Source of the DNA: [Clostridium] aerotolerans DSM 5434
GTDB taxonomy: Bacteria; Bacillota; Clostridia; Lachnospirales; Lachnospiraceae
Reading direction: 5' to 3'
DNA: 64,000 nucleotides
Assembly: GCF_000687555.1 (NCBI RefSeq)
Contig: NZ_JHWJ01000006.1
Span: forward strand, 124,001-188,000
The number at the start of each line of letters is the position of its first letter. Positions within the stretch are counted from its first letter, which is position 1. The notes under the pieces are model-generated. The model ran no database searches. It saw only the letters and a program-made list of their open reading frames with translations, and was not told the DNA's origin. Made by a program: the position numbers and the translations under genes. Positions 1 to 64,000 of this stretch are shown here, in pieces.

Positions 1-116
1 AAGACAACATAACACGTTTTGCCAGTCAGATGAAGTAAATCAGTGACATAATTGCAGAATTCATTCCTGTTTAGGCGGAACAGTTTCATTTTTGTAGACA
101 TGAGGAGGAAGAGGGA

Positions 117-566
117 ATGAAAATATATGTGGATGCAGATGCCTGTCCGGTGGTCAGCATTGTTGAAAGAGCAGCAAGGGATCATAAGATAGAAGTTTGT
201 CTTCTGTGTGATACCAATCATGTATTGCAGTCTGACTATAGTGAGATAAAGATCATCGGAGCAGGAGCGGATGCCGTGGACTTTGCACTGATAAGCCTTT
301 GCAGGGCTGGTGATATTGTGGTGACACAGGATTATGGCGTGGCGGCAATGGCACTTGGAAAGAAGGCTTATGCCATCCATCAGTCTGGAAGATGGTTTAC
401 CAATGATAATATCGACCAGCTTTTAATGGAACGGCATGTGGCAAAAGCCGCAAGAAGAGCAAAATCGAAACATCATATAAGCGGTCCAAGAAAAAGAACT
501 CAGGAAGACGATAAGCATTTTGAGGAATCTTTTCGAAAGCTAATCACCTATGCAGAGGAATCATAA
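117..566 (+). CDS. YaiI/YqxD family protein (UPF0178, DUF188)
   Basis: A 149-residue protein of the UPF0178 family, recognised from its N-terminus (KIYVDADACPV) and the central DIVVTQDYGVA stretch. The family has a PIN-like nuclease fold with conserved acidic residues (D6, D8 here), but its biochemical role is not established, so no substrate is proposed. The length is normal for the family. A strong ribosome site (gaggagg) lies about 9 bases before the ATG. The 116 bases before it hold no recognisable gene. The next gene begins about 160 bases downstream and the two are probably independent. Confidence 0.9.
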   Translation: MKIYVDADACPVVSIVERAARDHKIEVCLLCDTNHVLQSDYSEIKIIGAGADAVDFALISLCRAGDIVVTQDYGVAAMALGKKAYAIHQSGRWFTNDNIDQLLMERHVAKAARRAKSKHHISGPRKRTQEDDKHFEESFRKLITYAEES

Positions 567-728
567 GGCGCCATCAAACTAGCTTTAGGATCTCAACATA
601 TAATTGTATATCATTGCTGAAAGGGATAATATATTTGAAATAATATAACATTATTACAGCTGTTCCACATTTTAAGGGGTAATGGTTTTTGGTTTCTGAA
701 ACATATTATAATGAGGGGGAAATTAGGG

Positions 729-2579
729 ATGAAACGTAGGTTCATTGGGGTATTTTTGATGTTGTCACTTATTCTGTCGGGGTGTGCCGGGAAGCAGGTC
801 AATTCTGGGGAAACGACGATAGAGAGCACAGCTGTTGTATCAGATAACAAGGAAAACAGTACTTCCGTAGACGATATTCTTGCCAGATTAACCTTAGATC
901 AAAAAGCCGCCCAGATGGTACAGGGGGCGATATATAGTGTATCAGATGAAAGCATGAAGAAGAACTGCTACGGCAGCATCCTTTCTACCTTTGGCGAGAA
1001 TTCCTTTAATGCCACCGAATGGAAGAATCTGATTCTTAAATATCAAAAATATGCGGTGGAATCAGAAGCTGGCGTCCCTTACATATATGGAAATGATGCG
1101 GTTCACGGGGTCAATACCTGTGAGGGCGCGGTCATTTTCCCTCATAACATTGGAATCGGTGCTGCCAATAATAAAGAATTAACGTACCAGATGGGCCTGG
1201 CTGTAGCAGATGAAGCAAAATTGACAGGCATGCTTTGGAGCTTTTCTCCCTGCTTAACCACTGCTATGGATCCAAGATGGGGGCGCACCTATGAAAGCTA
1301 TTCCTCCGAAACAGGTATTGTAACGGAGCTTGGAACTTCATTTGCCAAGGGGTTAATGGATGGGGGAGTTCTTCCCTGTGCAAAGCATTTTTTTGCAGAC
1401 GGAAATGTCTTGTACGGAACAGGGGAAACACTGGACGGTGAAAAAAGACTCATCGATCGTGGAGATGCCAAGCTGACAGACGGAGAGATTAAGGAGCTAT
1501 TAAAGATGTATCAAGCTGCAATTGATGCTGGTGTCAAGACCATCATGATCAGCCACAGCAGTGTAAACGGAGTTAAGATGCATGCCAATGAAACCTATAT
1601 CTCCATGCTTAAAAATGAAATGAATTTTAAAGGCTTTATCGTAAGCGATTGGGACTCAATCCACAACATACCCGGTGACAATCGAAAGGATCAGACCATT
1701 ACTGCAATCAATGCCGGGATTGATATGCTGATGGAGGCTGACGAATTCGAGGATTGCCGGCAATACATTGTGGAAGCAGTCAATGAAGGAAAGATATCCA
1801 AAGAACGTGTAGATGATGCTGTGAGACGTATCCTGACGGTAAAGAAAGAGATGGGAATCTTAGATGACCCCATGATGGAAAAGGTAACAACAAAGGAGAG
1901 CAGTGTAGGTTCTAAAGAATACCGGAATCTGGCGAGAACCCTGGTGGAAGAAAGTCTTGTTTTACTAAAGAACGATAATTCCATACTGCCTATTAAAAAG
2001 GGAACCAAGATATTCGTAACGGGGCTTGCAGCCAATGATGTGGGAGTGCAGTGTGGCGGCTGGACCATAACCTGGCTTGGAAATACCGATGCAGGAAACA
2101 GAAATCATAAGTGGATACCAGATGGAAAAACCATCCTGGACGGTTTAAATGAGCTGGCGGCAGAATATGATCTGACGATTATCACTGATCCGGAAAAGGC
2201 AGGAGAAGCTGATCTTACCTTATTATGTCTTGGAGAAAGGCCCTATGCCGAATGGAAAGGGGACAGTACCAGTATCAGTATTACCAAAGAATCCGGTCTC
2301 AGCACCAATGCAGATGCAATCGAGCTGGCTAAAAAATTGAATCACCCCACCGTGGCTTTAATTGTTGCAGGAAGAAATGTAATCATCACAGATTATATGG
2401 ATCAGTGGGACGGAATTGTTATGTGTTACCTTCCAGGAAGTGAAGGGAATGGCGTAGCAAATGTGCTCACGGGAAAGAGCAGCTTTAAAGGAACTTTACC
2501 TATGCCATATTACTCACGGGTCGAAGATATCAGGACAGATAAAGTGTTGTTTCCAGTGGGATTTGGATTAAAATATTAA
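729..2579 (+). CDS. glycoside hydrolase family 3 beta-glucosidase-like lipoprotein
   Basis: A secreted, lipid-anchored GH3 enzyme of 616 residues that should remove terminal beta-linked sugars from oligosaccharides at the cell surface. The start at 729 is preferred over the in-frame ATG at 711 because the purine-rich ribosome site lies between them. The N-terminus is a lipoprotein signal with lipobox LSGC. The N-terminal barrel shows GVPYIYGNDAVHG and the nucleophile motif GFIVSDWDS, with the catalytic Asp at about residue 307. The C-terminal alpha/beta domain includes LVLLKND and LPGSEGNG. The exact sugar specificity cannot be read from sequence. The gene stands alone and ends at a strong convergent terminator. 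Confidence 0.9.
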   Translation: MKRRFIGVFLMLSLILSGCAGKQVNSGETTIESTAVVSDNKENSTSVDDILARLTLDQKAAQMVQGAIYSVSDESMKKNCYGSILSTFGENSFNATEWKNLILKYQKYAVESEAGVPYIYGNDAVHGVNTCEGAVIFPHNIGIGAANNKELTYQMGLAVADEAKLTGMLWSFSPCLTTAMDPRWGRTYESYSSETGIVTELGTSFAKGLMDGGVLPCAKHFFADGNVLYGTGETLDGEKRLIDRGDAKLTDGEIKELLKMYQAAIDAGVKTIMISHSSVNGVKMHANETYISMLKNEMNFKGFIVSDWDSIHNIPGDNRKDQTITAINAGIDMLMEADEFEDCRQYIVEAVNEGKISKERVDDAVRRILTVKKEMGILDDPMMEKVTTKESSVGSKEYRNLARTLVEESLVLLKNDNSILPIKKGTKIFVTGLAANDVGVQCGGWTITWLGNTDAGNRNHKWIPDGKTILDGLNELAAEYDLTIITDPEKAGEADLTLLCLGERPYAEWKGDSTSISITKESGLSTNADAIELAKKLNHPTVALIVAGRNVIITDYMDQWDGIVMCYLPGSEGNGVANVLTGKSSFKGTLPMPYYSRVEDIRTDKVLFPVGFGLKY

Positions 2580-2611
2580 ATGCTTTCTTACATTTGAATT
2601 TCGTATAAGTC

Positions 2612-2653
2612 AAAGGGAATGCTGGTGTTACTTACGACACCGGCATTCCCTTT
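2612..2653. terminator. bidirectional terminator between GH3 and HxlR genes
   Basis: A long near-perfect inverted repeat, with arms of about 17 bases and an 8-base loop, begins with an A-run and ends with a T-run, so it can serve both the + strand GH3 gene and the - strand HxlR gene. Confidence 0.85.
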
Positions 2654-2665
2654 ATGCATGAAAAA

Positions 2666-3007
2666 CTATTCCTCTTTTTGCTTTTTGAGATCAATGAGCT
2701 TCATATGCTCTTTTCCCCAAATGTTCATTTCTTCCATTATGGGACTTAAGGATTTTCCAAGCTCCGTAAGGGAATATTCTACCTTTGGCGGTACCTCAGG
2801 ATACACAGTTCGATGAATGATTCCATCGGCCTCCAGCTGGCGAAGCTGCTGTGTCAGCATCTTTTGGCTGATGCCGTTGATCCCTTTACTTAGTTCAATA
2901 AAACGTTGTGTGCCGTTGTTAAATAGATTCCTTAAAATCAGCACCTTCCATTTGTGGCCGATTAAGTTTACAGTATGCTCAATGGGGCATGATTTATCAC
3001 AAGGCAT
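2666..3007 (-). CDS. HxlR family transcriptional regulator
   Basis: A 113-residue winged-helix HxlR/MarR-like regulator. It starts with the family's typical Cys-containing lead (CPIEHTVNLIGHKWKVLIL), followed by GISQKMLTQQLRQLEADGI and VEYSLTELGKSL. Many HxlR proteins sense electrophiles or oxidants through the N-terminal Cys; this one has two near its start (C3 and C7). The ribosome site is taggag. It is divergent from the cupin-VOC-DUF1801 group, and a palindrome in the shared intergenic region is a likely operator, so it probably represses itself and that group. The signal is unknown. Confidence 0.88.
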   Translation of the reverse strand: MPCDKSCPIEHTVNLIGHKWKVLILRNLFNNGTQRFIELSKGINGISQKMLTQQLRQLEADGIIHRTVYPEVPPKVEYSLTELGKSLSPIMEEMNIWGKEHMKLIDLKKQKEE

Positions 3008-3037
3008 TTCAATTCACTCCTAAAAAATAATAATTTT

Positions 3038-3055
3038 ACTTACCATATGGTTAGT
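3038..3055. promoter_or_regulatory. palindromic operator for the divergent HxlR regulator
   Basis: The 18-base sequence acttaccatatggttagt is an inverted repeat with a single mismatched pair, lying 31 bases upstream of the hxlR-type start in the divergent promoter region. A second partial copy (agtaagtatac) lies near 3102. The position fits autoregulation; assignment to this HxlR protein is inferred. Confidence 0.55.
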
Positions 3056-3161
3056 ATAACACAAAAAAGTGCCTTCTTGCAAAAGGTTTGTAACTTTATT
3101 ATAGTAAGTATACAGAAAGAAATTCACATAAATACGAATAAACTTATAGGAGGTTTTCCAA

Positions 3162-3488
3162 ATGGAAAAAATAAATATTAATGATATTCTGGAATTTGCA
3201 GCAGATAGAAGTGCACGTAAGGCTCTTTTTAAAGAGGGGTATTTGGACTCAGGGCTTTTGCTATATACGCCAGGTCAAACCACACCGGATCATAAGCATT
3301 CTGACATTGATGAGGTCTTTTATGTAGTTTCTGGTGAAGGTACCATTACCATAGATGATAAAGAGGTACTTGTAAAGGAAAAGGACGTCATTTTCTCACC
3401 GAATGGCGAGAAGCATGGATTCTATAATACCAGTTCGGATAACTGGGTCGTACTGCAAATTAAAATTAATACGGGTAAAATGGATTAA
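3162..3488 (+). CDS. small cupin-domain protein
   Basis: A 108-residue single-domain cupin. The first cupin motif is visible as PDHKHSDIDEVFYVVSGEG and the second as PNGEKHGFYN, giving His/Glu ligands for one metal ion. Such proteins bind small molecules or act as isomerases or dioxygenases; nothing here fixes the substrate. It has a strong ribosome site (ggagg) and is the first gene of a likely three-gene unit with the VOC and DUF1801 genes, opposite the HxlR regulator. Confidence 0.85.
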   Translation: MEKININDILEFAADRSARKALFKEGYLDSGLLLYTPGQTTPDHKHSDIDEVFYVVSGEGTITIDDKEVLVKEKDVIFSPNGEKHGFYNTSSDNWVVLQIKINTGKMD

Positions 3489-3532
3489 ATCAAAGAATAC
3501 TAAACCAGGAAAGATTAAAGGAGGTTAATATT

Positions 3533-3913
3533 ATGTTTACGAGAATAGACCATGTCGCGTTATCTGTAAAGGACAGAGAAAAGTCCATTGACTTTTATGA
3601 AAAACATTTTGGATTTAAAAAATATTATGAGCACGATGTTCCAGGAGTATCTGACTTAGAAAAGGTCGTTTACCTACAATTAGGTGATACGGTGTTGGAG
3701 TTTGAACACTGGACAAATGGCAAGGAGAATAAGGGATATCATTTCTGCCTCATCAGCGATGATTTTGAAGCTGATTATCAAAGGCTAAAAGAAGCTGGAA
3801 TACCGGTTATTACGAAGCCACATATTCCAGAGCCCAGAACACCAAAGGAAACAGGCTGGAAACGAGTTGTTTTTCAGGGACCAGACGGGGAAATGATTGA
3901 GTTTAGAGGATAA
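3533..3913 (+). CDS. VOC family (glyoxalase-like) protein
   Basis: A 126-residue vicinal-oxygen-chelate protein. The paired beta-alpha-beta-beta-beta modules begin at IDHVALSVKDREKSIDFY, and the second half ends with FQGPDGEMIEFRG. Candidate metal ligands are His7, Glu near residue 61 and Glu near 123. The family covers lactoylglutathione lyases, dioxygenases and resistance proteins; the role here cannot be assigned. The ribosome site aaaggagg is strong. It lies 44 bases after the cupin gene and 6 bases before the DUF1801 gene, so the three are probably cotranscribed. Confidence 0.88.
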   Translation: MFTRIDHVALSVKDREKSIDFYEKHFGFKKYYEHDVPGVSDLEKVVYLQLGDTVLEFEHWTNGKENKGYHFCLISDDFEADYQRLKEAGIPVITKPHIPEPRTPKETGWKRVVFQGPDGEMIEFRG

Positions 3914-3919
3914 GAAACT

Positions 3920-4330
3920 ATGTGGAAATGTCCAACCTGCGGAAAAGAATTTGAGCATCAAAACGAGAATCATACTTGTGAGGAAATAGAAAAAACAATC
4001 GATGCCTATATCAGTGCCCAGGCAGAGGCGGTTCGGCCGTTATTGCATCAGGTTCGCAATGCCATAAGAACGGCTCTGCCAGAAGCCCAGGAACGAATTT
4101 CCTGGAGAATGCCAACTTACTGGAGCGGACATAATATCATCCATTTTGCAGCATTTAAAAAGCATATCGGAGTGTATCCCGGAGAACAGGCCATCGTACA
4201 TTTTGCTGACCGTTTGACAGAATTTAAAACAAGTAAAGGCGCAATACAATTTCCGTATGATAAGCCCCTGCCTCTGACACTGATTGCGGAGATTGCGGCA
4301 TGGTGTTATGAAAGGGAGACCAGTAAATAA
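3920..4330 (+). CDS. DUF1801 protein with N-terminal zinc-finger-like motif
   Basis: A 136-residue protein. Residues 1-20 carry WKCPTCGKEF...HTC, a short Cys-rich knuckle likely to bind zinc. The remainder matches the DUF1801 (YdhG-like) fold seen in small proteins sometimes described as iron chaperone-like: AIRTALPEAQERISWRMPTY and KKHIGVYPG. Function is unproven. It starts 6 bases after the VOC gene and is followed by a good terminator, so it ends the cupin-VOC-DUF1801 unit. Confidence 0.8.
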   Translation: MWKCPTCGKEFEHQNENHTCEEIEKTIDAYISAQAEAVRPLLHQVRNAIRTALPEAQERISWRMPTYWSGHNIIHFAAFKKHIGVYPGEQAIVHFADRLTEFKTSKGAIQFPYDKPLPLTLIAEIAAWCYERETSK

Positions 4331-4357
4331 GTTATTTTAGGTGAGGAAAGGAACAGT

Positions 4358-4390
4358 CAGGCTCTATTGTATTTAGAGCCTGGCTTTTTT
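4358..4390 (+). terminator. rho-independent terminator
   Basis: The stem caggctcta/tagagcctg, with a loop of about 7 bases, is followed by a run of six T. It closes the unit beginning at 3162. Confidence 0.85.
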
Positions 4391-4475
4391 CATTGGAGAA
4401 CTCTCATTGAAACTCTTTTTTTTATGTGGTATGCTTGCCATAGCACGTGAAAATAACAATAAATAGTTAACTTCC

Positions 4476-4510
4476 CTGACATCCTTATGTCAGAGTTTAT
4501 TTGTTATGAT
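4476..4510 (+). promoter_or_regulatory. dyad operator and promoter (copy 1 of a repeated cassette)
   Basis: The perfect 18-base dyad ctgacat-cctt-atgtcag (4476-4493) is followed by a -10 like element tatgat (4505-4510). No good -35 box is present, and the dyad lies where one would be, suggesting an activator-dependent promoter. A copy identical at 28 of 35 positions occurs at 14857-14891, and both are followed by a similar gcagggagga ribosome site. Confidence 0.6.
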
Positions 4511-4558
4511 GAGAGATATCATAAATAAATCTGAAGGAAAGAGCAGGGAGGAAATAAA

Positions 4559-5497
4559 ATGATTTATACAGTTAGAGGGCCAATTCATAAAAGTCAGCTT
4601 GGAGTTACATTAGGACACGAACACATGAAGTGGGAAGACGATGAGTCTCATGCAAACACCATGTATTTTGATAAAATTTACAGGGAAGAGGAAATTCTCT
4701 CCGACATGAAATATATTTTGCCAATCCTGCTTGAGATAAAAGCAAGAGGTGGAATGAGTGTGGCAGAAGCTTCCCCTCCTATTGGTGGTCAAAATGTCAG
4801 GTTATTAAGAATGTTATCCCAGCAGGCGGATATGCACATCATCCCCTGTACCGGCTGGAATATGACAAAAAAGCTTTATGACGTATTTCCCATGCAGTTT
4901 GAGGAACAACTGGCTAACCGCTGGATCAAAGACTTTAAGGAAGGCCTGGATACCATAGATGGAGTAGTTATTCGTCCTGGACATATAAAGCTGTTGTTAG
5001 ATAGAGGAGATTTGTCAAATGCAGATAAAGGGATGCTGGTGGCAGCCGTTAAGGCCAGTAAGGAAACTGGTCTGCCCATACATTGCCATATCATGGAGGC
5101 AAAAATGGTTCACCAGGTAATCGATGTCCTGGATGCAGAAGATACAGACTACCATAAATTTCTCTGGGCTCATGCGGATAAAGAGGCGGATAAGGAAACC
5201 ATAAAGCTGGCGGCAGAAAAAGGTATGTGGTTGGGAATTGACAGTATAAGAAAGGGAACAAGTCCTGAAAAGTATGAATTATTAAAGGATATCATATCAC
5301 TTAATTATGGACACAAAGTACTGCTTTCCCAGGATTACGATTTTTACTCGGAAGGGAAAGAATCTCTAACAACTCACCCCTGTACGACCATTTTTGATGA
5401 ATTTATTCCTTATTGTGGGGAACATGGGTTGGATAAGCAGGAAATTATAGGTATGATGACAGATAATCCCGCCAATTTTTACGATGTGAACAATTAG
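4559..5497 (+). CDS. phosphotriesterase-family metal-dependent hydrolase
   Basis: A 312-residue cytoplasmic TIM-barrel protein of the phosphotriesterase (PHP, amidohydrolase superfamily) group. The HxH metal motif is at His20/His22 (LGHEHMKW). The bridging lysine is likely in GHIKLLLDR, later His ligands in LPIHCHIMEA and LWAHADKEADKE, and the final Asp in LLSQDYDF. Family members hydrolyse lactones or phosphoesters; substrate is unknown. Ribosome site ggagg is good. It has its own promoter with the dyad described separately, and the GNAT and lipoprotein genes may follow in the same transcript. Confidence 0.82.
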   Translation: MIYTVRGPIHKSQLGVTLGHEHMKWEDDESHANTMYFDKIYREEEILSDMKYILPILLEIKARGGMSVAEASPPIGGQNVRLLRMLSQQADMHIIPCTGWNMTKKLYDVFPMQFEEQLANRWIKDFKEGLDTIDGVVIRPGHIKLLLDRGDLSNADKGMLVAAVKASKETGLPIHCHIMEAKMVHQVIDVLDAEDTDYHKFLWAHADKEADKETIKLAAEKGMWLGIDSIRKGTSPEKYELLKDIISLNYGHKVLLSQDYDFYSEGKESLTTHPCTTIFDEFIPYCGEHGLDKQEIIGMMTDNPANFYDVNN

Positions 5498-5530
5498 GAA
5501 TACAATCCGGAATATTAAGGGAGAGCGGAC

Positions 5531-6070
5531 ATGATCATTGATAAGACAAAGAATGGAATTGAGGTGAAGCTAAGGCTTCCAGAAGAGACGGATTCCAAAG
5601 AAATCATAGAGTTCTATAAGCAGGTTGGCAAAGAAACAACCTATTTAGGTTTTAGTGATGGAGAATATCAGGTAACAGAGGAACAGCAATCAACAAGCAT
5701 TAAGGAAATCATGGCCTCCCATAACAACCTTATGATACTTGCCATAGTAAATTCAACCATCGTCGGCATAGGAACTATATCTTCAAATAATAAGAGGAAG
5801 AAAAGTAAACATGTTGGCGTTCTGGGCATTGTTATAAAGGCAGAGTATTGTAATATTGGAATTGGTTCCATCATGATGGAGTATTTAATTGAGTGGTGTA
5901 AAAGTAACAAGGAGACTACCAAAATCAGTCTGACTGTAAGAAAAGATAATCCAGGGGCAATAGCTTTATATGAGAAATTTGGTTTTGAAACAGAAGGTAT
6001 TCTGAAAGGAGAAACTTACATTGATGGGAGGTATTTTGACTCCGTTGTTATGGCATTCATGATTCCATGA
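5531..6070 (+). CDS. GNAT family N-acetyltransferase
   Basis: A 179-residue acetyltransferase resembling the RimJ/RimL and spermidine-acetyltransferase-like branch. Acetyl-CoA-binding features are LGIVIKAEYCNIGIGSIMME (motif A) and RKDNPGAIALYEKFGFETEG (motif B). The N-terminus IEVKLRLPEETDSKEIIEFY is typical. The acceptor is unknown. It lies 33 bases after the phosphotriesterase-like gene with ribosome site gggagag, so cotranscription is likely. Confidence 0.88.
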   Translation: MIIDKTKNGIEVKLRLPEETDSKEIIEFYKQVGKETTYLGFSDGEYQVTEEQQSTSIKEIMASHNNLMILAIVNSTIVGIGTISSNNKRKKSKHVGVLGIVIKAEYCNIGIGSIMMEYLIEWCKSNKETTKISLTVRKDNPGAIALYEKFGFETEGILKGETYIDGRYFDSVVMAFMIP

Positions 6071-6098
6071 TAAAATGAAAGTAAAATGGAGGGAAAAT

Positions 6099-6695
6099 AT
6101 GAGACGAAAAGTAATGATACTAACATTATTATCTATAATATCTGCCAGTGTGGCCGGATGCAGCAGTGCATCAACGTCAAACAATAAGCCTGGGCTGGAA
6201 ACTTCAATGGAGGCAAGCATATCATCTGATGTGACAGCGAATACATCAGAACCTATGATAGGAAGCAAAGACCTGGATCCTGAAACAGAGAAATTTTTCT
6301 ATGGAACCTGGGAGGTAGAAAAATTATTGGGATTTGCAGATTCTTATAATGATGCATCGGAATATCCAACAGGGCAAAAGGTCATAGGTGATCAAATTAC
6401 CGTTGATAAAGATAACTTTTCATCAAAGGGATTTGAAGCTTATAGCGCGTATCAATTTAAGATTGAAAACCCGGTCTATCAAATCAGAGAAATTCATTAT
6501 AATACAGATTCTTTTTATCGAGTAGATAAGATTGATTTACCAAGTTTAAATATGAATGACCAGATAAAAGTATTGAGCGTATCTGACCCATCTACCGGCC
6601 TTGCTATACCTGTAAGCTTTCTGGAGGTAAATAATGACAGGCTGCTTTTGGTATTAGAAGCAACGGTATTTGAACTTAAAAGAGTTGCTGAGTAG
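6099..6695 (+). CDS. putative lipoprotein of unknown function
   Basis: A 198-residue protein with a lipoprotein signal peptide and lipobox SVAGC, followed by a Ser/Thr-rich tether. The mature part (FYGTWEVEKLLGFADSY) begins like lipocalin-style single-domain secreted proteins with a FxGTWxxxK start, but I do not recognise a named family. The start at 6099 is chosen because the ggaggg site lies just before it, between it and the upstream in-frame ATG at 6075. It follows the GNAT gene closely. Confidence 0.7.
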   Translation: MRRKVMILTLLSIISASVAGCSSASTSNNKPGLETSMEASISSDVTANTSEPMIGSKDLDPETEKFFYGTWEVEKLLGFADSYNDASEYPTGQKVIGDQITVDKDNFSSKGFEAYSAYQFKIENPVYQIREIHYNTDSFYRVDKIDLPSLNMNDQIKVLSVSDPSTGLAIPVSFLEVNNDRLLLVLEATVFELKRVAE

Positions 6696-6724
6696 GGAAT
6701 ATAATTAATTGTAAGATATCAAAA

Positions 6725-6758
6725 GAGGAAAGGTCAGCCAATTGGCTGACCTTTCCTC
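6725..6758 (-). terminator. 34-base perfect palindrome, terminator of the lysozyme gene
   Basis: A perfect inverted repeat (gaggaaaggtcagccaa and its complement) with no loop beyond the helix, followed on the - strand by a tttt run. It lies 15 bases past the lysozyme stop and could also stop + strand transcription from the lipoprotein gene. Confidence 0.75.
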
Positions 6759-6772
6759 TACGATCTTGATGA

Positions 6773-7375
6773 TTACAAACTATACACAGGATATTTATGT
6801 GTGTATTTCATATCTGTACAAAATAAAGTTGCCTCTTTGTTTCTTCTGGTTTTTAAATTTTTGTCGTAAGAGAATGCTTTGCTCACTAATTTAGAGCAGT
6901 TATCACTTTCAGTTGATGAAAGCTTTTTTGTGTAGGTTGGATATATTTTTGGATCTTTTAGCATGGTAACAACATCGTTGGTCTTTAAAACTCCAGAGCC
7001 TGCATTAAATGTTAATGAGACGAGAGCGTCAAATTGTTCCTGAGAAAATGAAGAGCCGGAGGGAAGGGTTAGATCATTTACTGCATCAACCGCGCTCTTT
7101 GTATCACTGGTGAAAAAAGCATCTGCTTTTGACTGCGTAATTGGAGAAGTATAACCTAAGCCAAGAGACTTTGATAAAGCATCTGCTTCTTTTTGTGTCA
7201 GCAGAGAATCTTTAGGATTACCAGTTGTATTTTTGGTATATACCTTACTTTTTGTAATTAAATGTCCCCAACCAACGGTTGGATATCCTTTTGGATCACC
7301 ATAAAATTTTAAACTAAAGCCTTCAGATTCCTTTATTATATCCGCACCTTTAGTTCCTAATGAGTTAGTCGCCAT
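6773..7375 (-). CDS. phage-type lysozyme (GH24 muramidase)
   Basis: A 200-residue endolysin-like enzyme that should cleave the beta-1,4 bond between MurNAc and GlcNAc in peptidoglycan. The T4 lysozyme catalytic triad pattern E-x8-D-x5-T is exact: Glu18, Asp27 and Thr33 (ESEGFSLKFYGD then PKGYPTVGWGH). FDALVSLTFNAGSGVL is the second family motif. There is no signal peptide, so export would need a holin or lysis, and no holin or other phage gene is adjacent. The ribosome site aaggag is strong. It may be a domesticated phage gene or a bacteriocin-like lysin. Confidence 0.88.
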   Translation of the reverse strand: MATNSLGTKGADIIKESEGFSLKFYGDPKGYPTVGWGHLITKSKVYTKNTTGNPKDSLLTQKEADALSKSLGLGYTSPITQSKADAFFTSDTKSAVDAVNDLTLPSGSSFSQEQFDALVSLTFNAGSGVLKTNDVVTMLKDPKIYPTYTKKLSSTESDNCSKLVSKAFSYDKNLKTRRNKEATLFCTDMKYTHKYPVYSL

Positions 7376-7527
7376 AATTAATCTCCTTTACATATTTGAA
7401 TTTTGATATGAGGTTTTGAATGCATTCATTATGTAAAAAGTAATTTATATGAAAAATGTAAACACAGTGGATAAGATTTTGCAGATATTTTAGATGGTAT
7501 CCATATTTGATTTTATTAACCTGTCTG

Positions 7528-7559
7528 TTTATTCTTTGTTGATTAACGTGCTGTATAAT
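7528..7559 (+). promoter_or_regulatory. promoter block shared with the second giant SLH gene
   Basis: This 32-base block, ending in the -10 tataat (7554-7559), matches 57361-57392 at 26 of 32 positions with identical spacing. No consensus -35 is seen 16-18 bases upstream; the conserved parts are tttattct, gttgatt and tgtataat. The start codon is 75 bases downstream. Confidence 0.6.
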
Positions 7560-7633
7560 GTTGCATGTATGTTAAAAGGATACTGGCTGTTATTTACGGC
7601 CAAGAAAACCGCCATTTATAAGGAGGAACAGAT

Positions 7634-10600
7634 ATGAAAAAAAACAAAACTTCCCAGCGGGTCATGGCAATGACCTTGTCCATTGTCATGGTGCTGGGAA
7701 CGACGCCATGGAATGTGCTGGGATATCCACTCTCAACAGAAAAAGGCGGAGAGATAATCTCATTTCAACCATTGGAAAAGGATTTAAAAAAACAAACAGT
7801 GCCCTTAGGTACCTCAATGGAAGAATTGAATCTACCGGATACATTATGGGCAACAATGCTTGCACCGACAGATAATTGTAATCCTTATCAGCCAGAGGCG
7901 GAAACTTTTGAAAATGATGAATCAGAGGAGGAGCTGACAGAAGCAACTCCAAGTTTTGCAAGTAACAAGTATAATGAATTTTTGGAAGAAGAACAGGAGT
8001 ACGATACTGGACAACCAAAAGAATATGAGGTTTCCATTCCAGTGACCTGGCATTCAGAGCCAGAGTATGATGGCGAGCAGGAGAGGGATTATCTTTTAAC
8101 GCCAGAGCTTTTGAGTGATTACACATTGGCAGATGGGTTACAGATTCCTGAGATTACTGTGACAGTAGATGGTTCAGTTTTGTCAGGTTCTTTGAATGCA
8201 AAGGGGAATAATTTAGCTGGAAAGCAGCCAGAAACTGGTGATGGATGGACTCTCGAGGATGGAGTGCTAACCATTGAAAGTGATGTCTACATGACGGATT
8301 GGGCTTATAATGAAGATATAAAACGTGTTGTGATAAAAAGCGGTGTGACTAGAATAGATGACTTTACCTTTTACTATTGTACAAATTTAACAGAAGTTGA
8401 AATTGCAGAATCAGTTACAAGTATTGGTAGTCAATCATTCGGCTATTGTACTGCTTTGGAACAAATACAAATGCCTAATTCATTGATTAGCCTTGGCATT
8501 GGAGCTTTTGTAGGTTGTACAAAATTAGTTAATGTTCATATACCTGCTTCTGTAACTAGCATGGGCAATCAAGCATTTGCAGAATGTACTGCTCTGAAAG
8601 AAGTAACATTTATTGGAGAAACGCCCCCAACATTCATAGATAAGTCTTTATTTTATTCGTGTACAGCGCTGAAACATATCTATGTTCCCACAAAAGATAG
8701 TGTAGCAGCATATAAAGCCATGAATAACTTAGCAGAGTATGGAAATTTAATATCAGTTAAAAATGCGCAAACCAGCATTGTAAAGCGTAAAACTGGTCTA
8801 AATTTAAATGATTCAAATGTAGACTATCAAGATAAAAATGGTGATGCAGTTACTGGTAATCCTTTGGACAATGATATTGTGGATACCAGTGAAGGCTGGG
8901 CATGGTATCGCTATGAAAATGAGGCGCTAGGCTATTCAGCACAAACATTGGTACTTGATGGAATAGATTTAGAAACACTCCAGCAGACTGCTCTTGAGCT
9001 TCCTCCTGGAAGCACGATTGTACTCGCTGATAAAAGTGAAAATATAATTAGTACGACGAATGAAGGTTATGCCTATGGTATTGATGTCGTTGGCGATCTT
9101 ACCATAGTAGGGAACGGGAAACTATTCATTACAGCTGGGAATACTAGCGCTTTAGGAGGTGTGGGTTTATTTGTAACTGGATTATTTTCATTGAAGGGTG
9201 GAACTGTATTTAGTAAAGTGTATGGTGCTAATATTTCAGATACAAATCCAGCCTTTTTAAAGAATATGAATTCAGATATAAAAGTATATCAAAACTCGGG
9301 GAATGATTACGATCTACCTGTGATGAGAGACAAAGAAACTTATACTCTAACTTATCAAAGCGGAAGTTCCATCATTCGGGCCACTGACGTCATGTTTGTA
9401 AATGGTACGATATCAATACCATCGGCCTTTGTAGCTAACAAAACGGTTTCAGGTATAACTGCAACACCCCTTTCAGAGGATAGTACGATAACAATTTCCC
9501 TGACAAATGATGTATATTCACAAATAGAGGAAGGAGAAGATGTATCTGACTGGTTTAGCCACTTGCCGATGGGCATTACAGCTAAAGTGAAAAGTCTTTA
9601 TTCGGAATCTGTTGTGTGCATTATATTTTCTGGGACTCCAGGTGAAGTGTCAGACGATGTTATGGAAATTACGATTCCTGCAGATAAAGTAATGAGCGAA
9701 AGTAACCTAACGGTAACTTCTAATGATGAGGCAAAGTTTGATATCGTAAAGGCTGGACTGCGTAAAGAGTCCTTAAATTTACTGGATAGTGAAATAAGAT
9801 ACCGAAATGTCAATGGCAATCTGGTGAGTAAGGATCCTACGAAAGAAAACATTACTGATACCTCCGAAGGCTGGAAATGGTATCGAACAGCCACTGGTTC
9901 CTATGGGGATAATACACTGTTACTAAATGGTATAAATCTGGAATCTTACGATGCCATTGCCATTAGTCTTCCTGACAATGCTGTTGTTTTACTGGAGAAC
10001 ACCAGTAAAAACACTGTAAAAAGCATCTATGAAGGATTTGCTGGTAGCTTTGGTATCTTTGGAGAAGGGAATCTGATAATAAGAGGATTTGACGGCACCT
10101 TAAATGTGACTGGAGGTTTTTCCACTAATTCTGATTCCCCTAGTGCAGGAATTGGAAGCGTGTCTTCTGTTACCATACAGGGTGGTGTCATAACCACCCA
10201 AGGATTCCGTGGCTCTTGGCGAAGCTATGGTATTTATAGCGGTGGCAGTGAACACTCTCAGGGTGTATTTCTTCAGGGCGGTGAAGTAAATGCAATTGGT
10301 CAAAATGCAACAAAGCTTAGCTGTGGCATTTATTCAGAGGGAATGGTGTCCTTTTCAGGTGGTACTGTATATGCAAGCTCAGGAGAAGTGAGTAATTCGG
10401 ATGGAAAATCTCTTGCCGTTTCTTCGGTAAATGGGATAATAGAAAATGGTGTGGCTGCTTTTCAAAAGGTGGAAGATACATATACAAAAAGTGTGTCCAT
10501 TACTCATAATGATGGGTCATTTTATAGTTATATTTTTGACGATGCCAGACAGGCCACTGATATTAGGGTATTAAAATCCCAATTTCCTGTTAACAATGCA

Positions 10601-12529
10601 GGAGGCACAGCGACAGTTGTTTATCTTGGAGAAGACATTGATCTTACATCAATCGATGGACTGTTTACGTTAGATAACAATGCGGGCTCTCCCACATATA
10701 CAGTGGAAAAAGGCGGTACAGGAGAAGGGAGTATTACAGGAACCCGACTTACAGTTACAAAAACAGGAACTATTTATATAGGACTTGTAACTTCAGAAAC
10801 AAATACACATCAGTCAGGGCAAGAGGTCACCGGTGTATTAACCGTGAACAAAGGAGTACAATCAGCACCAAAAGGCTTGAATAAAAGTGACGTGACTGCC
10901 ATTGGAAGTAATGACGGTAAAATCACTGGTCTTTTAACGAGTCAAACATATGAGTATAAAAAAGATGGTGGGTCTTATGTAACAGTCAATTCCAACGAAT
11001 TGGGAGAGATTACAGGACTTTTTGCAGGCACCTATGTACTGCGCCTTAAAGGCAATGATCTCTACGATGCTGGTGAGGATTCAGAAGCTATCATAATTAA
11101 TCTTCCAGCACCAAATAAAAGCTCTGGAGGAAGCAAGGGAGGAAGTTCTTCCAACACCTCAACCAAACCAACTGCACCTGTTACCGGAGCAGCAGAAAAT
11201 AAAGCTGCCATAGATAATAAGGGAAATGCAAGCACAACGGTGACGGATAAAAATATTACAGATGCCATTGTTAATGCCAATGCAGAAGCTTTAAGGAGAG
11301 GAGTAAACGCAGGAGAGATAACTGTGGCAATCCGTGTTTCCACGGATGGAACAGCTGCTAAGGCAGTTACTATAAATCTCCCTAAGAGTACACAGCAGCA
11401 GATTTTAAATAATAAAATTTCTGGTGTAGAGCTAACGATTGAAAGACCTGATATTGTAATTGGAATGAACCATACAGCAATTGAGGAAATCTACCGTCAG
11501 GCCAATCGTGATGTGCAGATTATGGCATCTAAAATAGACAGCTCAAGTCTTGGAAAAGCAGCAAAGGATGCCATTGGTGACCGCCCGGCATTTGATTTCA
11601 AAGCCAGCTATGAGAGTGGAACGGGAAATGTGACAGATTTTGGAAACGGTGCAGTTTATGTAAGTATCCCATATACTCCCCAAAGCAACGAAATGGTTGG
11701 ACACTTATATGCCGTTTATGTAGACAGCAAGGGAAATGTTAGCCGTGTTCCTGGATCTGCCTATGATGTTAATACGAAAAGTATCATTTTTACCACCAAT
11801 CATTTCTCCGTATATGGAATCAGCTATGAAGATCCAGCTGCTATGATAACGGACACCTCACTTCATTGGGCGAAAGATTCCATTGATTATGTGGTAGGAA
11901 GAGAACTTCTGGAGGGAACTTCAGCAACTACCTTTGATCCGGATAAGACGGTAACAAAGGGAGCCGTGATAACAGCTCTTGGAAGGCTTGCAGGATTAGA
12001 TGCATCTATATCTGCTATAGAATGGGCAAAGAATAAAGGAATCATTCCGTCAAATGAAAGAGAGCAGTTTTCACCGGACAGTACTGTTACCCGTGAAGAA
12101 ATGGCAGTTCTGTTAGCAAATTATGCCAAAGCCACAGGTTATAGCCTGCCACTGAGTCGAGAAGCAGTAGCTTATTCCGATGCTTTTAACATTAGCACCT
12201 CTTATAAAGACTCTGTAAAAGCCATGCAGCAGGCTGGCATTATAATGGGTGAAGCTAGCAATCAATTCAACCCGAAAGGGAATGCCACCCGTGCTCAGGT
12301 TTCTTCTATGCTGCATCGTTATGTAAAATTGACCATTCATTCGAATACCGCAAGGGGATGGGCTATAAACGATGCTGGACAAAGCATGTATTATAAGGAC
12401 GGTATCGCGGTGTCCGGAAAATGGTTTGCAATGGAAGGAAAATATTATTATTTCAATGCCGATGGTTCCTTAGCAAAGAACACTAAAATAGACGGCTACG
12501 AGGTTGATCAGGACGGCGTGAGAAAATAG
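7634..12529 (+). CDS. giant SLH-anchored surface protein with BspA-like leucine-rich repeats
   Basis: A 1631-residue secreted protein. Residues 1-31 form a signal peptide. An Ig-like bacterial segment (VSIPVTWHSEPEYDG) lies around 135-180. About 205-360 hold BspA/LRR_5-type repeats, each near 23 residues (FTFYYCTNLTEVEIAESVTS). Two copies of a module beginning LNLNDSNVDY / LNLLDSEIRY and containing DTSEGWxWYR start near 385 and 708, separated by a VSGIT...IPADK module near 596. A Ser/Gly linker near 1160-1178 precedes a domain shared with the paralogue, three SLH repeats from about 1407, then choline-binding-like wall repeats (GKYYYFNADGS). It is likely held on the secondary cell wall polymer; ligand unknown. 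The second SLH region is shorter than in the paralogue. Confidence 0.88.
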   Translation: MKKNKTSQRVMAMTLSIVMVLGTTPWNVLGYPLSTEKGGEIISFQPLEKDLKKQTVPLGTSMEELNLPDTLWATMLAPTDNCNPYQPEAETFENDESEEELTEATPSFASNKYNEFLEEEQEYDTGQPKEYEVSIPVTWHSEPEYDGEQERDYLLTPELLSDYTLADGLQIPEITVTVDGSVLSGSLNAKGNNLAGKQPETGDGWTLEDGVLTIESDVYMTDWAYNEDIKRVVIKSGVTRIDDFTFYYCTNLTEVEIAESVTSIGSQSFGYCTALEQIQMPNSLISLGIGAFVGCTKLVNVHIPASVTSMGNQAFAECTALKEVTFIGETPPTFIDKSLFYSCTALKHIYVPTKDSVAAYKAMNNLAEYGNLISVKNAQTSIVKRKTGLNLNDSNVDYQDKNGDAVTGNPLDNDIVDTSEGWAWYRYENEALGYSAQTLVLDGIDLETLQQTALELPPGSTIVLADKSENIISTTNEGYAYGIDVVGDLTIVGNGKLFITAGNTSALGGVGLFVTGLFSLKGGTVFSKVYGANISDTNPAFLKNMNSDIKVYQNSGNDYDLPVMRDKETYTLTYQSGSSIIRATDVMFVNGTISIPSAFVANKTVSGITATPLSEDSTITISLTNDVYSQIEEGEDVSDWFSHLPMGITAKVKSLYSESVVCIIFSGTPGEVSDDVMEITIPADKVMSESNLTVTSNDEAKFDIVKAGLRKESLNLLDSEIRYRNVNGNLVSKDPTKENITDTSEGWKWYRTATGSYGDNTLLLNGINLESYDAIAISLPDNAVVLLENTSKNTVKSIYEGFAGSFGIFGEGNLIIRGFDGTLNVTGGFSTNSDSPSAGIGSVSSVTIQGGVITTQGFRGSWRSYGIYSGGSEHSQGVFLQGGEVNAIGQNATKLSCGIYSEGMVSFSGGTVYASSGEVSNSDGKSLAVSSVNGIIENGVAAFQKVEDTYTKSVSITHNDGSFYSYIFDDARQATDIRVLKSQFPVNNAGGTATVVYLGEDIDLTSIDGLFTLDNNAGSPTYTVEKGGTGEGSITGTRLTVTKTGTIYIGLVTSETNTHQSGQEVTGVLTVNKGVQSAPKGLNKSDVTAIGSNDGKITGLLTSQTYEYKKDGGSYVTVNSNELGEITGLFAGTYVLRLKGNDLYDAGEDSEAIIINLPAPNKSSGGSKGGSSSNTSTKPTAPVTGAAENKAAIDNKGNASTTVTDKNITDAIVNANAEALRRGVNAGEITVAIRVSTDGTAAKAVTINLPKSTQQQILNNKISGVELTIERPDIVIGMNHTAIEEIYRQANRDVQIMASKIDSSSLGKAAKDAIGDRPAFDFKASYESGTGNVTDFGNGAVYVSIPYTPQSNEMVGHLYAVYVDSKGNVSRVPGSAYDVNTKSIIFTTNHFSVYGISYEDPAAMITDTSLHWAKDSIDYVVGRELLEGTSATTFDPDKTVTKGAVITALGRLAGLDASISAIEWAKNKGIIPSNEREQFSPDSTVTREEMAVLLANYAKATGYSLPLSREAVAYSDAFNISTSYKDSVKAMQQAGIIMGEASNQFNPKGNATRAQVSSMLHRYVKLTIHSNTARGWAINDAGQSMYYKDGIAVSGKWFAMEGKYYYFNADGSLAKNTKIDGYEVDQDGVRK

Positions 12530-12548
12530 AATCATAAGAAGTTGCAAG

Positions 12549-12580
12549 GGGCCTGCTGAATAAATCAGTGGGCTCTTTGT
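12549..12580 (+). terminator. terminator after the SLH protein gene
   Basis: An 11-base stem with three G-U pairs (ggcctgctga/tcagtgggct), followed by tttgtta. It is weaker than the other terminators here. Confidence 0.55.
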
Positions 12581-12708
12581 TATTAGATGTTTTACTTAAT
12601 ACTATTTTTTCTTTAAATATGATATGATGAGATCAGATACTGTAGATGCTTTACCTTCGATTCTGTTAGGATCGTTTGAACACCAGAATGAAGTGAGAAT
12701 AATATCAT

Positions 12709-13659
12709 ATGAAGAAAACAGAGAGACAAAATGGAATTGTACATTTACTAAGAGCCCGGAAAAAAATGACGGCTAATGAGCTGGCTGATTATTTTGAAGT
12801 GAGTGAGCGGACGATTTACAGAGACATTGATGCCCTTAGCCAGCTGCGTGTTCCAATCATATCCCATGAGGGTTTGGGAGGCGGTTATGAAATAGATTCT
12901 TCTTATTTCTTTCCCAGCATTAAGCTTAGTGAGAGGGAAATTTTAATGCTGCTAATGGTGTTAAAAGCAGGGGAAGAACTTCGTGTGCCCAACATGACAA
13001 CCGATTATAATTTACTAAGCGGTAAGCTGATTAATGTTCTGTCAGAAGAAGAAAAGAAACAAGCCTTAGAGGTCATCTCCCGCATTGAGTTTGACTTAAT
13101 TCGAATTATGCCTAAAGGTTATGTGGAGGATGTATTAGAACCTATTTTGGAGGCGTTTTGGAAATCCTGTGATTTGCAAATAAGCTATTATCATCCTGAA
13201 AGGAATACAACAGAGCACCGTCAGTTTTCTCCTACCAAGCTGTTGTTTGGAGAAGGAGGATGGTATTTGAATGGTTACTGCCATTTAAGGCAGGAAAAGC
13301 GAACCTTCAGACTTGACCGAATTGTATCGATCACGTGCCTGAAGGAAGAGAATCGCTATAGGAACAGTCAACTGCCTGCACCTCAAAAAGATAAGTTTAA
13401 GTTGGATACCTATGAGCTGATTCTTGACCCTGCTCTTTACCGGATTATTAAAGAAGACTTTTATCTTCAGGATGCTGAGATCAAATCTTCAAAGGACAGT
13501 CTGCATCTGATCGTCCGGACGGAACACAAAGATGAAATAAGTAAATTAGTATTATGCCATCCGGAACAGGTAACGCTCTTAAAGCCAGATTATTTTGTGG
13601 AAGAGATTAAAGTATTAGTCCAAAAAATATATGAGAAATATTTTTTACAGCTCCTATAA
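12709..13659 (+). CDS. HTH/WYL-domain (YafY-type) transcriptional regulator
   Basis: A 316-residue regulator. Residues 1-60 are an HTH_11 winged helix (MTANELADYFEVSERTIYRDI). The C-terminal half is a WYL domain (YYHPERNTTEHRQFSPTKLL, GGWYLNGYCHLRQEKRTFRLDRI), which binds small ligands or nucleic-acid-derived signals. It ends 3 bases before the convergent FMN reductase stop, with no terminator between them. Regulators of this type often control small unlinked promoters; the dyad promoters at 4476 and 14857 are possible targets, but only by proximity and dyad style. Confidence 0.88.
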   Translation: MKKTERQNGIVHLLRARKKMTANELADYFEVSERTIYRDIDALSQLRVPIISHEGLGGGYEIDSSYFFPSIKLSEREILMLLMVLKAGEELRVPNMTTDYNLLSGKLINVLSEEEKKQALEVISRIEFDLIRIMPKGYVEDVLEPILEAFWKSCDLQISYYHPERNTTEHRQFSPTKLLFGEGGWYLNGYCHLRQEKRTFRLDRIVSITCLKEENRYRNSQLPAPQKDKFKLDTYELILDPALYRIIKEDFYLQDAEIKSSKDSLHLIVRTEHKDEISKLVLCHPEQVTLLKPDYFVEEIKVLVQKIYEKYFLQLL

Positions 13660-13662
13660 GTT

Positions 13663-14319
13663 TTAAATAGTATCTGACTGTTCGGTAAATCGCTGCCCCA
13701 TGTGAAAAGCCATTTCGCAGTCCTTTGGAAACTGAGCTTCTCTAACCTTTGCTTTTTCATTTTTATCGAAAACGGTAACCACGTATTTATCATAATCAGT
13801 AAACTGGTAAGTATCAAAGGAAAATAAAGATTCACAATGGCCAAAGGCAATTTCCATGAAGTTTTCATTACAGCTTAAGGTGGTACGTAAACCCGCTTTC
13901 TCCATTCGCTCAGCAGTCACATTCATGGTATATATAAATCCAGTCTTTATATTTCGCCCAAATAATGATCTGTAGTTTTCCGTATATGCGATATAAGGGA
14001 AGGCCAACCGCTCTAAAAAGGAATGCATTTCCCCTGTGATATCGTAAAGGTAAATGGGGGAACCCATGATAATGGCATCAGCCTGCTTGATTTTCTCTAG
14101 TACAGGCGTTAAGTCATCTTTATACGCACATGACCCGTAGCTTTTTCCACCCCTCAGTTTACAGGCAAAACAGCTGGTACAGCCTTTATAGTTTAAATCA
14201 TACAGATTTATCAGCTCTGTTTCAGCCCCGTTTGATTGTGCGCCCTCCAAAGCTTTTTTTAGGAGAGTGGCTGTATTAAAATTTTTTCTGGGACTTCCAT
14301 TGATTCCTATTATCTTCAT
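13663..14319 (-). CDS. flavodoxin-fold NAD(P)H-dependent FMN reductase
   Basis: A 218-residue flavoprotein of the iron-sulfur-flavoprotein/NADPH-dependent FMN reductase group. IIGINGSPRKNFNTATLL is the FMN phosphate-binding loop. GCTSCFACKLRGGKSYGSC gives four Cys in a compact cluster, and ADAIIMGSPIYLYDITGEM is the second flavin contact. The Cys spacing resembles proteins that bind an iron-sulfur cluster, though metal binding is not certain. Ribosome site aaggagg is strong. It is divergent from an HxlR gene, a common pairing for electrophile- or quinone-responsive reductases. Confidence 0.87.
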   Translation of the reverse strand: MKIIGINGSPRKNFNTATLLKKALEGAQSNGAETELINLYDLNYKGCTSCFACKLRGGKSYGSCAYKDDLTPVLEKIKQADAIIMGSPIYLYDITGEMHSFLERLAFPYIAYTENYRSLFGRNIKTGFIYTMNVTAERMEKAGLRTTLSCNENFMEIAFGHCESLFSFDTYQFTDYDKYVVTVFDKNEKAKVREAQFPKDCEMAFHMGQRFTEQSDTI

Positions 14320-14405
14320 AATTTAAATTCCTCCTTGATTTTTATAGCTAAATTATATATCCTTTTATTAAAAGAAAAAAGAATGCACAATATTGTTAGA
14401 TACTA

Positions 14406-14415
14406 ACTAATTAGT
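14406..14415. promoter_or_regulatory. candidate HxlR operator
   Basis: The palindrome actaattagt lies in the divergent region between the FMN reductase and HxlR genes, within a longer AT-rich imperfect repeat (14398-14418), just upstream of the regulator's ribosome site. Binding is inferred from position only. Confidence 0.4.
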
Positions 14416-14430
14416 GAGCATGGAGGAAGA

Positions 14431-14778
14431 ATGTCGGATTTTAATAGTAATTACGGAAATTGCCCAATGTACTATGCGATGTCAGTTGTGGAGGGGAAAT
14501 GGAAGTGGATCATTCTGTGGAAAATCTATCAGGCAGGTGTTGTACGATATAATAAATTACGTGGAGAGCTACAACCGATTGCACATAAAACCTTAAGTAC
14601 CCAGCTGAAAGAACTGGAAGCCAGTAACCTGATACACAGAGAGCAATACAACGAAGTCCCTCCCCGTGTGGAATATTCTCTGACAGAGGAAGGGAAGACA
14701 ATGATACCAATTTTGGAGTTATTGTATCAATGGGGAGAAGAACATATGAAGTCTCCCTATGAAACAGGCATTACATAA
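14431..14778 (+). CDS. HxlR family transcriptional regulator
   Basis: A 115-residue winged-helix regulator of the same family as the gene at 2666, with CPMYYAMSVVEGKWKWIILW at the N-terminus and HKTLSTQLKELEASNLIHRE as the recognition region. The single N-terminal Cys (C11) is the usual redox sensor position. Ribosome site ggagga is good. It is divergent from the FMN reductase, its probable target. A second frame starting at 14414 overlaps its first part and is not coding. Confidence 0.88.
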   Translation: MSDFNSNYGNCPMYYAMSVVEGKWKWIILWKIYQAGVVRYNKLRGELQPIAHKTLSTQLKELEASNLIHREQYNEVPPRVEYSLTEEGKTMIPILELLYQWGEEHMKSPYETGIT

Positions 14779-14806
14779 AATGCCAATGGTTAAGCACGTA
14801 AAACCG

Positions 14807-14843
14807 TCAAGAGTGTAAAAGCTCTCTGGCGGTTTTTTTAACC
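14807..14843 (+). terminator. terminator after HxlR
   Basis: The stem aaccgtca.../...tggcggtt, with one G-U pair and an A-rich loop, is followed by seven T. Confidence 0.8.
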
Positions 14844-14856
14844 ATCTCTTAAAACC

Positions 14857-14891
14857 CTGACACTCTTATGGCATAGTTTGTCTGCTATGAT
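14857..14891 (+). promoter_or_regulatory. dyad operator and promoter (copy 2 of a repeated cassette)
   Basis: ctgacactcttatggcatag is followed 9 bases later by the -10 like tatgat (14886-14891). It matches 4476-4510 at 28 of 35 positions, although the dyad is less perfect in this copy. The distance to the start codon is 82 bases here and 83 bases there, and the leader again ends in gcagggagga. Confidence 0.6.
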
Positions 14892-14938
14892 GGTAAAAAG
14901 CAATGAAAATCTAACATAGCAGCAGGGAGGACATAGAA

Positions 14939-15046
14939 ATGAAACATATATTTAAAATGATTGTCAGGATATCCCTATGGATCTTTTGGGCCATCATTGG
15001 ATTATTCATCCTTTCAGGATTATGCCAAGCACTCATCATGTTCTAA
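14939..15046 (+). CDS. 35-residue single-span membrane peptide
   Basis: A small ORF with a strong ribosome site (gggagg, 8 bases before ATG), its own promoter and its own terminator, so it is a complete transcription unit. The peptide has a short basic lead (MKHIFKMIVR) followed by one hydrophobic segment (ISLWIFWAIIGLFILSGL) and a short tail. This fits a small inner-membrane protein, such as a regulator of a transporter or a stress peptide. The gene for an ABC exporter begins 95 bases downstream. No family is recognised. Confidence 0.65.
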   Translation: MKHIFKMIVRISLWIFWAIIGLFILSGLCQALIMF

Positions 15047-15050
15047 ACTA

Positions 15051-15090
15051 AAAATCAACCGGTTAAATCAGCCAAACGGTTGATTTTTTT
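15051..15090 (+). terminator. terminator of the small membrane peptide
   Basis: The stem aaaatcaaccg/cggttgatttt, with a 15-base loop, runs into a T-tract. It begins 4 bases after the peptide stop codon. Confidence 0.85.
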
Positions 15091-15140
15091 ATTGTCATAA
15101 TTCCGTATGATATCCAAAGAAAAGAAAAGGAGATTAAACA

Positions 15141-16079
15141 ATGGATACGATTATGACAGTCAATCACTTAAAAAAGAATTTTAAAGAAGCCAGTGTCTTA
15201 AAAGGAATCAGCTTCTATATCCGACAAGGTGAGGTGCTATGCATCTTAGGGCCTAATGGTGCAGGTAAAAGTACCACTATAAATATCCTTACGGCTGCTC
15301 TTAGAAGTGACGGAGGAGAGATTCTATTTAAAGGTACAAAAATCAGTAAAATATTACGGAGTTACAAACAATCCATCGGAATTGTCCCCCAGGATATTTC
15401 TTTGTATGAAGAATTAAGTGCCGAGCAGAATCTGAGATTTTTTGCTTCTCTTTACGGGCTTTATGGTAATCGTCTTAATAAAGCAGTAGAAGAAGCACTT
15501 ACATTTGCAGGATTAAATGACCGCAGAAGGGATAAGGTGAAAACTTTTTCCGGTGGCATGAAGAGGCGTCTTAATATTGCATGTGCCATTGCCCATCACC
15601 CAGACCTGGTTATTATGGATGAGCCAACGGTGGGAATTGATCCCCAAAGCCGTAATCACATTCTTTCTTCCATTAAAAAACTGCAAAGCCAGGGGATGAC
15701 AGTGATTTATACGACTCACTACATGGAAGAAGTGGAGGCAATATCTTCTCGCATTATTATTATGGACCATGGTTCGATTCTTGCAGAGGGAACCAAGGAA
15801 AGCTTAAAAGAGGAGATTGAAAATGAAAAGAAGTATATCATCGAAGTAGAAGAGCATGGGGGGATAGGGCATGATGAATTTTTTGCAGTAGAAGGGGTGA
15901 GGTCTGTAAAAATAGATGGCAATGTTATCGAAATTACTTCCCTAAAGGGAATTGAGAATCTTGACCGCATCATATCACTGTTAAGCGATCATGGAGAAAA
16001 GATACGAAATATAACAAGCGAGGCAGCAAGTCTTGAGATGGTTTTCTTAAAGCTTACAGGCCGAAAACTTCGTGATTGA
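15141..16079 (+). CDS. ABC transporter ATP-binding protein
   Basis: A 312-residue ATPase of the multidrug/antibiotic-type ABC-2 exporters. Walker A is LGPNGAGKSTT (near 36-46), the signature is FSGGMKRRLNIA, and Walker B is LVIMDEPTVGIDP followed by the H-loop TTHYMEEVE. A C-terminal extension of about 80 residues after the nucleotide-binding domain is usual in this group. Ribosome site aaggag is good. It overlaps or abuts the two permease genes and forms a three-gene exporter operon. The substrate is unknown. Confidence 0.92.
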   Translation: MDTIMTVNHLKKNFKEASVLKGISFYIRQGEVLCILGPNGAGKSTTINILTAALRSDGGEILFKGTKISKILRSYKQSIGIVPQDISLYEELSAEQNLRFFASLYGLYGNRLNKAVEEALTFAGLNDRRRDKVKTFSGGMKRRLNIACAIAHHPDLVIMDEPTVGIDPQSRNHILSSIKKLQSQGMTVIYTTHYMEEVEAISSRIIIMDHGSILAEGTKESLKEEIENEKKYIIEVEEHGGIGHDEFFAVEGVRSVKIDGNVIEITSLKGIENLDRIISLLSDHGEKIRNITSEAASLEMVFLKLTGRKLRD

Positions 16080-16095
16080 AAAAGGAGGGGATAAT

Positions 16096-16836
16096 ATGCG
16101 ACGTTTCATTTCGATTTTAACGATGGATTTAAGGAACTTATTTAAAAATCCTGTTTTGGTAGGATACAACACTGCATTTGCAGCACTAATGATATTAATT
16201 TTGGGCTATTTGTGTGGAGGAGATTATGCTGACGGTAAGACTGCGTATCAATACTACACTATTTCACTTATGATTTATGGAATGTTAAATGGGGCAATGA
16301 CTGCTTCCAACTGCTTTATGGAGAGAGACATTAAGAGGCCCAATTTAAGGATTATTTATTCACCGGCAAGAAATTTTGAAATCTATGTGTCAAAAATTGT
16401 TTCGTCTTTTCTATTTAATTATACCCTGCATTCGCTTCTGCTGATAGTTCTGTGTCCCCTTCTAAATGTCAGCCTTGGCAGGAATCCGGTTTTTTTCATG
16501 CTTTTAATGGCACCGGTGGAATTTGCAGCAGCCGCTTTGGGAATCTTTTTTTGCTGTGTGTTTCATTGTGAAGAAACCACCAGTACACTGCTTAGTTTGG
16601 CAATCAGTATTCTTTGCTTTTTGGGAGGCACTTTCTTTTCTCTAGATGGAATGGGGGAAGTTCTTGCCTTTGCAACAAAGCTGTCACCGGTTAAATGGTT
16701 GAATGAAGCTTTTTTTATCCTGTCTTGTGACAACAGTTTGAGGCTATTCTGGCCGGTATTTATCAGCGGAACCATACTTTCTGCGCTTATGACACTTGGA
16801 TGTGGCCTGTTTTTTAGAACGGAGGATTATATATGA
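16096..16836 (+). CDS. ABC-2 type transporter permease
   Basis: A 246-residue membrane protein with about six hydrophobic segments, the first preceded by MRRFISILTMDLRNLFKNP, a typical ABC-2 permease lead. The start at 16096 is chosen because aaggagggg lies at 16081-16090; an upstream in-frame ATG at 16072 would overlap the ATPase gene. Its stop overlaps the next permease start by 4 bases (ATGA), so translation is probably coupled. The two permeases would form the membrane heterodimer. Confidence 0.87.
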   Translation: MRRFISILTMDLRNLFKNPVLVGYNTAFAALMILILGYLCGGDYADGKTAYQYYTISLMIYGMLNGAMTASNCFMERDIKRPNLRIIYSPARNFEIYVSKIVSSFLFNYTLHSLLLIVLCPLLNVSLGRNPVFFMLLMAPVEFAAAALGIFFCCVFHCEETTSTLLSLAISILCFLGGTFFSLDGMGEVLAFATKLSPVKWLNEAFFILSCDNSLRLFWPVFISGTILSALMTLGCGLFFRTEDYI

Positions 16837-17813
16837 GAACCTTTTTAACTACCTTAAAAAACAATTATTTAAGAACCGTTCCCCGAATGGCTTCCTTCAT
16901 TTTATTGACCATATTTACCCTTGCTTCCATGGTTCTGGCAGTCCATATGACAGAGGTACAGCAGGTAAAAGGACGTATCGTTTTAGTAACTGACAAATCC
17001 GGGGAGACTTTACCAAAAAGTTCGTCAAAACTTAGTGTTACTGTTTCAACAGTGAAACCACCTCATTCAGCACTTGTGGAGCAAAAATACGATGCTTACG
17101 TAACCATTTCACAAAAAGGGGATTATGAAATTGAAACACTGAGAAATGACAGCTATAAAAATTTGGTGCTTCAACTGCTTAAAAATCCTAATTCCAAACT
17201 TAAGGATAGTAAAGCTGCCCGTGGCGTTGGCGCCAATATAATAGGCTTTATGATGATGTTTCTTTTGTTGATGATTTTTGGAAGTCTATATGCTTTTGCA
17301 GATGATAAGGAGCAGGGGAAGCTTCGCAGAATTACAGCAGCTCCGGTATCCTTTGTAGGTTATCTTTTGGCCCATTGCTTCTATTGCCTGTCTCTATTTT
17401 TGCCGGAATATATTCTTCTGATAGTCTTAAAGTACTGCGGTTTTGACATTGGATTTTCCCTTCTTGAATACGCTGGTCTGATGGTAGTACTCATCTTTAT
17501 GGGGATTTCCTTTGCGCTTTTATTATATACAATGATTCAAAAGCCAGATAATGCATCCATGCTTGGTAGGTCTGTTAGCGTATTGACCTCCATGCTTGCA
17601 GGAACCTTTTATTTATTTAGCAAGAAAAATGCGGTACTGGACATTATGATTAAGCTGCTGCCTCAGAAACAGCTGATGAATTTCGTTGAATACATGGAGC
17701 GGGGAGAGGCATATCAGCATAGGTTCAGCATGATATATGTAATTTCATTTTCTTTTGTTCTGTTTGTAATTGCCTGCTACATGTTGCGTATGAAATATAT
17801 AAAAAGGGTATGA
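16833..17813 (+). CDS. ABC-2 type transporter permease
   Basis: A 326-residue permease. It has a first membrane segment near 20-40, then a large extracytoplasmic domain (about 40-135), then five further membrane segments (IIGFMMMFLLLMIFGSLYAF onwards), the ABC-2/YhgE-like topology. It ends the exporter operon. 58 bases downstream lies the MalT-like regulator gene, probably the exporter's regulator or a member of the same unit. Confidence 0.87.
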   Translation: MRTFLTTLKNNYLRTVPRMASFILLTIFTLASMVLAVHMTEVQQVKGRIVLVTDKSGETLPKSSSKLSVTVSTVKPPHSALVEQKYDAYVTISQKGDYEIETLRNDSYKNLVLQLLKNPNSKLKDSKAARGVGANIIGFMMMFLLLMIFGSLYAFADDKEQGKLRRITAAPVSFVGYLLAHCFYCLSLFLPEYILLIVLKYCGFDIGFSLLEYAGLMVVLIFMGISFALLLYTMIQKPDNASMLGRSVSVLTSMLAGTFYLFSKKNAVLDIMIKLLPQKQLMNFVEYMERGEAYQHRFSMIYVISFSFVLFVIACYMLRMKYIKRV

Positions 17814-17871
17814 GGTCCAGACGCATCTTGTCAAAGCCAATGGACTGGATTACAATGGTTGTATTAAATAA

Positions 17872-20511
17872 ATGACAGGTGAACAAACAATGGAGCATTT
17901 TTCAGATACATTACTTCTTACTACAAAATTAAAAATACCGGCACCCCGTAAACACTATATTGTGCGTCAAGGGTTATTTGATAAGCTTTCACTCTGTGGA
18001 GATATGAATGTTATTTTTCTAAGCGGTGGTGCCGGAACTGGTAAAACCACACTGCTTTCGTCATTTATCCAGGAGAAAGGGCTTAAAAACATATGCTGGC
18101 TGTCTTTGGACTCTACGAATACCAATGTCTATTCCTTTTGGTTTTATTTTACTGCGGCAGTAAGTCCCTTTTTACAGGATGATGGAAATCTTTTAAATCT
18201 GATGCGAACAAATCCAGATTCTGCAAATATAGAAAGTCTATTAATTCTGCTGATTAACCAGTTATGGGGAGAAGAAGCGTATTACATGGTACTAGATGAT
18301 ATCCATATGATACAGGATACTTCACTCATTCGGACGTTTGAATTCTTTATTGAATCCATGCCATCTAATTTCCATTTCTTCATGCTTTCGAGAGAGGATC
18401 CACCAGTATATCTGGGGCCGCTGGCAGTTTCAGGGCGTTTGTTGTTTATTGACGGAAAACAAATGCAGCTATCAAAAGCTGAGGGTATTGTATTTTTAAA
18501 AGAAACCATGAAGTTGACGGACAGTGATGAAGAACTTAATCAGTTGAACCAATATGCGGAAGGGTGGATTGGTGGTCTTCAGCTTGCAGCCGCTGCCAAA
18601 GCAGCAGGCAAGTATTCCGGTCAGCTGCTGCGTGCCGGAGGAGGAATTGCTTCCCAATATCTAACACGTGAGATTTTTCATTCCTTAACGGAAAAAGAAC
18701 AGGATTTTCTTATAAAAACGGGATATCTTTCTTATTTTGATGAAGATATCTGCAAAAAGATTTTCCCTGATTTCTCAAAACAGGATTTTGTAGCAATGAT
18801 GGAAGGATTTACGGAAAAAAATCTGTTTATTATCTGCCTGGACGAGGAACATGGAATTTACCGTTATCACAATATTTTGTCGGACTATTTAAAGCAGCAA
18901 TTTCTTTCCCTTCCTGAAGCGAAAAAAGCAGAGTGCTATCAAATGACAGCAGGGGCATTTGAAGAAAAGGGAGATTATGAAGAAGCCATACAGGTACATT
19001 TTGCAGCCGGTAATTATAAAGCTGTTTTACGTATAGCAAAATTGATGGAAGGCAAGATGGAAGCTTGGAATTATCTTGATGAAGTTCCCGTAGATCTCTT
19101 ATTTCAGGATGTTGATCTTGCAGCCCAGTGTTTTTTATACAATCTGGGAAATTTAAACATGGAACGCTGCTTAGTGATATACGAAAAATTCAAGGAACTA
19201 TATGAAGGGACGGATCTATTTAGTATTGTTAGCTTTGTACGAGTCTATTTTACCAATGAAGATGGAACTCTGCCTCAGTATACTGCTTTGACTGATGAAC
19301 AGATCGACCGTATTCCTTTCGGTTCCGTGGCAAAAGCTATGCTTTTGATTGAAAATGCTGGTGTCTATTTGGAAAATATGAAATACGAGGAAGCAGAAGC
19401 CTGTATCAAAAAAGGTATTAAACTTGCTTCCGGTTTCAATGAGTTTATTAAATTTTTTGCTTATAATCAATTGGGTCAGGTTTATGAGGAAGTCGGACGG
19501 CTGAATGACAGCCTTATCTGCTATTCCAAATCAAAAGAGAGTCTTAGACCGGTTAAGGGCTTATTAGGAATAGAGACCAATTATTATTTCGGCCTGGTCG
19601 GAGTTCATATGAGAAGAATGGAGCTTAATAAGGCAGGTGATTTATTAGAAAAGACCAGGCAATTAATGGAGGAACGTCATATCCATGTGGGTATAACTGA
19701 TATAACTTTAGCATACCATCTGGCAGAAATGAAGTTTCTTCAAGGTGATAATGATACAGCAGCAGTCTATGTGGAAAAAATTTTACAAGAATATCCTGAT
19801 TACAGCATGCTAAATCTGGGACGTCTGATTCATGAGCTTGCCTGTTCCGAAAGACTTTCGGACAATATTTCAGCAGATTTTTTAAATGAACTGAAAGGTG
19901 CAAAAAAGTATAAAAAGCAGCCGTTTATGAAAATGCTGCGTGCCCGTATTCTGTTTAAGTGCAATAAAACCCAGGAGGCATTGAAAGAAACGGAAGACTT
20001 ATTGATGTATACCCGCCTGCAACATAATAAGCTTCGTCTTGTAGAAGCTGATATCCAAAAAATATATATGTTATGTCATATTCCAGAAAAAACAGGAAGT
20101 CGGCGGGAGATTAATAACCTATTGGTGGAAGCAATTCACTATGCACAGGAAGAACGTATTCTTATGCCTTTTTATTTAGACCGAGAAACACTGTTACCAA
20201 TACTTAAGGATATGTACAACAAATCAACGGACAGGAGTTTATTAACAGCCTCTGAAACATCATTTCTCAGAGATATCATTGGAATTTGTGAGGATCAAAA
20301 GGTTGAAGCCGGTAAGGCGGAAATACTTTCTGCTCGCGAACATGAAGTATTAGGTCAGCTGTCCTTGGGAATTACCAATCGTGAGATAGCAGATAAACTC
20401 TGTATTTCACAAGCAACTGTGAAAACTCATGTGCTTAGTATTTATGGGAAATTAGGAGTTTCATCCCGTATGCTTGCGGTGGAAAAGGCCAGGAGAGAAG
20501 GGCTTATCTAA
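17872..20511 (+). CDS. MalT-like LuxR family transcriptional regulator (STAND ATPase)
   Basis: An 879-residue signal-transduction ATPase. A P-loop (LSGGAGTGKTTLL) lies near residues 50-62, a Walker B-like YYMVLDDIHMI follows near 135-145, then a winged helix and a long run of TPR-like helices (about 370-760), and a C-terminal LuxR DNA-binding domain (LSAREHEVLGQLSLGITNREIADKL). This is the MalT/AcoK architecture, where ligand and ATP binding drive oligomerisation and activation. An alternative ATG at 17890 has a slightly better ribosome site. It follows the ABC exporter and is a likely activator of it or of an unlinked regulon. Confidence 0.87.
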   Translation: MTGEQTMEHFSDTLLLTTKLKIPAPRKHYIVRQGLFDKLSLCGDMNVIFLSGGAGTGKTTLLSSFIQEKGLKNICWLSLDSTNTNVYSFWFYFTAAVSPFLQDDGNLLNLMRTNPDSANIESLLILLINQLWGEEAYYMVLDDIHMIQDTSLIRTFEFFIESMPSNFHFFMLSREDPPVYLGPLAVSGRLLFIDGKQMQLSKAEGIVFLKETMKLTDSDEELNQLNQYAEGWIGGLQLAAAAKAAGKYSGQLLRAGGGIASQYLTREIFHSLTEKEQDFLIKTGYLSYFDEDICKKIFPDFSKQDFVAMMEGFTEKNLFIICLDEEHGIYRYHNILSDYLKQQFLSLPEAKKAECYQMTAGAFEEKGDYEEAIQVHFAAGNYKAVLRIAKLMEGKMEAWNYLDEVPVDLLFQDVDLAAQCFLYNLGNLNMERCLVIYEKFKELYEGTDLFSIVSFVRVYFTNEDGTLPQYTALTDEQIDRIPFGSVAKAMLLIENAGVYLENMKYEEAEACIKKGIKLASGFNEFIKFFAYNQLGQVYEEVGRLNDSLICYSKSKESLRPVKGLLGIETNYYFGLVGVHMRRMELNKAGDLLEKTRQLMEERHIHVGITDITLAYHLAEMKFLQGDNDTAAVYVEKILQEYPDYSMLNLGRLIHELACSERLSDNISADFLNELKGAKKYKKQPFMKMLRARILFKCNKTQEALKETEDLLMYTRLQHNKLRLVEADIQKIYMLCHIPEKTGSRREINNLLVEAIHYAQEERILMPFYLDRETLLPILKDMYNKSTDRSLLTASETSFLRDIIGICEDQKVEAGKAEILSAREHEVLGQLSLGITNREIADKLCISQATVKTHVLSIYGKLGVSSRMLAVEKARREGLI

Positions 20512-20776
20512 TGGCAAGCTGTTTCTTTTAATTTTGCATGGGGGTTGATTTTTGAAAGGACAAGAAATGATACAATACAGACAAGGCTGACAAGAAAAAC
20601 AGTTTTATAAAGCGAGGATTTTAACCATTTAGAACAAGTTTCCTTGTTATAATATGAAAAAAATTTCATAAACTTATGTCCAATTGAATAGAAAATCGCA
20701 CAGAACCATTTTCATACGAATAAACTGAACTAAGAATAAAAATGAGTTGCATTTCAGGCAGTTTTCAGGAGTTCAT

Positions 20777-22471
20777 ATGGATAATAACAGTTACACAAAT
20801 GAAACCATGGTAAGCACTGGTTTACCTTATGATAATATAAACTGGTTTAATGTAGAAGGCCAGCCCTTTGGTCCTGCCTCCGGATTTAATGTTATTGTAT
20901 TTAATGATGCCAATAACATAGTGGATATTGAGGGGCCTGTGGCGATTGGCGGAAGTTTTTACAGCCCAAGGGGCTTAAGCGTTGGCTTTGCCAGAGACAG
21001 CCGTTTCAAAGAAATCGGTTACTCCCCGGATTTGGTACGTTTTTTAGTTGGCGGTAACGTATCAATGACGAAACCTCTGGTTGTTATTGGCCACGTAGTT
21101 GTCGGCGGTGGATTCCGTGCAGGCAATGGAAGTACCTACTTAATAGGAAAAGATGGCAACACAGATGGAATACCGAGATTAAAGGAATTATATCAGGCCA
21201 ATGGGGGCAGCCAATACTGGACCCCCACAGATAAGGGAGATCACTATGTGGTCCCCAGCTATGATGTTCCAAGGTTTATTCCTGCAAGCAGAGTAAATGC
21301 CAATTTACAGAAGTTCTTTAGTGATGCAAAAGAAAGCATTGGAAACTATAAAAGCTGTATTGAAGCATTAACTCCCAATGGTTCCGTCATAGATAACAAT
21401 TATGAATGGATTTTAAGGGGAAATGATCCTGTTCAGAACGTATTTCTTGTGGATGTAAGACCCAATGGTTTGATTAACAAAGGATTGCGTGCAGAAGTTC
21501 CACAGGGTAGTACTGTAATCGTAAGGCTGAGAACAGGCCCTAATGCACATCTGCAATACGGTCTTTACGGAGAGAGCAGTAAGGCGCGTAATACATTGTA
21601 TGTGTTTGAGGATGCGACAAATATTTATATGGAGAAATCCTCTGATATCTGGGGAAGCATTTTGGCACCTCAGGCCATGTTCCACGCCCACCCAACAGGA
21701 GGCCATGTAAGCGGCAATGCGGCCTTAGGATCCTTTGCGGTCAATGCAAACAGCGGGTTTGAATTTCATTTTTATCCCTTTGTCGGAGGAGTGAATTGTC
21801 AGGCTGTATCACCTGCTCCAGAACAACCAGCCCCGGAACAGCCAGCTCCATGTCCGACTTGCCCAACCTGTCCGGCACCTACGCCTTGCCCGACACCTAC
21901 GCCTTGCCCGACACCTACGCCATGCCCAGCACCTACGCCCTGCCCCGAATGTCCAACACCCAAACCGTGTCCGACACCAGAGCCCTGCCCAGTCTGCCCG
22001 ACACCAGAGCCTTGCCCAGAGTGCCCGGCACCGAAACCCTGCCCTGCTTGTCCGGTATGTCCGACACCAGAGCCCTGTCCAGCCTGCCCAGTCTGCCCGA
22101 CACCAGAGCCCTGTCCAGTCTGTCCGACTTGCCCGGAATGTCCCGCCTGCCCAGAGTGTCCCGCTTGTCCGGAATGCCCGGTTTGCGAGGAATGCCTGGT
22201 TAAACCTTGCATCATAAAGGGATGTATCTGGGGTTGTGGATGCAAGAAGTCTCATCAATGGGATGTAAAGCTATATAAGAGATGTGATGATACGGATGTT
22301 TTATTGTTTTGGATTCCCATTAACTGCTGGGGAGAGTTTGAATTTTCCGTACCATACGAAGGCTTTTATATCTTAAAAATAAGAATGGTTGAAAATTGTT
22401 GCAAGTCTTTCTGGTGCAAACCTATTATTACGCTTAAAAATATTGGGGTATCTGATTTTATGGTGGAATAG
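20777..22471 (+). CDS. choice-of-anchor A family protein with Cys-Pro repeat
   Basis: A 564-residue protein. The start at 20777 has a good site (caggag); a TTG at 20747 is less likely. Residues about 10-330 match the choice-of-anchor-A domain (INWFNVEGQPFGPASGFNVI, VAIGGSFYSPRGLSVG, VVIGHVVVGGGFRAGNG). About 344-478 are tandem Cys-Pro-x-Pro units, with Cys roughly every third to sixth residue. The last 85 residues form a separate Cys-containing beta-rich segment (WDVKLYKRCDDTDVLLFW) that looks like a small binding domain. No signal peptide or sorting motif is visible, so a spore surface or other lysis-exposed location is plausible but unproven. Confidence 0.75.
   Translation: MDNNSYTNETMVSTGLPYDNINWFNVEGQPFGPASGFNVIVFNDANNIVDIEGPVAIGGSFYSPRGLSVGFARDSRFKEIGYSPDLVRFLVGGNVSMTKPLVVIGHVVVGGGFRAGNGSTYLIGKDGNTDGIPRLKELYQANGGSQYWTPTDKGDHYVVPSYDVPRFIPASRVNANLQKFFSDAKESIGNYKSCIEALTPNGSVIDNNYEWILRGNDPVQNVFLVDVRPNGLINKGLRAEVPQGSTVIVRLRTGPNAHLQYGLYGESSKARNTLYVFEDATNIYMEKSSDIWGSILAPQAMFHAHPTGGHVSGNAALGSFAVNANSGFEFHFYPFVGGVNCQAVSPAPEQPAPEQPAPCPTCPTCPAPTPCPTPTPCPTPTPCPAPTPCPECPTPKPCPTPEPCPVCPTPEPCPECPAPKPCPACPVCPTPEPCPACPVCPTPEPCPVCPTCPECPACPECPACPECPVCEECLVKPCIIKGCIWGCGCKKSHQWDVKLYKRCDDTDVLLFWIPINCWGEFEFSVPYEGFYILKIRMVENCCKSFWCKPIITLKNIGVSDFMVE
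21850..22200 (+). repeat. tandem Cys-Pro-rich coding repeat
   Basis: Degenerate short units (6-9 bases in phase, tgcccgacacctacg and variants) encode repeats such as CPTPTPCPTPTP, CPTPEPCPVC and CPECPACPECPAC. The repetition also opens long false reading frames on both strands. Confidence 0.85.
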
Positions 22472-22505
22472 TTTGAGACTCATTGTAACATCGATTCACC
22501 TTAAT

Positions 22506-22553
22506 AAAAACTGCTGCAAGTGGGGAGATATTCCTTCATTGCAGCAGTTTTTA
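22506..22553 (+). terminator. terminator after the Cys-Pro repeat gene
   Basis: The stem aaaaactgctgcaa/ttgcagcagttttt, with a loop of about 19 bases, ends in a T-run. Confidence 0.85.
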
Positions 22554-22923
22554 TACTGATCGAGTTGTATTCCAAGGCGGCCAGTAAGCCGCCAGTAAGA
22601 ATCTGGTCATATTATCAATCAATTGTAAATGAATATTGAGGTTACGTATCCTTTCAAATAAAATCTTAATAAAGAAACTATTATAGGAAAGCCTGATTAT
22701 GGGGGCAGATAAGATAACTGATGTGGGGAATGGACAGGCGGAAAGAAAAGATACTATTTAAATAAGAAGAAACTGGAAAAAAGAGGAAATGGAATGAAAT
22801 AAATTGTTCTCTTAAAAATACATAATGTTTTATGAGGGACCATTTATATGGAAAAAAACCAGGATTTGTAACCATTTTCCAAAATAATACAATAAATGAC
22901 AAAATATTCCTCTTTTTTCCCTG

Positions 22924-22952
22924 TTGAAATACGGGTAATCGGCCGATATAAT
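22924..22952 (+). promoter_or_regulatory. sigma-A-like promoter in the motA leader
   Basis: ttgaaa (22924-22929), a 17-base spacer, and tataat (22947-22952). The start of motA is 469 bases downstream. The overlapping gccgatat matches the FliA/SigD -10 but has no taaa at the right distance. Confidence 0.55.
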
Positions 22953-23420
22953 ATACATGAGATTAAAAAAATAAATCAGTTTGCAAATATAGGACTCAAA
23001 CTTTGTGTCTTATGGAGGGCAGTCAGTCTGATTTAGAAATCCTGATTAAAAGCAAGGGGACCATGGGATTAAGAAAGAATTTCCCATAGAATGGAGGTTT
23101 TTGATCTGATGTAATTTGTGAAATAATTAATTATTTAGGAATTGATTGGTTTTAAAGTTAAAATGTGGTAGACTATATAAAATCTATGACGGCAGCATGT
23201 AATTGCCTTTGATCCAAAGTTCAGATGTTTTTTTGCATTCGACAAACAATTAGTGCTAAATAGTGTTAAAGTGTCGAAAAAACAGTTAAAAAACGAGATT
23301 TAACGATTATTTAACACAAGATTAGTAACAAATATATTATACTAGAACGGATCGGCACATTGGAATTACTGAGTTTAGCCACATATATAACAACTAAACT
23401 GTATTTACAAAGGAGAAACT

Positions 23421-24206
23421 ATGGAATTAACTACCATCCTAGGCGTTATCGTCGGAGTTGTCGCTGTTGTTGGAGCGATGATTTTTAAGCACATTGATTT
23501 TGCTGTACTTTTAAATCCGGCAGCCTTTTTTGTAATTATTGTTGGCACCATCGCGACGATTTTAAATTCATTTCCAGGCAAAAATTTAAAAGCAGTCGGC
23601 TCTTTGTTCAAGATCCTTTTTACAAATAAGAAGGAAGCATCAGAGGCTGAGTTGATCGACTTAATTTATAATTTATCTAAGCAGGCTCGTTCCGAAGGTC
23701 TTTTATCCCTGGAAGCTAAGGTAGAAGAGATTCAGGACCCTTTTTTAAAGAAAGGGGTTCGATTGTTAGTCGATGGTACTGGAGCTGAGCTGATCGAAGA
23801 GATTTTAGAAACGGAAATAGCGGGAATCGAGAAGCGTCATGAAATCAATTCAAGTATTTTCTCCTCAGCTGGTATGTATGCTCCTACCCTGGGTGTATTG
23901 GGTGCGGTTTTCGGTCTGATTGCAGCCATGTCCCATATTAATGATACTGACCAGATGGCGGAAGCGATTTCTGCGGCATTTATTGCTACCATTTTAGGTA
24001 TCTTTACAGGCTATGTATTATGGAATCCATTTGCGAAAAAGCTTAAAGTTAAAAGCCAGCAGGAAATAATGACAAAAGAAATGATTATAGTAGGTATCTT
24101 ATCCATGCAGAATGGAGATTCTCCGTTTATTTTAAAAGAGAAATTACTTGCCTCTTTACCGAAATCTACACAGAAAAAAATTAACGGACAAGATAAAAAG
24201 GGATAA
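23421..24206 (+). CDS. motA: flagellar motor stator protein MotA
   Basis: A 261-residue MotA/PomA-type stator subunit that, with MotB, conducts ions to drive flagellar rotation. There are four membrane segments: two near the N-terminus (LGVIVGVVAVVGAMIF; AAFFVIIVGTIATIL) and two after the cytoplasmic loop (APTLGVLGAVFGLIAAMSHI; AAFIATILGIFTGYVLW). The loop carries the charged residues expected to contact FliG. Ribosome site aaaggag is good. It is 11 bases before motB. No other flagellar gene is in the window, so the stator pair is unlinked from the main flagellar cluster. Confidence 0.9.
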   Translation: MELTTILGVIVGVVAVVGAMIFKHIDFAVLLNPAAFFVIIVGTIATILNSFPGKNLKAVGSLFKILFTNKKEASEAELIDLIYNLSKQARSEGLLSLEAKVEEIQDPFLKKGVRLLVDGTGAELIEEILETEIAGIEKRHEINSSIFSSAGMYAPTLGVLGAVFGLIAAMSHINDTDQMAEAISAAFIATILGIFTGYVLWNPFAKKLKVKSQQEIMTKEMIIVGILSMQNGDSPFILKEKLLASLPKSTQKKINGQDKKG

Positions 24207-24217
24207 GGTGATTACGA

Positions 24218-25000
24218 ATGTCAAAAAAGAGAAAGCATGCACATCAGGAAGAGGAAGCTGGAGAAGCTTGGCTGCTGCCTTATTCCGACTTAATGACCCT
24301 TCTCCTGGCAGTTTTCATTGTACTTTTTGCGGTTAGTAAGATTGATGCCAGTAAAGCACAGGAGATGTCAGAACAGTTCGCCGCAGCCAACATGGATAAG
24401 AATTATACTGGCAATGGGTCAGGAAGTGGTAGTGGCAGTGGCGGCGGAGGTGGCGGCGGAGGCCCCTTAAATATTGAAACAAAAAGTGAGCTTGAGAGCT
24501 TTTTCGGAGAATATGAACTTAAAAAACTGGAAGCTTTAAAGACAGAGCTTGATACTAAAATCCACTCAGATGGTATGGACCAGTCTGCTTCCACCATGAT
24601 TGACATGCGTGGTCTGGTAATCCGGTTAAACAATGCGGTACTGTTTGAATCGGGAAGTGCAGAGATAAAAAAACACGAGGATACTTTGGTTGAAGTCGCA
24701 AGTATTCTGAATACAACAGATAACTACATACGTATTGAAGGCCATACAGATAATACTCCCATCAGACGGAGTCCCTATGCTTCCAACTGGGAATTATCCA
24801 CTGCCAGAGCGGTTAACGTGGTAAAGCTTTTCATTAACAAATGCAATTTCCCTCCGGATAAGCTGATTGCAGTAGGTTACGGAGAATATAAGCCGGTAGC
24901 AGACAATGGAACAGCAGAAGGAAGATCAAGCAACAGACGTATTGATATCATTGTTTTAAGTTCTAAATATAATAATCTGGAAGAACATCAAGTAAAATAG
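24218..25000 (+). CDS. motB: flagellar motor protein MotB (OmpA-type peptidoglycan binding)
   Basis: A 260-residue stator anchor. The single membrane span near 20-40 contains the ion-binding Asp24 in PYSDLMTLLLAVFIVLF. The OmpA-like peptidoglycan-binding domain lies in the second half (IRIEGHTDNTPI, NWELSTARAVNVVKLFI, GRSSNRRIDIIV). Between plug and OmpA domain is an unusual linker of alternating Gly/Ser followed by eight Gly (about residues 67-85), encoded by a G-rich run near 24415-24465. Other MotB linkers are more mixed in composition. It is followed by a good terminator, so motAB is a two-gene operon. Confidence 0.9.
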   Translation: MSKKRKHAHQEEEAGEAWLLPYSDLMTLLLAVFIVLFAVSKIDASKAQEMSEQFAAANMDKNYTGNGSGSGSGSGGGGGGGGPLNIETKSELESFFGEYELKKLEALKTELDTKIHSDGMDQSASTMIDMRGLVIRLNNAVLFESGSAEIKKHEDTLVEVASILNTTDNYIRIEGHTDNTPIRRSPYASNWELSTARAVNVVKLFINKCNFPPDKLIAVGYGEYKPVADNGTAEGRSSNRRIDIIVLSSKYNNLEEHQVK

Positions 25001-25067
25001 AAGCAGCCATTTCTGGTTACAGATGTTATTTCATAGTTAATTTAATACCGAAAACAGATAGAAGATG

Positions 25068-25106
25068 AACCAGTATCAGGATGGAATTCCTGGCACTGGT
25101 TTTTTT
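25068..25106 (+). terminator. terminator after motB
   Basis: The stem aaccagt...actggtt, with an inner tcagga/tcctgg helix, runs into seven T. It separates motAB from the polysaccharide operon. Confidence 0.85.
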
Positions 25107-25206
25107 ATGTATTTATAGAGTATTTTACAGAGAATATGTGGCAAAATAAAACAAATCTATTTAATTTGACGGAAGCCGGGAATTTGAAGCAAAAGAGGGG
25201 CCGTGT

Positions 25207-26172
25207 ATGAACAGACTTTGTATTGTAGTACCCTGTTATAACGAAGAAGAAGCACTTGCATATACCAATAAGGAATTGACCAACATCATACAAAGGCTGG
25301 TGGAAGCGGGCAAGGTGGCACGCAGTAGCTTTATTCTATATGTGGATGATGGAAGCAAGGACGAGACATGGAATATCATAGAGAGGTATCACAAAGAGTC
25401 TCCCTTTGTCTATGGATTAAAGCTGACTAAAAATAGTGGTCATCAAAATGCGCTTACAGCAGGTCTTCTTGCGGCAAAGGATTACGGAGATATGATCGTA
25501 TCCATTGATGCTGATCTGCAGGATGATGTTTCTGTCATAGAAGAGATGGTTGATAAATTTATACAAGGCTATGATATTGTGTATGGAGTCAGAAAGAAAA
25601 GAGATACCGATACTTTTTTTAAAAGGACAACCGCCCTTGGTTTTTACCGGTTAATGCGGGCAATGAAGATTGATATTGTATACAACCATGCAGATTACAG
25701 GCTCATGTCTAAACGGGCAGTAGAGGTGTTCTCCCGTTATGAGGAGAGGAATCTCTTTTTAAGGGGAATCATTCCCTTAATTGGATATCGTTCCGCAGTC
25801 GTTACGTATGACAGGAAATTAAGGATTGCCGGTGAATCCAAATATCCTTTAAGCAAGATGCTTTCCATGGCTTTTGAAGGTATTACCTCCTTTAGCATTC
25901 AGCCAATCCTCATGATTACGAATCTTGGCCTGTTGATTGTGCTTTTTAGCATTTTGGCAGCTATCTATGGGTTTTATTCCTATTTATCGGGAAGGGTGGT
26001 AGCAGGCTGGACCTCTATTATTTTATCCATATGGTTTATCGGCGGGGTTCAGCTTCTGTCGGTTGGCCTCATAGGAACTTATATCGGAAAGATTTATATA
26101 GAAGTAAAACAGCGTCCCAGGTATAACGTGGAAATAAATAATCTTTTGGAGAAACAGCATGAAGAATCGTGA
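25207..26172 (+). CDS. GtrB/DPM1-like family 2 glycosyltransferase
   Basis: A 321-residue membrane glycosyltransferase that should move a sugar from a nucleotide donor onto a polyprenyl phosphate. The GT-A domain shows CIVVPCYNEEEAL, ILYVDDGSKDETW, IVSIDADLQDD (the DxD region) and a conserved RAVEVFSRYEERNLFLRG. Two C-terminal membrane helices (about 230-290) complete the GtrB architecture. It is the first gene of the 13-kb polysaccharide operon and overlaps the next gene by 14 bases. Its lipid-linked sugar would be a donor for the GT-C proteins of the operon. Confidence 0.88.
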   Translation: MNRLCIVVPCYNEEEALAYTNKELTNIIQRLVEAGKVARSSFILYVDDGSKDETWNIIERYHKESPFVYGLKLTKNSGHQNALTAGLLAAKDYGDMIVSIDADLQDDVSVIEEMVDKFIQGYDIVYGVRKKRDTDTFFKRTTALGFYRLMRAMKIDIVYNHADYRLMSKRAVEVFSRYEERNLFLRGIIPLIGYRSAVVTYDRKLRIAGESKYPLSKMLSMAFEGITSFSIQPILMITNLGLLIVLFSILAAIYGFYSYLSGRVVAGWTSIILSIWFIGGVQLLSVGLIGTYIGKIYIEVKQRPRYNVEINNLLEKQHEES

Positions 26173-27697
26173 AGAGTCATTTGCAGCCAGGCATCTTACC
26201 AGATTAATGACGTTTCTAAGTAAAATCAGGGGATTTTTAAGAAATGTGAATTTTAAGATGGAAGGCAGGTATTCCCCTTCCCGACTGGCTCTTCTTGTTA
26301 CGGTTATAACTGGGATAATTGCTTCCGTCATTCTCTTTTTACCCAATTATCTTGGAGTGGCAGGAGATGGTTCTACCGATGAGGTGATGAGATCAGCTGG
26401 TATTTATTATATGGAAAAAGAGCCGGACCTCATTTATAACAATTATTTTATAAAAACCTACTCAACCGTTGCATCGGGTGAGGATATACCGGGCAAGACT
26501 ATAAACAGCCAGGTAATTATTTTAAGGATAGCAAAATCTCTGGATTATTTATTTACAAGAGACCATTATTTTGATATCCGGTTTTTAGGACTTCTTTATC
26601 TGATCCTTTATCTTCCAGCCGTGTATCTCTTGATCCGGGAGGTATGTAAGCGGGTGAGACAATTTACTGAGGGAGCATTGATTGCGGCAGCCGGTCTCGT
26701 AATATTTTCTGATATCGGATACGTAACCTATTTTAACTCCTTTTATCCGGAAGCCATATGGCTCATTGCAATGCTTTACTGCGTCGGTGCCTCTATGTCA
26801 TTTCAAAAAGAACGGTCCGGCTACCGGGATTTTTTAAGTCTGATGCTGTTTTTATTCTCTGCAGTTATTTTAGTCAGCTCCAGACGCCAATGTGCAGTTC
26901 TTGGTTTTTTATTTGCCATATATGTCATCAGGCTTCTTTTTGTAAGAAGAAGCTTTCTCTGGGGAGTTAGCTGTATAGGAACTGCTTTTGTTCTCAGTCT
27001 GATTTCTATTTTATGTATTTTCATCTATCCGTCTGATTTCGGTGAGACCAGTAAATTTCATGCAATGACAAGAGGGGTATTATTCGTATCATCTAATCCA
27101 ACAGAAACCCTTGAGGAATTTGGGATTAATCCTTCTTATGAGCTGTTGACCGATTCCTCGGCCTACGATTATCTGCCCCTGGTAAAGGCAGGAGATGATT
27201 CTTTGTACCACGGATTTCTGGATCAATACTCTGCTTCTGACATAGCCGTCTATTATCTGCGCCATCCGGGAAGCATGTTAGGAATGATTGATGTATCCAT
27301 TGGAGCAGGAATGGATATCAGAAGAGGAAGCTGCGGAAATTATGAAATTTCTGCGGGTATGCCCTTAAAAGCGAAGAGCCTTTTCTGGTCCGGCTGGAGC
27401 ACCTTTAAGCTGATGTCGGCGCCTAAGACCATTGGTTATCTTGTTGTGCTTACGGGGTTTATCTTCTTCCTGTTTTTTAAAGGGTATTCCATTCGGCCTG
27501 GAGAAAATCGGAGGAACACCATTTTTTTAGATATGCTTATTACTGTTTTAGGGGTGCTGTTATCCCAGTCAATCATCGTGATTATTGGCAGCGGTGATGC
27601 TGAAATGGTTCAGCGAACCTTTCTGGTGGGACTTTCCCTTGATATTATGACGTATTGTGTGTTTGCGGAGCTGCAGCATAAGATAAAAATAGTTTAA
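26159..27697 (+). CDS. polytopic membrane protein, probable GT-C glycosyltransferase
   Basis: A 512-residue protein with about ten membrane segments. The first outer loop (NYLGVAGDGSTDEVMRSAG) carries acidic residues in the position where GT-C enzymes keep their catalytic Asp. It resembles WsfD-like hexose transferases of Gram-positive surface glycans, but that is a weak recall. The likely job is to take a sugar from the polyprenyl phosphate donor made by the preceding GtrB-like enzyme and put it on an extracytoplasmic acceptor. The start overlaps the previous gene and has a ggag site. Confidence 0.6.
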   Translation: MKNREESFAARHLTRLMTFLSKIRGFLRNVNFKMEGRYSPSRLALLVTVITGIIASVILFLPNYLGVAGDGSTDEVMRSAGIYYMEKEPDLIYNNYFIKTYSTVASGEDIPGKTINSQVIILRIAKSLDYLFTRDHYFDIRFLGLLYLILYLPAVYLLIREVCKRVRQFTEGALIAAAGLVIFSDIGYVTYFNSFYPEAIWLIAMLYCVGASMSFQKERSGYRDFLSLMLFLFSAVILVSSRRQCAVLGFLFAIYVIRLLFVRRSFLWGVSCIGTAFVLSLISILCIFIYPSDFGETSKFHAMTRGVLFVSSNPTETLEEFGINPSYELLTDSSAYDYLPLVKAGDDSLYHGFLDQYSASDIAVYYLRHPGSMLGMIDVSIGAGMDIRRGSCGNYEISAGMPLKAKSLFWSGWSTFKLMSAPKTIGYLVVLTGFIFFLFFKGYSIRPGENRRNTIFLDMLITVLGVLLSQSIIVIIGSGDAEMVQRTFLVGLSLDIMTYCVFAELQHKIKIV

Positions 27698-27749
27698 AAG
27701 TATGAAATCGGTTCCCTTAGATGTGGAAGAATAGGAGGAAAGAGGACAA

Positions 27750-28613
27750 ATGACAAAGCATAAATCGTATGGCTATCTGTTCCAGGATCTGGGGCTGGTC
27801 TTATTGCTCGCCTGTCTGTTTACAGGGGCATTGACCGTGAGCTACACGCCCAGACCATTGCTCTTTGAAGCAGTGCTTATGCTTCTTTTTATCTTTGGAG
27901 CACTACTTCTCACTGGCTTTAAGCTGTTTGGTCTGTCCATTGTGCTGTCTGGTCTGGAGGTCCTCATTTATACGGCTTACCGCCTCTATCTGTTTCTCGC
28001 CTATGAGACGGAAATTCCACTTATCAGCTTTGTGTGGATATTCCTTCCTATCCTATCCGTAGCAGCCATGTATTTGTTTGTTTCCGGCAATCGAAAACTG
28101 GAACTGGAAAATGATATCTTAAGGGAGCAGGTGGAGGAGCTGGTCATGGTGAATCCACTTACAAAGCTATATAACTTAAGAAGCTTGTATCATGATCTGT
28201 ATATTCAGGTATCCTATGCAGAAAGAAACAAGCTTCCCCTGTCCCTCATGGTCATTGTGCTTAAATACGAATCAGAGCTTAAAAGCATTTTGTCACGCCA
28301 GAATTATGAGAGGGTGATACAGCGTCTGGCTCAGATTGTATCCGATACCGTCCGGGTAGAGGACAAGACTTACTCTACCGATCACAAAGGAAGTCTGGCA
28401 ATTATCATGACCTGTGACAAGGAAGGAAGCGAAATTGCTATGGGGAGACTGCGAAGCCGGATTTCAGAAAGGGATGCTTTTTCTGACATTGCCGATCATG
28501 CCATTAAGATAGAAGTAAAAATGGCCAGCATGGAATACAGCAGAGAAGAGTTTGGAGATGACATGATGCAATTTAAGCAAAGGGTAGAAAATGAACTTCA
28601 ATACGATGTGTAA
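27750..28613 (+). CDS. membrane protein with degenerate GGDEF domain (PelD-like candidate c-di-GMP receptor)
   Basis: A 287-residue protein: four hydrophobic segments (about 8-115), a short coiled stretch, then a GGDEF-fold domain from about 130 (NPLTKLYNLRSLYHDL, compare the usual DPLTGLYNRR). The catalytic GGDEF loop is replaced by DHKGSL (211-216), so cyclase activity is very unlikely. An RxxD motif (Arg202-Val-Glu-Asp205) sits at the position of the inhibitory c-di-GMP binding site. Membrane helices plus an inactive GGDEF with an I-site is the PelD arrangement. In this operon it could sense c-di-GMP for the synthase. It has a strong ribosome site and overlaps the next gene by 23 bases. 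Confidence 0.75.
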   Translation: MTKHKSYGYLFQDLGLVLLLACLFTGALTVSYTPRPLLFEAVLMLLFIFGALLLTGFKLFGLSIVLSGLEVLIYTAYRLYLFLAYETEIPLISFVWIFLPILSVAAMYLFVSGNRKLELENDILREQVEELVMVNPLTKLYNLRSLYHDLYIQVSYAERNKLPLSLMVIVLKYESELKSILSRQNYERVIQRLAQIVSDTVRVEDKTYSTDHKGSLAIIMTCDKEGSEIAMGRLRSRISERDAFSDIADHAIKIEVKMASMEYSREEFGDDMMQFKQRVENELQYDV

Positions 28614-30207
28614 AAGATGGCTGATCTGTTTTGCCATGTATGCCTTATCCGCAATATACTGGCAGTCAGCGGTTTGGGCCGCGGATCATAAGCAGATAGA
28701 AAAAGGAGATATCCTCATTATTTACAGTGACGGTTCTGATAAAAATACGGGGAAGATGGTCTCTGATATGGTTGAGATTCTCACGTATCAAAGCTTTAAA
28801 GTAAGCTATGGAACTGCTGCTGAGTGTATGGATGATCTAAATAAATTCTCTTATGTTATCTGCTACGATATCACCACGTACCCCAGTGAATTTCCAGAAA
28901 AGCTTAGAGTGTATGAGGAGAATCACACCGGGGAGACGAAAGAAGGGGGTCATATCTTTTTTGTTGGCAATGAATTTTTAAAGGCTTATCTTGATCAGAC
29001 AGGAAGAGACCAGGCTTATGAGTACATCAATAGTACAACGGGTAAGATTCGTTATAACTTTGATGACCTGACCCAGCGGACCAGCATGGCAAAGGAACCA
29101 TTTTTTCTGTTTTTAAAAAGCTATAATTATAAAAATGGAAGTCTTATTGTAAGTGAAAAAGAAGGATATGCTTGTGCAAGAGAAGGAGCCCTGACTCATT
29201 TACCGGTAACGGATTTCGATGATCCACTGATAAAGGCTGTATTCATAAAAGAAGTAGCCCAGTGGAAATGGCCCTTTAATGGAAGCCCCAATATATTTCC
29301 TCAATATATTGTAATTAATAAGGTCTACCCCTATGAGGATCCAGAGAAGCTGATGGGCGTGGTTAAAATGCTGGTAAAAGGAAAGACACCATTTGTCATA
29401 TCAGTCATGCCCATGTATGTGAACGGGGATTATCCGGCTATGGTCCGCTTTTGTGAGATTCTTCGGTATGCCCAGGCAAATGGAGGAGCAGTTATTATCA
29501 ATGCCCCCATCAATCAGATGAATCCTTTTGATAAAAATGTTGTTCTGGATTATCTGGCTCAGGCCTTGGCGATCTACAACAAACAGGGAGTGTATCCTCT
29601 TGCCTTACAGGTGCCCCGTAATTGGTTATTTCACCCGGATACCATTGAGATCATGAGGCATTTTAAGACGATCGTCACCTCTAACGAGGAGGATCCTTAT
29701 CTTGATCCTTCAGAGGGGAACACCAATGAGGTCTATAAAGACGGTCATCAGTGGATTGGCAGTTCTGTGGCTCTTGACGATCTTGGTACAAGCTATGTTT
29801 CCGCTTATTCCACTGCAGTGTGGATTTCCATGGAAGAGGATCCATCTGAAATCCTGTCAAAGATCAATGCCTGCCGCAGCTCCAGGATTCCTTTAAAAAG
29901 CCTGTGGGATATGGAACACAGCTACTGGATGGAAAAGGATTTAATGACGTATGGAAATCAAGGTCTGATTCTCAATCAAAAGAAACAGGATTTGAGCTTT
30001 CTTCCAAGCACTTATGAGAAAAATTTTGATTATCACAGAAATATGCTCCAACGGTTTTCCAAGGACTTAACCTCTCAAAACCGTCTGCTGATTTTCATGG
30101 TGGGTATAACATCTCTGGTTTTTCTCCTGTTTATCTTGTTTGCCAGATACAACAACCGCAGAAATTATTTCTTTGGGAGCGGAGAAAAAGAGAAAGACCA
30201 GAGTTAA
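28591..30207 (+). CDS. DUF2334-type (polysaccharide deacetylase-fold) protein, active site degenerate
   Basis: A 538-residue protein with a signal peptide or anchor (about 8-30) and a C-terminal membrane helix (about 500-520), so the body is extracytoplasmic. Residues 40-200 form an alpha/beta domain (GDILIIYSDGSDKNTGKM); 235-420 match DUF2334 (VINKVYPYEDPEKLMGVVKM, TPFVISVMPMYVN). Canonical members have an RxDDV-type metal motif and HGYTH; here these read INKV (242-245) and NAPIN (304-308), so the metal ligands are missing. It may bind polymer rather than cleave it. It precedes the GT2 synthase gene by 41 bases. Confidence 0.72.
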   Translation: MNFNTMCKRWLICFAMYALSAIYWQSAVWAADHKQIEKGDILIIYSDGSDKNTGKMVSDMVEILTYQSFKVSYGTAAECMDDLNKFSYVICYDITTYPSEFPEKLRVYEENHTGETKEGGHIFFVGNEFLKAYLDQTGRDQAYEYINSTTGKIRYNFDDLTQRTSMAKEPFFLFLKSYNYKNGSLIVSEKEGYACAREGALTHLPVTDFDDPLIKAVFIKEVAQWKWPFNGSPNIFPQYIVINKVYPYEDPEKLMGVVKMLVKGKTPFVISVMPMYVNGDYPAMVRFCEILRYAQANGGAVIINAPINQMNPFDKNVVLDYLAQALAIYNKQGVYPLALQVPRNWLFHPDTIEIMRHFKTIVTSNEEDPYLDPSEGNTNEVYKDGHQWIGSSVALDDLGTSYVSAYSTAVWISMEEDPSEILSKINACRSSRIPLKSLWDMEHSYWMEKDLMTYGNQGLILNQKKQDLSFLPSTYEKNFDYHRNMLQRFSKDLTSQNRLLIFMVGITSLVFLLFILFARYNNRRNYFFGSGEKEKDQS

Positions 30208-30248
30208 AAAATCTGTTTCTTTCAACGTTTTAATTTATGGGAGGGTAT

Positions 30249-31550
30249 ATGTCAATTGTCGATGTACTGGCGTTGTATTCCATCTTTGCCATATGGGGAC
30301 TGATGTTTCTAAATATTATGCTTTCCATTGGCGGCTTTCTCTATATTATGAGGATGTACCGCACAGATGGTCATAAAGCAATTCCGGAATATCCAATGGT
30401 AACTGTCATGGTTCCTGCCCATAATGAAAGCATTGTGATTCAAAAGACCATGGAAGCTTTGATAAAGCTTGATTATCCCAGGGATAAATATGAAATCATT
30501 GTGGTCAATGACAATTCTACGGATAATTCCAGTGAGGTGCTAAAACAGATACAGCATGACAACCCGGAGTCCAGAATCATTGTAATCAATACGGACAATA
30601 TTGTGGGAGGAAAGGGAAAATCCAATGCGTTAAACATCGCACTTTCCGTGGCGTCAGGTACCGTAATTGCAATCTATGATGCCGACAATACCCCGGAACG
30701 GCAGGCACTTAAAATTCTCGTAGAGAATCTGATGTCAGATGATAAATTAGGTGCTGTAATCGGTAAATTCAGGACCAGGAATAAGTACGCTTCTCTGCTT
30801 ACCAGATTTGTCAACATCGAGACCCTTGCCTATCAGTGCATGAACCAGGCCGGACGATTTTTCTTTTTTAAGCTGTGTACCATACCTGGTACCAACTATG
30901 TAATACGAAGAGAGCTGATCGATCAGATGGGAGGCTGGGATGTCAATGCCCTTGCTGAGGATACGGAAATCAGTTTTCGACTGTACCGAATGGGATATTA
31001 TATTAAGTTCATTCCCCATGCAGTCACCTGGGAGCAGGAACCTCAGATCCTAAAACAATGGTTCAAGCAAAGAACCCGCTGGGTAAAGGGAAACTTATAT
31101 GTGCTGAAAAGCAATTTTAAATATGCGTTTGATCCGGAAGCCGGAAGAATGAGGCTTGATGTGATTTACTATGCCTTGGTCTACCTTCTGATGTTTACTT
31201 CCCTTGTTTTTTCCGATTTGATCTTTGTCATGGGAATTCTGGGTTTTTGGTATGTTACCCTGGGAGGCTTCTCTTCCCTTCTTTGGGAGATGGCTATTCT
31301 GTTATTTGTGTTAAATGTTGCAATTACCTTATCAGTAGAAAAAAATGAGTTTAATTTCAGCAACCTTTTACTTACCTTTGTTATGCTGTTTACCTATGCA
31401 AAGCTATGGGTGCTGGTGGTTTTAAACGGAATGATACAGGGCGTTCAGGACAGGCTTTTTAACAAGGAAGTCATATGGGATAAAACAGAGCGCTTTGAAG
31501 AAGACGGTGGGAAGAGAAAAGAGAAGAAAACTGGGAATACTAAGAAATAA
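30249..31550 (+). CDS. family 2 processive glycosyltransferase (BcsA/PgaC-like synthase, no PilZ)
   Basis: A 433-residue membrane synthase that probably polymerises and exports the polysaccharide. Motifs in order: MVPAHNESIVI, VVNDNSTDNS, AIYDADNTPE, LAEDTEISFRLYRMGY, and QRTRW at 274-278 (the processive-synthase signature). It has one N-terminal and three or four C-terminal membrane helices. The C-terminus is a short charged tail; the PilZ domain of BcsA is absent. The start at 30249 is chosen over 30237 because the gggaggg site lies between. It overlaps the BcsB-like reading frame. Product could be a cellulose-like or amino-sugar polymer. Confidence 0.85.
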   Translation: MSIVDVLALYSIFAIWGLMFLNIMLSIGGFLYIMRMYRTDGHKAIPEYPMVTVMVPAHNESIVIQKTMEALIKLDYPRDKYEIIVVNDNSTDNSSEVLKQIQHDNPESRIIVINTDNIVGGKGKSNALNIALSVASGTVIAIYDADNTPERQALKILVENLMSDDKLGAVIGKFRTRNKYASLLTRFVNIETLAYQCMNQAGRFFFFKLCTIPGTNYVIRRELIDQMGGWDVNALAEDTEISFRLYRMGYYIKFIPHAVTWEQEPQILKQWFKQRTRWVKGNLYVLKSNFKYAFDPEAGRMRLDVIYYALVYLLMFTSLVFSDLIFVMGILGFWYVTLGGFSSLLWEMAILLFVLNVAITLSVEKNEFNFSNLLLTFVMLFTYAKLWVLVVLNGMIQGVQDRLFNKEVIWDKTERFEEDGGKRKEKKTGNTKK

Positions 31551-31596
31551 GCTGGAGAATATGCCGCCGTTTGCGGAAGAATCGAGGATGATGATG

Positions 31597-33819
31597 ATGA
31601 AAATACAAAAAAAGCTTTGGGTATCTCTGGTACTCGTCCTTTTCATCTTAGAAGGGCTGGCACCCAGAGTATATGCAGATATCAGACCAACTGCTCAGAC
31701 AGTGACAAGTGGAAGACAGCCGGAAACGGAAAGTGAGGCTCCGCTGCTTCCTGTTGCTGATCCGGAGGGAGCGGCCGCGCCAGAAGTTACTGAGCCTGCC
31801 CATGATCCAACCACCTATACCCAGGATGATTTTTTTACTCAGAAAACCTTAAAAGGAATTTATTCGTCCGCTGATCTTTATTTCTTTGTGCCCACTTATT
31901 GGGATGTAAAGTATGTTTATGCGCAGATTCAGTATGATGTCAGCCAGCTTTTGGAAGGAAAGGCATCCTCCATCACTCTGTCAGTCAATGGTGTGCCCAT
32001 TCAGTCTTACCGCCTGGAGTATAATAACGGCAGTCCTCAGACTCTCTATGTAAAGATACCGATAAGTGAATTACGTGCTGGTTTTAACTCCCTGACCATT
32101 TCCGCTTATGCCAGGCTGTTTGATGAGGAAGGCTGTGTGGATGATGCTTCGGATGCCAACTGGCTTCGGATTTATGACACGTCCCATATCAGGAGCGGTT
32201 ATGAGGCCAAGGACCCGGAACACCGGATTTCTTATTATCCTTATCCATTTATGTCCACCTATAATCCCACGGGAAAAGGACTTACCATTGCTGTTTCCGA
32301 TCAGGCTGCTAATGGAGAGGTAGCTGCGGCTATGAATTTAATGGCGGACTTAAGCTCTGACACAAAAGTTAAAAATGAGATTGAAGTAAGCCTCTTATCT
32401 GATGTGGCAAATAAAAACACCACCAGAACCATACTGGTATCTACCTATGATAATCTTCCCCAGGAATATAAAAACCTGGTAGGCAAGGCTCCTGATTCTA
32501 CTGGAAATGCCACCGTGACATTTACCGATGATTCTCAGGGCAGACCGCTTCTCATTATAACGTCTATGGATGAAGATAGTCTGATAGAGGCTTCCAATAT
32601 GCTTATGGATGAAAACCGGGTGAAGCAGGAGAGTGGTCAGACTGCTGTCATAGAAAAAGGAAGCGGACAGATTGCCATGAACGCAGGGAAGCAAAGCGAC
32701 ATGATGGCAGGAAATTATACGCTGGAGGATATTATGGGCAGCGGACTGATGTTCGTCGGTCCCTTTCACCAGGATAATTACGTCTATCTTCCCGTAACTG
32801 GAGATTATGTTCTTTCAGAAGGGGGAAAAATAGCATTAAAATTCAGATACAGTGAGAACCTTGATTTTACAAGATCCTTAGTCACTGTATCCTGGGGAGA
32901 GATACCGATTGCCAGTAAACGCTTAAGCAAGGAAAATGCCTCCGGGGACGAGCTGAATTTTGAAATACCAGGGGATATTTTAGGTACGGCTGCAAGCAGC
33001 ATAAAGGTTTCCTTTGATTTAGAGATTGCAGATCTTATCTGCACACCAAGACAAAGCGATATGCCATGGGCTTATGTTTCCAAGGAATCCACTCTTTTCT
33101 TACCTCCTTCTAATGGGATAAATCTTTCCTTTGATGTAAAAGGCTCCCCGTTTCGAAATCAGGGGAAATTTAATCAGGTAATGCTAGTGATACCGGATAA
33201 GCCTTCTGGAGATGAACTGAACCTTCTTGGGCAGGTTGTAGCCATGTATAGCAGCGGAATAAAGCCCTATGGAAGTCTGCTCGTAAGAAAGGGCAGTGAG
33301 TTTCAAAAGGAGGATGGGGATTATAATATCATAACGGTAGGGACGTTTCTTGATAATAGCCTGATTGCCCAGATCAATGACAGCTTAAGCTTTCATTATA
33401 CCCCTGATGGGACGGGATTTGAAAGCAATGAGCAGCTTATTTTATCCAGAGACTACGCAGGACAAGTTGGAATCCTCCAGCTGATAAAATCCCCCTTTGC
33501 CTTAAACCGTGGATTACTTGCAGTTACCGGGTGCAGCAGCGAGTCCATATCTCACATCCAGGAATATCTAAGGCAAAGCAAGAAACGGGATGAGCTTAAG
33601 AAGGATTGTGTGATCATAGCACCTGATTCCAGCACCACTGCCTTTCAATTCATTCAAGGCACAGCAGCAAATGCAGAACCAGCCCCTATGGAAAAACTGG
33701 TCCAAAACAAAAGGTCTGTGATATTTACCATTGTTGCAACTTCAGCTATGTCCATGATGCTGGTTGCGGTTATCATCATATTGCTGCGTATCCGGATGTA
33801 TCGGAAACGAGACGAATAA
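31597..33819 (+). CDS. BcsB-like polysaccharide synthase partner protein
   Basis: A 740-residue extracytoplasmic protein with an N-terminal signal (KLWVSLVLVLFILEGL) and a C-terminal membrane anchor (near 705-730), the topology of BcsB. It has alternating carbohydrate-binding-like and ferredoxin-like domains (DDFFTQKTLKGIYSSADLYF, NSLTISAYARLFDEEGCVDD, and later SSIKVSFDLEIADL). Four consecutive ATG codons occur at 31588-31597; the last has GAGG 9 bases upstream, whereas an upstream frame start at 31495 would overlap the synthase gene. BcsB guides the polymer and activates BcsA through its tail helix, so this pair is the likely core complex. Confidence 0.82.
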   Translation: MKIQKKLWVSLVLVLFILEGLAPRVYADIRPTAQTVTSGRQPETESEAPLLPVADPEGAAAPEVTEPAHDPTTYTQDDFFTQKTLKGIYSSADLYFFVPTYWDVKYVYAQIQYDVSQLLEGKASSITLSVNGVPIQSYRLEYNNGSPQTLYVKIPISELRAGFNSLTISAYARLFDEEGCVDDASDANWLRIYDTSHIRSGYEAKDPEHRISYYPYPFMSTYNPTGKGLTIAVSDQAANGEVAAAMNLMADLSSDTKVKNEIEVSLLSDVANKNTTRTILVSTYDNLPQEYKNLVGKAPDSTGNATVTFTDDSQGRPLLIITSMDEDSLIEASNMLMDENRVKQESGQTAVIEKGSGQIAMNAGKQSDMMAGNYTLEDIMGSGLMFVGPFHQDNYVYLPVTGDYVLSEGGKIALKFRYSENLDFTRSLVTVSWGEIPIASKRLSKENASGDELNFEIPGDILGTAASSIKVSFDLEIADLICTPRQSDMPWAYVSKESTLFLPPSNGINLSFDVKGSPFRNQGKFNQVMLVIPDKPSGDELNLLGQVVAMYSSGIKPYGSLLVRKGSEFQKEDGDYNIITVGTFLDNSLIAQINDSLSFHYTPDGTGFESNEQLILSRDYAGQVGILQLIKSPFALNRGLLAVTGCSSESISHIQEYLRQSKKRDELKKDCVIIAPDSSTTAFQFIQGTAANAEPAPMEKLVQNKRSVIFTIVATSAMSMMLVAVIIILLRIRMYRKRDE

Positions 33820-33841
33820 CAAGTTTTGAATGAGGAATGGT

Positions 33842-35845
33842 ATGAAATTAGAAAAAAACTGGTTCTATTATTTATGCATCTCACTGTCCATTGTGGGCTT
33901 TGCCTATATATTGATCTGCGGCGTTTCGGAGATAGGAAATAGTCAGGAATATCCCTATGCAAGGAAAGGCATGCTCATCCTTGTCTTTTTCCTTACCTGG
34001 GTTGGAGTTCATTTTATCGCATTGCTGTTAGCAAGGCTTGATATCGGGACGAAGCTGGAAAAGAAAAAAACATTAATGATGGTGACAGAAGGCGCTTACG
34101 TGGTTCTGGTTCTCTGCGCGGCTTTTTTCCTTCGTTACGCAGTGATAACCCATCTGCCTATGGAGCCGGCCTCTGACTACAAAACTTATTATGAAGTTGC
34201 AGAAATGATGAAACGTGGTACGTTACAGGAGAAAGGGGAGGGATATTGCAACTACATTGCCATGTTTCCTCATATCATTGGCTATTGCTATATCTTAAAG
34301 CAGGTGTTTGTGCTATTTGGAACCAGCGTCTTTCATGGACAGCTTGCCAATGTTCTGTTTTCTGTTGGAACCGTTTTTATCATTTATCGGATCGCCAGGA
34401 AAATAGGTGGCAGGCTTCCAGGTGTAATTGCACTGACTGCAGCAGCTTTTTGGCCGTCTCAGATCCTTTATATCAATATGCTGGCATCTGAGTATTCCTT
34501 TTCATTTTTCCTTTATTTATCTCTCCTTTTATTTCTTCATCTTGTCATGGATTATCATGGGGATACGAAGCATGGAGTGAGAGGGTTCCTCCTTCATATT
34601 CTGTTAGGCTGTTTGATTGCTGTAACTTCTGCCATAAGGCCGATGGCATTGATTCTTTTGGTTGCCATTCTCATATGCATACTCCCCCTGAAAATGAGGC
34701 TGCCCAATATCCCCCAGAACAGCATTCCTGTTTTGGCTCAGCTTTTGGGAAAAGGCTGGGTCCGGGGGATTCTAATTCTGGCTTCCTATCTGATTCTATC
34801 AAACGTGCTGACCACAAATACAGAGCTTACCATTAACCGTTCCGTTCCTTCCTTTTCAGAATCCTTTGGCTACAATCTTCTGGTGGGATTAAATGAGAAA
34901 TCAAGGGGGGGCTGGAATGAGGAGGATTCTAAGTTTTTATATGAAAATCTGGAGCGAACCGGTTCTCCCATAGAAGCTCAGATTGCCTGCCGGAATGAGG
35001 CGATGAAGCGTATCAATGAAAATCCAAAGGCTTTGTTTGATTTATTTATAAACAAATATGAATTACTTTGGGGAAATGATGATTACGGTGTTACCTGGAA
35101 TCAGGCGTTTTTAAAGGAGCAGAATCATCTCACTCCAGAGCGGGCAGGTTTTCTTAATTGGGCCAGAGAAACAAATCATATGGTCTATATGGTATTTGCA
35201 TTGTTTTCCTTTATGACCCTCATATATCTGCTAAAGAGAAGCGCTTCTTATCTGTATGTCCCCATTCTTATCTATCTTGGAACCGTAGGAATGCACCTTT
35301 TGGTGGAGAGCCAAAACAGGTATCATTTTCATGTGCTTCCGGTTTTTATGATAGTTGCTTCCGTGGGAATTGGATATATTTTTGAAAATGCCGTAGGATT
35401 TGTGAAATCCCAGGATCTTATAAAGCAGGATAGAGATAAAGTAAAGCTTAAAGAAGATCTTTTATTAAAGCATTTTGAGGAAGAAGAGCATGAGGCAATT
35501 AAAACCCGCTACCAGAAAATGACCAATGCCTTTGATATGAAATCAGCCATTGATAAAGGAAATGTAATTGTAACCGTTTCGAAGAAATACATGGAAGACG
35601 CTCCTGTGAAAGAGAATGATATCACTGGGGAGACAGAAACAATGCCCCCTAAATCTCATGAGAAGGAAAGAGAAGAGCTGATCAATAAGATACAAACCCT
35701 GGAAAGCTCCAATCAGGAATTATTAAAAAAAGTGAATGCTCTTAAGAAAAAGACTGCAGGAAACTTAAAGCATACGAAAAAGCCCCCAAAATTATGGGAA
35801 AGAAAAAGAAAAGCGAACTCAAGTCTTTGGAGAAAGCCAAAATGA
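33842..35845 (+). CDS. GT39-like (PMT/ArnT-type) membrane glycosyltransferase with coiled-coil tail
   Basis: A 667-residue protein with about 11-12 membrane segments and a dolichyl/undecaprenyl-phosphate-mannose transferase-like layout. The first outer loop (THLPMEPASDYKTYYEVAEM) carries the acidic residues typical of GT-C catalysis. After the last helix is a cytoplasmic tail of about 140 residues, with a coiled coil (EELINKIQTLESSNQELLKK) and a very basic end. The tail is not usual in this family and may tether a partner. The start at 33842 is favoured by gagga just upstream. The stop overlaps the next gene's ATGA. Confidence 0.75.
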   Translation: MKLEKNWFYYLCISLSIVGFAYILICGVSEIGNSQEYPYARKGMLILVFFLTWVGVHFIALLLARLDIGTKLEKKKTLMMVTEGAYVVLVLCAAFFLRYAVITHLPMEPASDYKTYYEVAEMMKRGTLQEKGEGYCNYIAMFPHIIGYCYILKQVFVLFGTSVFHGQLANVLFSVGTVFIIYRIARKIGGRLPGVIALTAAAFWPSQILYINMLASEYSFSFFLYLSLLLFLHLVMDYHGDTKHGVRGFLLHILLGCLIAVTSAIRPMALILLVAILICILPLKMRLPNIPQNSIPVLAQLLGKGWVRGILILASYLILSNVLTTNTELTINRSVPSFSESFGYNLLVGLNEKSRGGWNEEDSKFLYENLERTGSPIEAQIACRNEAMKRINENPKALFDLFINKYELLWGNDDYGVTWNQAFLKEQNHLTPERAGFLNWARETNHMVYMVFALFSFMTLIYLLKRSASYLYVPILIYLGTVGMHLLVESQNRYHFHVLPVFMIVASVGIGYIFENAVGFVKSQDLIKQDRDKVKLKEDLLLKHFEEEEHEAIKTRYQKMTNAFDMKSAIDKGNVIVTVSKKYMEDAPVKENDITGETETMPPKSHEKEREELINKIQTLESSNQELLKKVNALKKKTAGNLKHTKKPPKLWERKRKANSSLWRKPK

Positions 35846-37452
35846 AACCAGTCCATCCATTGTCAAAACCAGAAAAAGTCTTATTTGCTATCCTCTGTAT
35901 TCTGGCTGTCACTGTAATTTCAGGCGGCATACTGCTTCTTGTCTACCCACCAGCAAAAAAACAGGTGCTAAATCAAGGGGAGGAAGAAAAGACAGAGGAT
36001 AATCTTCTTGATGATAAAACAAGCCTTCTGCCGGAATATTGTAATTTAAATGAAAAAATACCGGATATCTCATTTCAGGATGAAAACGGAAAAGAGGTAT
36101 CCATCCGGGACTTTGAAGGAAAAACTACTATCCTTACGTTCTGGGCCAGCTGGTGCCCGGATTGCCAGGAGGAGCTGTCGGTTATGAAGGAGTTGCTTAA
36201 GACAGCCGAAAAATACGGGGATATCAATTTTATACTGATCAATAAGCTGGATCATAGGAAAGAAACCAGGGAAAAGGCCAGCCAGTACCTGACAGAGCAG
36301 AAGATAGGCTTAAAAACGTATTATGACGATGGTCTGTCTGCCTATAAAACACTGGGATTACACAATATTCCAACCTCAATATTTCTTGATGAACAGGGGA
36401 TTATCCGGGCGTGGAGTCCCAGACAGATCACAGAGGCTTCTGTATTGGAGGGATATTTAAAGGATACCATAGAAGGAAGCGGTAAGGTGACCTGCGATTT
36501 TATTACAGGAAATATGATGGATGACAAAGGCGGAATCCACACAAGCTATGAAAGCTCCAAAGAACAAACAGAAAAGAGCGATGTTCTGAGCGAGACCCAG
36601 GGCGGGATGCTGGAATTTGCAGTATTAAACGATGACAAACAGCTGTTTGATAAAGTCTTTTCCTTTATTACCGATAAGATGAACTTTAATGGGCTGAACG
36701 CCTGGAAGATTTCAGGAGATGTGCCTGCCGATTCCAATGCCCTGCTTGATGATTTCAGAATTGTCAGTGCCCTCATATCAGCAGACCATTTGTGGGGCGG
36801 CTATGAGGAAGCAATGAGAGAATACACCGCTGCGATTGCCAGGTATGGTGTAAATAATGGACAGTATGTGGATTTTTATGACAGGAAATACAGGCAGTAC
36901 GCAACGCGGTTCACTCTATGCTACGGAGATCTTAAGACAATGTCTGAATTAGCAAAGCGGGATGAAACCTTAAAGGAGCCATATGAAAAAGCCAGAAAGC
37001 TGATTGAGGAAGGCAGAATCAGTGACAGCTTTCCTTTGTATTACAGCTGGTATAATTATAAGACCAGGGAGTATGAGAGGGACGATTTAAATACGGCGGA
37101 GGCACTTATCACGCTGTTACATCTGGCAGAAGCTGATATGCTTCCTAAGGAGAGCGTTGCCTGGCTGAAAAAAGAGATTTCCAGGGAAGGAATCAAAGCC
37201 CGCTATACGGTGGAAGGCAAGGCAGTGAACGGCTACCATTATGATTCCACAGCTGTCTATGCCCTGACAGCGATGATTGCCAGAGAAATTGGGGATAAAG
37301 ACCTGCAGGGAAAAGCCTTAAAGAAAATGGAAACCATGAGAATTGTTAATACATCTTATGCCTATCATGGAGCCTTTGGCATGGCTGATGGAACCGGTAT
37401 CATTGCCTTTGATCAGATCATGGCTATGCTGGCTTATGAATATACCAGGTGA
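35842..37452 (+). CDS. membrane-anchored thioredoxin-fold/GH8 glycosidase fusion
   Basis: A 536-residue protein numbered from the ATG at 35842, which overlaps the previous stop (ATGA); a start at 35794 lacks a ribosome site. An N-terminal membrane anchor (ILAVTVISGGILLLVY) is followed by a TlpA/ResA-like redoxin domain with WASWCPDC (Cys105, Cys108). From about 245 it matches GH8, the family of bacterial cellulose-operon endoglucanase BcsZ: SETQGGMLEFAV holds the general acid (Glu251) and ADSNALLDDFRIVSALISA resembles the family's D-rich motif (Asp297, Asp303). It likely trims or edits the operon's polymer outside the cell; the purpose of the redox domain is unknown. Confidence 0.82.
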   Translation: MKPVHPLSKPEKVLFAILCILAVTVISGGILLLVYPPAKKQVLNQGEEEKTEDNLLDDKTSLLPEYCNLNEKIPDISFQDENGKEVSIRDFEGKTTILTFWASWCPDCQEELSVMKELLKTAEKYGDINFILINKLDHRKETREKASQYLTEQKIGLKTYYDDGLSAYKTLGLHNIPTSIFLDEQGIIRAWSPRQITEASVLEGYLKDTIEGSGKVTCDFITGNMMDDKGGIHTSYESSKEQTEKSDVLSETQGGMLEFAVLNDDKQLFDKVFSFITDKMNFNGLNAWKISGDVPADSNALLDDFRIVSALISADHLWGGYEEAMREYTAAIARYGVNNGQYVDFYDRKYRQYATRFTLCYGDLKTMSELAKRDETLKEPYEKARKLIEEGRISDSFPLYYSWYNYKTREYERDDLNTAEALITLLHLAEADMLPKESVAWLKKEISREGIKARYTVEGKAVNGYHYDSTAVYALTAMIAREIGDKDLQGKALKKMETMRIVNTSYAYHGAFGMADGTGIIAFDQIMAMLAYEYTR

Positions 37453-37475
37453 AAATGAAAACGAGGTGATATTGC

Positions 37476-38579
37476 ATGAAACGCATTATGGTGGTATTTG
37501 GGACAAGGCCGGAAGCCATTAAAATGTGCCCTCTTATCAAAGAGTTAAAAGAACGGAAAAATGCACAAGTAAGTGTTCTGGTCACAGGTCAGCACAGGAA
37601 AATGCTGGATCAGGTGCTAAATGCTTTTGAAGTAATTCCGGATTATGATCTTTCTATTATGAAGGAAAAACAGACATTGTTTGAAATTACAGCCAACATA
37701 CTAAATGGGATCAGAAGTATTTTGGAAAAGGAGCGCCCGGATCTGGTACTGGTTCACGGAGATACCACCACGACCTTTGCCACGGCCCTGGCCAGCTTTT
37801 ATTTACAGATTCCCGTTGGTCATGTAGAGGCAGGACTTAGAACCTATGATATCTATTCTCCCTATCCGGAAGAATATAACAGACAGGCAGTCAGCATTGT
37901 CGCCCGGTATCATTTTGCGCCAACGGAACAGGCAAAACAAAATCTCATAAAGGAAGGAAAAGACAGGGACAACATATATGTGACCGGTAATACCGCCATT
38001 GATGCTCTGAAAACAACCATAAGAAAGGATTACAGCCATGAGGAGCTGACATGGGCCTTGGGAAGCAGAATGATCCTTTTGACTGCCCATAGGCGGGAGA
38101 ATATCGGAAAGCCCATGGAAGGTATCTTTCACGGAATTAAAAGGATTTTGGAAGAAAATCCGGATGTAAAAGTCATTTATCCCGTCCATTTAAATCCTCT
38201 CATCAGGGAGATTGCAGGCTCTGTTTTTCAGGATGAGGAACGGGTTCATCTGATTGAGCCTTTGGATGTACTGGACTTTCACAACATTCTTGCAAGAGCC
38301 TATCTCGTTTTAACAGACAGCGGAGGAATCCAGGAAGAGGCGCCAAGCCTTGGAAAACCGGTACTTGTCCTGCGGGATACCACAGAACGGCCGGAGGGAA
38401 TCAAAGCAGGTACACTTGCCCTGGTAGGGACGAAAGAAGAAGCGATCTACCAATCCATAAGAAACTTGCTTCACGATAAAGCAGCCTACAATAAGATGTG
38501 TCAGGCCAGTAATCCTTACGGGGATGGCTTTGCCAGCAAACGAATCGCAGATATACTGCTGGGAGAGAACGAATCATAG
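37476..38579 (+). CDS. wecB: UDP-N-acetylglucosamine 2-epimerase (non-hydrolysing)
   Basis: A 367-residue cytoplasmic enzyme interconverting UDP-GlcNAc and UDP-ManNAc. Family motifs are clear: VVFGTRPEAIKMCPLI, LVLVHGDTTTTFATALA, GHVEAGLRTYD, TAHRRENIG and LTDSGGIQEEAPSLGKPVLVLR. The length is normal. It is the last gene of the polysaccharide operon, 23 bases after the GH8 fusion, with ribosome site acgagg. Its presence suggests that ManNAc, or a derivative, enters the product or a lipid-linked intermediate. Also known as mnaA in Gram-positives. Confidence 0.93.
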   Translation: MKRIMVVFGTRPEAIKMCPLIKELKERKNAQVSVLVTGQHRKMLDQVLNAFEVIPDYDLSIMKEKQTLFEITANILNGIRSILEKERPDLVLVHGDTTTTFATALASFYLQIPVGHVEAGLRTYDIYSPYPEEYNRQAVSIVARYHFAPTEQAKQNLIKEGKDRDNIYVTGNTAIDALKTTIRKDYSHEELTWALGSRMILLTAHRRENIGKPMEGIFHGIKRILEENPDVKVIYPVHLNPLIREIAGSVFQDEERVHLIEPLDVLDFHNILARAYLVLTDSGGIQEEAPSLGKPVLVLRDTTERPEGIKAGTLALVGTKEEAIYQSIRNLLHDKAAYNKMCQASNPYGDGFASKRIADILLGENES

Positions 38580-38764
38580 AAATGTCCAATTATGGAGCAG
38601 AAAATTCCGAAAATTCGTGAATAATGAAATTGCATGAATGAAATATATAGTGTAGAATCTTCTTTAAGATCAGGTGCTTCCTATGTAATTGAGAAACAGC
38701 GGACTCATGATTAGAATTAATAACATTACAGCATAAGATTTGATTGGAAAGCGGAGGATTCATC

Positions 38765-39082
38765 ATGAATATGTTTGAGCATGTAACAGTCATTAAAAAG
38801 GCAAATGTATATTACAATGGGAAAGTAACCAGCCGTACCGTATATCTGGAAGACGGAACAAAAAAGACACTTGGAATCATTCTTCCTGGAGAATACGAAT
38901 TTGGTACCGACGAGAGAGAAAAGATGGAAGTGCTGGCAGGAACACTGCATGTTTTATTGCCAGGGGAAGAAAATTGGACTAGCTATGGGGAAGGACAGGC
39001 TTTTGAAGTTCCTTCAAACAGTAAATTTAAGGTTTCTGCCGATGATGTGGCAGATTATTGCTGTTCCTATATCCATGAATAA
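38765..39082 (+). CDS. ppnP: pyrimidine/purine nucleoside phosphorylase (PpnP, DUF1255)
   Basis: A 105-residue single-cupin enzyme that phosphorolyses a range of nucleosides to free base and ribose 1-phosphate. It aligns along its length with PpnP: NVYYNGKVTSRTVYLEDGT, GIILPGEYEFGT, LHVLLPGEENW and GQAFEVPSNSKFKV. The start at 38765 has a strong ggagg 7 bases upstream; the upstream TTG at 38744 is rejected. It stands alone between the polysaccharide operon and a strong terminator. Confidence 0.88.
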   Translation: MNMFEHVTVIKKANVYYNGKVTSRTVYLEDGTKKTLGIILPGEYEFGTDEREKMEVLAGTLHVLLPGEENWTSYGEGQAFEVPSNSKFKVSADDVADYCCSYIHE

Positions 39083-39109
39083 TTTTTTGAACGATTAATA
39101 ATATAATAC

Positions 39110-39153
39110 AAGGAAAGCCTTCAAATGCAGAAATATTTTGAAGGCTTTCCTTC
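39110..39153 (+). terminator. terminator after ppnP
   Basis: The arms aggaaagccttcaaa/ttttgaaggctttcct form a long stem with a loop of about 11 bases, followed by ttct. The A-rich 5' side could also act on the - strand. Confidence 0.8.
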
Positions 39154-39233
39154 TGTTAAGAGATGGACGTGCTGGAGTATAAATCAATGTAGTGATGAAT
39201 CAAATAAATGTGATTGGATAAAAGGCGGTAAGA

Positions 39234-39845
39234 ATGAAAAAGCTGGACAGAGAGTTTTATAATAGGGATTCTATTGTAGTAGCAAGGGAACTTCTTGGCA
39301 AAGTCCTTGTTCATGAAATTGACGGTAACAGGATTTCGGCCAAAATCGTTGAAACAGAAGCATATATGGGAATCGAAGATAAGGCGGCCCATTCCTATGA
39401 GGGAAGAAGAACGCCCAGAGTGGAAGTCATGTACGGAGAGCCTGGATTTGCCTATGTTTTTATGATTTATGGCATGCACTCCTGTTTTAATGTGGTAGTG
39501 AATAAAAAAGGAACGCCCCAGGCCGTTTTAGTCAGAGCAGTGGAACCAATGGATGGAAAGGATTGGATGGCACAAAAGCGATTTGGAACATCATATGAAA
39601 CATTGACTAGGAGCCAGCGAAAAAACCTTACCAATGGACCCGGAAAACTATGCAGAGCATGTTCCATAGACAGGAGCTTAAATGGAATGGATTTGTGCAG
39701 CAATGAGTTATATATAGAAGAAGGAATTGAGGAAGAGTTTGATATCGTAACTACAAAACGTGTTGGTATTGATTATGCAGAGGAAGCAAAAGACTTTCCC
39801 TGGAGATTTTATATCAAAGAAAATGAAAACGTTTCAGTGAAATAA
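39234..39845 (+). CDS. 3-methyladenine DNA glycosylase (AAG/MPG family)
   Basis: A 203-residue base-excision repair enzyme that removes alkylated purines such as 3-methyladenine. The family's opening (REFYNRDSIVVARELLGKVL) is followed by the active-site VETEAYMGIEDKAAHSY, with the catalytic Glu in VETEAY, then MYGEPGFAYVFMIYGMHSCFNVV and RSQRKNLTNGPGKLCRA. The length is typical of bacterial members. The ribosome site is modest (aaaggcggt). It appears to be a single-gene unit or the first gene before the diguanylate cyclase. Confidence 0.92.
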   Translation: MKKLDREFYNRDSIVVARELLGKVLVHEIDGNRISAKIVETEAYMGIEDKAAHSYEGRRTPRVEVMYGEPGFAYVFMIYGMHSCFNVVVNKKGTPQAVLVRAVEPMDGKDWMAQKRFGTSYETLTRSQRKNLTNGPGKLCRACSIDRSLNGMDLCSNELYIEEGIEEEFDIVTTKRVGIDYAEEAKDFPWRFYIKENENVSVK

Positions 39846-39896
39846 AAGTTTGATGGAATGAACCAAATGAAGTGCAGGAAAGGGTGGTTTTAGCTT

Positions 39897-40907
39897 TTGA
39901 ATCAGAAAAAAATCAGCAATCACAAATTAATGGAGATTATAAATGTCCAGACAGAAATCGCTCAACAAGGTCTGGATTTAGGCAATATCATGGATCTGGT
40001 AACAGAAAAAACTCAGAAGATAACAGAAGCAGATGGAGCCTGTGTGGAGCTGATTCAAAAGGAAGAATTGGTATACAGTGCGGCATCTGGAATCGCTGAA
40101 AAATTCCTTGGACTCAGGCTTGGCGTGGAAAACAGTCTTTCCGGAGAATGTATCAAAGCGAAAACAGCTCTCATAAGCAATGATATTGAGAAGGATGACA
40201 GGGTGAATAAAGATGCCTGCCGTCAGATTGGCCTTAATTCTATGATTGTCATGCCTTTGATCTGCAGAGATGATGTGGTTGGTGTCATTAAGGTGTTATC
40301 GAAAAAGGTGAATCATTTTAATGATGAAAATATGAGGATTTTAGAGCTGATATCAGGACTGATTGCAGCAGAAATGTTTAGTGCCATGAAGAACGAGGAA
40401 AGCGAGTTGTTTTATCAGGCCACTCATGACAGTCTCACAGGGATATCCAACCGGTCTATTTTTTACGACCGTTTGCGTCAGAAATTATCCATGTCCCTTA
40501 GAAAGAGTGAAAGTTTCGGAATCATTTCCCTGGACATGGATGGATTAAAGGAGATCAACGATAATCTGGGCCATCGGATGGGAGACGCGGCCTTAAAAGA
40601 AATTGCAGTCCGCATGGCTCATTCCATACGCCAGGAGGATACGGTATCCAGACTTGGCGGAGATGAGTTTGGTATTATTACGGGAGCAATTACCAATCGG
40701 GATGATGTAAAGGCAATGATTCGCAGGATTGACGACGAGATTAAGAAGCCCTTTGAATTTGAGGGAAAGGAAGTAAAGCTAAGCGCAAGCATCGGATATG
40801 CTCTTTTCAGTGAGGATGGAATTGAAATCGAAGTATTGATAGAAAAAGCGGATAAATCCATGTATGAGGTTAAGAGAGAGAAAAAGGGAGTGGTACGGAC
40901 ACTTTAG
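39897..40907 (+). CDS. GAF-domain diguanylate cyclase
   Basis: A 336-residue soluble enzyme that should make cyclic di-GMP from GTP. A GAF sensor domain covers about 20-165 (LGNIMDLVTEKTQKITEADG...IKVLSKKVNHF). The GGDEF domain has DSLTGISNRSIFYDRL, DMDGLKEINDNLGH and the intact active site RLGGDEF (GGDEF at 254-258). RQED (245-248), five residues upstream, is a complete inhibitory I-site. The likely start is TTG, with agggtgg about 10 bases upstream; the first ATG (39930) has no site. It lies near motAB and the polysaccharide operon, whose degenerate GGDEF protein may read its product. Confidence 0.88.
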   Translation: MNQKKISNHKLMEIINVQTEIAQQGLDLGNIMDLVTEKTQKITEADGACVELIQKEELVYSAASGIAEKFLGLRLGVENSLSGECIKAKTALISNDIEKDDRVNKDACRQIGLNSMIVMPLICRDDVVGVIKVLSKKVNHFNDENMRILELISGLIAAEMFSAMKNEESELFYQATHDSLTGISNRSIFYDRLRQKLSMSLRKSESFGIISLDMDGLKEINDNLGHRMGDAALKEIAVRMAHSIRQEDTVSRLGGDEFGIITGAITNRDDVKAMIRRIDDEIKKPFEFEGKEVKLSASIGYALFSEDGIEIEVLIEKADKSMYEVKREKKGVVRTL

Positions 40908-40969
40908 ACGAAGACACGGAACCATTTTTTCAATCATATTATATTAAAAACTGTTTTAGGAAGTTATGA

Positions 40970-41875
40970 ATGATCGATCAACAGCAATACGTCATTTTAT
41001 CTCTGGAATTACATTTGTTTTTCGGCCGCATCATGAAAGAACATTCTATTTTTCTGGAAGCCGGATTTACGCCTGCAAATCCCAATTTTAGCAATGTAGC
41101 AGATCAGTTCAAAGAACAATTTGAACATATTTTGTATCGAGCAGTCGTTTTAGGCAATGGGATCATTACTCCGGGTGTGGTATCTTCCGGTGAAATCGTA
41201 ACAGAGTATACCTTAGGTACGGAACAAAAGACTCAGAATTTTACTGGTATCGTAATCAATCAGGATATTACGAGAATGGAAGCGGACCTTTATGGCATTG
41301 AGAATCCTCAAATCACATCGGATATGGTACAGCAGGTACGACAGTTAAATACTCAGACCGTACCATTGCTGGACGGCCTAATTGAATTTAAGACAAGAGT
41401 GTTAAATGATGTATTGACATGCAATATGTTTACCATGAATTATCCGCTGCTCATTGATCATATTCTGAGGGAAGCCAATATGTACCGGAGTCAGCTTGCC
41501 GCGCTGGAAAGTGGAGAGAATCCCTATAACGATGTAAAAGACACAGAACTATTCTGGGATCAGATCATGATGGAGCATGCTCTATTCATCCGGGGACTTT
41601 TAGACCCTACGGAAGGGGAACTGATCAATACATCAAATAATTTTGCTCATGAGTACGCAGATCTTTTGGAAAAGGCCAGAAATGCCACAGATACTACCAT
41701 GGAACAGATTACAGGAGAGACTCTGGAGGAAACTCTTAGGTATCAAGATTTCAAGGAAGCCGGTACCAGTGGAATCTCTGAATGCAAAATACGCAGTATT
41801 ATTCTACCCCTTCTTGGTGACCATGTGCTGAGAGAAGCCAATCATTTTATCCGTCTGTTAAATCAATTTCGTTAA
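40970..41875 (+). CDS. DUF2935 protein (duplicated helical-bundle, spore-associated)
   Basis: A 301-residue protein of the DUF2935 family. It is built from two related halves, each starting with an E-H motif helix: LFFGRIMKEHSIFLEAGF in the first and LFWDQIMMEHALFIRGLL in the second, suggesting a duplicated hemerythrin-like four-helix bundle with possible metal ligands. Family members occur mainly in spore-forming Firmicutes; function is unknown. It is followed by a terminator and then the coat bicistrons. The ribosome site is weak (aggaag). Confidence 0.8.
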   Translation: MIDQQQYVILSLELHLFFGRIMKEHSIFLEAGFTPANPNFSNVADQFKEQFEHILYRAVVLGNGIITPGVVSSGEIVTEYTLGTEQKTQNFTGIVINQDITRMEADLYGIENPQITSDMVQQVRQLNTQTVPLLDGLIEFKTRVLNDVLTCNMFTMNYPLLIDHILREANMYRSQLAALESGENPYNDVKDTELFWDQIMMEHALFIRGLLDPTEGELINTSNNFAHEYADLLEKARNATDTTMEQITGETLEETLRYQDFKEAGTSGISECKIRSIILPLLGDHVLREANHFIRLLNQFR

Positions 41876-41913
41876 AATTAGATAGCATATATAACCCTTA
41901 TACATTTAAACAT

Positions 41914-41955
41914 AAGAGAGGCATTTCATCGTGAATAAGATGAGTGCCTCTTTTT
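41914..41955 (+). terminator. terminator after the DUF2935 gene
   Basis: The stem agaggca...tgcctct, with an imperfect extension tttcatc/gatgag, is followed by ttttt. Confidence 0.75.
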
Positions 41956-42074
41956 CTTTGTATATTCATAAGGCAGAATGAATAAATTCCATTTTATAGT
42001 AATTATGAGAGTAATAACAAAAACTTTGGATACATTAGACAATATAAATTTTATGTATTCAAAGGAGATGTTAT

Positions 42075-42287
42075 ATGGAAAAAAGTAATCTGGCTTTGAA
42101 CGAGACCATGCAGATACATGAATTACTGAATTTGAAGACGGTTTGCATGACGTCATCAAAGCTGACAGAAGGTGTAGTATTTGACCAGGACTTAAAAAAA
42201 CTGCTTGAAACGTGTGTACAATCAACCATGACAGACATTAAGGAACTTCAGGAGCTGTTACAAATGGCCCCGGAAATCAAAGTGTGA
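42075..42287 (+). CDS. small CotF-related coat-associated protein
   Basis: A 70-residue helical protein (NETMQIHELLNLKTVCMTSS, QDLKKLLETCVQ, IKELQELLQ). It is similar along its length to the gene at 43831, and each is followed by a CotF-type gene, so it appears to be the short partner of a duplicated pair. The ribosome site aaaggag is strong. It probably is packed in or on the spore coat, by analogy with CotF-like proteins of sporulating clostridia. The next gene begins 9 bases later. Confidence 0.7.
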   Translation: MEKSNLALNETMQIHELLNLKTVCMTSSKLTEGVVFDQDLKKLLETCVQSTMTDIKELQELLQMAPEIKV

Positions 42288-42296
42288 GGGAGATCA

Positions 42297-42659
42297 ATGA
42301 TTAATGATTATTTGGAAATAAGAAATTCAGAAGGGATGCCAAAGCTTATCGATACCAATATGGCACTGATGCTTTTGCTCAACTCAAAAAACGGTGTACG
42401 AAACACAGCCATTGCTTTATCAGAAACCGCATCTCCCCAGGTGAGAAAGGTTCTGCGGAATCAGCTGAATAAAGGGATTGACTTGCATGGGCAGATTGCC
42501 AGTCTGATGATATCAAAAGGCTGGTTTCATCCCGTGGATTTAAAGAAACAATTTAATATGGATATTGAATCGTCAACCACATTGAGCCAGATTGCTGCTC
42601 TTGATTTGTTCCCAGGAGATACGAGCCGTCTTGGTACATTTGCCACTCCGGAAAAGTAA
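42297..42659 (+). CDS. CotF-type spore coat protein
   Basis: A 120-residue protein with the CotF-like helical core: ALSETASPQVRKVLRNQLNK then HGQIASLMISKGWFHPVDLK. The segment ASPxxRxxLxxQLN is shared with the gene at 44070. It is thought to be a spore coat component. It follows the 70-residue gene and precedes the alcohol dehydrogenase by 14 bases, so all appear to be in one operon. No known sporulation sigma-factor promoter could be assigned with confidence upstream. Confidence 0.78.
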   Translation: MINDYLEIRNSEGMPKLIDTNMALMLLLNSKNGVRNTAIALSETASPQVRKVLRNQLNKGIDLHGQIASLMISKGWFHPVDLKKQFNMDIESSTTLSQIAALDLFPGDTSRLGTFATPEK

Positions 42660-42673
42660 AGAGGTGAAAAAAC

Positions 42674-43810
42674 ATGAAAGCTGTAACATTTCAGGGGATA
42701 AAACGGGTAGAGGTAAAGAATGTACCTGAGCCCAAGATCAGAAAAAAAGATGACGTCATAGTTAAAATAACAAGTTCTGCTATTTGCGGTTCCGATCTTC
42801 ATCTCATTCACGATATGATTCCTAACATATATCAGGATTATATTATTGGTCATGAACCAATGGGAATTGTAGAGGAGGTTGGATCAGAGGTTACAAAGGT
42901 AAAAAAGGGGGATCGGGTAATAATTCCCTTTAATATCAGCTGTGGCCACTGTTATTTTTGTGAGCATGGCTATACCAGTATGTGTGACAATTCCAATCCC
43001 AACGGTGAAAGCGGTGCATTCTTTGGGTATTCTGAAACCTTTGGTGGATATCCTGGAGGGCAGGCAGAGTTTTTAAGAGTTCCCTACGGAAATTTCACAC
43101 CGTTTCTTATCCCGGAAGATTGTGAACTGGAAGATGAAAAGCTGGTGCTCATATCAGATGCGATGTCAACTGCCTATTGGAGCGTCGTCAATGCAGGGGT
43201 AGGCCCAGGCCATACCGTCATCGTCTTAGGCTGCGGACCCGTCGGTCTTCTGGCACAGAAATTCTGCTGGATGTTGGGAGCAGAACGAGTCATTGGAGTT
43301 GATTATATTGATTACCGGTTAAAGCATGCCAAGGATCATAATCAGGTGGAAACCGTTAATTTCGAGCAGCATGAAAATACGGGTGAATATTTAAAGGAAT
43401 TAACAAAAGGCGGTGCTGATATAGTCATTGACTGTGTCGGTATGGACGGAAAGATGACGCCGCTTGAATTTGTTGCTTCAGGAGCCAAGCTGCAAAGTGG
43501 TGCTCTGGGAGGATTCATTATGGCGACCCAGGCCGTGAGAAAATGCGGTACCATTCAGGTAACAGGAGTTTATGGCGGGCGTTATAACGGATTCCCCTTT
43601 GGTGATATCATCAATAGAAATATAAACATCAGGACTGGACAGGCTCCTGTTATCCCATATATGAGAAAGCTTTATGATCTTGTGGCTGACGGAAAGTTCG
43701 ATCCAACGGATATCATAACTCACCGGCTGCCCTTAGATGATGCCGAACACGGATATCATGCTTTTGATACAAAGACAGAAGACTGCATCAAAGTTATACT
43801 AAAACCATGA
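42674..43810 (+). CDS. zinc-dependent alcohol dehydrogenase
   Basis: A 378-residue medium-chain dehydrogenase of the formaldehyde-dehydrogenase-like branch. Catalytic zinc ligands are Cys38 in AICGSDLH and the His/Glu of GHEPMG. The structural zinc loop is CGHCYFCEHGYTSMC. The Rossmann motif is VIVLGCGPVGLLAQKF with an acidic GVDYIDYR, which favours NAD(H). Substrate is unknown. The surprising point is its position between two coat-protein bicistrons with tight spacing, suggesting expression during sporulation or a role in spore surface chemistry. Confidence 0.88.
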   Translation: MKAVTFQGIKRVEVKNVPEPKIRKKDDVIVKITSSAICGSDLHLIHDMIPNIYQDYIIGHEPMGIVEEVGSEVTKVKKGDRVIIPFNISCGHCYFCEHGYTSMCDNSNPNGESGAFFGYSETFGGYPGGQAEFLRVPYGNFTPFLIPEDCELEDEKLVLISDAMSTAYWSVVNAGVGPGHTVIVLGCGPVGLLAQKFCWMLGAERVIGVDYIDYRLKHAKDHNQVETVNFEQHENTGEYLKELTKGGADIVIDCVGMDGKMTPLEFVASGAKLQSGALGGFIMATQAVRKCGTIQVTGVYGGRYNGFPFGDIINRNINIRTGQAPVIPYMRKLYDLVADGKFDPTDIITHRLPLDDAEHGYHAFDTKTEDCIKVILKP

Positions 43811-43830
43811 CAGGAGGAAATCAGATCAAT

Positions 43831-44073
43831 ATGATAATGCCAAACGAAACACTTCAGCTAAATGAACTTTTGATATTAAAAAGCCTGAGCCTGTCTAAAA
43901 CACTCCTCATGTCCCCCATGATCGCAGACCCGGATTTAAAAGAAATACTTTTAAAGGACGCAGGCATCTGCGAAAGCCATGTGAAGGAGCTAAGAGGCCT
44001 TATGGAACAATCTACCGTAAAAGGCGTAGAAACTATAAATCATTTTACAGAAGATGGGGGGAATGAAACATGA
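43831..44073 (+). CDS. small CotF-related coat-associated protein (paralogue)
   Basis: An 80-residue helical protein (PNETLQLNELLILKSLSLSK, DPDLKEILL, HVKELRGLMEQ), the counterpart of the gene at 42075. The start is uncertain: ATG at 43831 follows a strong aggagg at a long 13-base spacing, while an ATG at 43807 overlaps the dehydrogenase stop as ATGA but has no ribosome site. The stop overlaps the next start by 4 bases, so the pair is translationally coupled. Confidence 0.65.
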   Translation: MIMPNETLQLNELLILKSLSLSKTLLMSPMIADPDLKEILLKDAGICESHVKELRGLMEQSTVKGVETINHFTEDGGNET

Positions 44074-44375
44074 CCGTATTAAGTGGGGTTGCTCATCTGG
44101 CAGGTCTCACCGATCAGATTATTGTAACTGATTTTGTTACTTCCCTCAAAAGCGCAATTCAGAATTATGGCATTGCAATTACCGAGGTCGCTTCACCTGA
44201 AATAAGAGAGATTCTTAAAAAACAGCTAAACGATGCCCTGGACACCCAGGAAGTCATATCAAACTATATGGTGGAAAAAGGATTTTATCATGCGTATGAT
44301 ATCCAGGAGCAAAAAGAGGAAATTTTAATGGTCTCTAAAGTTGCCATTGAATTAAGTGAAACAAAAAATAAATAG
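44070..44375 (+). CDS. CotF-type spore coat protein (paralogue)
   Basis: A 101-residue protein with ITEVASPEIREILKKQLNDA and NYMVEKGFYHAYDIQEQ, matching the gene at 42297 at the ASPxxRxxLxxQLN and KGxxHxxD positions. It is the last gene of the coat/dehydrogenase cluster. A G+C-rich hairpin (44420-44443) lies 45 bases downstream, without a T-tract. Confidence 0.75.
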   Translation: MTVLSGVAHLAGLTDQIIVTDFVTSLKSAIQNYGIAITEVASPEIREILKKQLNDALDTQEVISNYMVEKGFYHAYDIQEQKEEILMVSKVAIELSETKNK

Positions 44376-44419
44376 TAATATACCATAAAGAAATGGCTAT
44401 TTTAATGGCCAATAGTATA

Positions 44420-44443
44420 AGCCAGCGTCGATTGGCGCTGGCT
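44420..44443. other. GC-rich hairpin between convergent genes
   Basis: agccagcg and cgctggct form a stem with an 8-base loop, between the coat cluster and the convergent fabF-like gene. There is no T-run on either side, so it may be a weak terminator or a structured 3' end. Confidence 0.4.
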
Positions 44444-44491
44444 GGTAAGGGACGAGACATTTGGTATGCATTTTCTCAGTATTATGTAATG

Positions 44492-45733
44492 TTATTTGTC
44501 TTCTGCCTTCCACTTTTTAAATAGGAGAGAAGCGTTATGACCACCAAAGCCGAATCCGTTAGAAATTGCAAAATCAAGTGTGTGCCTGATGGCGGCATTG
44601 GGAACATAGTCGAGGTCGCATTCGTCATCTGCATTTGTCAAATTGATTGTTGGTGGTATTACACCATGCTGAAGCGCCTTTAATGTGATAATAGCTTCTA
44701 TACCACCCGCAGCCCCAAACAAATGACCTGTCATGGATTTTGTTGCACTAATCTTGATTTTTTTGGCATGTTCCTTGAATAGAGCTTTGATTGCCTTTGT
44801 TTCTGATTTATCCCCCTCTTTTGTACCAGTGGCATGAGCATTGATATAATCCACCTGTGAGGGCAAAATATTTGCCATTTGTAATGCCAGTTCCATCGCC
44901 CGTTCAGCGCCATGATAATCTGGTGTGGTGATATGGTAGGCATCGGTGGTTGAGCCATATCCTATAATTTCTCCTAATATGTCTGCTCCACGGCTTTTTG
45001 CATGTTCCAGTTCTTCCAAAAATAAAATTGCCGAACCCTCGGACATGACAAAACCATCCCTTAATTTGTCAAATGGACGACTGGCTTTTTCGGGACAATC
45101 ATTATTTGTGGACATTGCGTTCATGTTGGCAAAGCCTGAAAATGCGAGCGTATTAATGGGAGCTTCTGCTCCCCCTGCAATGATTGCATCGGTATGACCA
45201 TATCGGATACTTAAAAATGCTTCTCCTATCGCCTGATTGGCGGTAGCACACGCTGAAACTGGAGCAAAGCTCGGCCCTTTAAATCCAGTTTTAATTGCAA
45301 TAAATCCAGATGCCATATTACTTATCATCATCGGAATCATAAAAGGGGATACCCGGCGTGTCCCTTTATCTAAATAAGATTCGTGATTCTTTAATAGAGT
45401 GCCGACTCCACCAATTCCAGAACCCACATAAACGCCAACCCTGTTCTTATCAAAGCTTTCATCGTGTACCTGTGCCATATCAATTGCCTGCTTTGCCGCG
45501 GCATATGCATATTGTACAAACAGATCATACTGCCTTACTTCCTTTTTTTCCAAATAATTTTCAGGAACAAAATTATCTATATACCCGGCAATGCGAGAGG
45601 AGATATTAGAAAAGGAAGGGTCTTCTATTTTCTTAATTCCAGACCTTCCATTGACAACATTATCCCACAGCGTATCTACCGTATTGCCAGACGACGAAAT
45701 AATACCGTAGCCTGTAATAACCACTCTTCTCAT
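44492..45733 (-). CDS. fabF: 3-oxoacyl-ACP synthase II (FabF-type ketosynthase)
   Basis: A 413-residue condensing enzyme that extends acyl-ACP with malonyl-ACP. The Cys-His-His active site is complete: Cys in VSACATANQAIGEA, His in NAHATGTKEGDKSE and His in SMTGHLFGAAGG. VVITGYGIISSSGN and GFGGHNASLLF are also typical. It stands apart from any fab cluster and begins 1 base after the TetR gene's stop, with a strong aaggagg site lying inside the tetR 3' end. It is therefore probably a regulated extra ketosynthase, for membrane lipid adjustment or a specialised acyl chain, not the main housekeeping copy. Confidence 0.88.
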   Translation of the reverse strand: MRRVVITGYGIISSSGNTVDTLWDNVVNGRSGIKKIEDPSFSNISSRIAGYIDNFVPENYLEKKEVRQYDLFVQYAYAAAKQAIDMAQVHDESFDKNRVGVYVGSGIGGVGTLLKNHESYLDKGTRRVSPFMIPMMISNMASGFIAIKTGFKGPSFAPVSACATANQAIGEAFLSIRYGHTDAIIAGGAEAPINTLAFSGFANMNAMSTNNDCPEKASRPFDKLRDGFVMSEGSAILFLEELEHAKSRGADILGEIIGYGSTTDAYHITTPDYHGAERAMELALQMANILPSQVDYINAHATGTKEGDKSETKAIKALFKEHAKKIKISATKSMTGHLFGAAGGIEAIITLKALQHGVIPPTINLTNADDECDLDYVPNAAIRHTLDFAISNGFGFGGHNASLLFKKWKAEDK

Positions 45734-45734
45734 G

Positions 45735-46301
45735 TTAGCTGCCTCCTTGCGTACTTAACGCCTTGTTGAATTGCGCTTGGATTGATGAAATCATTTTTTC
45801 GAAGGAACTGTCATTTAGAACCCTTCTGTATTGAAGAGCGCCTTTCACACTCAAAAGTATCGTTCTTGCAATGTCATCGTTATCCAGGTTGGGGTTATAC
45901 TTTCTTACCAGAGCTGCCCACAGCTCAATTTCATTTTTACTGATTTCTTCCAAAATCGTTTTCATACTTTCTGGTAAGTATTCATAGTCACTTTGCAAAC
46001 TTGAGATAGGGCATATTTCATCGGGCATTATCTTATCAATTCTATTTTTAATAAACAACCAGGGCTTCTCCTTGTTATTGGTCATCTGCTCTAAAGTATG
46101 TTCATAGCTTTCCAATAAACCAGCTTGTATTTTCTCACAGACCGCGACACCCAAATCTTCTTTCTTCTCAAAGTAATAATGCACCGCAGCCTTTGTGATG
46201 CCCAAATCTTTAGAAATATCATCATAGCTCAAAGACAAAAATCCTTTTGTTTTAATGAGCCGCATAGACAAAGATACAATATCATCTTTTTTACCAGCCA
46301 T
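45735..46301 (-). CDS. TetR family regulator of the fabF-type gene
   Basis: A 188-residue TetR protein starting at MAGKKDDIVSL (46301). The upstream extension of the open frame runs through the operator and promoter, so it is not used. The HTH is SYDDISKDLGITKAAVHYYF; the C-terminal ligand domain is helical (WAALVRKYNPNLDNDDIART). It is cotranscribed with the fabF-like gene, and an 18-base operator overlaps the transcription start region. It probably represses the two-gene operon until an acyl or hydrophobic effector binds. Confidence 0.87.
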   Translation of the reverse strand: MAGKKDDIVSLSMRLIKTKGFLSLSYDDISKDLGITKAAVHYYFEKKEDLGVAVCEKIQAGLLESYEHTLEQMTNNKEKPWLFIKNRIDKIMPDEICPISSLQSDYEYLPESMKTILEEISKNEIELWAALVRKYNPNLDNDDIARTILLSVKGALQYRRVLNDSSFEKMISSIQAQFNKALSTQGGS

Positions 46302-46329
46302 AATTATTTCACGCTCCTTTTTACAAAAC

Positions 46330-46347
46330 TTACCTACTAGTAAGTAA
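46330..46347. promoter_or_regulatory. TetR operator
   Basis: ttacctactagtaagtaa is an 18-base palindrome with one mismatched pair, directly downstream of the - strand -10 box and 29 bases before the tetR start, the right place for autorepression. Confidence 0.7.
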
Positions 46348-46351
46348 AAAC

Positions 46352-46380
46352 ACAATATCATATATTACCACTTCTGTCAA
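46352..46380 (-). promoter_or_regulatory. sigma-A promoter of the tetR-fabF operon
   Basis: On the - strand: TTGACA (46380-46375), 17-base spacer, TATTGT (46357-46352), followed by the palindromic operator. Confidence 0.7.
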
Positions 46381-46462
46381 TTGCCAATAGTCTGGTAGAA
46401 TTATTTCGGATCACTATGTCTTAACACTATATCGGAAGACAGATATCATTTTTATTTTTTAC

Positions 46463-46513
46463 TTGACTTATACAGTTGGACGATATATAATCAAAATGTA
46501 CAGTTAAACTGTA
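46463..46513 (+). promoter_or_regulatory. promoter and operator of the padR operon
   Basis: ttgact (46463-46468), a 17-base spacer and tataat (46486-46491) form a sigma-A promoter. A perfect 15-base palindrome, tacagttaaactgta (46499-46513), overlaps the transcription start. A matching half-site tacagtt lies in the spacer (46471-46477). Two direct repeats acgatataaag follow at 46523 and 46538. Confidence 0.65.
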
Positions 46514-46558
46514 TAAATGCAAACGATATAAAGTGATACGATATAAAGGAGAACGATA

Positions 46559-46885
46559 ATGAATTATAACAAGCTGTTACCTCTCACAGAAACGACATTT
46601 TACATTATGCTGTCTCTGGCAACTCCGTCCCATGGATATGCCATCATGCAGAATGTTGAGTTATTAAGCGAAAACAAAGTAAAGGTAGCTGCTGGAACAC
46701 TTTACGGAGCGATAGAAAATCTATTAAAACAGAAGCTGATTATCGAAGTGAAAAGCGAAGACAAACGCCGCAGAGTATACACTCTGACCCCAGAAGGGAA
46801 GGAGTTACTAAAGCTTGAAATTGAGCGGTTAAGACACCTGATTCAAATATCAGAAGGAATAGAGCTTGGAGGCAAGGAACGATGA
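46559..46885 (+). CDS. PadR family transcriptional regulator
   Basis: A 108-residue winged-helix repressor of the PadR family: LPLTETTFYIMLSLATPSHG, GYAIMQNVELLSENKVKV and GTLYGAIENLLKQKLI followed by RRRVYTLTPEGKELL. It lacks the long C-terminal domain of PadR subfamily 1. Ribosome site aaaggag is good. The start of the DUF2812 gene overlaps its stop by 4 bases, a common pairing. It probably represses its own operon through the palindrome near 46499. Confidence 0.9.
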   Translation: MNYNKLLPLTETTFYIMLSLATPSHGYAIMQNVELLSENKVKVAAGTLYGAIENLLKQKLIIEVKSEDKRRRVYTLTPEGKELLKLEIERLRHLIQISEGIELGGKER

Positions 46886-47496
46886 AAAAATTTAAAATTA
46901 TTCCAGACTTTGTAAATGAAGAAAAGTTTTTAAATGAAATGGCCCTACAGGGATATTATTTGGAAAAATACAATTCACTTGGCGTATATACATTTCGGGA
47001 AGAGGCACCACAAAGTCTGTGTTACAGAATTGATTACCGTACATTTTCCAGCAAAAAGCAGTTTGAAGACTATTGTGCTCTGTTTGAGGATGCAGGCTGG
47101 GAACATGTTTACGGCACCCGTCATTCCGGTTCCCAATACTTTCTTCCCATACCAGGGAGAGCACAGACAGATGATATATTTTCAGATAAAGAATCGAAAG
47201 CAGGACGGTACAAACGGTATTCCTCCCAATGCTTTGCGTCCCTGATGTTAATGATTACCTGGCTTTTTGTATTAAATTCAGATAACTGGAAAATTTGGAA
47301 TGTGAAAAGCTGGTATTTTACTCCCGGGCTTTGGGATATGCCTGGTTCCTTATTTTGGAAGGCATTTCTCTTTGAAACACCCTTTGTAATTTTAAGGGTT
47401 GCGCCAATGATACTCTTTTTCTTTATGGCAATTTTATATGGATATTGGTCCGTTAAAGCGAAGGACCTCTATAAAAAGGAGCTTGACGTCCACTGA
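46882..47496 (+). CDS. DUF2812 membrane protein
   Basis: A 204-residue protein. The first 100 residues are the DUF2812 cytoplasmic part (FKIIPDFVNEEKFLNEMALQ, YRIDYRTFSSKKQFEDYCAL, FEDAGWEHVYG). Two membrane helices follow (SLMLMITWLFVLNS and ILFFFMAILYGYW). The family is usually encoded beside PadR regulators in Firmicutes and is suspected to act with them in envelope stress sensing; the mechanism is unknown. Its last codons lie inside the 5' arm and loop of the terminator. Confidence 0.85.
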   Translation: MKKFKIIPDFVNEEKFLNEMALQGYYLEKYNSLGVYTFREEAPQSLCYRIDYRTFSSKKQFEDYCALFEDAGWEHVYGTRHSGSQYFLPIPGRAQTDDIFSDKESKAGRYKRYSSQCFASLMLMITWLFVLNSDNWKIWNVKSWYFTPGLWDMPGSLFWKAFLFETPFVILRVAPMILFFFMAILYGYWSVKAKDLYKKELDVH

Positions 47497-47524
47497 TTTT
47501 AATCATTGGGCGTCAAGCTCTTTT
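47479..47524. terminator. bidirectional terminator overlapping the DUF2812 3' end
   Basis: gagcttgacg/cgtcaagctc arms, with T-runs in both directions; the DUF2812 stop codon (47494-47496) is in the loop. It serves both convergent genes. Confidence 0.75.
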
Positions 47525-48100
47525 CTACAGCTTACGGAATATCTCTGGTTTTGATTCTATCATGGATAGAAAATTATATTTCCTTATATAATCCATATAA
47601 TCTTTAGCGCTCTGTTCAATTTCCTCATCAGTGACTTGAAAGGATGCTCCAAAGAATGAAAAGTGCGGCAATGCAGTAGCTCCAATATAAATTGTAGTTG
47701 CTTTAAAAGGAGCGATAATCTCATCTACAGTAAATGTAATGGAACCATTTTGTGAGTAATTCTCCTTTTTATTCCCAATCGAGATTGCTATGCCAAATTT
47801 CTTACCATGGAGCGCATTGCCCATAGAACCATAAGCCCATCCACGGGTCAATACGTCATCAAGCCATTTCTTTAACAATGGGGGATAGCTATACCAGTAC
47901 AATGGAAACTGGAGAATGATGCATTGATGGGTCTCAAGCAGTTTCTGTTCCTTAGATACATCAATGTTCCAATCAGGATATTCCTGATACAATTCATGAA
48001 CGGTCACCTCATCGGGATTTAATAGCAGTTCCTGCCTCCATCTTTTGTTCACTCTGGAATGTTCCATATTGGGATGTGCTAGAATTACGAGTGTTTTCAT
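47525..48100 (-). CDS. flavodoxin-fold NAD(P)H oxidoreductase (KefF/MdaB-like)
   Basis: A 191-residue quinone reductase-like flavoprotein. TLVILAHPNMEHSRVNKRW is the FMN-binding start, ILQFPLYWYSYPPLLKKWLD and WAYGSMGNALHGKKFGIAIS are family motifs. The start at 48100 is supported by aaggtgatg upstream; the open frame's earlier ATG at 48145 is less likely. It probably reduces quinones or electrophiles with NAD(P)H. It is divergent from the PNPOx-like gene. Confidence 0.87.
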   Translation of the reverse strand: MKTLVILAHPNMEHSRVNKRWRQELLLNPDEVTVHELYQEYPDWNIDVSKEQKLLETHQCIILQFPLYWYSYPPLLKKWLDDVLTRGWAYGSMGNALHGKKFGIAISIGNKKENYSQNGSITFTVDEIIAPFKATTIYIGATALPHFSFFGASFQVTDEEIEQSAKDYMDYIRKYNFLSMIESKPEIFRKL

Positions 48101-48228
48101 AAGCATCACCTTTCTTACTTCGTCTTTTCCTATATTATTGAGCACATGACAAGAAAAGTAAATACATACAATGAAGTAATATAGTTACTTGCAGGTGGTT
48201 ACTGGACGAAATCAAAGGAGGATTTTTT

Positions 48229-48732
48229 ATGGATTATAAGAAAGCTGCCAGCTATTGGCTGGAAAAAGAGAAAGAGTCCGTCCGAATGGATGAGATTACT
48301 CTATGGCAGCATATGGAATCATTTATAAAGGCCCACAACACCTGTGCGCTCTCTACGGGCTGTAACGATTTTGTACGCTGTACTCCCATTGAGTACGAAT
48401 TTAAGGATAAGAAATTCTGGCTGTTTTCTGAAGGGGGGCTTAAATTTCGGGGGCTGGAGGGAAATCATAATGTTTGCCTTGCCATTTTTAACAGCTATAC
48501 TGGTTTTGGCCAGCTGGGAGGAATGCAGGTCACAGGCACAGCAGAGCTTGTAGAGCCATGGACGGCGGAATACATGGATTTACTGGCATATAAAATGATT
48601 CCGCCGGAGAACCTAAAAAAATTGTCCACTGCCTTATACCTGATTAAAATCACGCCGTTGCGCATCGATTATTTGTGCTCTGAATTTCAAACCTTGGGCT
48701 TTGATCCAAGACAGTACCTGATTGTTTCCTGA
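48229..48732 (+). CDS. pyridoxamine 5'-phosphate oxidase-like flavin-binding protein
   Basis: A 167-residue split-barrel protein. The core is MESFIKAHNTCALSTGCNDF, PIEYEFKDKKFWLFSEGG, NVCLAIFNSY and GMQVTGTAELVEP, which is the usual FMN or heme binding barrel. Members include nitroreductase-like and heme-utilisation proteins; no substrate is implied here. The ribosome site aaaggagg is strong. A strong shared terminator separates it from the convergent MerR gene. Confidence 0.85.
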   Translation: MDYKKAASYWLEKEKESVRMDEITLWQHMESFIKAHNTCALSTGCNDFVRCTPIEYEFKDKKFWLFSEGGLKFRGLEGNHNVCLAIFNSYTGFGQLGGMQVTGTAELVEPWTAEYMDLLAYKMIPPENLKKLSTALYLIKITPLRIDYLCSEFQTLGFDPRQYLIVS

Positions 48733-48760
48733 TATCAGGGGCGAGTGAAGTCTGCCATGA

Positions 48761-48816
48761 TGACCGGAATGAAAAAGCTTTTTTCAGTAATGAAAGAGGT
48801 TTTTTCATTCCGGTCA
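48761..48816. terminator. bidirectional terminator
   Basis: tgaccggaatgaaaaa and ttttttcattccggtca are complementary arms with a loop of about 24 bases, flanked by T-runs on both strands, between convergent genes. Confidence 0.85.
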
Positions 48817-48822
48817 TATTTT

Positions 48823-49653
48823 TTACTCATTTTCATTTAACAAATGCAGCAGCTGCAAATCCATATAGTAATTGTACTTGGAAGCTGCGGATACGTTTAC
48901 CATTCTAGAGACCAGGTATGCGTGATTATCAATGCGGATATTCCGTTCCTTTGCATATTCACTCATCTCATTGAACGCAAGTACCAGATTTTCCTCAGAA
49001 TATAAAAAGCGTTTCGTCAGATACCGGCCCTCGGGAAGAATTCTGCATGACAGTCCTGGTATTTTCTGATCGGAAAAGATACCAAACCCTTTCACCTGAA
49101 GGTGATTGTCTGCATGCAGCTCTGGAATATAATAATAAGTACACATGATATTTGTTTCACTGTTGCTTTTATTAAAGCCATCCATGGTATTGCGGCTTAC
49201 ATGTTTATCCAGATCATAGATGGAAACATTCAGTTCATTATAATACAGATTTCTGGTAAGGAGATACTGTTCAAATATTTCGATTTTTTCCGGATATTTC
49301 ATTCGGTGCTTCAAATCAGTAATGAGACTGCCGGTCACTTTTCTGGAATATTCCAGGTCACTGATTTTTTGATCCAGCTGGCTCTGATGAGACTCTAAAA
49401 TCGTTAACAATTTGTCAATTCCGTTGCCTTCCTGGATTAAAATTTTAATATCTTCCAGTGGAACGTTAAGTGTTTTGTTTAAATAACGGATTACGTCAAT
49501 AATAAAAAACTGATCATAGCTATAGTAACGGTACTTGGTGAAAGCGTCTGTTTGAGAGGGTTTCAGCAAGTTGATCTGATCATAATTCCGAAGTGCCTTT
49601 ATCGGAATATTTAAAATACGTGATACTTCCCCAATCGAATATAGTTTTGTCAT
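48823..49653 (-). CDS. MerR family transcriptional regulator
   Basis: A 276-residue MerR protein: LYSIGEVSRILNIPIKALRNY DNA-binding head, a dimerisation helix (DKLLTILESHQSQLDQKISD), then a C-terminal domain of about 150 residues with no family I recognise, probably the ligand sensor (GEVLH-type GyrI-like motifs are not obvious). The likely start is ATG at 49653; GTG at 49662 is an alternative. It is divergent from the three-gene reductase operon and lies next to a perfect 19-base-spacer promoter, so it is very likely the operon's activator. Confidence 0.85.
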   Translation of the reverse strand: MTKLYSIGEVSRILNIPIKALRNYDQINLLKPSQTDAFTKYRYYSYDQFFIIDVIRYLNKTLNVPLEDIKILIQEGNGIDKLLTILESHQSQLDQKISDLEYSRKVTGSLITDLKHRMKYPEKIEIFEQYLLTRNLYYNELNVSIYDLDKHVSRNTMDGFNKSNSETNIMCTYYYIPELHADNHLQVKGFGIFSDQKIPGLSCRILPEGRYLTKRFLYSEENLVLAFNEMSEYAKERNIRIDNHAYLVSRMVNVSAASKYNYYMDLQLLHLLNENE

Positions 49654-49671
49654 TTTTTTCACACTTTCTGG

Positions 49672-49702
49672 TTGACTCTGCCCCTATGGCAGACCATATA
49701 GT
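49672..49702 (+). promoter_or_regulatory. MerR-type 19-base-spacer promoter of the reductase operon
   Basis: ttgact (49672-49677), spacer of exactly 19 bases, tatagt (49697-49702). The spacer carries the dyad ctgcc-cctat-ggcag (49678-49692). Long 19-base spacers with a central dyad are the hallmark of MerR-activated promoters, where the activator twists DNA to realign the boxes. The operon's start codon is 76 bases downstream. Confidence 0.82.
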
Positions 49703-49777
49703 CTATTATAGATTATTAATAAAAAGAGTCAATAAGAGTTATTTTGTTAAATGGAACGAAGAGAACGGAGGGCTTTA

Positions 49778-51853
49778 ATGGAAAAGGTGTCAATTACGAT
49801 TGATGGATATTCTTTGGAGGTTGATTCAGGAAAAAGCATACTAAGCGCAGCTTTGGAAGCAGATTTATATATACCGCACCTGTGTCATCATCCCGATCTG
49901 CCGGATGCAGGGGAATGCAGGCTTTGCGTGGTGGAGATTGAAGGCCGGGATGAAATCAAAACATCGTGTACCACTCAGGTGGAAGATGGAATGGTGATAC
50001 ATACAAAGACAGAGAAATTAAATGCCATGCGCCGTCTTTCCATGGAACTGATGCTGGCAAATCATGTGGATGACTGCACCACCTGTCCCAAATATCTAAA
50101 GTGCGAATTGCAGTCCCTGATCCAATATTTGGAGGTCAGTACCTCAAGGCTTCGAAGAACATTAAACAGTGTGCCGGTAAATACGGAAAATCCACTGTTT
50201 GTCCGTGACTTGAACCGCTGTGTATCCTGTGGCCGCTGTGTAAGAGCCTGTAAGGAGCTACGTGGTGTTGATGTATTAAATTATGAGATGACAGAAGATG
50301 ACAGAGTCATGGTGGACGTTAAAAATCACCACACCATGGCAGAAGAGAACTGCCGTTTTTGCGGGGCATGTGTAGAGGTGTGTCCAACGGGAGCCTTGCA
50401 GGATAAGGAAGGAGTTTTTAAGCCGAATCTGAACCGGGACCTTGAACTGATTCCTTGTAAGGCAGAATGCCCCATTCATACGGATGTACCAAAATACGTT
50501 CGCGCCATCAAGGAAGGAAGATATCAGGATGCCATTGCCACCATCAGAGAAAAGGCACCCTTTCCTCATTCCCTGGGATATGTGTGTATGGCATTTTGCG
50601 AAAGCGCATGCAGGCGAAAGGAAATCAACCAGTCCCTGTCCATCCGAGAGCTTAAGAAATTTGCAGCAGCAAAGGATGAAGGGCTTTGGAAAGAGCACGT
50701 GACCTATAAGCCCAAAACAGGAAAACGGGTAGCAGTGATAGGAAGCGGTCCTGCGGGGCTCACCGCTGCGTATTATTTAACAAAGCTGGGCCATGAGGTC
50801 ACTGTCTTTGAGAGATCACCGGTAGCAGGAGGAATGCTGTCTACAGGAATTCCAGATTACCGGCTTCCCAGAGAAGCTGTCCAGGCAGAGATTCTTGAAA
50901 TAGAACGGGCAGGAGTCACCATTTTAACCAATACAAAGATAGAATCCTTAGAGGATTTGAAAAACAAGGGCTTTGATAAAATATTACTGGCGGTTGGGGC
51001 CGGTAAGGGAAACCGGCTGCCCATAGAAGGAGCTGATTACAGCAACGTCTATGAAAATATTGAGTTCTTAGAAAGAGCATCCTTAGGAAACTCAGAGTCT
51101 GTGGGAGAAAAAGTAGTTGTTCTTGGAGGCGGAAATGTTGCATTTGACTGCGCCAGACAAGCCTTGCGCCTGGGAGCTAAGGACGTGGTAATCGCATGTC
51201 TGGAAAGCAGGGAAGCCATGACTGCCAGTGAGGAAGAGATTTCAGAAGGACTAAAAGAAGGAATCAGGCTGATGAATGGAAGAACCTTTCTGTCAATCGA
51301 AGGTTCGGAAAATAAGGGCACAGGGGTTAAGTGTCAGGAGGTCTCTTCCTTTACCTTTGATGAAAACAGGAAATTACAGTTAGAAGTAAAACCCGATTCA
51401 GAGCATGTGATAAAAGCAGATACCATTATCTTTGCTGCCGGACAAAAACCAGAGCTGCCAAAGCAATGGGAGGTTCCGGTAAAGAAAGGTAATCTCATTG
51501 ATACGGATGACGAAATCAGAGTAAAAGGCAGAGAGGATTTGTTTGCTGCCGGAGACGCCGTTTATGGAACCCATTCCGTGGTACAGGCCATAGCAGCAGG
51601 CCGTAAGGCTGCTTCTGTCATTGGTCAGGAATTAAATGGGGATTGGGATATTGAAGATAAGCTGGCAAATGACGTGGCACCAGATCCATTTCTGGGAAGA
51701 TCGGAAGGCTTTTTAAAGACCGAACGACATGGCTGCGTGGATTCGTGCTTTAAGGAATCAGCCGCATGTGGGGAAGCCGGAAGATGTCTGCAATGTGATT
51801 TAAGAACCCAGATCACAAGGCCCAAGCTTTGGGTACATTACAAAATCAAGTAG
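49778..51853 (+). CDS. NuoG/GltD-like iron-sulfur flavoprotein, electron-input subunit
   Basis: A 691-residue soluble protein. A plant-type [2Fe-2S] domain (HLCHHPDLPDAGECRLCVVE) leads into a His-Cys3 [4Fe-4S] site (HVDDCTTCPKYLKCE), two further [4Fe-4S] ferredoxin motifs (CVSCGRCVRAC and CRFCGACVEVCP), then a GltD/NfnB-like part starting CKAECPIHTDVPKY, with FAD site VIGSGPAGLTAAYYL and NAD(P) site VLGGGNVAFDCARQALRLG. It should pass electrons from NAD(P)H to the partner subunits. The start at 49778 has ggaggg 7 bases upstream. It is transcribed from the MerR-type promoter. Confidence 0.87.
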   Translation: MEKVSITIDGYSLEVDSGKSILSAALEADLYIPHLCHHPDLPDAGECRLCVVEIEGRDEIKTSCTTQVEDGMVIHTKTEKLNAMRRLSMELMLANHVDDCTTCPKYLKCELQSLIQYLEVSTSRLRRTLNSVPVNTENPLFVRDLNRCVSCGRCVRACKELRGVDVLNYEMTEDDRVMVDVKNHHTMAEENCRFCGACVEVCPTGALQDKEGVFKPNLNRDLELIPCKAECPIHTDVPKYVRAIKEGRYQDAIATIREKAPFPHSLGYVCMAFCESACRRKEINQSLSIRELKKFAAAKDEGLWKEHVTYKPKTGKRVAVIGSGPAGLTAAYYLTKLGHEVTVFERSPVAGGMLSTGIPDYRLPREAVQAEILEIERAGVTILTNTKIESLEDLKNKGFDKILLAVGAGKGNRLPIEGADYSNVYENIEFLERASLGNSESVGEKVVVLGGGNVAFDCARQALRLGAKDVVIACLESREAMTASEEEISEGLKEGIRLMNGRTFLSIEGSENKGTGVKCQEVSSFTFDENRKLQLEVKPDSEHVIKADTIIFAAGQKPELPKQWEVPVKKGNLIDTDDEIRVKGREDLFAAGDAVYGTHSVVQAIAAGRKAASVIGQELNGDWDIEDKLANDVAPDPFLGRSEGFLKTERHGCVDSCFKESAACGEAGRCLQCDLRTQITRPKLWVHYKIK

Positions 51854-51870
51854 GAGAAGGAGGGCGGATT

Positions 51871-52557
51871 ATGGTATTAAAAGAAAGAGAACAATGGAAA
51901 GAAAAGTCTGTGGATGAGATTAAAGACTTTATATCAAATGTATATGAAAAAGAAGCAAAGAGTCCTTGTCCGGTGGATCGGCTAAAGGCCCTTTCTGACT
52001 CCCTTCGCCGCAAAAGCTGTGGGGAATGTGTCATCTGCAGGGAGGGGATTCTGCAGCTTTCCGTTCTCACTGAATCCATTACCCAGGGAGGTGGACGGGA
52101 GGGAGATATAGACGTAATAAGTGAAATATCCCAGGATATGTCCATAGGCTCAGGCTGTGATTTTGGCAGGGAAGTGGGAAAAATAGCAAAAGATATCATA
52201 GAAAGTGAAAGAGAGCAGTTCGAGCGCCATATTAAGAGAAAGCGTTGTGACGCTCTGGTCTGTAAAAATTTCATTACTTATTATATATCACCGGAAGCCT
52301 GTACTGGATGCAATCAATGCGCAAAGGCATGCAAAGCAGAATCCATAAAGGGCAGCAACGGACTGATCCACATCATTGACTCAGCCTCCTGCACAAAATG
52401 CGGGGACTGTGAACTGACCTGTGAATCCGGTGCCATATTAAAATCGAGTACTTCTGTGCCCAATCTTCCAACCATACCGGTGCCAGTGGGAAGTACTCCT
52501 TCCGATTCCAGTCAAGGCAGCTTAATGTCTCAAAGAAGACGTAGAAGAAGCGAATAA
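51871..52557 (+). CDS. NuoF C-terminal-like iron-sulfur subunit with ferredoxin domain
   Basis: A 228-residue protein. Residues about 40-120 match the C-terminal [4Fe-4S]-binding helical domain of NuoF (SLRRKSCGECVICREGILQL and later GSGCDF). Residues about 150-200 hold two ferredoxin motifs (CTGCNQCAKACKAE, CTKCGDCELTCESGA). The FMN- and NADH-binding part of NuoF is absent, so this is an electron-transfer module rather than a dehydrogenase. A short Ser/Pro-rich stretch ends in five Arg (RRRRR). The start at 51871 has a strong ggagg. It lies between two flavoprotein genes and probably bridges them. Confidence 0.8.
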   Translation: MVLKEREQWKEKSVDEIKDFISNVYEKEAKSPCPVDRLKALSDSLRRKSCGECVICREGILQLSVLTESITQGGGREGDIDVISEISQDMSIGSGCDFGREVGKIAKDIIESEREQFERHIKRKRCDALVCKNFITYYISPEACTGCNQCAKACKAESIKGSNGLIHIIDSASCTKCGDCELTCESGAILKSSTSVPNLPTIPVPVGSTPSDSSQGSLMSQRRRRRSE

Positions 52558-52579
52558 ATCAAAAACAGGAGGAAGTATC

Positions 52580-54031
52580 ATGAGAGAATTCGATGCAGAT
52601 ATCGCCGTAGTAGGCGGTGGGGCGGCAGGACTTGCAGCAGCAATCACAGCAGCAGAAAGAGGGGCAAAGGTTATTGTACTTGAGAAGGCCAATACCACAG
52701 GAGGATGTGCCAATATGGCAATGGGGCTTCTCGGTGTGGAGACAAAGCTTCAAAAGGAACGTCTGATTGATCTAACAAGGGAACGGGCGTTTGAGAAATT
52801 CATGGATTATACACACTGGAGATCTGACGCAAGGCTTGTGAAAAATTATATTTACCAGTCTTCAGAGACCATCGAATGGCTTCAGGATATGGGCGTTGAA
52901 TTTGCATTGCCATCCAAATACTTTCCTGGCTCAGAAGCTACATGGCACATCATCAAACCGAAAACTGGAAATCCAGGGCTTCGTGCAGCTGCAACCATGA
53001 TTAAGGCAATGACAGAGCGGGCAGAAGAGCTTGGAGTTACGATTATGCTGGAAACTCCAGTAAAGAATCTCATCAAAGACAATGGGGATATCATCGGTGT
53101 AACTGCCAGTGATAAGGATGGAGAGCTGGAGGTATATGCCGGTGCCGTTATTATTTCATCCGGTGGATTTGGTGACAGTCCTGAATTCATTAAGAAATAC
53201 ACTCCTTATGAATGGGGAAAAGATCTCTATTCCTATCGGATACCAGGACTGACAGGAGACGGCATTCAGATGGCCTGGGATGCTGGTGCAGGTAAAGATT
53301 ACATGGATATGGAGCTGGTATTCTTTGCGCCTAATACAGGCGGATACGCACCCATTGAGCTTCCCTTCCGTCAGCCAAACCTGTTTGTAAATCTTGATGG
53401 CAAACGTTTTTATAATGAAGAGGTGGTGGAGAATCCTGTATTCTCTGTCAATGCCATTGCACGCCAGAAAAACCGTGTTGTATTTTCCATCGTTGATGAT
53501 AAAATTTTAAAGCGGTATGAAGAAGATGGTCTGGACCTGATTAATGTGGTAACATCCTCCATGGACATGTCTTATTTTAATCAGGAAATGGAAGAGCATG
53601 TAAGAAACGGAAGTGACGTTTTATTCGTAGCAGATACCATAGAAGAACTGGCAGAAAAAACTGGAATTGATAAAGAGGGATTATCAGAGACCTTAAAACT
53701 GTATAATGAGGCATGCCAGACAGGGCTCGATCAGGAATTTAATAAGAAAAAGAGATATTTAAAACCCATCGATGGTCACAAATTCTATGCGCTGAAGTTT
53801 GCTCCAAGTGCTTACGGCAGCATGGGAGGAATCAAAATAAACGAAAAAACGGAGGTCACCACGGAGCAGGCAGAGGTAATTCCAGGTCTTTATGCGGCTG
53901 GTACGGATGCATACTCTGTCTGTAATCCTGATTACGTATTTGTGCTCCCAGGAAATAGTCTTGGATTTGCAGTCAATAGCGGAAGAATGGCAGGAAAACA
54001 CGCAATTGAGTACATTAAAAGTCTGGATTAA
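52580..54031 (+). CDS. fumarate reductase-like FAD flavoprotein (reducing subunit)
   Basis: A 483-residue flavoprotein of the FAD_binding_2/fumarate reductase flavoprotein group. The dinucleotide-binding site is DIAVVGGGAAGLAAAITAAE with VIVLEKANTTGGCANMA. The catalytic half includes GDGIQMAWDAGA and the closing PGLYAAGTDAY, with GNSLGFAVNSGRMAG. No covalent FMN domain or heme is present, so electrons should come from the two upstream iron-sulfur proteins. Family members reduce activated double bonds (fumarate, urocanate, enoates, ketosteroids). The substrate is unknown. Confidence 0.85.
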   Translation: MREFDADIAVVGGGAAGLAAAITAAERGAKVIVLEKANTTGGCANMAMGLLGVETKLQKERLIDLTRERAFEKFMDYTHWRSDARLVKNYIYQSSETIEWLQDMGVEFALPSKYFPGSEATWHIIKPKTGNPGLRAAATMIKAMTERAEELGVTIMLETPVKNLIKDNGDIIGVTASDKDGELEVYAGAVIISSGGFGDSPEFIKKYTPYEWGKDLYSYRIPGLTGDGIQMAWDAGAGKDYMDMELVFFAPNTGGYAPIELPFRQPNLFVNLDGKRFYNEEVVENPVFSVNAIARQKNRVVFSIVDDKILKRYEEDGLDLINVVTSSMDMSYFNQEMEEHVRNGSDVLFVADTIEELAEKTGIDKEGLSETLKLYNEACQTGLDQEFNKKKRYLKPIDGHKFYALKFAPSAYGSMGGIKINEKTEVTTEQAEVIPGLYAAGTDAYSVCNPDYVFVLPGNSLGFAVNSGRMAGKHAIEYIKSLD

Positions 54032-54075
54032 AGAACGGTAATATCATGGAGAGAGGTAATCTATGATACAATATA

Positions 54076-54111
54076 AAAAACAGGGACCTGATATTTTGTC
54101 CCTGTTTTTTT
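54076..54111 (+). terminator. terminator after the reductase operon
   Basis: aaaaacagggac/gtccctgtttttt forms a stem with a loop of about 11 bases and T-tail. Confidence 0.85.
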
Positions 54112-54233
54112 AATCATTAAGAAATTTTTCTTGTCGGATTATGGTATTTTATGTATAATTAAGCATACTTTTTTTCTGGCCGCATGTAGTGACAGTGGCC
54201 TCGTTGATGTTTTCAATTGGAGGTAACAGCTTG

Positions 54234-56162
54234 GTGAAACGATCCATTACAGCCCTTCTCATTCAATTCTTTTTCTTTTCCCTGCTTTTTTTGTCAATGC
54301 CAAAGCAAATAGACCGGTATGAAAGCAATCCCCGGGGAGTGGAAGGAGTCATTGACTTATCCAATTGGAATATGGAAGAGACCAAAATTCTGCGATTAGA
54401 TGGAGAATGGGAATTCTATTGGAATCAACTCCTTACACCGGAAGATTTCCGTTCCAAAGCCCAGCCTAAAATTTCTGCTTATATGCAGGTACCAGGATTA
54501 TGGAACGGAACGGAAATTGACGGCAAAAAACTTCCGGCATTTGGCTGCGGGACCTATCGGCTCAAATTAAATCATGTTCCAGACAGCGAAGTACTGGGGC
54601 TAAAGAGGGGAAATGCCCGCTTTTCCAGTAAGGTCTTTGCGAACGGACACGAGATAATCTCAGATGGTGTTCCGGCCTACCAGGCAAAGGATTATAAATC
54701 CGGGAATACACCTAAGCTTGGATTCTTTCAAAATGATAGTGAAAACATTGAGATTATCGTACAGGTGGCTAATTATGAATATATGAATTCCGGTATTCCT
54801 GTTTCTCTGGAGCTTGGCAGAGAGGATGCCATGCTGTACCAGCATCAGAAAAACAATATGCTGGCACTTGGAATATTTGTGATTTTATGGACCATCGCAT
54901 TTTTATATCTGATATTCTTTGTGGTTGCCCGGATCAAAGGAATCAGGGAATATATATTACCCCTGTTTTCCTTATTCTGTTTTGTGTTTGCAGTCGGCAA
55001 TGGATTATCAGATCAACGGCCTCTATTATTTTTCTTCCCTGATATCTCCTTTACTTTGACGTTTAAAATGAAGGATTTCTTTTTATCCTTTAATTTTATT
55101 ATCCTGTTGTGGGTATTTCACAAGTTTGAAAATGGACTAGTGCCATTGCGTCCTGTGAAAATCATATCCATTTTATATGGATTATATCTAATTGCGGTGA
55201 TTCTGCTTCCCATACATGTCTACTATGAAATACACCAGGTAGTCATGCTCTGCAATACTGTAATCCTTTTGGTGCTGCTGGTTCGTGCCATACAATTATA
55301 CATAAAAGAGGGGAAAGGGCTTTTGCTGTTTGTTTCCGTGCTGGCAGTGAATCTGTATTCTCTTGATTGCATTTTGTTTTCTCTGGGATTAAAAGCCAAT
55401 TCCGGCTTTTCCCAGGTATTTATGATGATTTTTGCTGTAGTAATGATCTTACTGTTATCCATGCATTATCTTACGGCAATCACTCAGCTGCAAACGTCTG
55501 TCTTGCGGACCCAGGAAGCGGAAATCGCTTTTTTAAGAGCTCAGATTAACCCTCATTTCCTATATAATGCCTTAAATTCCATCGCTGCTTTATGTGCCAC
55601 CGCACCGGAAAAGGCAGAAGAGGTGGTAGTGGAGCTGTCTCAGTATTTAAGGCGCAGCTTTGATTTTAAGCGGATTGACGCCATGACCACTCTGGGGAAA
55701 GAACTGGAATTACTGGAAGCATATCTTTACATAGAGAAAACACGTTTTGGGGATCGGCTGAACGTAGAATATGACATCGATGAAACCTTAAATATCCCGA
55801 TTCCGCCCTTAATTTTACAGCCTCTGGTCGAGAACGCAGTTCGCCACGGGCTTATGAATAGTGTTTTAGGCGGCACTGTAACCATATCCATAAAACGTCA
55901 GCAGGAAGAGGCCGTTTTTACGATTGAGGATAACGGCGTTGGAATAGAAGCGGTAAGAATCAGCGAATTGCTGGAGGAAAAACCAAAGTCAGGTGGTATT
56001 GGCATGTGGAATATCAATCAAAGGCTTCACATGCTTTATAACAGAGGGTTGACCGTTTGCAGTGAAATCGGACGTGGCACAAGGATTAGCTTTTGCCTGC
56101 CTCTGGCTATGGATAAGAAACCGGGAAGAATACGCCGTTTGAGAGGGGGCAGCCATAGATGA
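54234..56162 (+). CDS. 7TMR-DISM sensor histidine kinase (LytS/YesM-like)
   Basis: A 642-residue membrane kinase. The start is GTG at 54234 or TTG at 54231, both just after ggaggt; an upstream GTG lacks a site. After an N-terminal helix, an extracellular ligand-binding jelly-roll (LDGEWEFYWNQLLTPEDF, about 45-200) is followed by seven membrane helices (7TMR-DISM), a His_kinase domain with the phosphoacceptor in AQINPHFLYNALNSIAAL, and an ATPase with PPLILQPLVENAVRHGL and IEDNGVGI. It should detect an extracellular ligand, possibly a carbohydrate. It overlaps the response regulator gene by 4 bases. Confidence 0.88.
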   Translation: MKRSITALLIQFFFFSLLFLSMPKQIDRYESNPRGVEGVIDLSNWNMEETKILRLDGEWEFYWNQLLTPEDFRSKAQPKISAYMQVPGLWNGTEIDGKKLPAFGCGTYRLKLNHVPDSEVLGLKRGNARFSSKVFANGHEIISDGVPAYQAKDYKSGNTPKLGFFQNDSENIEIIVQVANYEYMNSGIPVSLELGREDAMLYQHQKNNMLALGIFVILWTIAFLYLIFFVVARIKGIREYILPLFSLFCFVFAVGNGLSDQRPLLFFFPDISFTLTFKMKDFFLSFNFIILLWVFHKFENGLVPLRPVKIISILYGLYLIAVILLPIHVYYEIHQVVMLCNTVILLVLLVRAIQLYIKEGKGLLLFVSVLAVNLYSLDCILFSLGLKANSGFSQVFMMIFAVVMILLLSMHYLTAITQLQTSVLRTQEAEIAFLRAQINPHFLYNALNSIAALCATAPEKAEEVVVELSQYLRRSFDFKRIDAMTTLGKELELLEAYLYIEKTRFGDRLNVEYDIDETLNIPIPPLILQPLVENAVRHGLMNSVLGGTVTISIKRQQEEAVFTIEDNGVGIEAVRISELLEEKPKSGGIGMWNINQRLHMLYNRGLTVCSEIGRGTRISFCLPLAMDKKPGRIRRLRGGSHR

Positions 56163-57223
56163 AGGCAATCATAGTAGACGATGAAGAGCTGGCTCGCAGC
56201 CGCCTTTCCATTTTATTGGCAGAGGTAGATGATATCACTCTTTGCGGCTCCTTTGGTACAGCGGCAGAGGGACTTAATTACATAGAGAAGCAATCTGTGG
56301 ATGTGGTTTTTTTGGATATCACCATGCCGGAAATGGACGGGCTGGAATTTGCAAATCTCCTGTTGGAGAGGGGACACTCTGCCAGTGTTGTATTTGTTAC
56401 TGGTTACGGAGAGTATGCAATAGAGGCCTTTGAACTGGAAGCATCGGATTATCTCCTTAAGCCCATCAGCAGGGAACGTTTGGCGAAAACCATAAATCGT
56501 CTTACTAAGCTGAAGCGGCTGGAAGCCAGTCGTCTTTATATCACCTGTTTTGGAGGATTTCGTGTTTCTGTACAGGAGGAAGGCGGACACGCCATCAGCT
56601 GGCGGTCTCCAAAGGTAGAGGAGCTGTTTGCCTATCTGGTATGGAAGGGCAGCGTCAGCCGGGATGAAATTGCAGATACCTTGTGGGAAGGCTTTACCTT
56701 AGATAAGGCCATGAAAAATCTAAATTCCACAGTCTATTACATCCGAAAGGCCCTGCAGCAGTATGGGCTTGAGGACTGTCTCATAACCACCAGAAAACAG
56801 ATTTCCCTTGATTCCAAACGAGTTTTTTGTGATTTATATGAGTTTCAGCAGATGCAGAATTCAGCATGGAAAACGGAAAAAGACCTGGAACGGTTGAATG
56901 AACTTTACCGGGGAGGCCTGTTTCAGGGGAAAACATATGAGTGGTCCTTTGGAAAAGCACAGATACTTGAAAAAAGCATGATAACTAATCTACTAAAAGC
57001 AGCGGAAAAAAGAGAGCAGCTAAAGCTTGAGGAAGAAGCAGAACAGCTCTATCTTCGTGCCCTGGAGCTGGATCCTTTTCATGAGGTCGCCTGCGGCCGG
57101 CTTTTGAGTTTTTATATGCGGCTTGGAAGAAAAGAAAAGGAAAAGCAGCTTCGAAGGGAGATTGAGAAGCTGTTTTCGGATGATGCACCGCCGCCGTTGT
57201 TGATTTTTAAAAATCGTTTATAA
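56159..57223 (+). CDS. response regulator with SARP-like (BTAD) output domain
   Basis: A 354-residue regulator. The receiver (1-120) has the acidic pocket AIIVDDEELA, the phosphoacceptor Asp in VVFLDITMPEMDG and the Lys of YLLKPISRERL. The output is a winged helix (ITCFGGFRVSVQEEG, SRDEIADTLWEG, AMKNLNSTVYYIRKAL), followed by a bacterial transcriptional activation domain with TPR-like helices (EEEAEQLYLRALELDPFHEV). This SARP-type output is less usual than LytTR for LytS-like kinases. The next gene is the second giant SLH protein, a possible target. Confidence 0.87.
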   Translation: MKAIIVDDEELARSRLSILLAEVDDITLCGSFGTAAEGLNYIEKQSVDVVFLDITMPEMDGLEFANLLLERGHSASVVFVTGYGEYAIEAFELEASDYLLKPISRERLAKTINRLTKLKRLEASRLYITCFGGFRVSVQEEGGHAISWRSPKVEELFAYLVWKGSVSRDEIADTLWEGFTLDKAMKNLNSTVYYIRKALQQYGLEDCLITTRKQISLDSKRVFCDLYEFQQMQNSAWKTEKDLERLNELYRGGLFQGKTYEWSFGKAQILEKSMITNLLKAAEKREQLKLEEEAEQLYLRALELDPFHEVACGRLLSFYMRLGRKEKEKQLRREIEKLFSDDAPPPLLIFKNRL

Positions 57224-57242
57224 TTAAATATAATAAATTTTT

Positions 57243-57298
57243 TAATACCTCTATATTGGACAAGTCTATTTAAAAGTCCTTAATAGGGGTATTTTTTA
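57243..57298 (+). terminator. probable terminator after the two-component genes
   Basis: Outer arms aatacctctat / ataggggtatt, with an inner pair ggacaagt.../aaaagtcc, run into tttttt. The stem is AT-rich and imperfect. Confidence 0.6.
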
Positions 57299-57360
57299 TT
57301 ATTTTTATTAAGTTTTAATCATTTGCCATAACAAATTCAATTATCTTGGGCTCCTCGTTG

Positions 57361-57392
57361 TTTATTCTACGTTGATTGTAGTGTTGTATAAT
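57361..57392 (+). promoter_or_regulatory. promoter block shared with the first giant SLH gene
   Basis: A 32-base block matching 7528-7559 at 26 positions, including tttattct, gttgatt and tgtataat at identical spacing; -10 tataat at 57387-57392. The start codon is 82 bases downstream. Confidence 0.6.
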
Positions 57393-57473
57393 ATGGCAAG
57401 TTCTATTAAAGGGGGATGATTGGTGAAAGGCCCAGTCAGGTAATACTACATAACTTTACAAGGAGGATAAAAT

Positions 57474-60400
57474 ATGAAAAAACACAGACCTTTCCAGCGT
57501 TCTTTGGCATTGGCGTTATCAATGGTCATGGTGCTGGGCGGAATACCGATTCCGGTATCAGCGAATGTTCTGCCGTCAGAGAGTGAACAAGAAATCATCT
57601 CATTTGAGCCATTGGCAGAAGAAACAGAATATCAATCCGTGCCAATCGGCACGAAGCTTAGGGAGCTTGATCTGCCTAAGAAATTAATGGCAACCGTGGA
57701 GATAACAACTACCGGGGAAACTCCTTCTGAAGTCGTGGAAGAGCCAGTGGAAGCTCCAACCAAGGAAACCCCAACGGATGGCAGCTCTCAGGAGCCAACA
57801 GAACCCCAGAAACCTCAAGAACCTCAGGAAACTCAAGCTCCTCAGGAACCACAGGAAACCAATGAATCGGAAATTCCTGACGCAACCAGCAGCAATGCCT
57901 TTCGTGCAGATAGCATCAGAGTCGATTCCTTTGATGAAGATGATGCGGATATTACAGATTTAGAGGAAACTCAGGTAGTGGAAAAAACTATTTCCGTACC
58001 GGTAACATGGAGTGCAGAGCAGGATTATGAATCTGATGTGGCAGGAGAGTATGTTTTCCAGCCGACAATTTCTGATGAGTATGTGATTGCAGCGGGTGTT
58101 GATTTGCCGACCATTACGGTATCAGTTGGAAATATGATGCTTAGAGGAAACGGTTGGTATAAACGAACCAATGTGCTGGATTTAACAGCTGATATGGTCC
58201 TGTTTAAAAATGCCATTGGGGGAATGACAGGAGCAAATCCCTTGGATTCAGATATCACAATTTCAGGTGAGGGATGGTATTGGTATTTATATGGTTCTGA
58301 AGAATACAATTATCCTGAAAAAACCCTTTTACTTGATGGTATTAATTTAGATACTGAAGATTTCAAAAGTTTAGTCGTGCCTGAAGGGACGACCATTATT
58401 CTTGCGGATGGAAGCAGCAATTTTATAAATAATACTTATGCATATACCCCTGAACTTAGTGTTGGTATATCCGGAGATTCCCTTACAATTGCAGGGGATG
58501 GTGAATTATATGTAACACTTGGAAGTTCATCTAGTTATGGAAGCATTGGAATCGATTCTAACTCAGACTTTACGTTGGAGGATTCTAAGGTATACATACG
58601 ATTTAATAATAGCAGTGAAAATAATTATACCTTACTAACGCAGGATGGTGGTTCGGGCTTTACCGTTTATCAAAGTTCAGAAAACGGTGATTATGACATA
58701 GAAGCCACTTGGTACGAAATCCAAAGAAAGTATACCTACAATGGTGGTACTGCTGTTACTGCAGTTATGCTTGTAAATGGAACTACCTCACACCCTACTG
58801 CAACTATTTCAGATAAGACCGTATCTGGAACAGCTGGAAAAATGCTTACTGGTGATAATGATATTACAATTTCAATCCTTAATGACTCATTGATAGAGTT
58901 ACAGGAAAATGATGATGTATCCAGTTGGTTCAGCCATCTTCCAATTGGACTCACTGCAACAGTGAAAAGTTTTACACCGGAAAGCGTTACTATTGCCTTC
59001 TCCGGAACTCCAACTGTTGAGACAAATGAAGCAATGAATATTACAATTCCAGCCGATTACCTGACAAATGGTATGTTACCCGTAACGGTTAATAACAATG
59101 CCAAATTCTATATTACCGGCGTTAGTCCCCGTAACAGTAATCTGGATTTGACAAAGGATGAGTTGTCTTATGCAGATACATCTGGAGGTATAGGATATGC
59201 ATCTCCTATTACAGAGAATATTACAAATACGAGTGAGGGCTGGTCATGGTATTTATATGGAGATGAGGCCACAGGGTATCCTGCAAGAACACTTGTCATA
59301 GATGGTTTGAATCTTAATGGTAGTATTAAATTGCCTAACGACGCAACCATTATATTGGCAGATGGAAGCTTAAGCTCGGCAATGGCACCACAAAATGTAA
59401 TTGAAGGAACACAAGTAACGATCAAAGGGTCTGGTGAATTGATTGTTGTGGGAACCAGTACCGAGGGTACAACAGGGATTCGTACGACTGTACTGACAAT
59501 TGAAGATGGTATCGTAAGAGTATCAGCTCCATTAGCAACTAACGGTTTTATTATCCAGACTAGTACCTTGAATATTACAGGCGGAACCCTTTATGCTAAA
59601 TCAAATAGCGGTGGTTATGCGGTTGGTTTACTAAATTTGACTCCAAATCAAGGACTTACCGTATTACAGAAGGCAAATGACGATTATGTTGAAGATGTAA
59701 ATTTAAAATACATTGGTTATTGTTATACTTTTTTTAGAAATGATAACAGCAAAGCCAATGACTTGAAATTCACCGTAGAAAAACCAGCTCCTTTAGCCAC
59801 TGTGGAAAATAAAGTTATATCCGGTATCACGAACAATGCACTCACCGGACAAGATTTTATAACAGTATCTCTGGAAAATGAAAGATATAACAACTTAAAT
59901 AAAGGTGACGTTGTATCAAGCTGGTTCCAGAACCTGCCCAAGGGAATTACTGCAAGGGTAGAAAGCATTAATTCTGATGCTTCTGTTACCATTGGTTTTA
60001 CCGGAACACCAATTAAAAAATCAGCGGAAGTGATGAATATAGTTATTCCTGCAGGTAATCTGGTCGGCGGTAAATCGTTATCCGTAACGGCCAATAACGA
60101 GACCAGGTTTGATATCGTAGAAGCTGGAGTTCGAACCATTTCTTTGGATTTAACGTCAGATATTGTTTGGTACCGCAACACAAATGGTGAGTTGGTTAAA
60201 AAAGATCCTAGAAGAAGTGATATCGATGACACATCAGAAGGCTGGTCATGGTATTATGGTCATAACGATCTTATATTAGATGGTATAAATCTAGTTACTT
60301 CTGATAGTGTTGGAATCACGGTTCCAAATGCAACAAGGGTCTTTTTGGCTGAGGAAAGTGATAATAATATAAGTGTTTTAGATACCGACAGCGATTATGC

Positions 60401-63071
60401 CATCAAAGGCATCTATGGTATTGGAGATATGGAAATATCAGGAAATACTGGTATCCTTCAAGTTACTGCGGGGAACACAATTGGGAACTTTAGTGCCGGC
60501 ATCCATGCGATAGGCAGCATTTATTACTACGGGGGTAATGTCACAGCAACCGCAGGAGATTCTTCTTCTATGAGTTTTGGTATTGTCTCAGATAGTGGTA
60601 TTTCTATTACAGGTGGTAGCATATATGCAAAAAGCGGTTCAGTCACTGATACGGATGGAATTGCTACAGCCATCCGCGCAAGATACGGAATCATAGATGA
60701 TGGAATGGAAGTCTTCCAAAATGTGGAAGGAGATTACACAGAACCAGCAATTGTAAGAGATAATAGCAATACAACCTCTAATTATGTATTTGCAGGAGAT
60801 AACATTGCTTCCGATCTTAGAATTACAACCCAAGGAACCATAAACAATACAGGAGGTTCCGCAAATGTTACGTTCAAAGGAACTTCTATAGATTTAAAAC
60901 AATTACCTTCATTATTTACCGTGGATCAGAACGCAGGAAATCGAATTTATGCGGTTGAGGAAGGCGGCACTGGTGCAGGCACCATCACCGGCAGCATACT
61001 TACAGTGACCAAAGCAGGAACCATCCGCATCAGTCTTGCAACAGAAAAGACACAAACTCATCCGGCTGGGGCAAAGGTATATGCAGTCCTTACGGTGAAA
61101 AAAGGAGAGAAGACCACTTCACCAGCTCACTTAAGTGTCGTAAATGCGACTACGAATGGCGGAAGCGATGGAAAGATTACAGGTCTTACCCCCAATACCA
61201 AATACGAATACAAAAAAGACGGAGCTTCCTACAAAGAAGTAACTACCAATGAGCGTGGAGAAATCACAGGACTGTCTACTGGTTCCTATGTGGTGCGTTT
61301 TGCAGAAAATGAACTGTATGGCGCAAGCTCCGATTCATTGGCTATCACCATCGGTCAGCCAGATGTTGATAACGGCGGAAACAACGGCGGAAATAACGGC
61401 GGTAACACAGGAGGAAACTCCGGCAGTGATTCTGACAGAGACTCCGGCAATTCAACCACAAATGGTTCCCTACCAACCCAGGCAGTCACAGGCGCAGCCC
61501 AAAATGCAGCAGAAGTGGACAGTAAGGGAAATGCAGTAGTAAGTGTATCAGATAAAAACATCACGGACGCAATTGCAAATGCCAGAGCAATCGCAGCCAA
61601 AAAGGGTGTGAATGCAGGTGACATCGCAGTATCCATCCATGTAACAACAGGTGGTCAGGATGCCTCAGCCGTTACGGTCAATCTGCCAAAGAACATTCAA
61701 CAGCAGGTAATCAGTAACAGAATTTCCAGTGTAGAGCTGATGATCGACCGTCCGGATATCACACTTGGCATCAATCTGGCAGCAGTAACGGAAATTAATA
61801 AGCAGGCAAATGCAGACGTGCAGCTTACCGCAAAAAAAGTGGATCCTTCCACACTTAGCGGTGCAGCTAAAAATAAAATCGGCTCACGTCCTACCTATGA
61901 TTTAAAAGCAAGCTATGAGGGCGGAGCAAAACATGTATCCAACTTTGGAGCAGGTTCTGTTTTTGTAAGCATTCCTTACGCACCGGCATCCGATGAAGCC
62001 ATTGGTGGCCTGTATGCCGTTTACGTAGATGAACAGGGAAATACAACCCGCGTGGAAGGTTCCGCTTACGACAGCAACAGCAAGAGCCTGATCTTTAAGA
62101 CCAACCATTTCTCTGTATATGGCTTGGGCTATGAATCTCCGGCAACAAAATTAACGGATACCAGCGGAAGCTGGGCAAAAGATTCCATTGACTATGTGGT
62201 GAACAGAGGACTTATTAACGGAAGTACGGAAACCGTATTTTCACCTGATCAGGCCATTACCAGGGGAGTCCTTGCAGCAGCACTTGGAAGATTAGCAGCC
62301 ATTGATGTAAAAGCTTATGGAACAAACAGCTTTACCGATGTAAAAGCTGACAATGGATACCGTCCTTATATGGAATGGGCCAATGAAAAAGGAATCATTC
62401 AGGGCAAGGGAAATAATCAGTTCGCTCCAGATCAGGCAGTGACCAGGGAAGAGGCAGCTGTAATTCTTTCAAACTACGCAAAAGCAACTGGTTATGAACT
62501 TCCAGTGGCCCGCGTTGCCTTTGCTTTCTCAGATGGAGCAAAGATTGAAAACGGATATCAGGAAGCAGTAACGGCCATGCAGAAAGCTGGAGTCATTATT
62601 GGTAAGGAAGGAAGCAGCTTTAATCCGAAAGCAAGTGAAAGCCGTGCAGAAGTATCCGCTATGCTTCACCGTTACATCAAACTGACCATCAATCCAATCA
62701 CAGCACAGAACTGGGCAAAGAATGACAGTGGTCAGTACATGTACTTCAAAGATGGAAAAGCAGTCACTGACTGGCAGACCATTGATGGTGTAAGATATTA
62801 CTTTGAACCATCTGGTATTTTAAAAACCGGTTGGGTCAAGGACGGTCAGAACTGGCGTTACTACGACCTTAAAACAATGATGGTTGGTTTTAAAAATATC
62901 ACAGACAATGGCATTGAAAAAACATACTACTTTAGCAGCGAAGGCATAATGGTATCTGGCAAATGGCTGGAGATCGAAGGGAAATGGTATTACTTTAACA
63001 AAGACGGTTCCCTTGCCAGAAATACAAAAGTAGATGGCTATGACATTGACGAAGCAGGCGTAAGAAAATAG
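57474..63071 (+). CDS. giant SLH-anchored surface protein, paralogue of the 7634 gene
   Basis: An 1865-residue secreted protein. Signal peptide 1-30; a Pro/Glu/Thr-rich tether (about 80-140); an Ig-like segment (VPVTWSAEQDYESDVAG). Three copies of the LDLTxDxVxY...DTSEGWxWY module begin near 235, 560 and 900, separated by two modules of the TVSGT...SSWFSHLPIGLTATVK type. A further region (1125-1290) precedes a Gly/Asn linker near 1298, then a domain shared with the paralogue, three SLH repeats from about 1560 and four to five choline-binding-like repeats from about 1746. No LRR block is present, unlike the paralogue. It probably displays a long stalk on the cell wall. Confidence 0.88.
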   Translation: MKKHRPFQRSLALALSMVMVLGGIPIPVSANVLPSESEQEIISFEPLAEETEYQSVPIGTKLRELDLPKKLMATVEITTTGETPSEVVEEPVEAPTKETPTDGSSQEPTEPQKPQEPQETQAPQEPQETNESEIPDATSSNAFRADSIRVDSFDEDDADITDLEETQVVEKTISVPVTWSAEQDYESDVAGEYVFQPTISDEYVIAAGVDLPTITVSVGNMMLRGNGWYKRTNVLDLTADMVLFKNAIGGMTGANPLDSDITISGEGWYWYLYGSEEYNYPEKTLLLDGINLDTEDFKSLVVPEGTTIILADGSSNFINNTYAYTPELSVGISGDSLTIAGDGELYVTLGSSSSYGSIGIDSNSDFTLEDSKVYIRFNNSSENNYTLLTQDGGSGFTVYQSSENGDYDIEATWYEIQRKYTYNGGTAVTAVMLVNGTTSHPTATISDKTVSGTAGKMLTGDNDITISILNDSLIELQENDDVSSWFSHLPIGLTATVKSFTPESVTIAFSGTPTVETNEAMNITIPADYLTNGMLPVTVNNNAKFYITGVSPRNSNLDLTKDELSYADTSGGIGYASPITENITNTSEGWSWYLYGDEATGYPARTLVIDGLNLNGSIKLPNDATIILADGSLSSAMAPQNVIEGTQVTIKGSGELIVVGTSTEGTTGIRTTVLTIEDGIVRVSAPLATNGFIIQTSTLNITGGTLYAKSNSGGYAVGLLNLTPNQGLTVLQKANDDYVEDVNLKYIGYCYTFFRNDNSKANDLKFTVEKPAPLATVENKVISGITNNALTGQDFITVSLENERYNNLNKGDVVSSWFQNLPKGITARVESINSDASVTIGFTGTPIKKSAEVMNIVIPAGNLVGGKSLSVTANNETRFDIVEAGVRTISLDLTSDIVWYRNTNGELVKKDPRRSDIDDTSEGWSWYYGHNDLILDGINLVTSDSVGITVPNATRVFLAEESDNNISVLDTDSDYAIKGIYGIGDMEISGNTGILQVTAGNTIGNFSAGIHAIGSIYYYGGNVTATAGDSSSMSFGIVSDSGISITGGSIYAKSGSVTDTDGIATAIRARYGIIDDGMEVFQNVEGDYTEPAIVRDNSNTTSNYVFAGDNIASDLRITTQGTINNTGGSANVTFKGTSIDLKQLPSLFTVDQNAGNRIYAVEEGGTGAGTITGSILTVTKAGTIRISLATEKTQTHPAGAKVYAVLTVKKGEKTTSPAHLSVVNATTNGGSDGKITGLTPNTKYEYKKDGASYKEVTTNERGEITGLSTGSYVVRFAENELYGASSDSLAITIGQPDVDNGGNNGGNNGGNTGGNSGSDSDRDSGNSTTNGSLPTQAVTGAAQNAAEVDSKGNAVVSVSDKNITDAIANARAIAAKKGVNAGDIAVSIHVTTGGQDASAVTVNLPKNIQQQVISNRISSVELMIDRPDITLGINLAAVTEINKQANADVQLTAKKVDPSTLSGAAKNKIGSRPTYDLKASYEGGAKHVSNFGAGSVFVSIPYAPASDEAIGGLYAVYVDEQGNTTRVEGSAYDSNSKSLIFKTNHFSVYGLGYESPATKLTDTSGSWAKDSIDYVVNRGLINGSTETVFSPDQAITRGVLAAALGRLAAIDVKAYGTNSFTDVKADNGYRPYMEWANEKGIIQGKGNNQFAPDQAVTREEAAVILSNYAKATGYELPVARVAFAFSDGAKIENGYQEAVTAMQKAGVIIGKEGSSFNPKASESRAEVSAMLHRYIKLTINPITAQNWAKNDSGQYMYFKDGKAVTDWQTIDGVRYYFEPSGILKTGWVKDGQNWRYYDLKTMMVGFKNITDNGIEKTYYFSSEGIMVSGKWLEIEGKWYYFNKDGSLARNTKVDGYDIDEAGVRK

Positions 63072-63408
63072 AATAATAAGTAAAAGACCAAAAGGCCGCA
63101 GGATTCTCACCAGAATCTGCGGCCTTTTTCTATCCCCATAGTAAGTGTCAAAACGTGGCGATGAAGTGCGTATCTTGTAGATTCCTGGATTTGGCTCATT
63201 TCTGTGGAGGTATAAGAACAAGGACTTTAATTGGTTAAAGTAGATAAAAAAACAATAAAAAGCGTTTAATATTTCACAAAATATACAATATGAACTTAAA
63301 TGTTTCTTTATGGCCTTAATATTTCCATCATCAAAAGTTTATGTTATCCTCGATTTGTAGCAAAAACAACAAAAGATAGAATCGAGTTGAAAGGGAAGGG
63401 GATTTATT
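63072..63408. other. 337-base intergenic region
   Basis: Apart from the terminator at 63091-63129 and a weak promoter-like pair (ttaata 63316-63321, tatgtt 63340-63345), I see no gene, repeat or riboswitch here. Confidence 0.5.
63091..63129 (+). terminator. terminator after the second giant SLH gene
   Basis: aaaggccgcaggattct/agaatctgcggccttttt forms a 17-base perfect stem with a 3-base loop and T-tail. Confidence 0.9.
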
Positions 63409-64000
63409 ATGAATTATTTTGAGGAGAGTTTAAAGTTACATGAACGTCATGCAGGAAAGATGGAAATCAGTTCAAAGGTTCAGGTAGTCACAAGAGATGA
63501 TTTAAGCCTGGCTTACACACCTGGTGTTGCAGAGCCTTGCAGGAAGATCCATGAAAATGAAGACGATGTTTATAAATATACTTCAAAAGGTAACATGGTG
63601 GCAGTGGTCACAGACGGAACTGCAGTTTTAGGACTTGGAGATATCGGACCAAAAGCAGGTCTTCCTGTTATGGAAGGAAAGTCCATACTGTTTAAGGAAT
63701 TTGCAGGCGTTAACGCATTTCCAATTTGTCTCGATACCAAGGAACCGGATGAAATTGTAACAGCCGTAAAAATGATTGCCCCAGGCTTTGGCGGCATCAA
63801 CCTTGAAGACATTTCCGCACCAAGATGCTTTGAGGTCGAAGAGAAGTTAAAGAAGGAGCTTGATATTCCTGTATTCCACGACGACCAGCATGGTACCGCT
63901 ATCGTAGTTCTGGCTGGAGTTATCAATGCCTTAAAGGTTGTAGGTAAGGATATAAAAGATGTTAAAGTAGTGGTAAATGGTGCAGGAGCCGCTGGTACCG
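63409..64000 (+). CDS. malic enzyme (malate dehydrogenase, decarboxylating), 5' part
   Basis: The first 197 residues of a malic enzyme, cut by the window end. It starts MNYFEESLKLHERHAGKMEI after a gggaagggg site. The N-terminal malic domain shows LSLAYTPGVAEPC, FKEFAGVNAFPICLDT, GINLEDISAPRCFEVE and FHDDQHGTAIV, the substrate and divalent-metal region. The NAD(P)-binding fold begins with VVVNGAGAAGT, where the window ends. It converts malate to pyruvate and CO2, making NAD(P)H; the cofactor preference cannot be read from this fragment. Confidence 0.92.
   Translation, partial: MNYFEESLKLHERHAGKMEISSKVQVVTRDDLSLAYTPGVAEPCRKIHENEDDVYKYTSKGNMVAVVTDGTAVLGLGDIGPKAGLPVMEGKSILFKEFAGVNAFPICLDTKEPDEIVTAVKMIAPGFGGINLEDISAPRCFEVEEKLKKELDIPVFHDDQHGTAIVVLAGVINALKVVGKDIKDVKVVVNGAGAAGT

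Follow-up and report, generated by a model that had tools for sequence, protein, structure and literature searches.

A putative YdaK/PssE-type c-di-GMP receptor in a pss/yda operon of [Clostridium] aerotolerans, with relatives beside heptose-like genes

In a 64,000-nucleotide stretch of DNA from [Clostridium] aerotolerans DSM 5434 (the window in what follows), a gene for a membrane protein with a degenerate GGDEF domain lies inside a polysaccharide operon whose GT2 synthase has no PilZ domain, which raises the question of what this protein is and whether c-di-GMP might reach the synthase through it. A preliminary description, made from the sequence, had seen it as a PelD-like receptor in a hybrid Pel/Bcs design. 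Our analysis points to a different ancestry: the protein is very probably the clostridial orthologue of YdaK and PssE, a catalytically dead, membrane-anchored c-di-GMP receptor that would activate a PssC–PssD synthase. This reading is based on homology, gene content, residue conservation and predicted fold, and binding, activation and product are taken over from the orthologues.

The operon and its relatives

The operon comprises nine genes on the + strand, running from 25207 to 38579 and either overlapping or spaced by fewer than 60 nt. They are given here with the element that precedes them.

25076..25093, + strand: terminator-like hairpin in the interval between motB and the operon (consensus match only)
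25207..26172, + strand: polyprenyl-phosphate GT2 (PgfS/ArnC-like), first gene of the operon (PF00535, E 7.3e-26)
26159..27697, + strand: WsfD-family membrane hexose transferase, PssA counterpart (NCBIfam NF051875, E 7.6e-126, above cut-off)
27750..28613, + strand: predicted receptor, YdaK/PssE orthologue (Pfam, predicted model, alignments)
28591..30207, + strand: DUF2334 protein, PssB counterpart (PF10096, E 6.5e-8)
30237..31550, + strand: GT2 synthase without PilZ, PssC counterpart (56% identical to L. innocua PssC across 416 aa)
31594..33819, + strand: BcsB-type subunit, PssD counterpart (PF03170, E 8.2e-47; the start codon is our choice, the ORF opening at 31495)
33830..35845, + strand: PMT-like (GT-C) membrane glycosyltransferase (PF13231, E 1.6e-5, slightly below cut-off)
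35794..37452, + strand: fusion of a TlpA-type thioredoxin with GH8 in a single frame, likely YdaJ counterpart (PF00578, E 2.6e-15; PF01270, E 7.5e-6)
37476..38579, + strand: WecB, UDP-GlcNAc 2-epimerase, a source of UDP-ManNAc (PF02350, E 4.9e-123)

Every gene of the Listeria pssA–E set has a counterpart in this operon. In L. innocua the run consists of pssA, in two open pieces, followed by the genes for DUF2334, GT2, BcsB and PssE. Besides the GT2 match listed above, the WsfD protein shows 30% identity over 257 aa to the first open piece of pssA, the BcsB-type subunit 28% over 671 aa to PssD, and the DUF2334 protein 33% to PssB over 70 aa only (E 1e-11). The start of the DUF2334 gene overlaps the end of the receptor gene by 23 nt. 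In its product the segment INKVYPY stands where Listeria PssB has ITDVNPF, and judging from these residues an Asp with a putative catalytic role in the deacetylase fold may have been lost. The receptor gene is third in the window and last in Listeria, and the Listeria stretch examined shows no GH8 match.

A similar picture is obtained with B. subtilis ydaJKLMN, whose products we take to be a GH8 enzyme (YdaJ), a DUF2334 protein (YdaL), a PilZ-less GT2 (YdaM) and a BcsB-like protein (YdaN) in addition to YdaK. Both operons pair a glycosyl hydrolase gene with exopolysaccharide (EPS) synthase genes, but the window has the order WsfD-K-L-M-N-PMT-J-WecB, adds genes for the lipid-sugar GT2, WsfD, PMT and WecB, and has an extra thioredoxin domain on its GH8 protein. 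This domain carries a CPDC motif; the fusion aligns over some 535-550 residues in many clostridial loci, and relatives across the phylum over 190-332 residues. With BcsA/BcsB systems the operon shares a GT2 plus BcsB export machinery. Unlike BcsA, with its C-terminal PilZ domain, the window GT2 gave no PilZ match (PF07238) in the Pfam scan, in agreement with the preliminary description, and c-di-GMP sensing would reside in a separate protein. The combination of DUF2334, PilZ-less GT2 and BcsB genes that characterizes the operons of YdaK/PssE receptors is thus present.

We searched a phylum sample of 398 genomes with an alignment of the window protein and other family members, and at a threshold of E 1e-20 the receptor was present in 15, the window's own genome among them, with a PssC-type GT2 adjoining it in 15 of 15. 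Of the 14 further loci, 13 carry BcsB (the contig of the other one stops short of it), all 14 have a GH8 match, and a DUF2334 gene was detected in 12. Loci L093-L103 have the order GH8-receptor-DUF2334-GT2-BcsB, which corresponds to J-K-L-M-N (with DUF2334 undetected in L102 and L103, and the L098 contig ending before BcsB), L090 and L091 show a GH8 gene followed by the Listeria gene order, and L092 has WsfD-receptor-DUF2334-GT2-BcsB-GH8, the order of the window. Among 397 genomes of the window's family the receptor occurs in 7 (E 1e-30) and BcsB in 5 (E 1e-10), and all five BcsB genomes also carry the receptor (hypergeometric p 2.6e-10, an optimistic value, as it assumes independent genomes and two share a genus). 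Scanning named genomes, we obtained 52 receptor loci: 32 of the pss type, one (L046) with matches to WsfD, the receptor and DUF2334 only, and 19 in another context, to which we return below. PssC is found in 32 of the 32 pss-type loci and BcsB in 31, the contig of the remaining one ending early. The pairwise homologies, the gene orders and the co-occurrence of BcsB with the receptor together identify the window operon, on sequence grounds, as a pss/yda operon.

Some of the additional genes recur in these loci. A relative of the first gene, which probably makes a lipid-linked sugar donor and scores 231 bits with the NCBIfam PgfS model (under the cut-off of 500), is present in 15 of the 32 pss-type loci, and a WecB relative in 18, several others ending short of that position. 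The motAB genes (23421-25000) lie upstream in just two of the 32 (L005 and L006; some loci end before this position), and owing to this rarity and to the terminator-like hairpin in between we take their proximity to the operon as chance. A GAF-GGDEF gene at 39897 was likewise rejected as a member, since two ORFs (38744-39082 and 39234-39845) intervene. Riboswitch control was considered and discarded, no Rfam family reaching the gathering score in a scan of the whole window. Elsewhere in the window, inspection by eye showed a large protein (20747-22471) in which Cys and Pro recur in a long repeat region and, on the minus strand, an isolated lysozyme-like (endolysin-like) gene (6773-7375).

Identity of the receptor

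The receptor has 287 residues, and its sequence, the Pfam match and a predicted model together give four transmembrane helices, a coiled coil and a degenerate GGDEF domain. A crude hydropathy scan gives three merged stretches, compared to four helices in the model, where helix 4 leads directly into the GGDEF fold. The GGDEF position reads DHKGS (residues 211-215) in place of the GG(D/E)EF of active diguanylate cyclases, R202xxD205 occupies the I-site position five residues ahead of the degenerate motif at 211, and the C-terminal tail is LQYDV. The four membrane helices, the GGDEF fold with its degenerate motif and the R202/D205 pair are therefore as they had been described.

Aligned end to end, the receptor and L. 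innocua PssE are 27% identical across 280 aa (E 8e-30); both have the C-terminal YDV, and the receptor comes with counterparts of pssA-D. A tblastn search gave three matching records, each with Listeria PssE, at 26% identity over 97% of the query. The nearest named locus is that of Clostridium sp. 12(A), 99% identical, followed by Lacrimispora species. Protein searches for distant relatives named B. subtilis YdaK in none of the matches listed (120 of 294 in one search, all 22 in another), and our comparison with YdaK goes by published residue numbers rather than by sequence alignment. The YdaK papers place the secondary site at R157-R160 and the primary site at R202-D205 (PMC5422440), and describe four transmembrane helices and an I-site that mediates interaction with DgcK (PMC7064775); to that extent YdaK and the receptor agree, with four helices, a degenerate GGDEF domain and, five residues ahead of its motif, the I-site pair R202/D205.

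What the orthologues do is known in some detail. According to the Listeria report, PssE is an I-site receptor with the degenerate motif DKDDA, which binds two c-di-GMP per monomer with a Kd of 0.79 uM and is indispensable for the Pss polymer (PMC4125290). For YdaK, it is reported that R202A and D205A, the very variants that the preliminary description had proposed to make, both abolish EPS (PMC5422440), that R202A breaks the DgcK interaction, and that HDX reveals a ligand-driven change across the whole GGDEF domain (PMC7064775).

The residues concerned are strongly conserved. R159, R202, D205 and R233 do not vary among the 54 receptors compared (the 52 scanned loci, the window and L. innocua, some of them near-copies), the residues that replace GGDEF do, and the patterns used to scan for the 52 loci contained none of the four positions. 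By PleD and WspR numbering, we take the RxxD and the later Arg to be the primary I-site and R159 to be the secondary site. In the 14 further phylum receptors RxxD and R159 are kept throughout, and R233 is replaced by Lys in six. P0186, a distant PssE-like protein, has lost both RxxD residues; its hydrophobic N-terminal part is retained, as is the tail LQYDV. The conservation of RxxD in homologues, on which the preliminary description had staked its reading, thus holds in 54 of 54 and 14 of 14 but breaks down in this distant relative.

P0186 suggests that the role of a relative can be independent of ligand, and by extension the window protein might be a structural partner of the synthase that has given up c-di-GMP binding. 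We consider this improbable, as none of the 54 receptors deviates at the I-site quartet, in contrast to the drifting remnant of the catalytic motif, and the orthologues bind c-di-GMP.

PelD sits in the membrane and has a GGDEF domain that is inactive, with an I-site; between the membrane part and this domain it carries a GAF domain. A reading of the receptor as a PelD that has moved into a Bcs-type operon could draw on the first three of these features, and on an activation of EPS synthesis that by analogy the window protein would share. PelD is named as the c-di-GMP receptor of Pel (PMC7112194), and the Listeria authors had already likened PssE to Pel's I-site receptor (PMC4125290). Descent from PelD is nonetheless very hard to sustain. 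The sole match of the receptor in an hmmscan against all of Pfam, at E up to 0.05, is PF00990; there is neither a GAF match at that threshold nor a GAF domain in the model, and PelD_GGDEF (PF16963), though included in Pfam, is not matched. Moreover, the operon contains none of the pel genes (pelE/F/G/A), the synthase is a different one, and the homologue recovered by the searches is PssE. PelD chains were also absent among the 50 matches listed by Foldseek and by VIA-align, which by itself is no proof. The proposed hybrid is not a new design either, since the same kind of receptor and operon has been published as YdaK with ydaJKLMN and PssE with pssABCDE.

That the receptor is an active diguanylate cyclase, as its general GGDEF family match and the names of relatives in some database entries could suggest, is next to impossible, with DHKGS in place of GGDEF and a first strand, which in active cyclases carries a metal-binding aspartate, that reads VIVLKYESE.

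We thus return to the YdaK/PssE assignment. The design and mechanism of this type of receptor are already published, and the window receptor is a further case, in Lachnospiraceae; a literature search gave no paper on a Lachnospiraceae member among the matches listed.

Proposed control of the synthase

As a YdaK/PssE orthologue, the receptor would be held in the membrane by its four helices and would bind c-di-GMP, probably as an intercalated dimer, at the I-site formed by R202, D205 and R233, with R159 as a secondary site. The ligand-bound form would then activate the PssC(GT2)–PssD(BcsB) synthase in the membrane, which would make and export an exopolysaccharide, and the PgfS-like GT2 and WsfD would probably decorate the polymer via a lipid-linked sugar. 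By analogy with the orthologues, it is most likely that the receptor binds c-di-GMP and switches on exopolysaccharide. The notion of a separate membrane receptor serving the synthase, also advanced in the preliminary description, is the best reading of a gene context in which a PilZ-less GT2 and BcsB adjoin a membrane protein whose GGDEF domain is inactive and carries an I-site. The backbone likely contains ManNAc, given wecB in the operon and the 56% identity of PssC to the Listeria enzyme, whose polymer is cited as a ManNAc chain with Gal (PMC5422440).

The messenger should be available, since the genome contains 19 GGDEF matches, including the receptor, and 5 EAL matches. It also has 3 PilZ matches and one BcsB match. 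ORFs 833 and 757 residues long (L104:2213-4714 and L105:1811-4084) account for two of the PilZ matches; by eye and from these matches they are probably GT2-PilZ synthases, so that fused and separate sensing designs probably coexist in one genome.

A second context for the receptor

Receptor homologues also occur in some genomes without the synthase, and the family therefore does not always serve it. The 19 loci set aside above (L036-L038, L040-L045, L047-L056), all from Lachnospiraceae and five of them rumen-titled, have the receptor in a GDP-heptose-like operon. All 19 have an NAD sugar epimerase after the receptor on the same strand, followed by an HddA-like kinase in 17 and an HddC/GmhB-like fusion in 16; most continue with a GmhA-like isomerase and a transaldolase. 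On the upstream side there is whiA in 18, rapZ in 15 and often, by eye, an HPr-like gene. Of the NCBIfam models, only general phosphatase-domain models and the transaldolase score above the curated cut-offs; the heptose models fall below theirs, for which reason GDP-heptose is a likely reading of these sequences only. The adjacency and co-orientation of receptor and heptose-like genes are shown, and a regulatory role for the receptor there would be a guess.

R159, R202, D205 and R233 are kept in all 19 of these receptors. Thirteen of the 19 genomes were tested. None has a PssC relative at E 1e-25, against 2e-215 or better in two control genomes, and BcsB occurs in one of the 13, where it adjoins a GT2 with a weak MshEN match; each of the 13 has between 16 and 48 GGDEF matches. 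In a 44-row tree, of which the root and long branches are unsure, 14 heptose-context receptors form one group (94/91, below the starred level) inside the clostridial receptors (96/97). A literature search on GDP-heptose, c-di-GMP, HddA and Lachnospiraceae gave nothing on a heptose-linked receptor among the matches listed.

The receptor also occurs as an orphan. A receptor-like gene of this sort belongs to a further genome of the family (G233), its placement in the tree being uncertain; at L067:7566-8390 the orphan gene, with RxED kept, lies between what by eye are an AraC-type regulator and a beta-glucosidase-like gene. At L068:3912-8358 a GT2 adjoins BcsB and its N-terminal part weakly matches MshEN, below cut-off, a possible third route of c-di-GMP sensing into a BcsAB-like synthase.

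The two contexts also differ at the C-terminus: all 34 pss-type receptors have YDV, and none of the 19 heptose-context ones has the final V. One could imagine that the LxYDV tail is part of the synthase contact and decays where the synthase is gone; this stays a weak idea, because one of the two scan patterns included the tail and YDV is missing in 4 of the 14 synthase-linked phylum receptors. We would offer, tentatively and as rather doubtful, the broader suggestion of a portable c-di-GMP module, which in one Lachnospiraceae group would have lost the synthase and would control heptose supply or use, and whose tail may be the contact to the synthase elsewhere.

The c-di-GMP-controlled polysaccharide system of Bacilli thus appears to extend to Lachnospiraceae and other Clostridia. 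The full I-site signature can be used for annotating YdaK/PssE receptors, for which the label of diguanylate cyclase in some database entries is very likely wrong. The heptose lineage outweighs the finding in the window itself, as it retains a conserved receptor without a synthase, beside heptose-like genes, and raises the question of other outputs; if the suggestion is true, control of heptose would be a second output of the YdaK/PssE receptor family.
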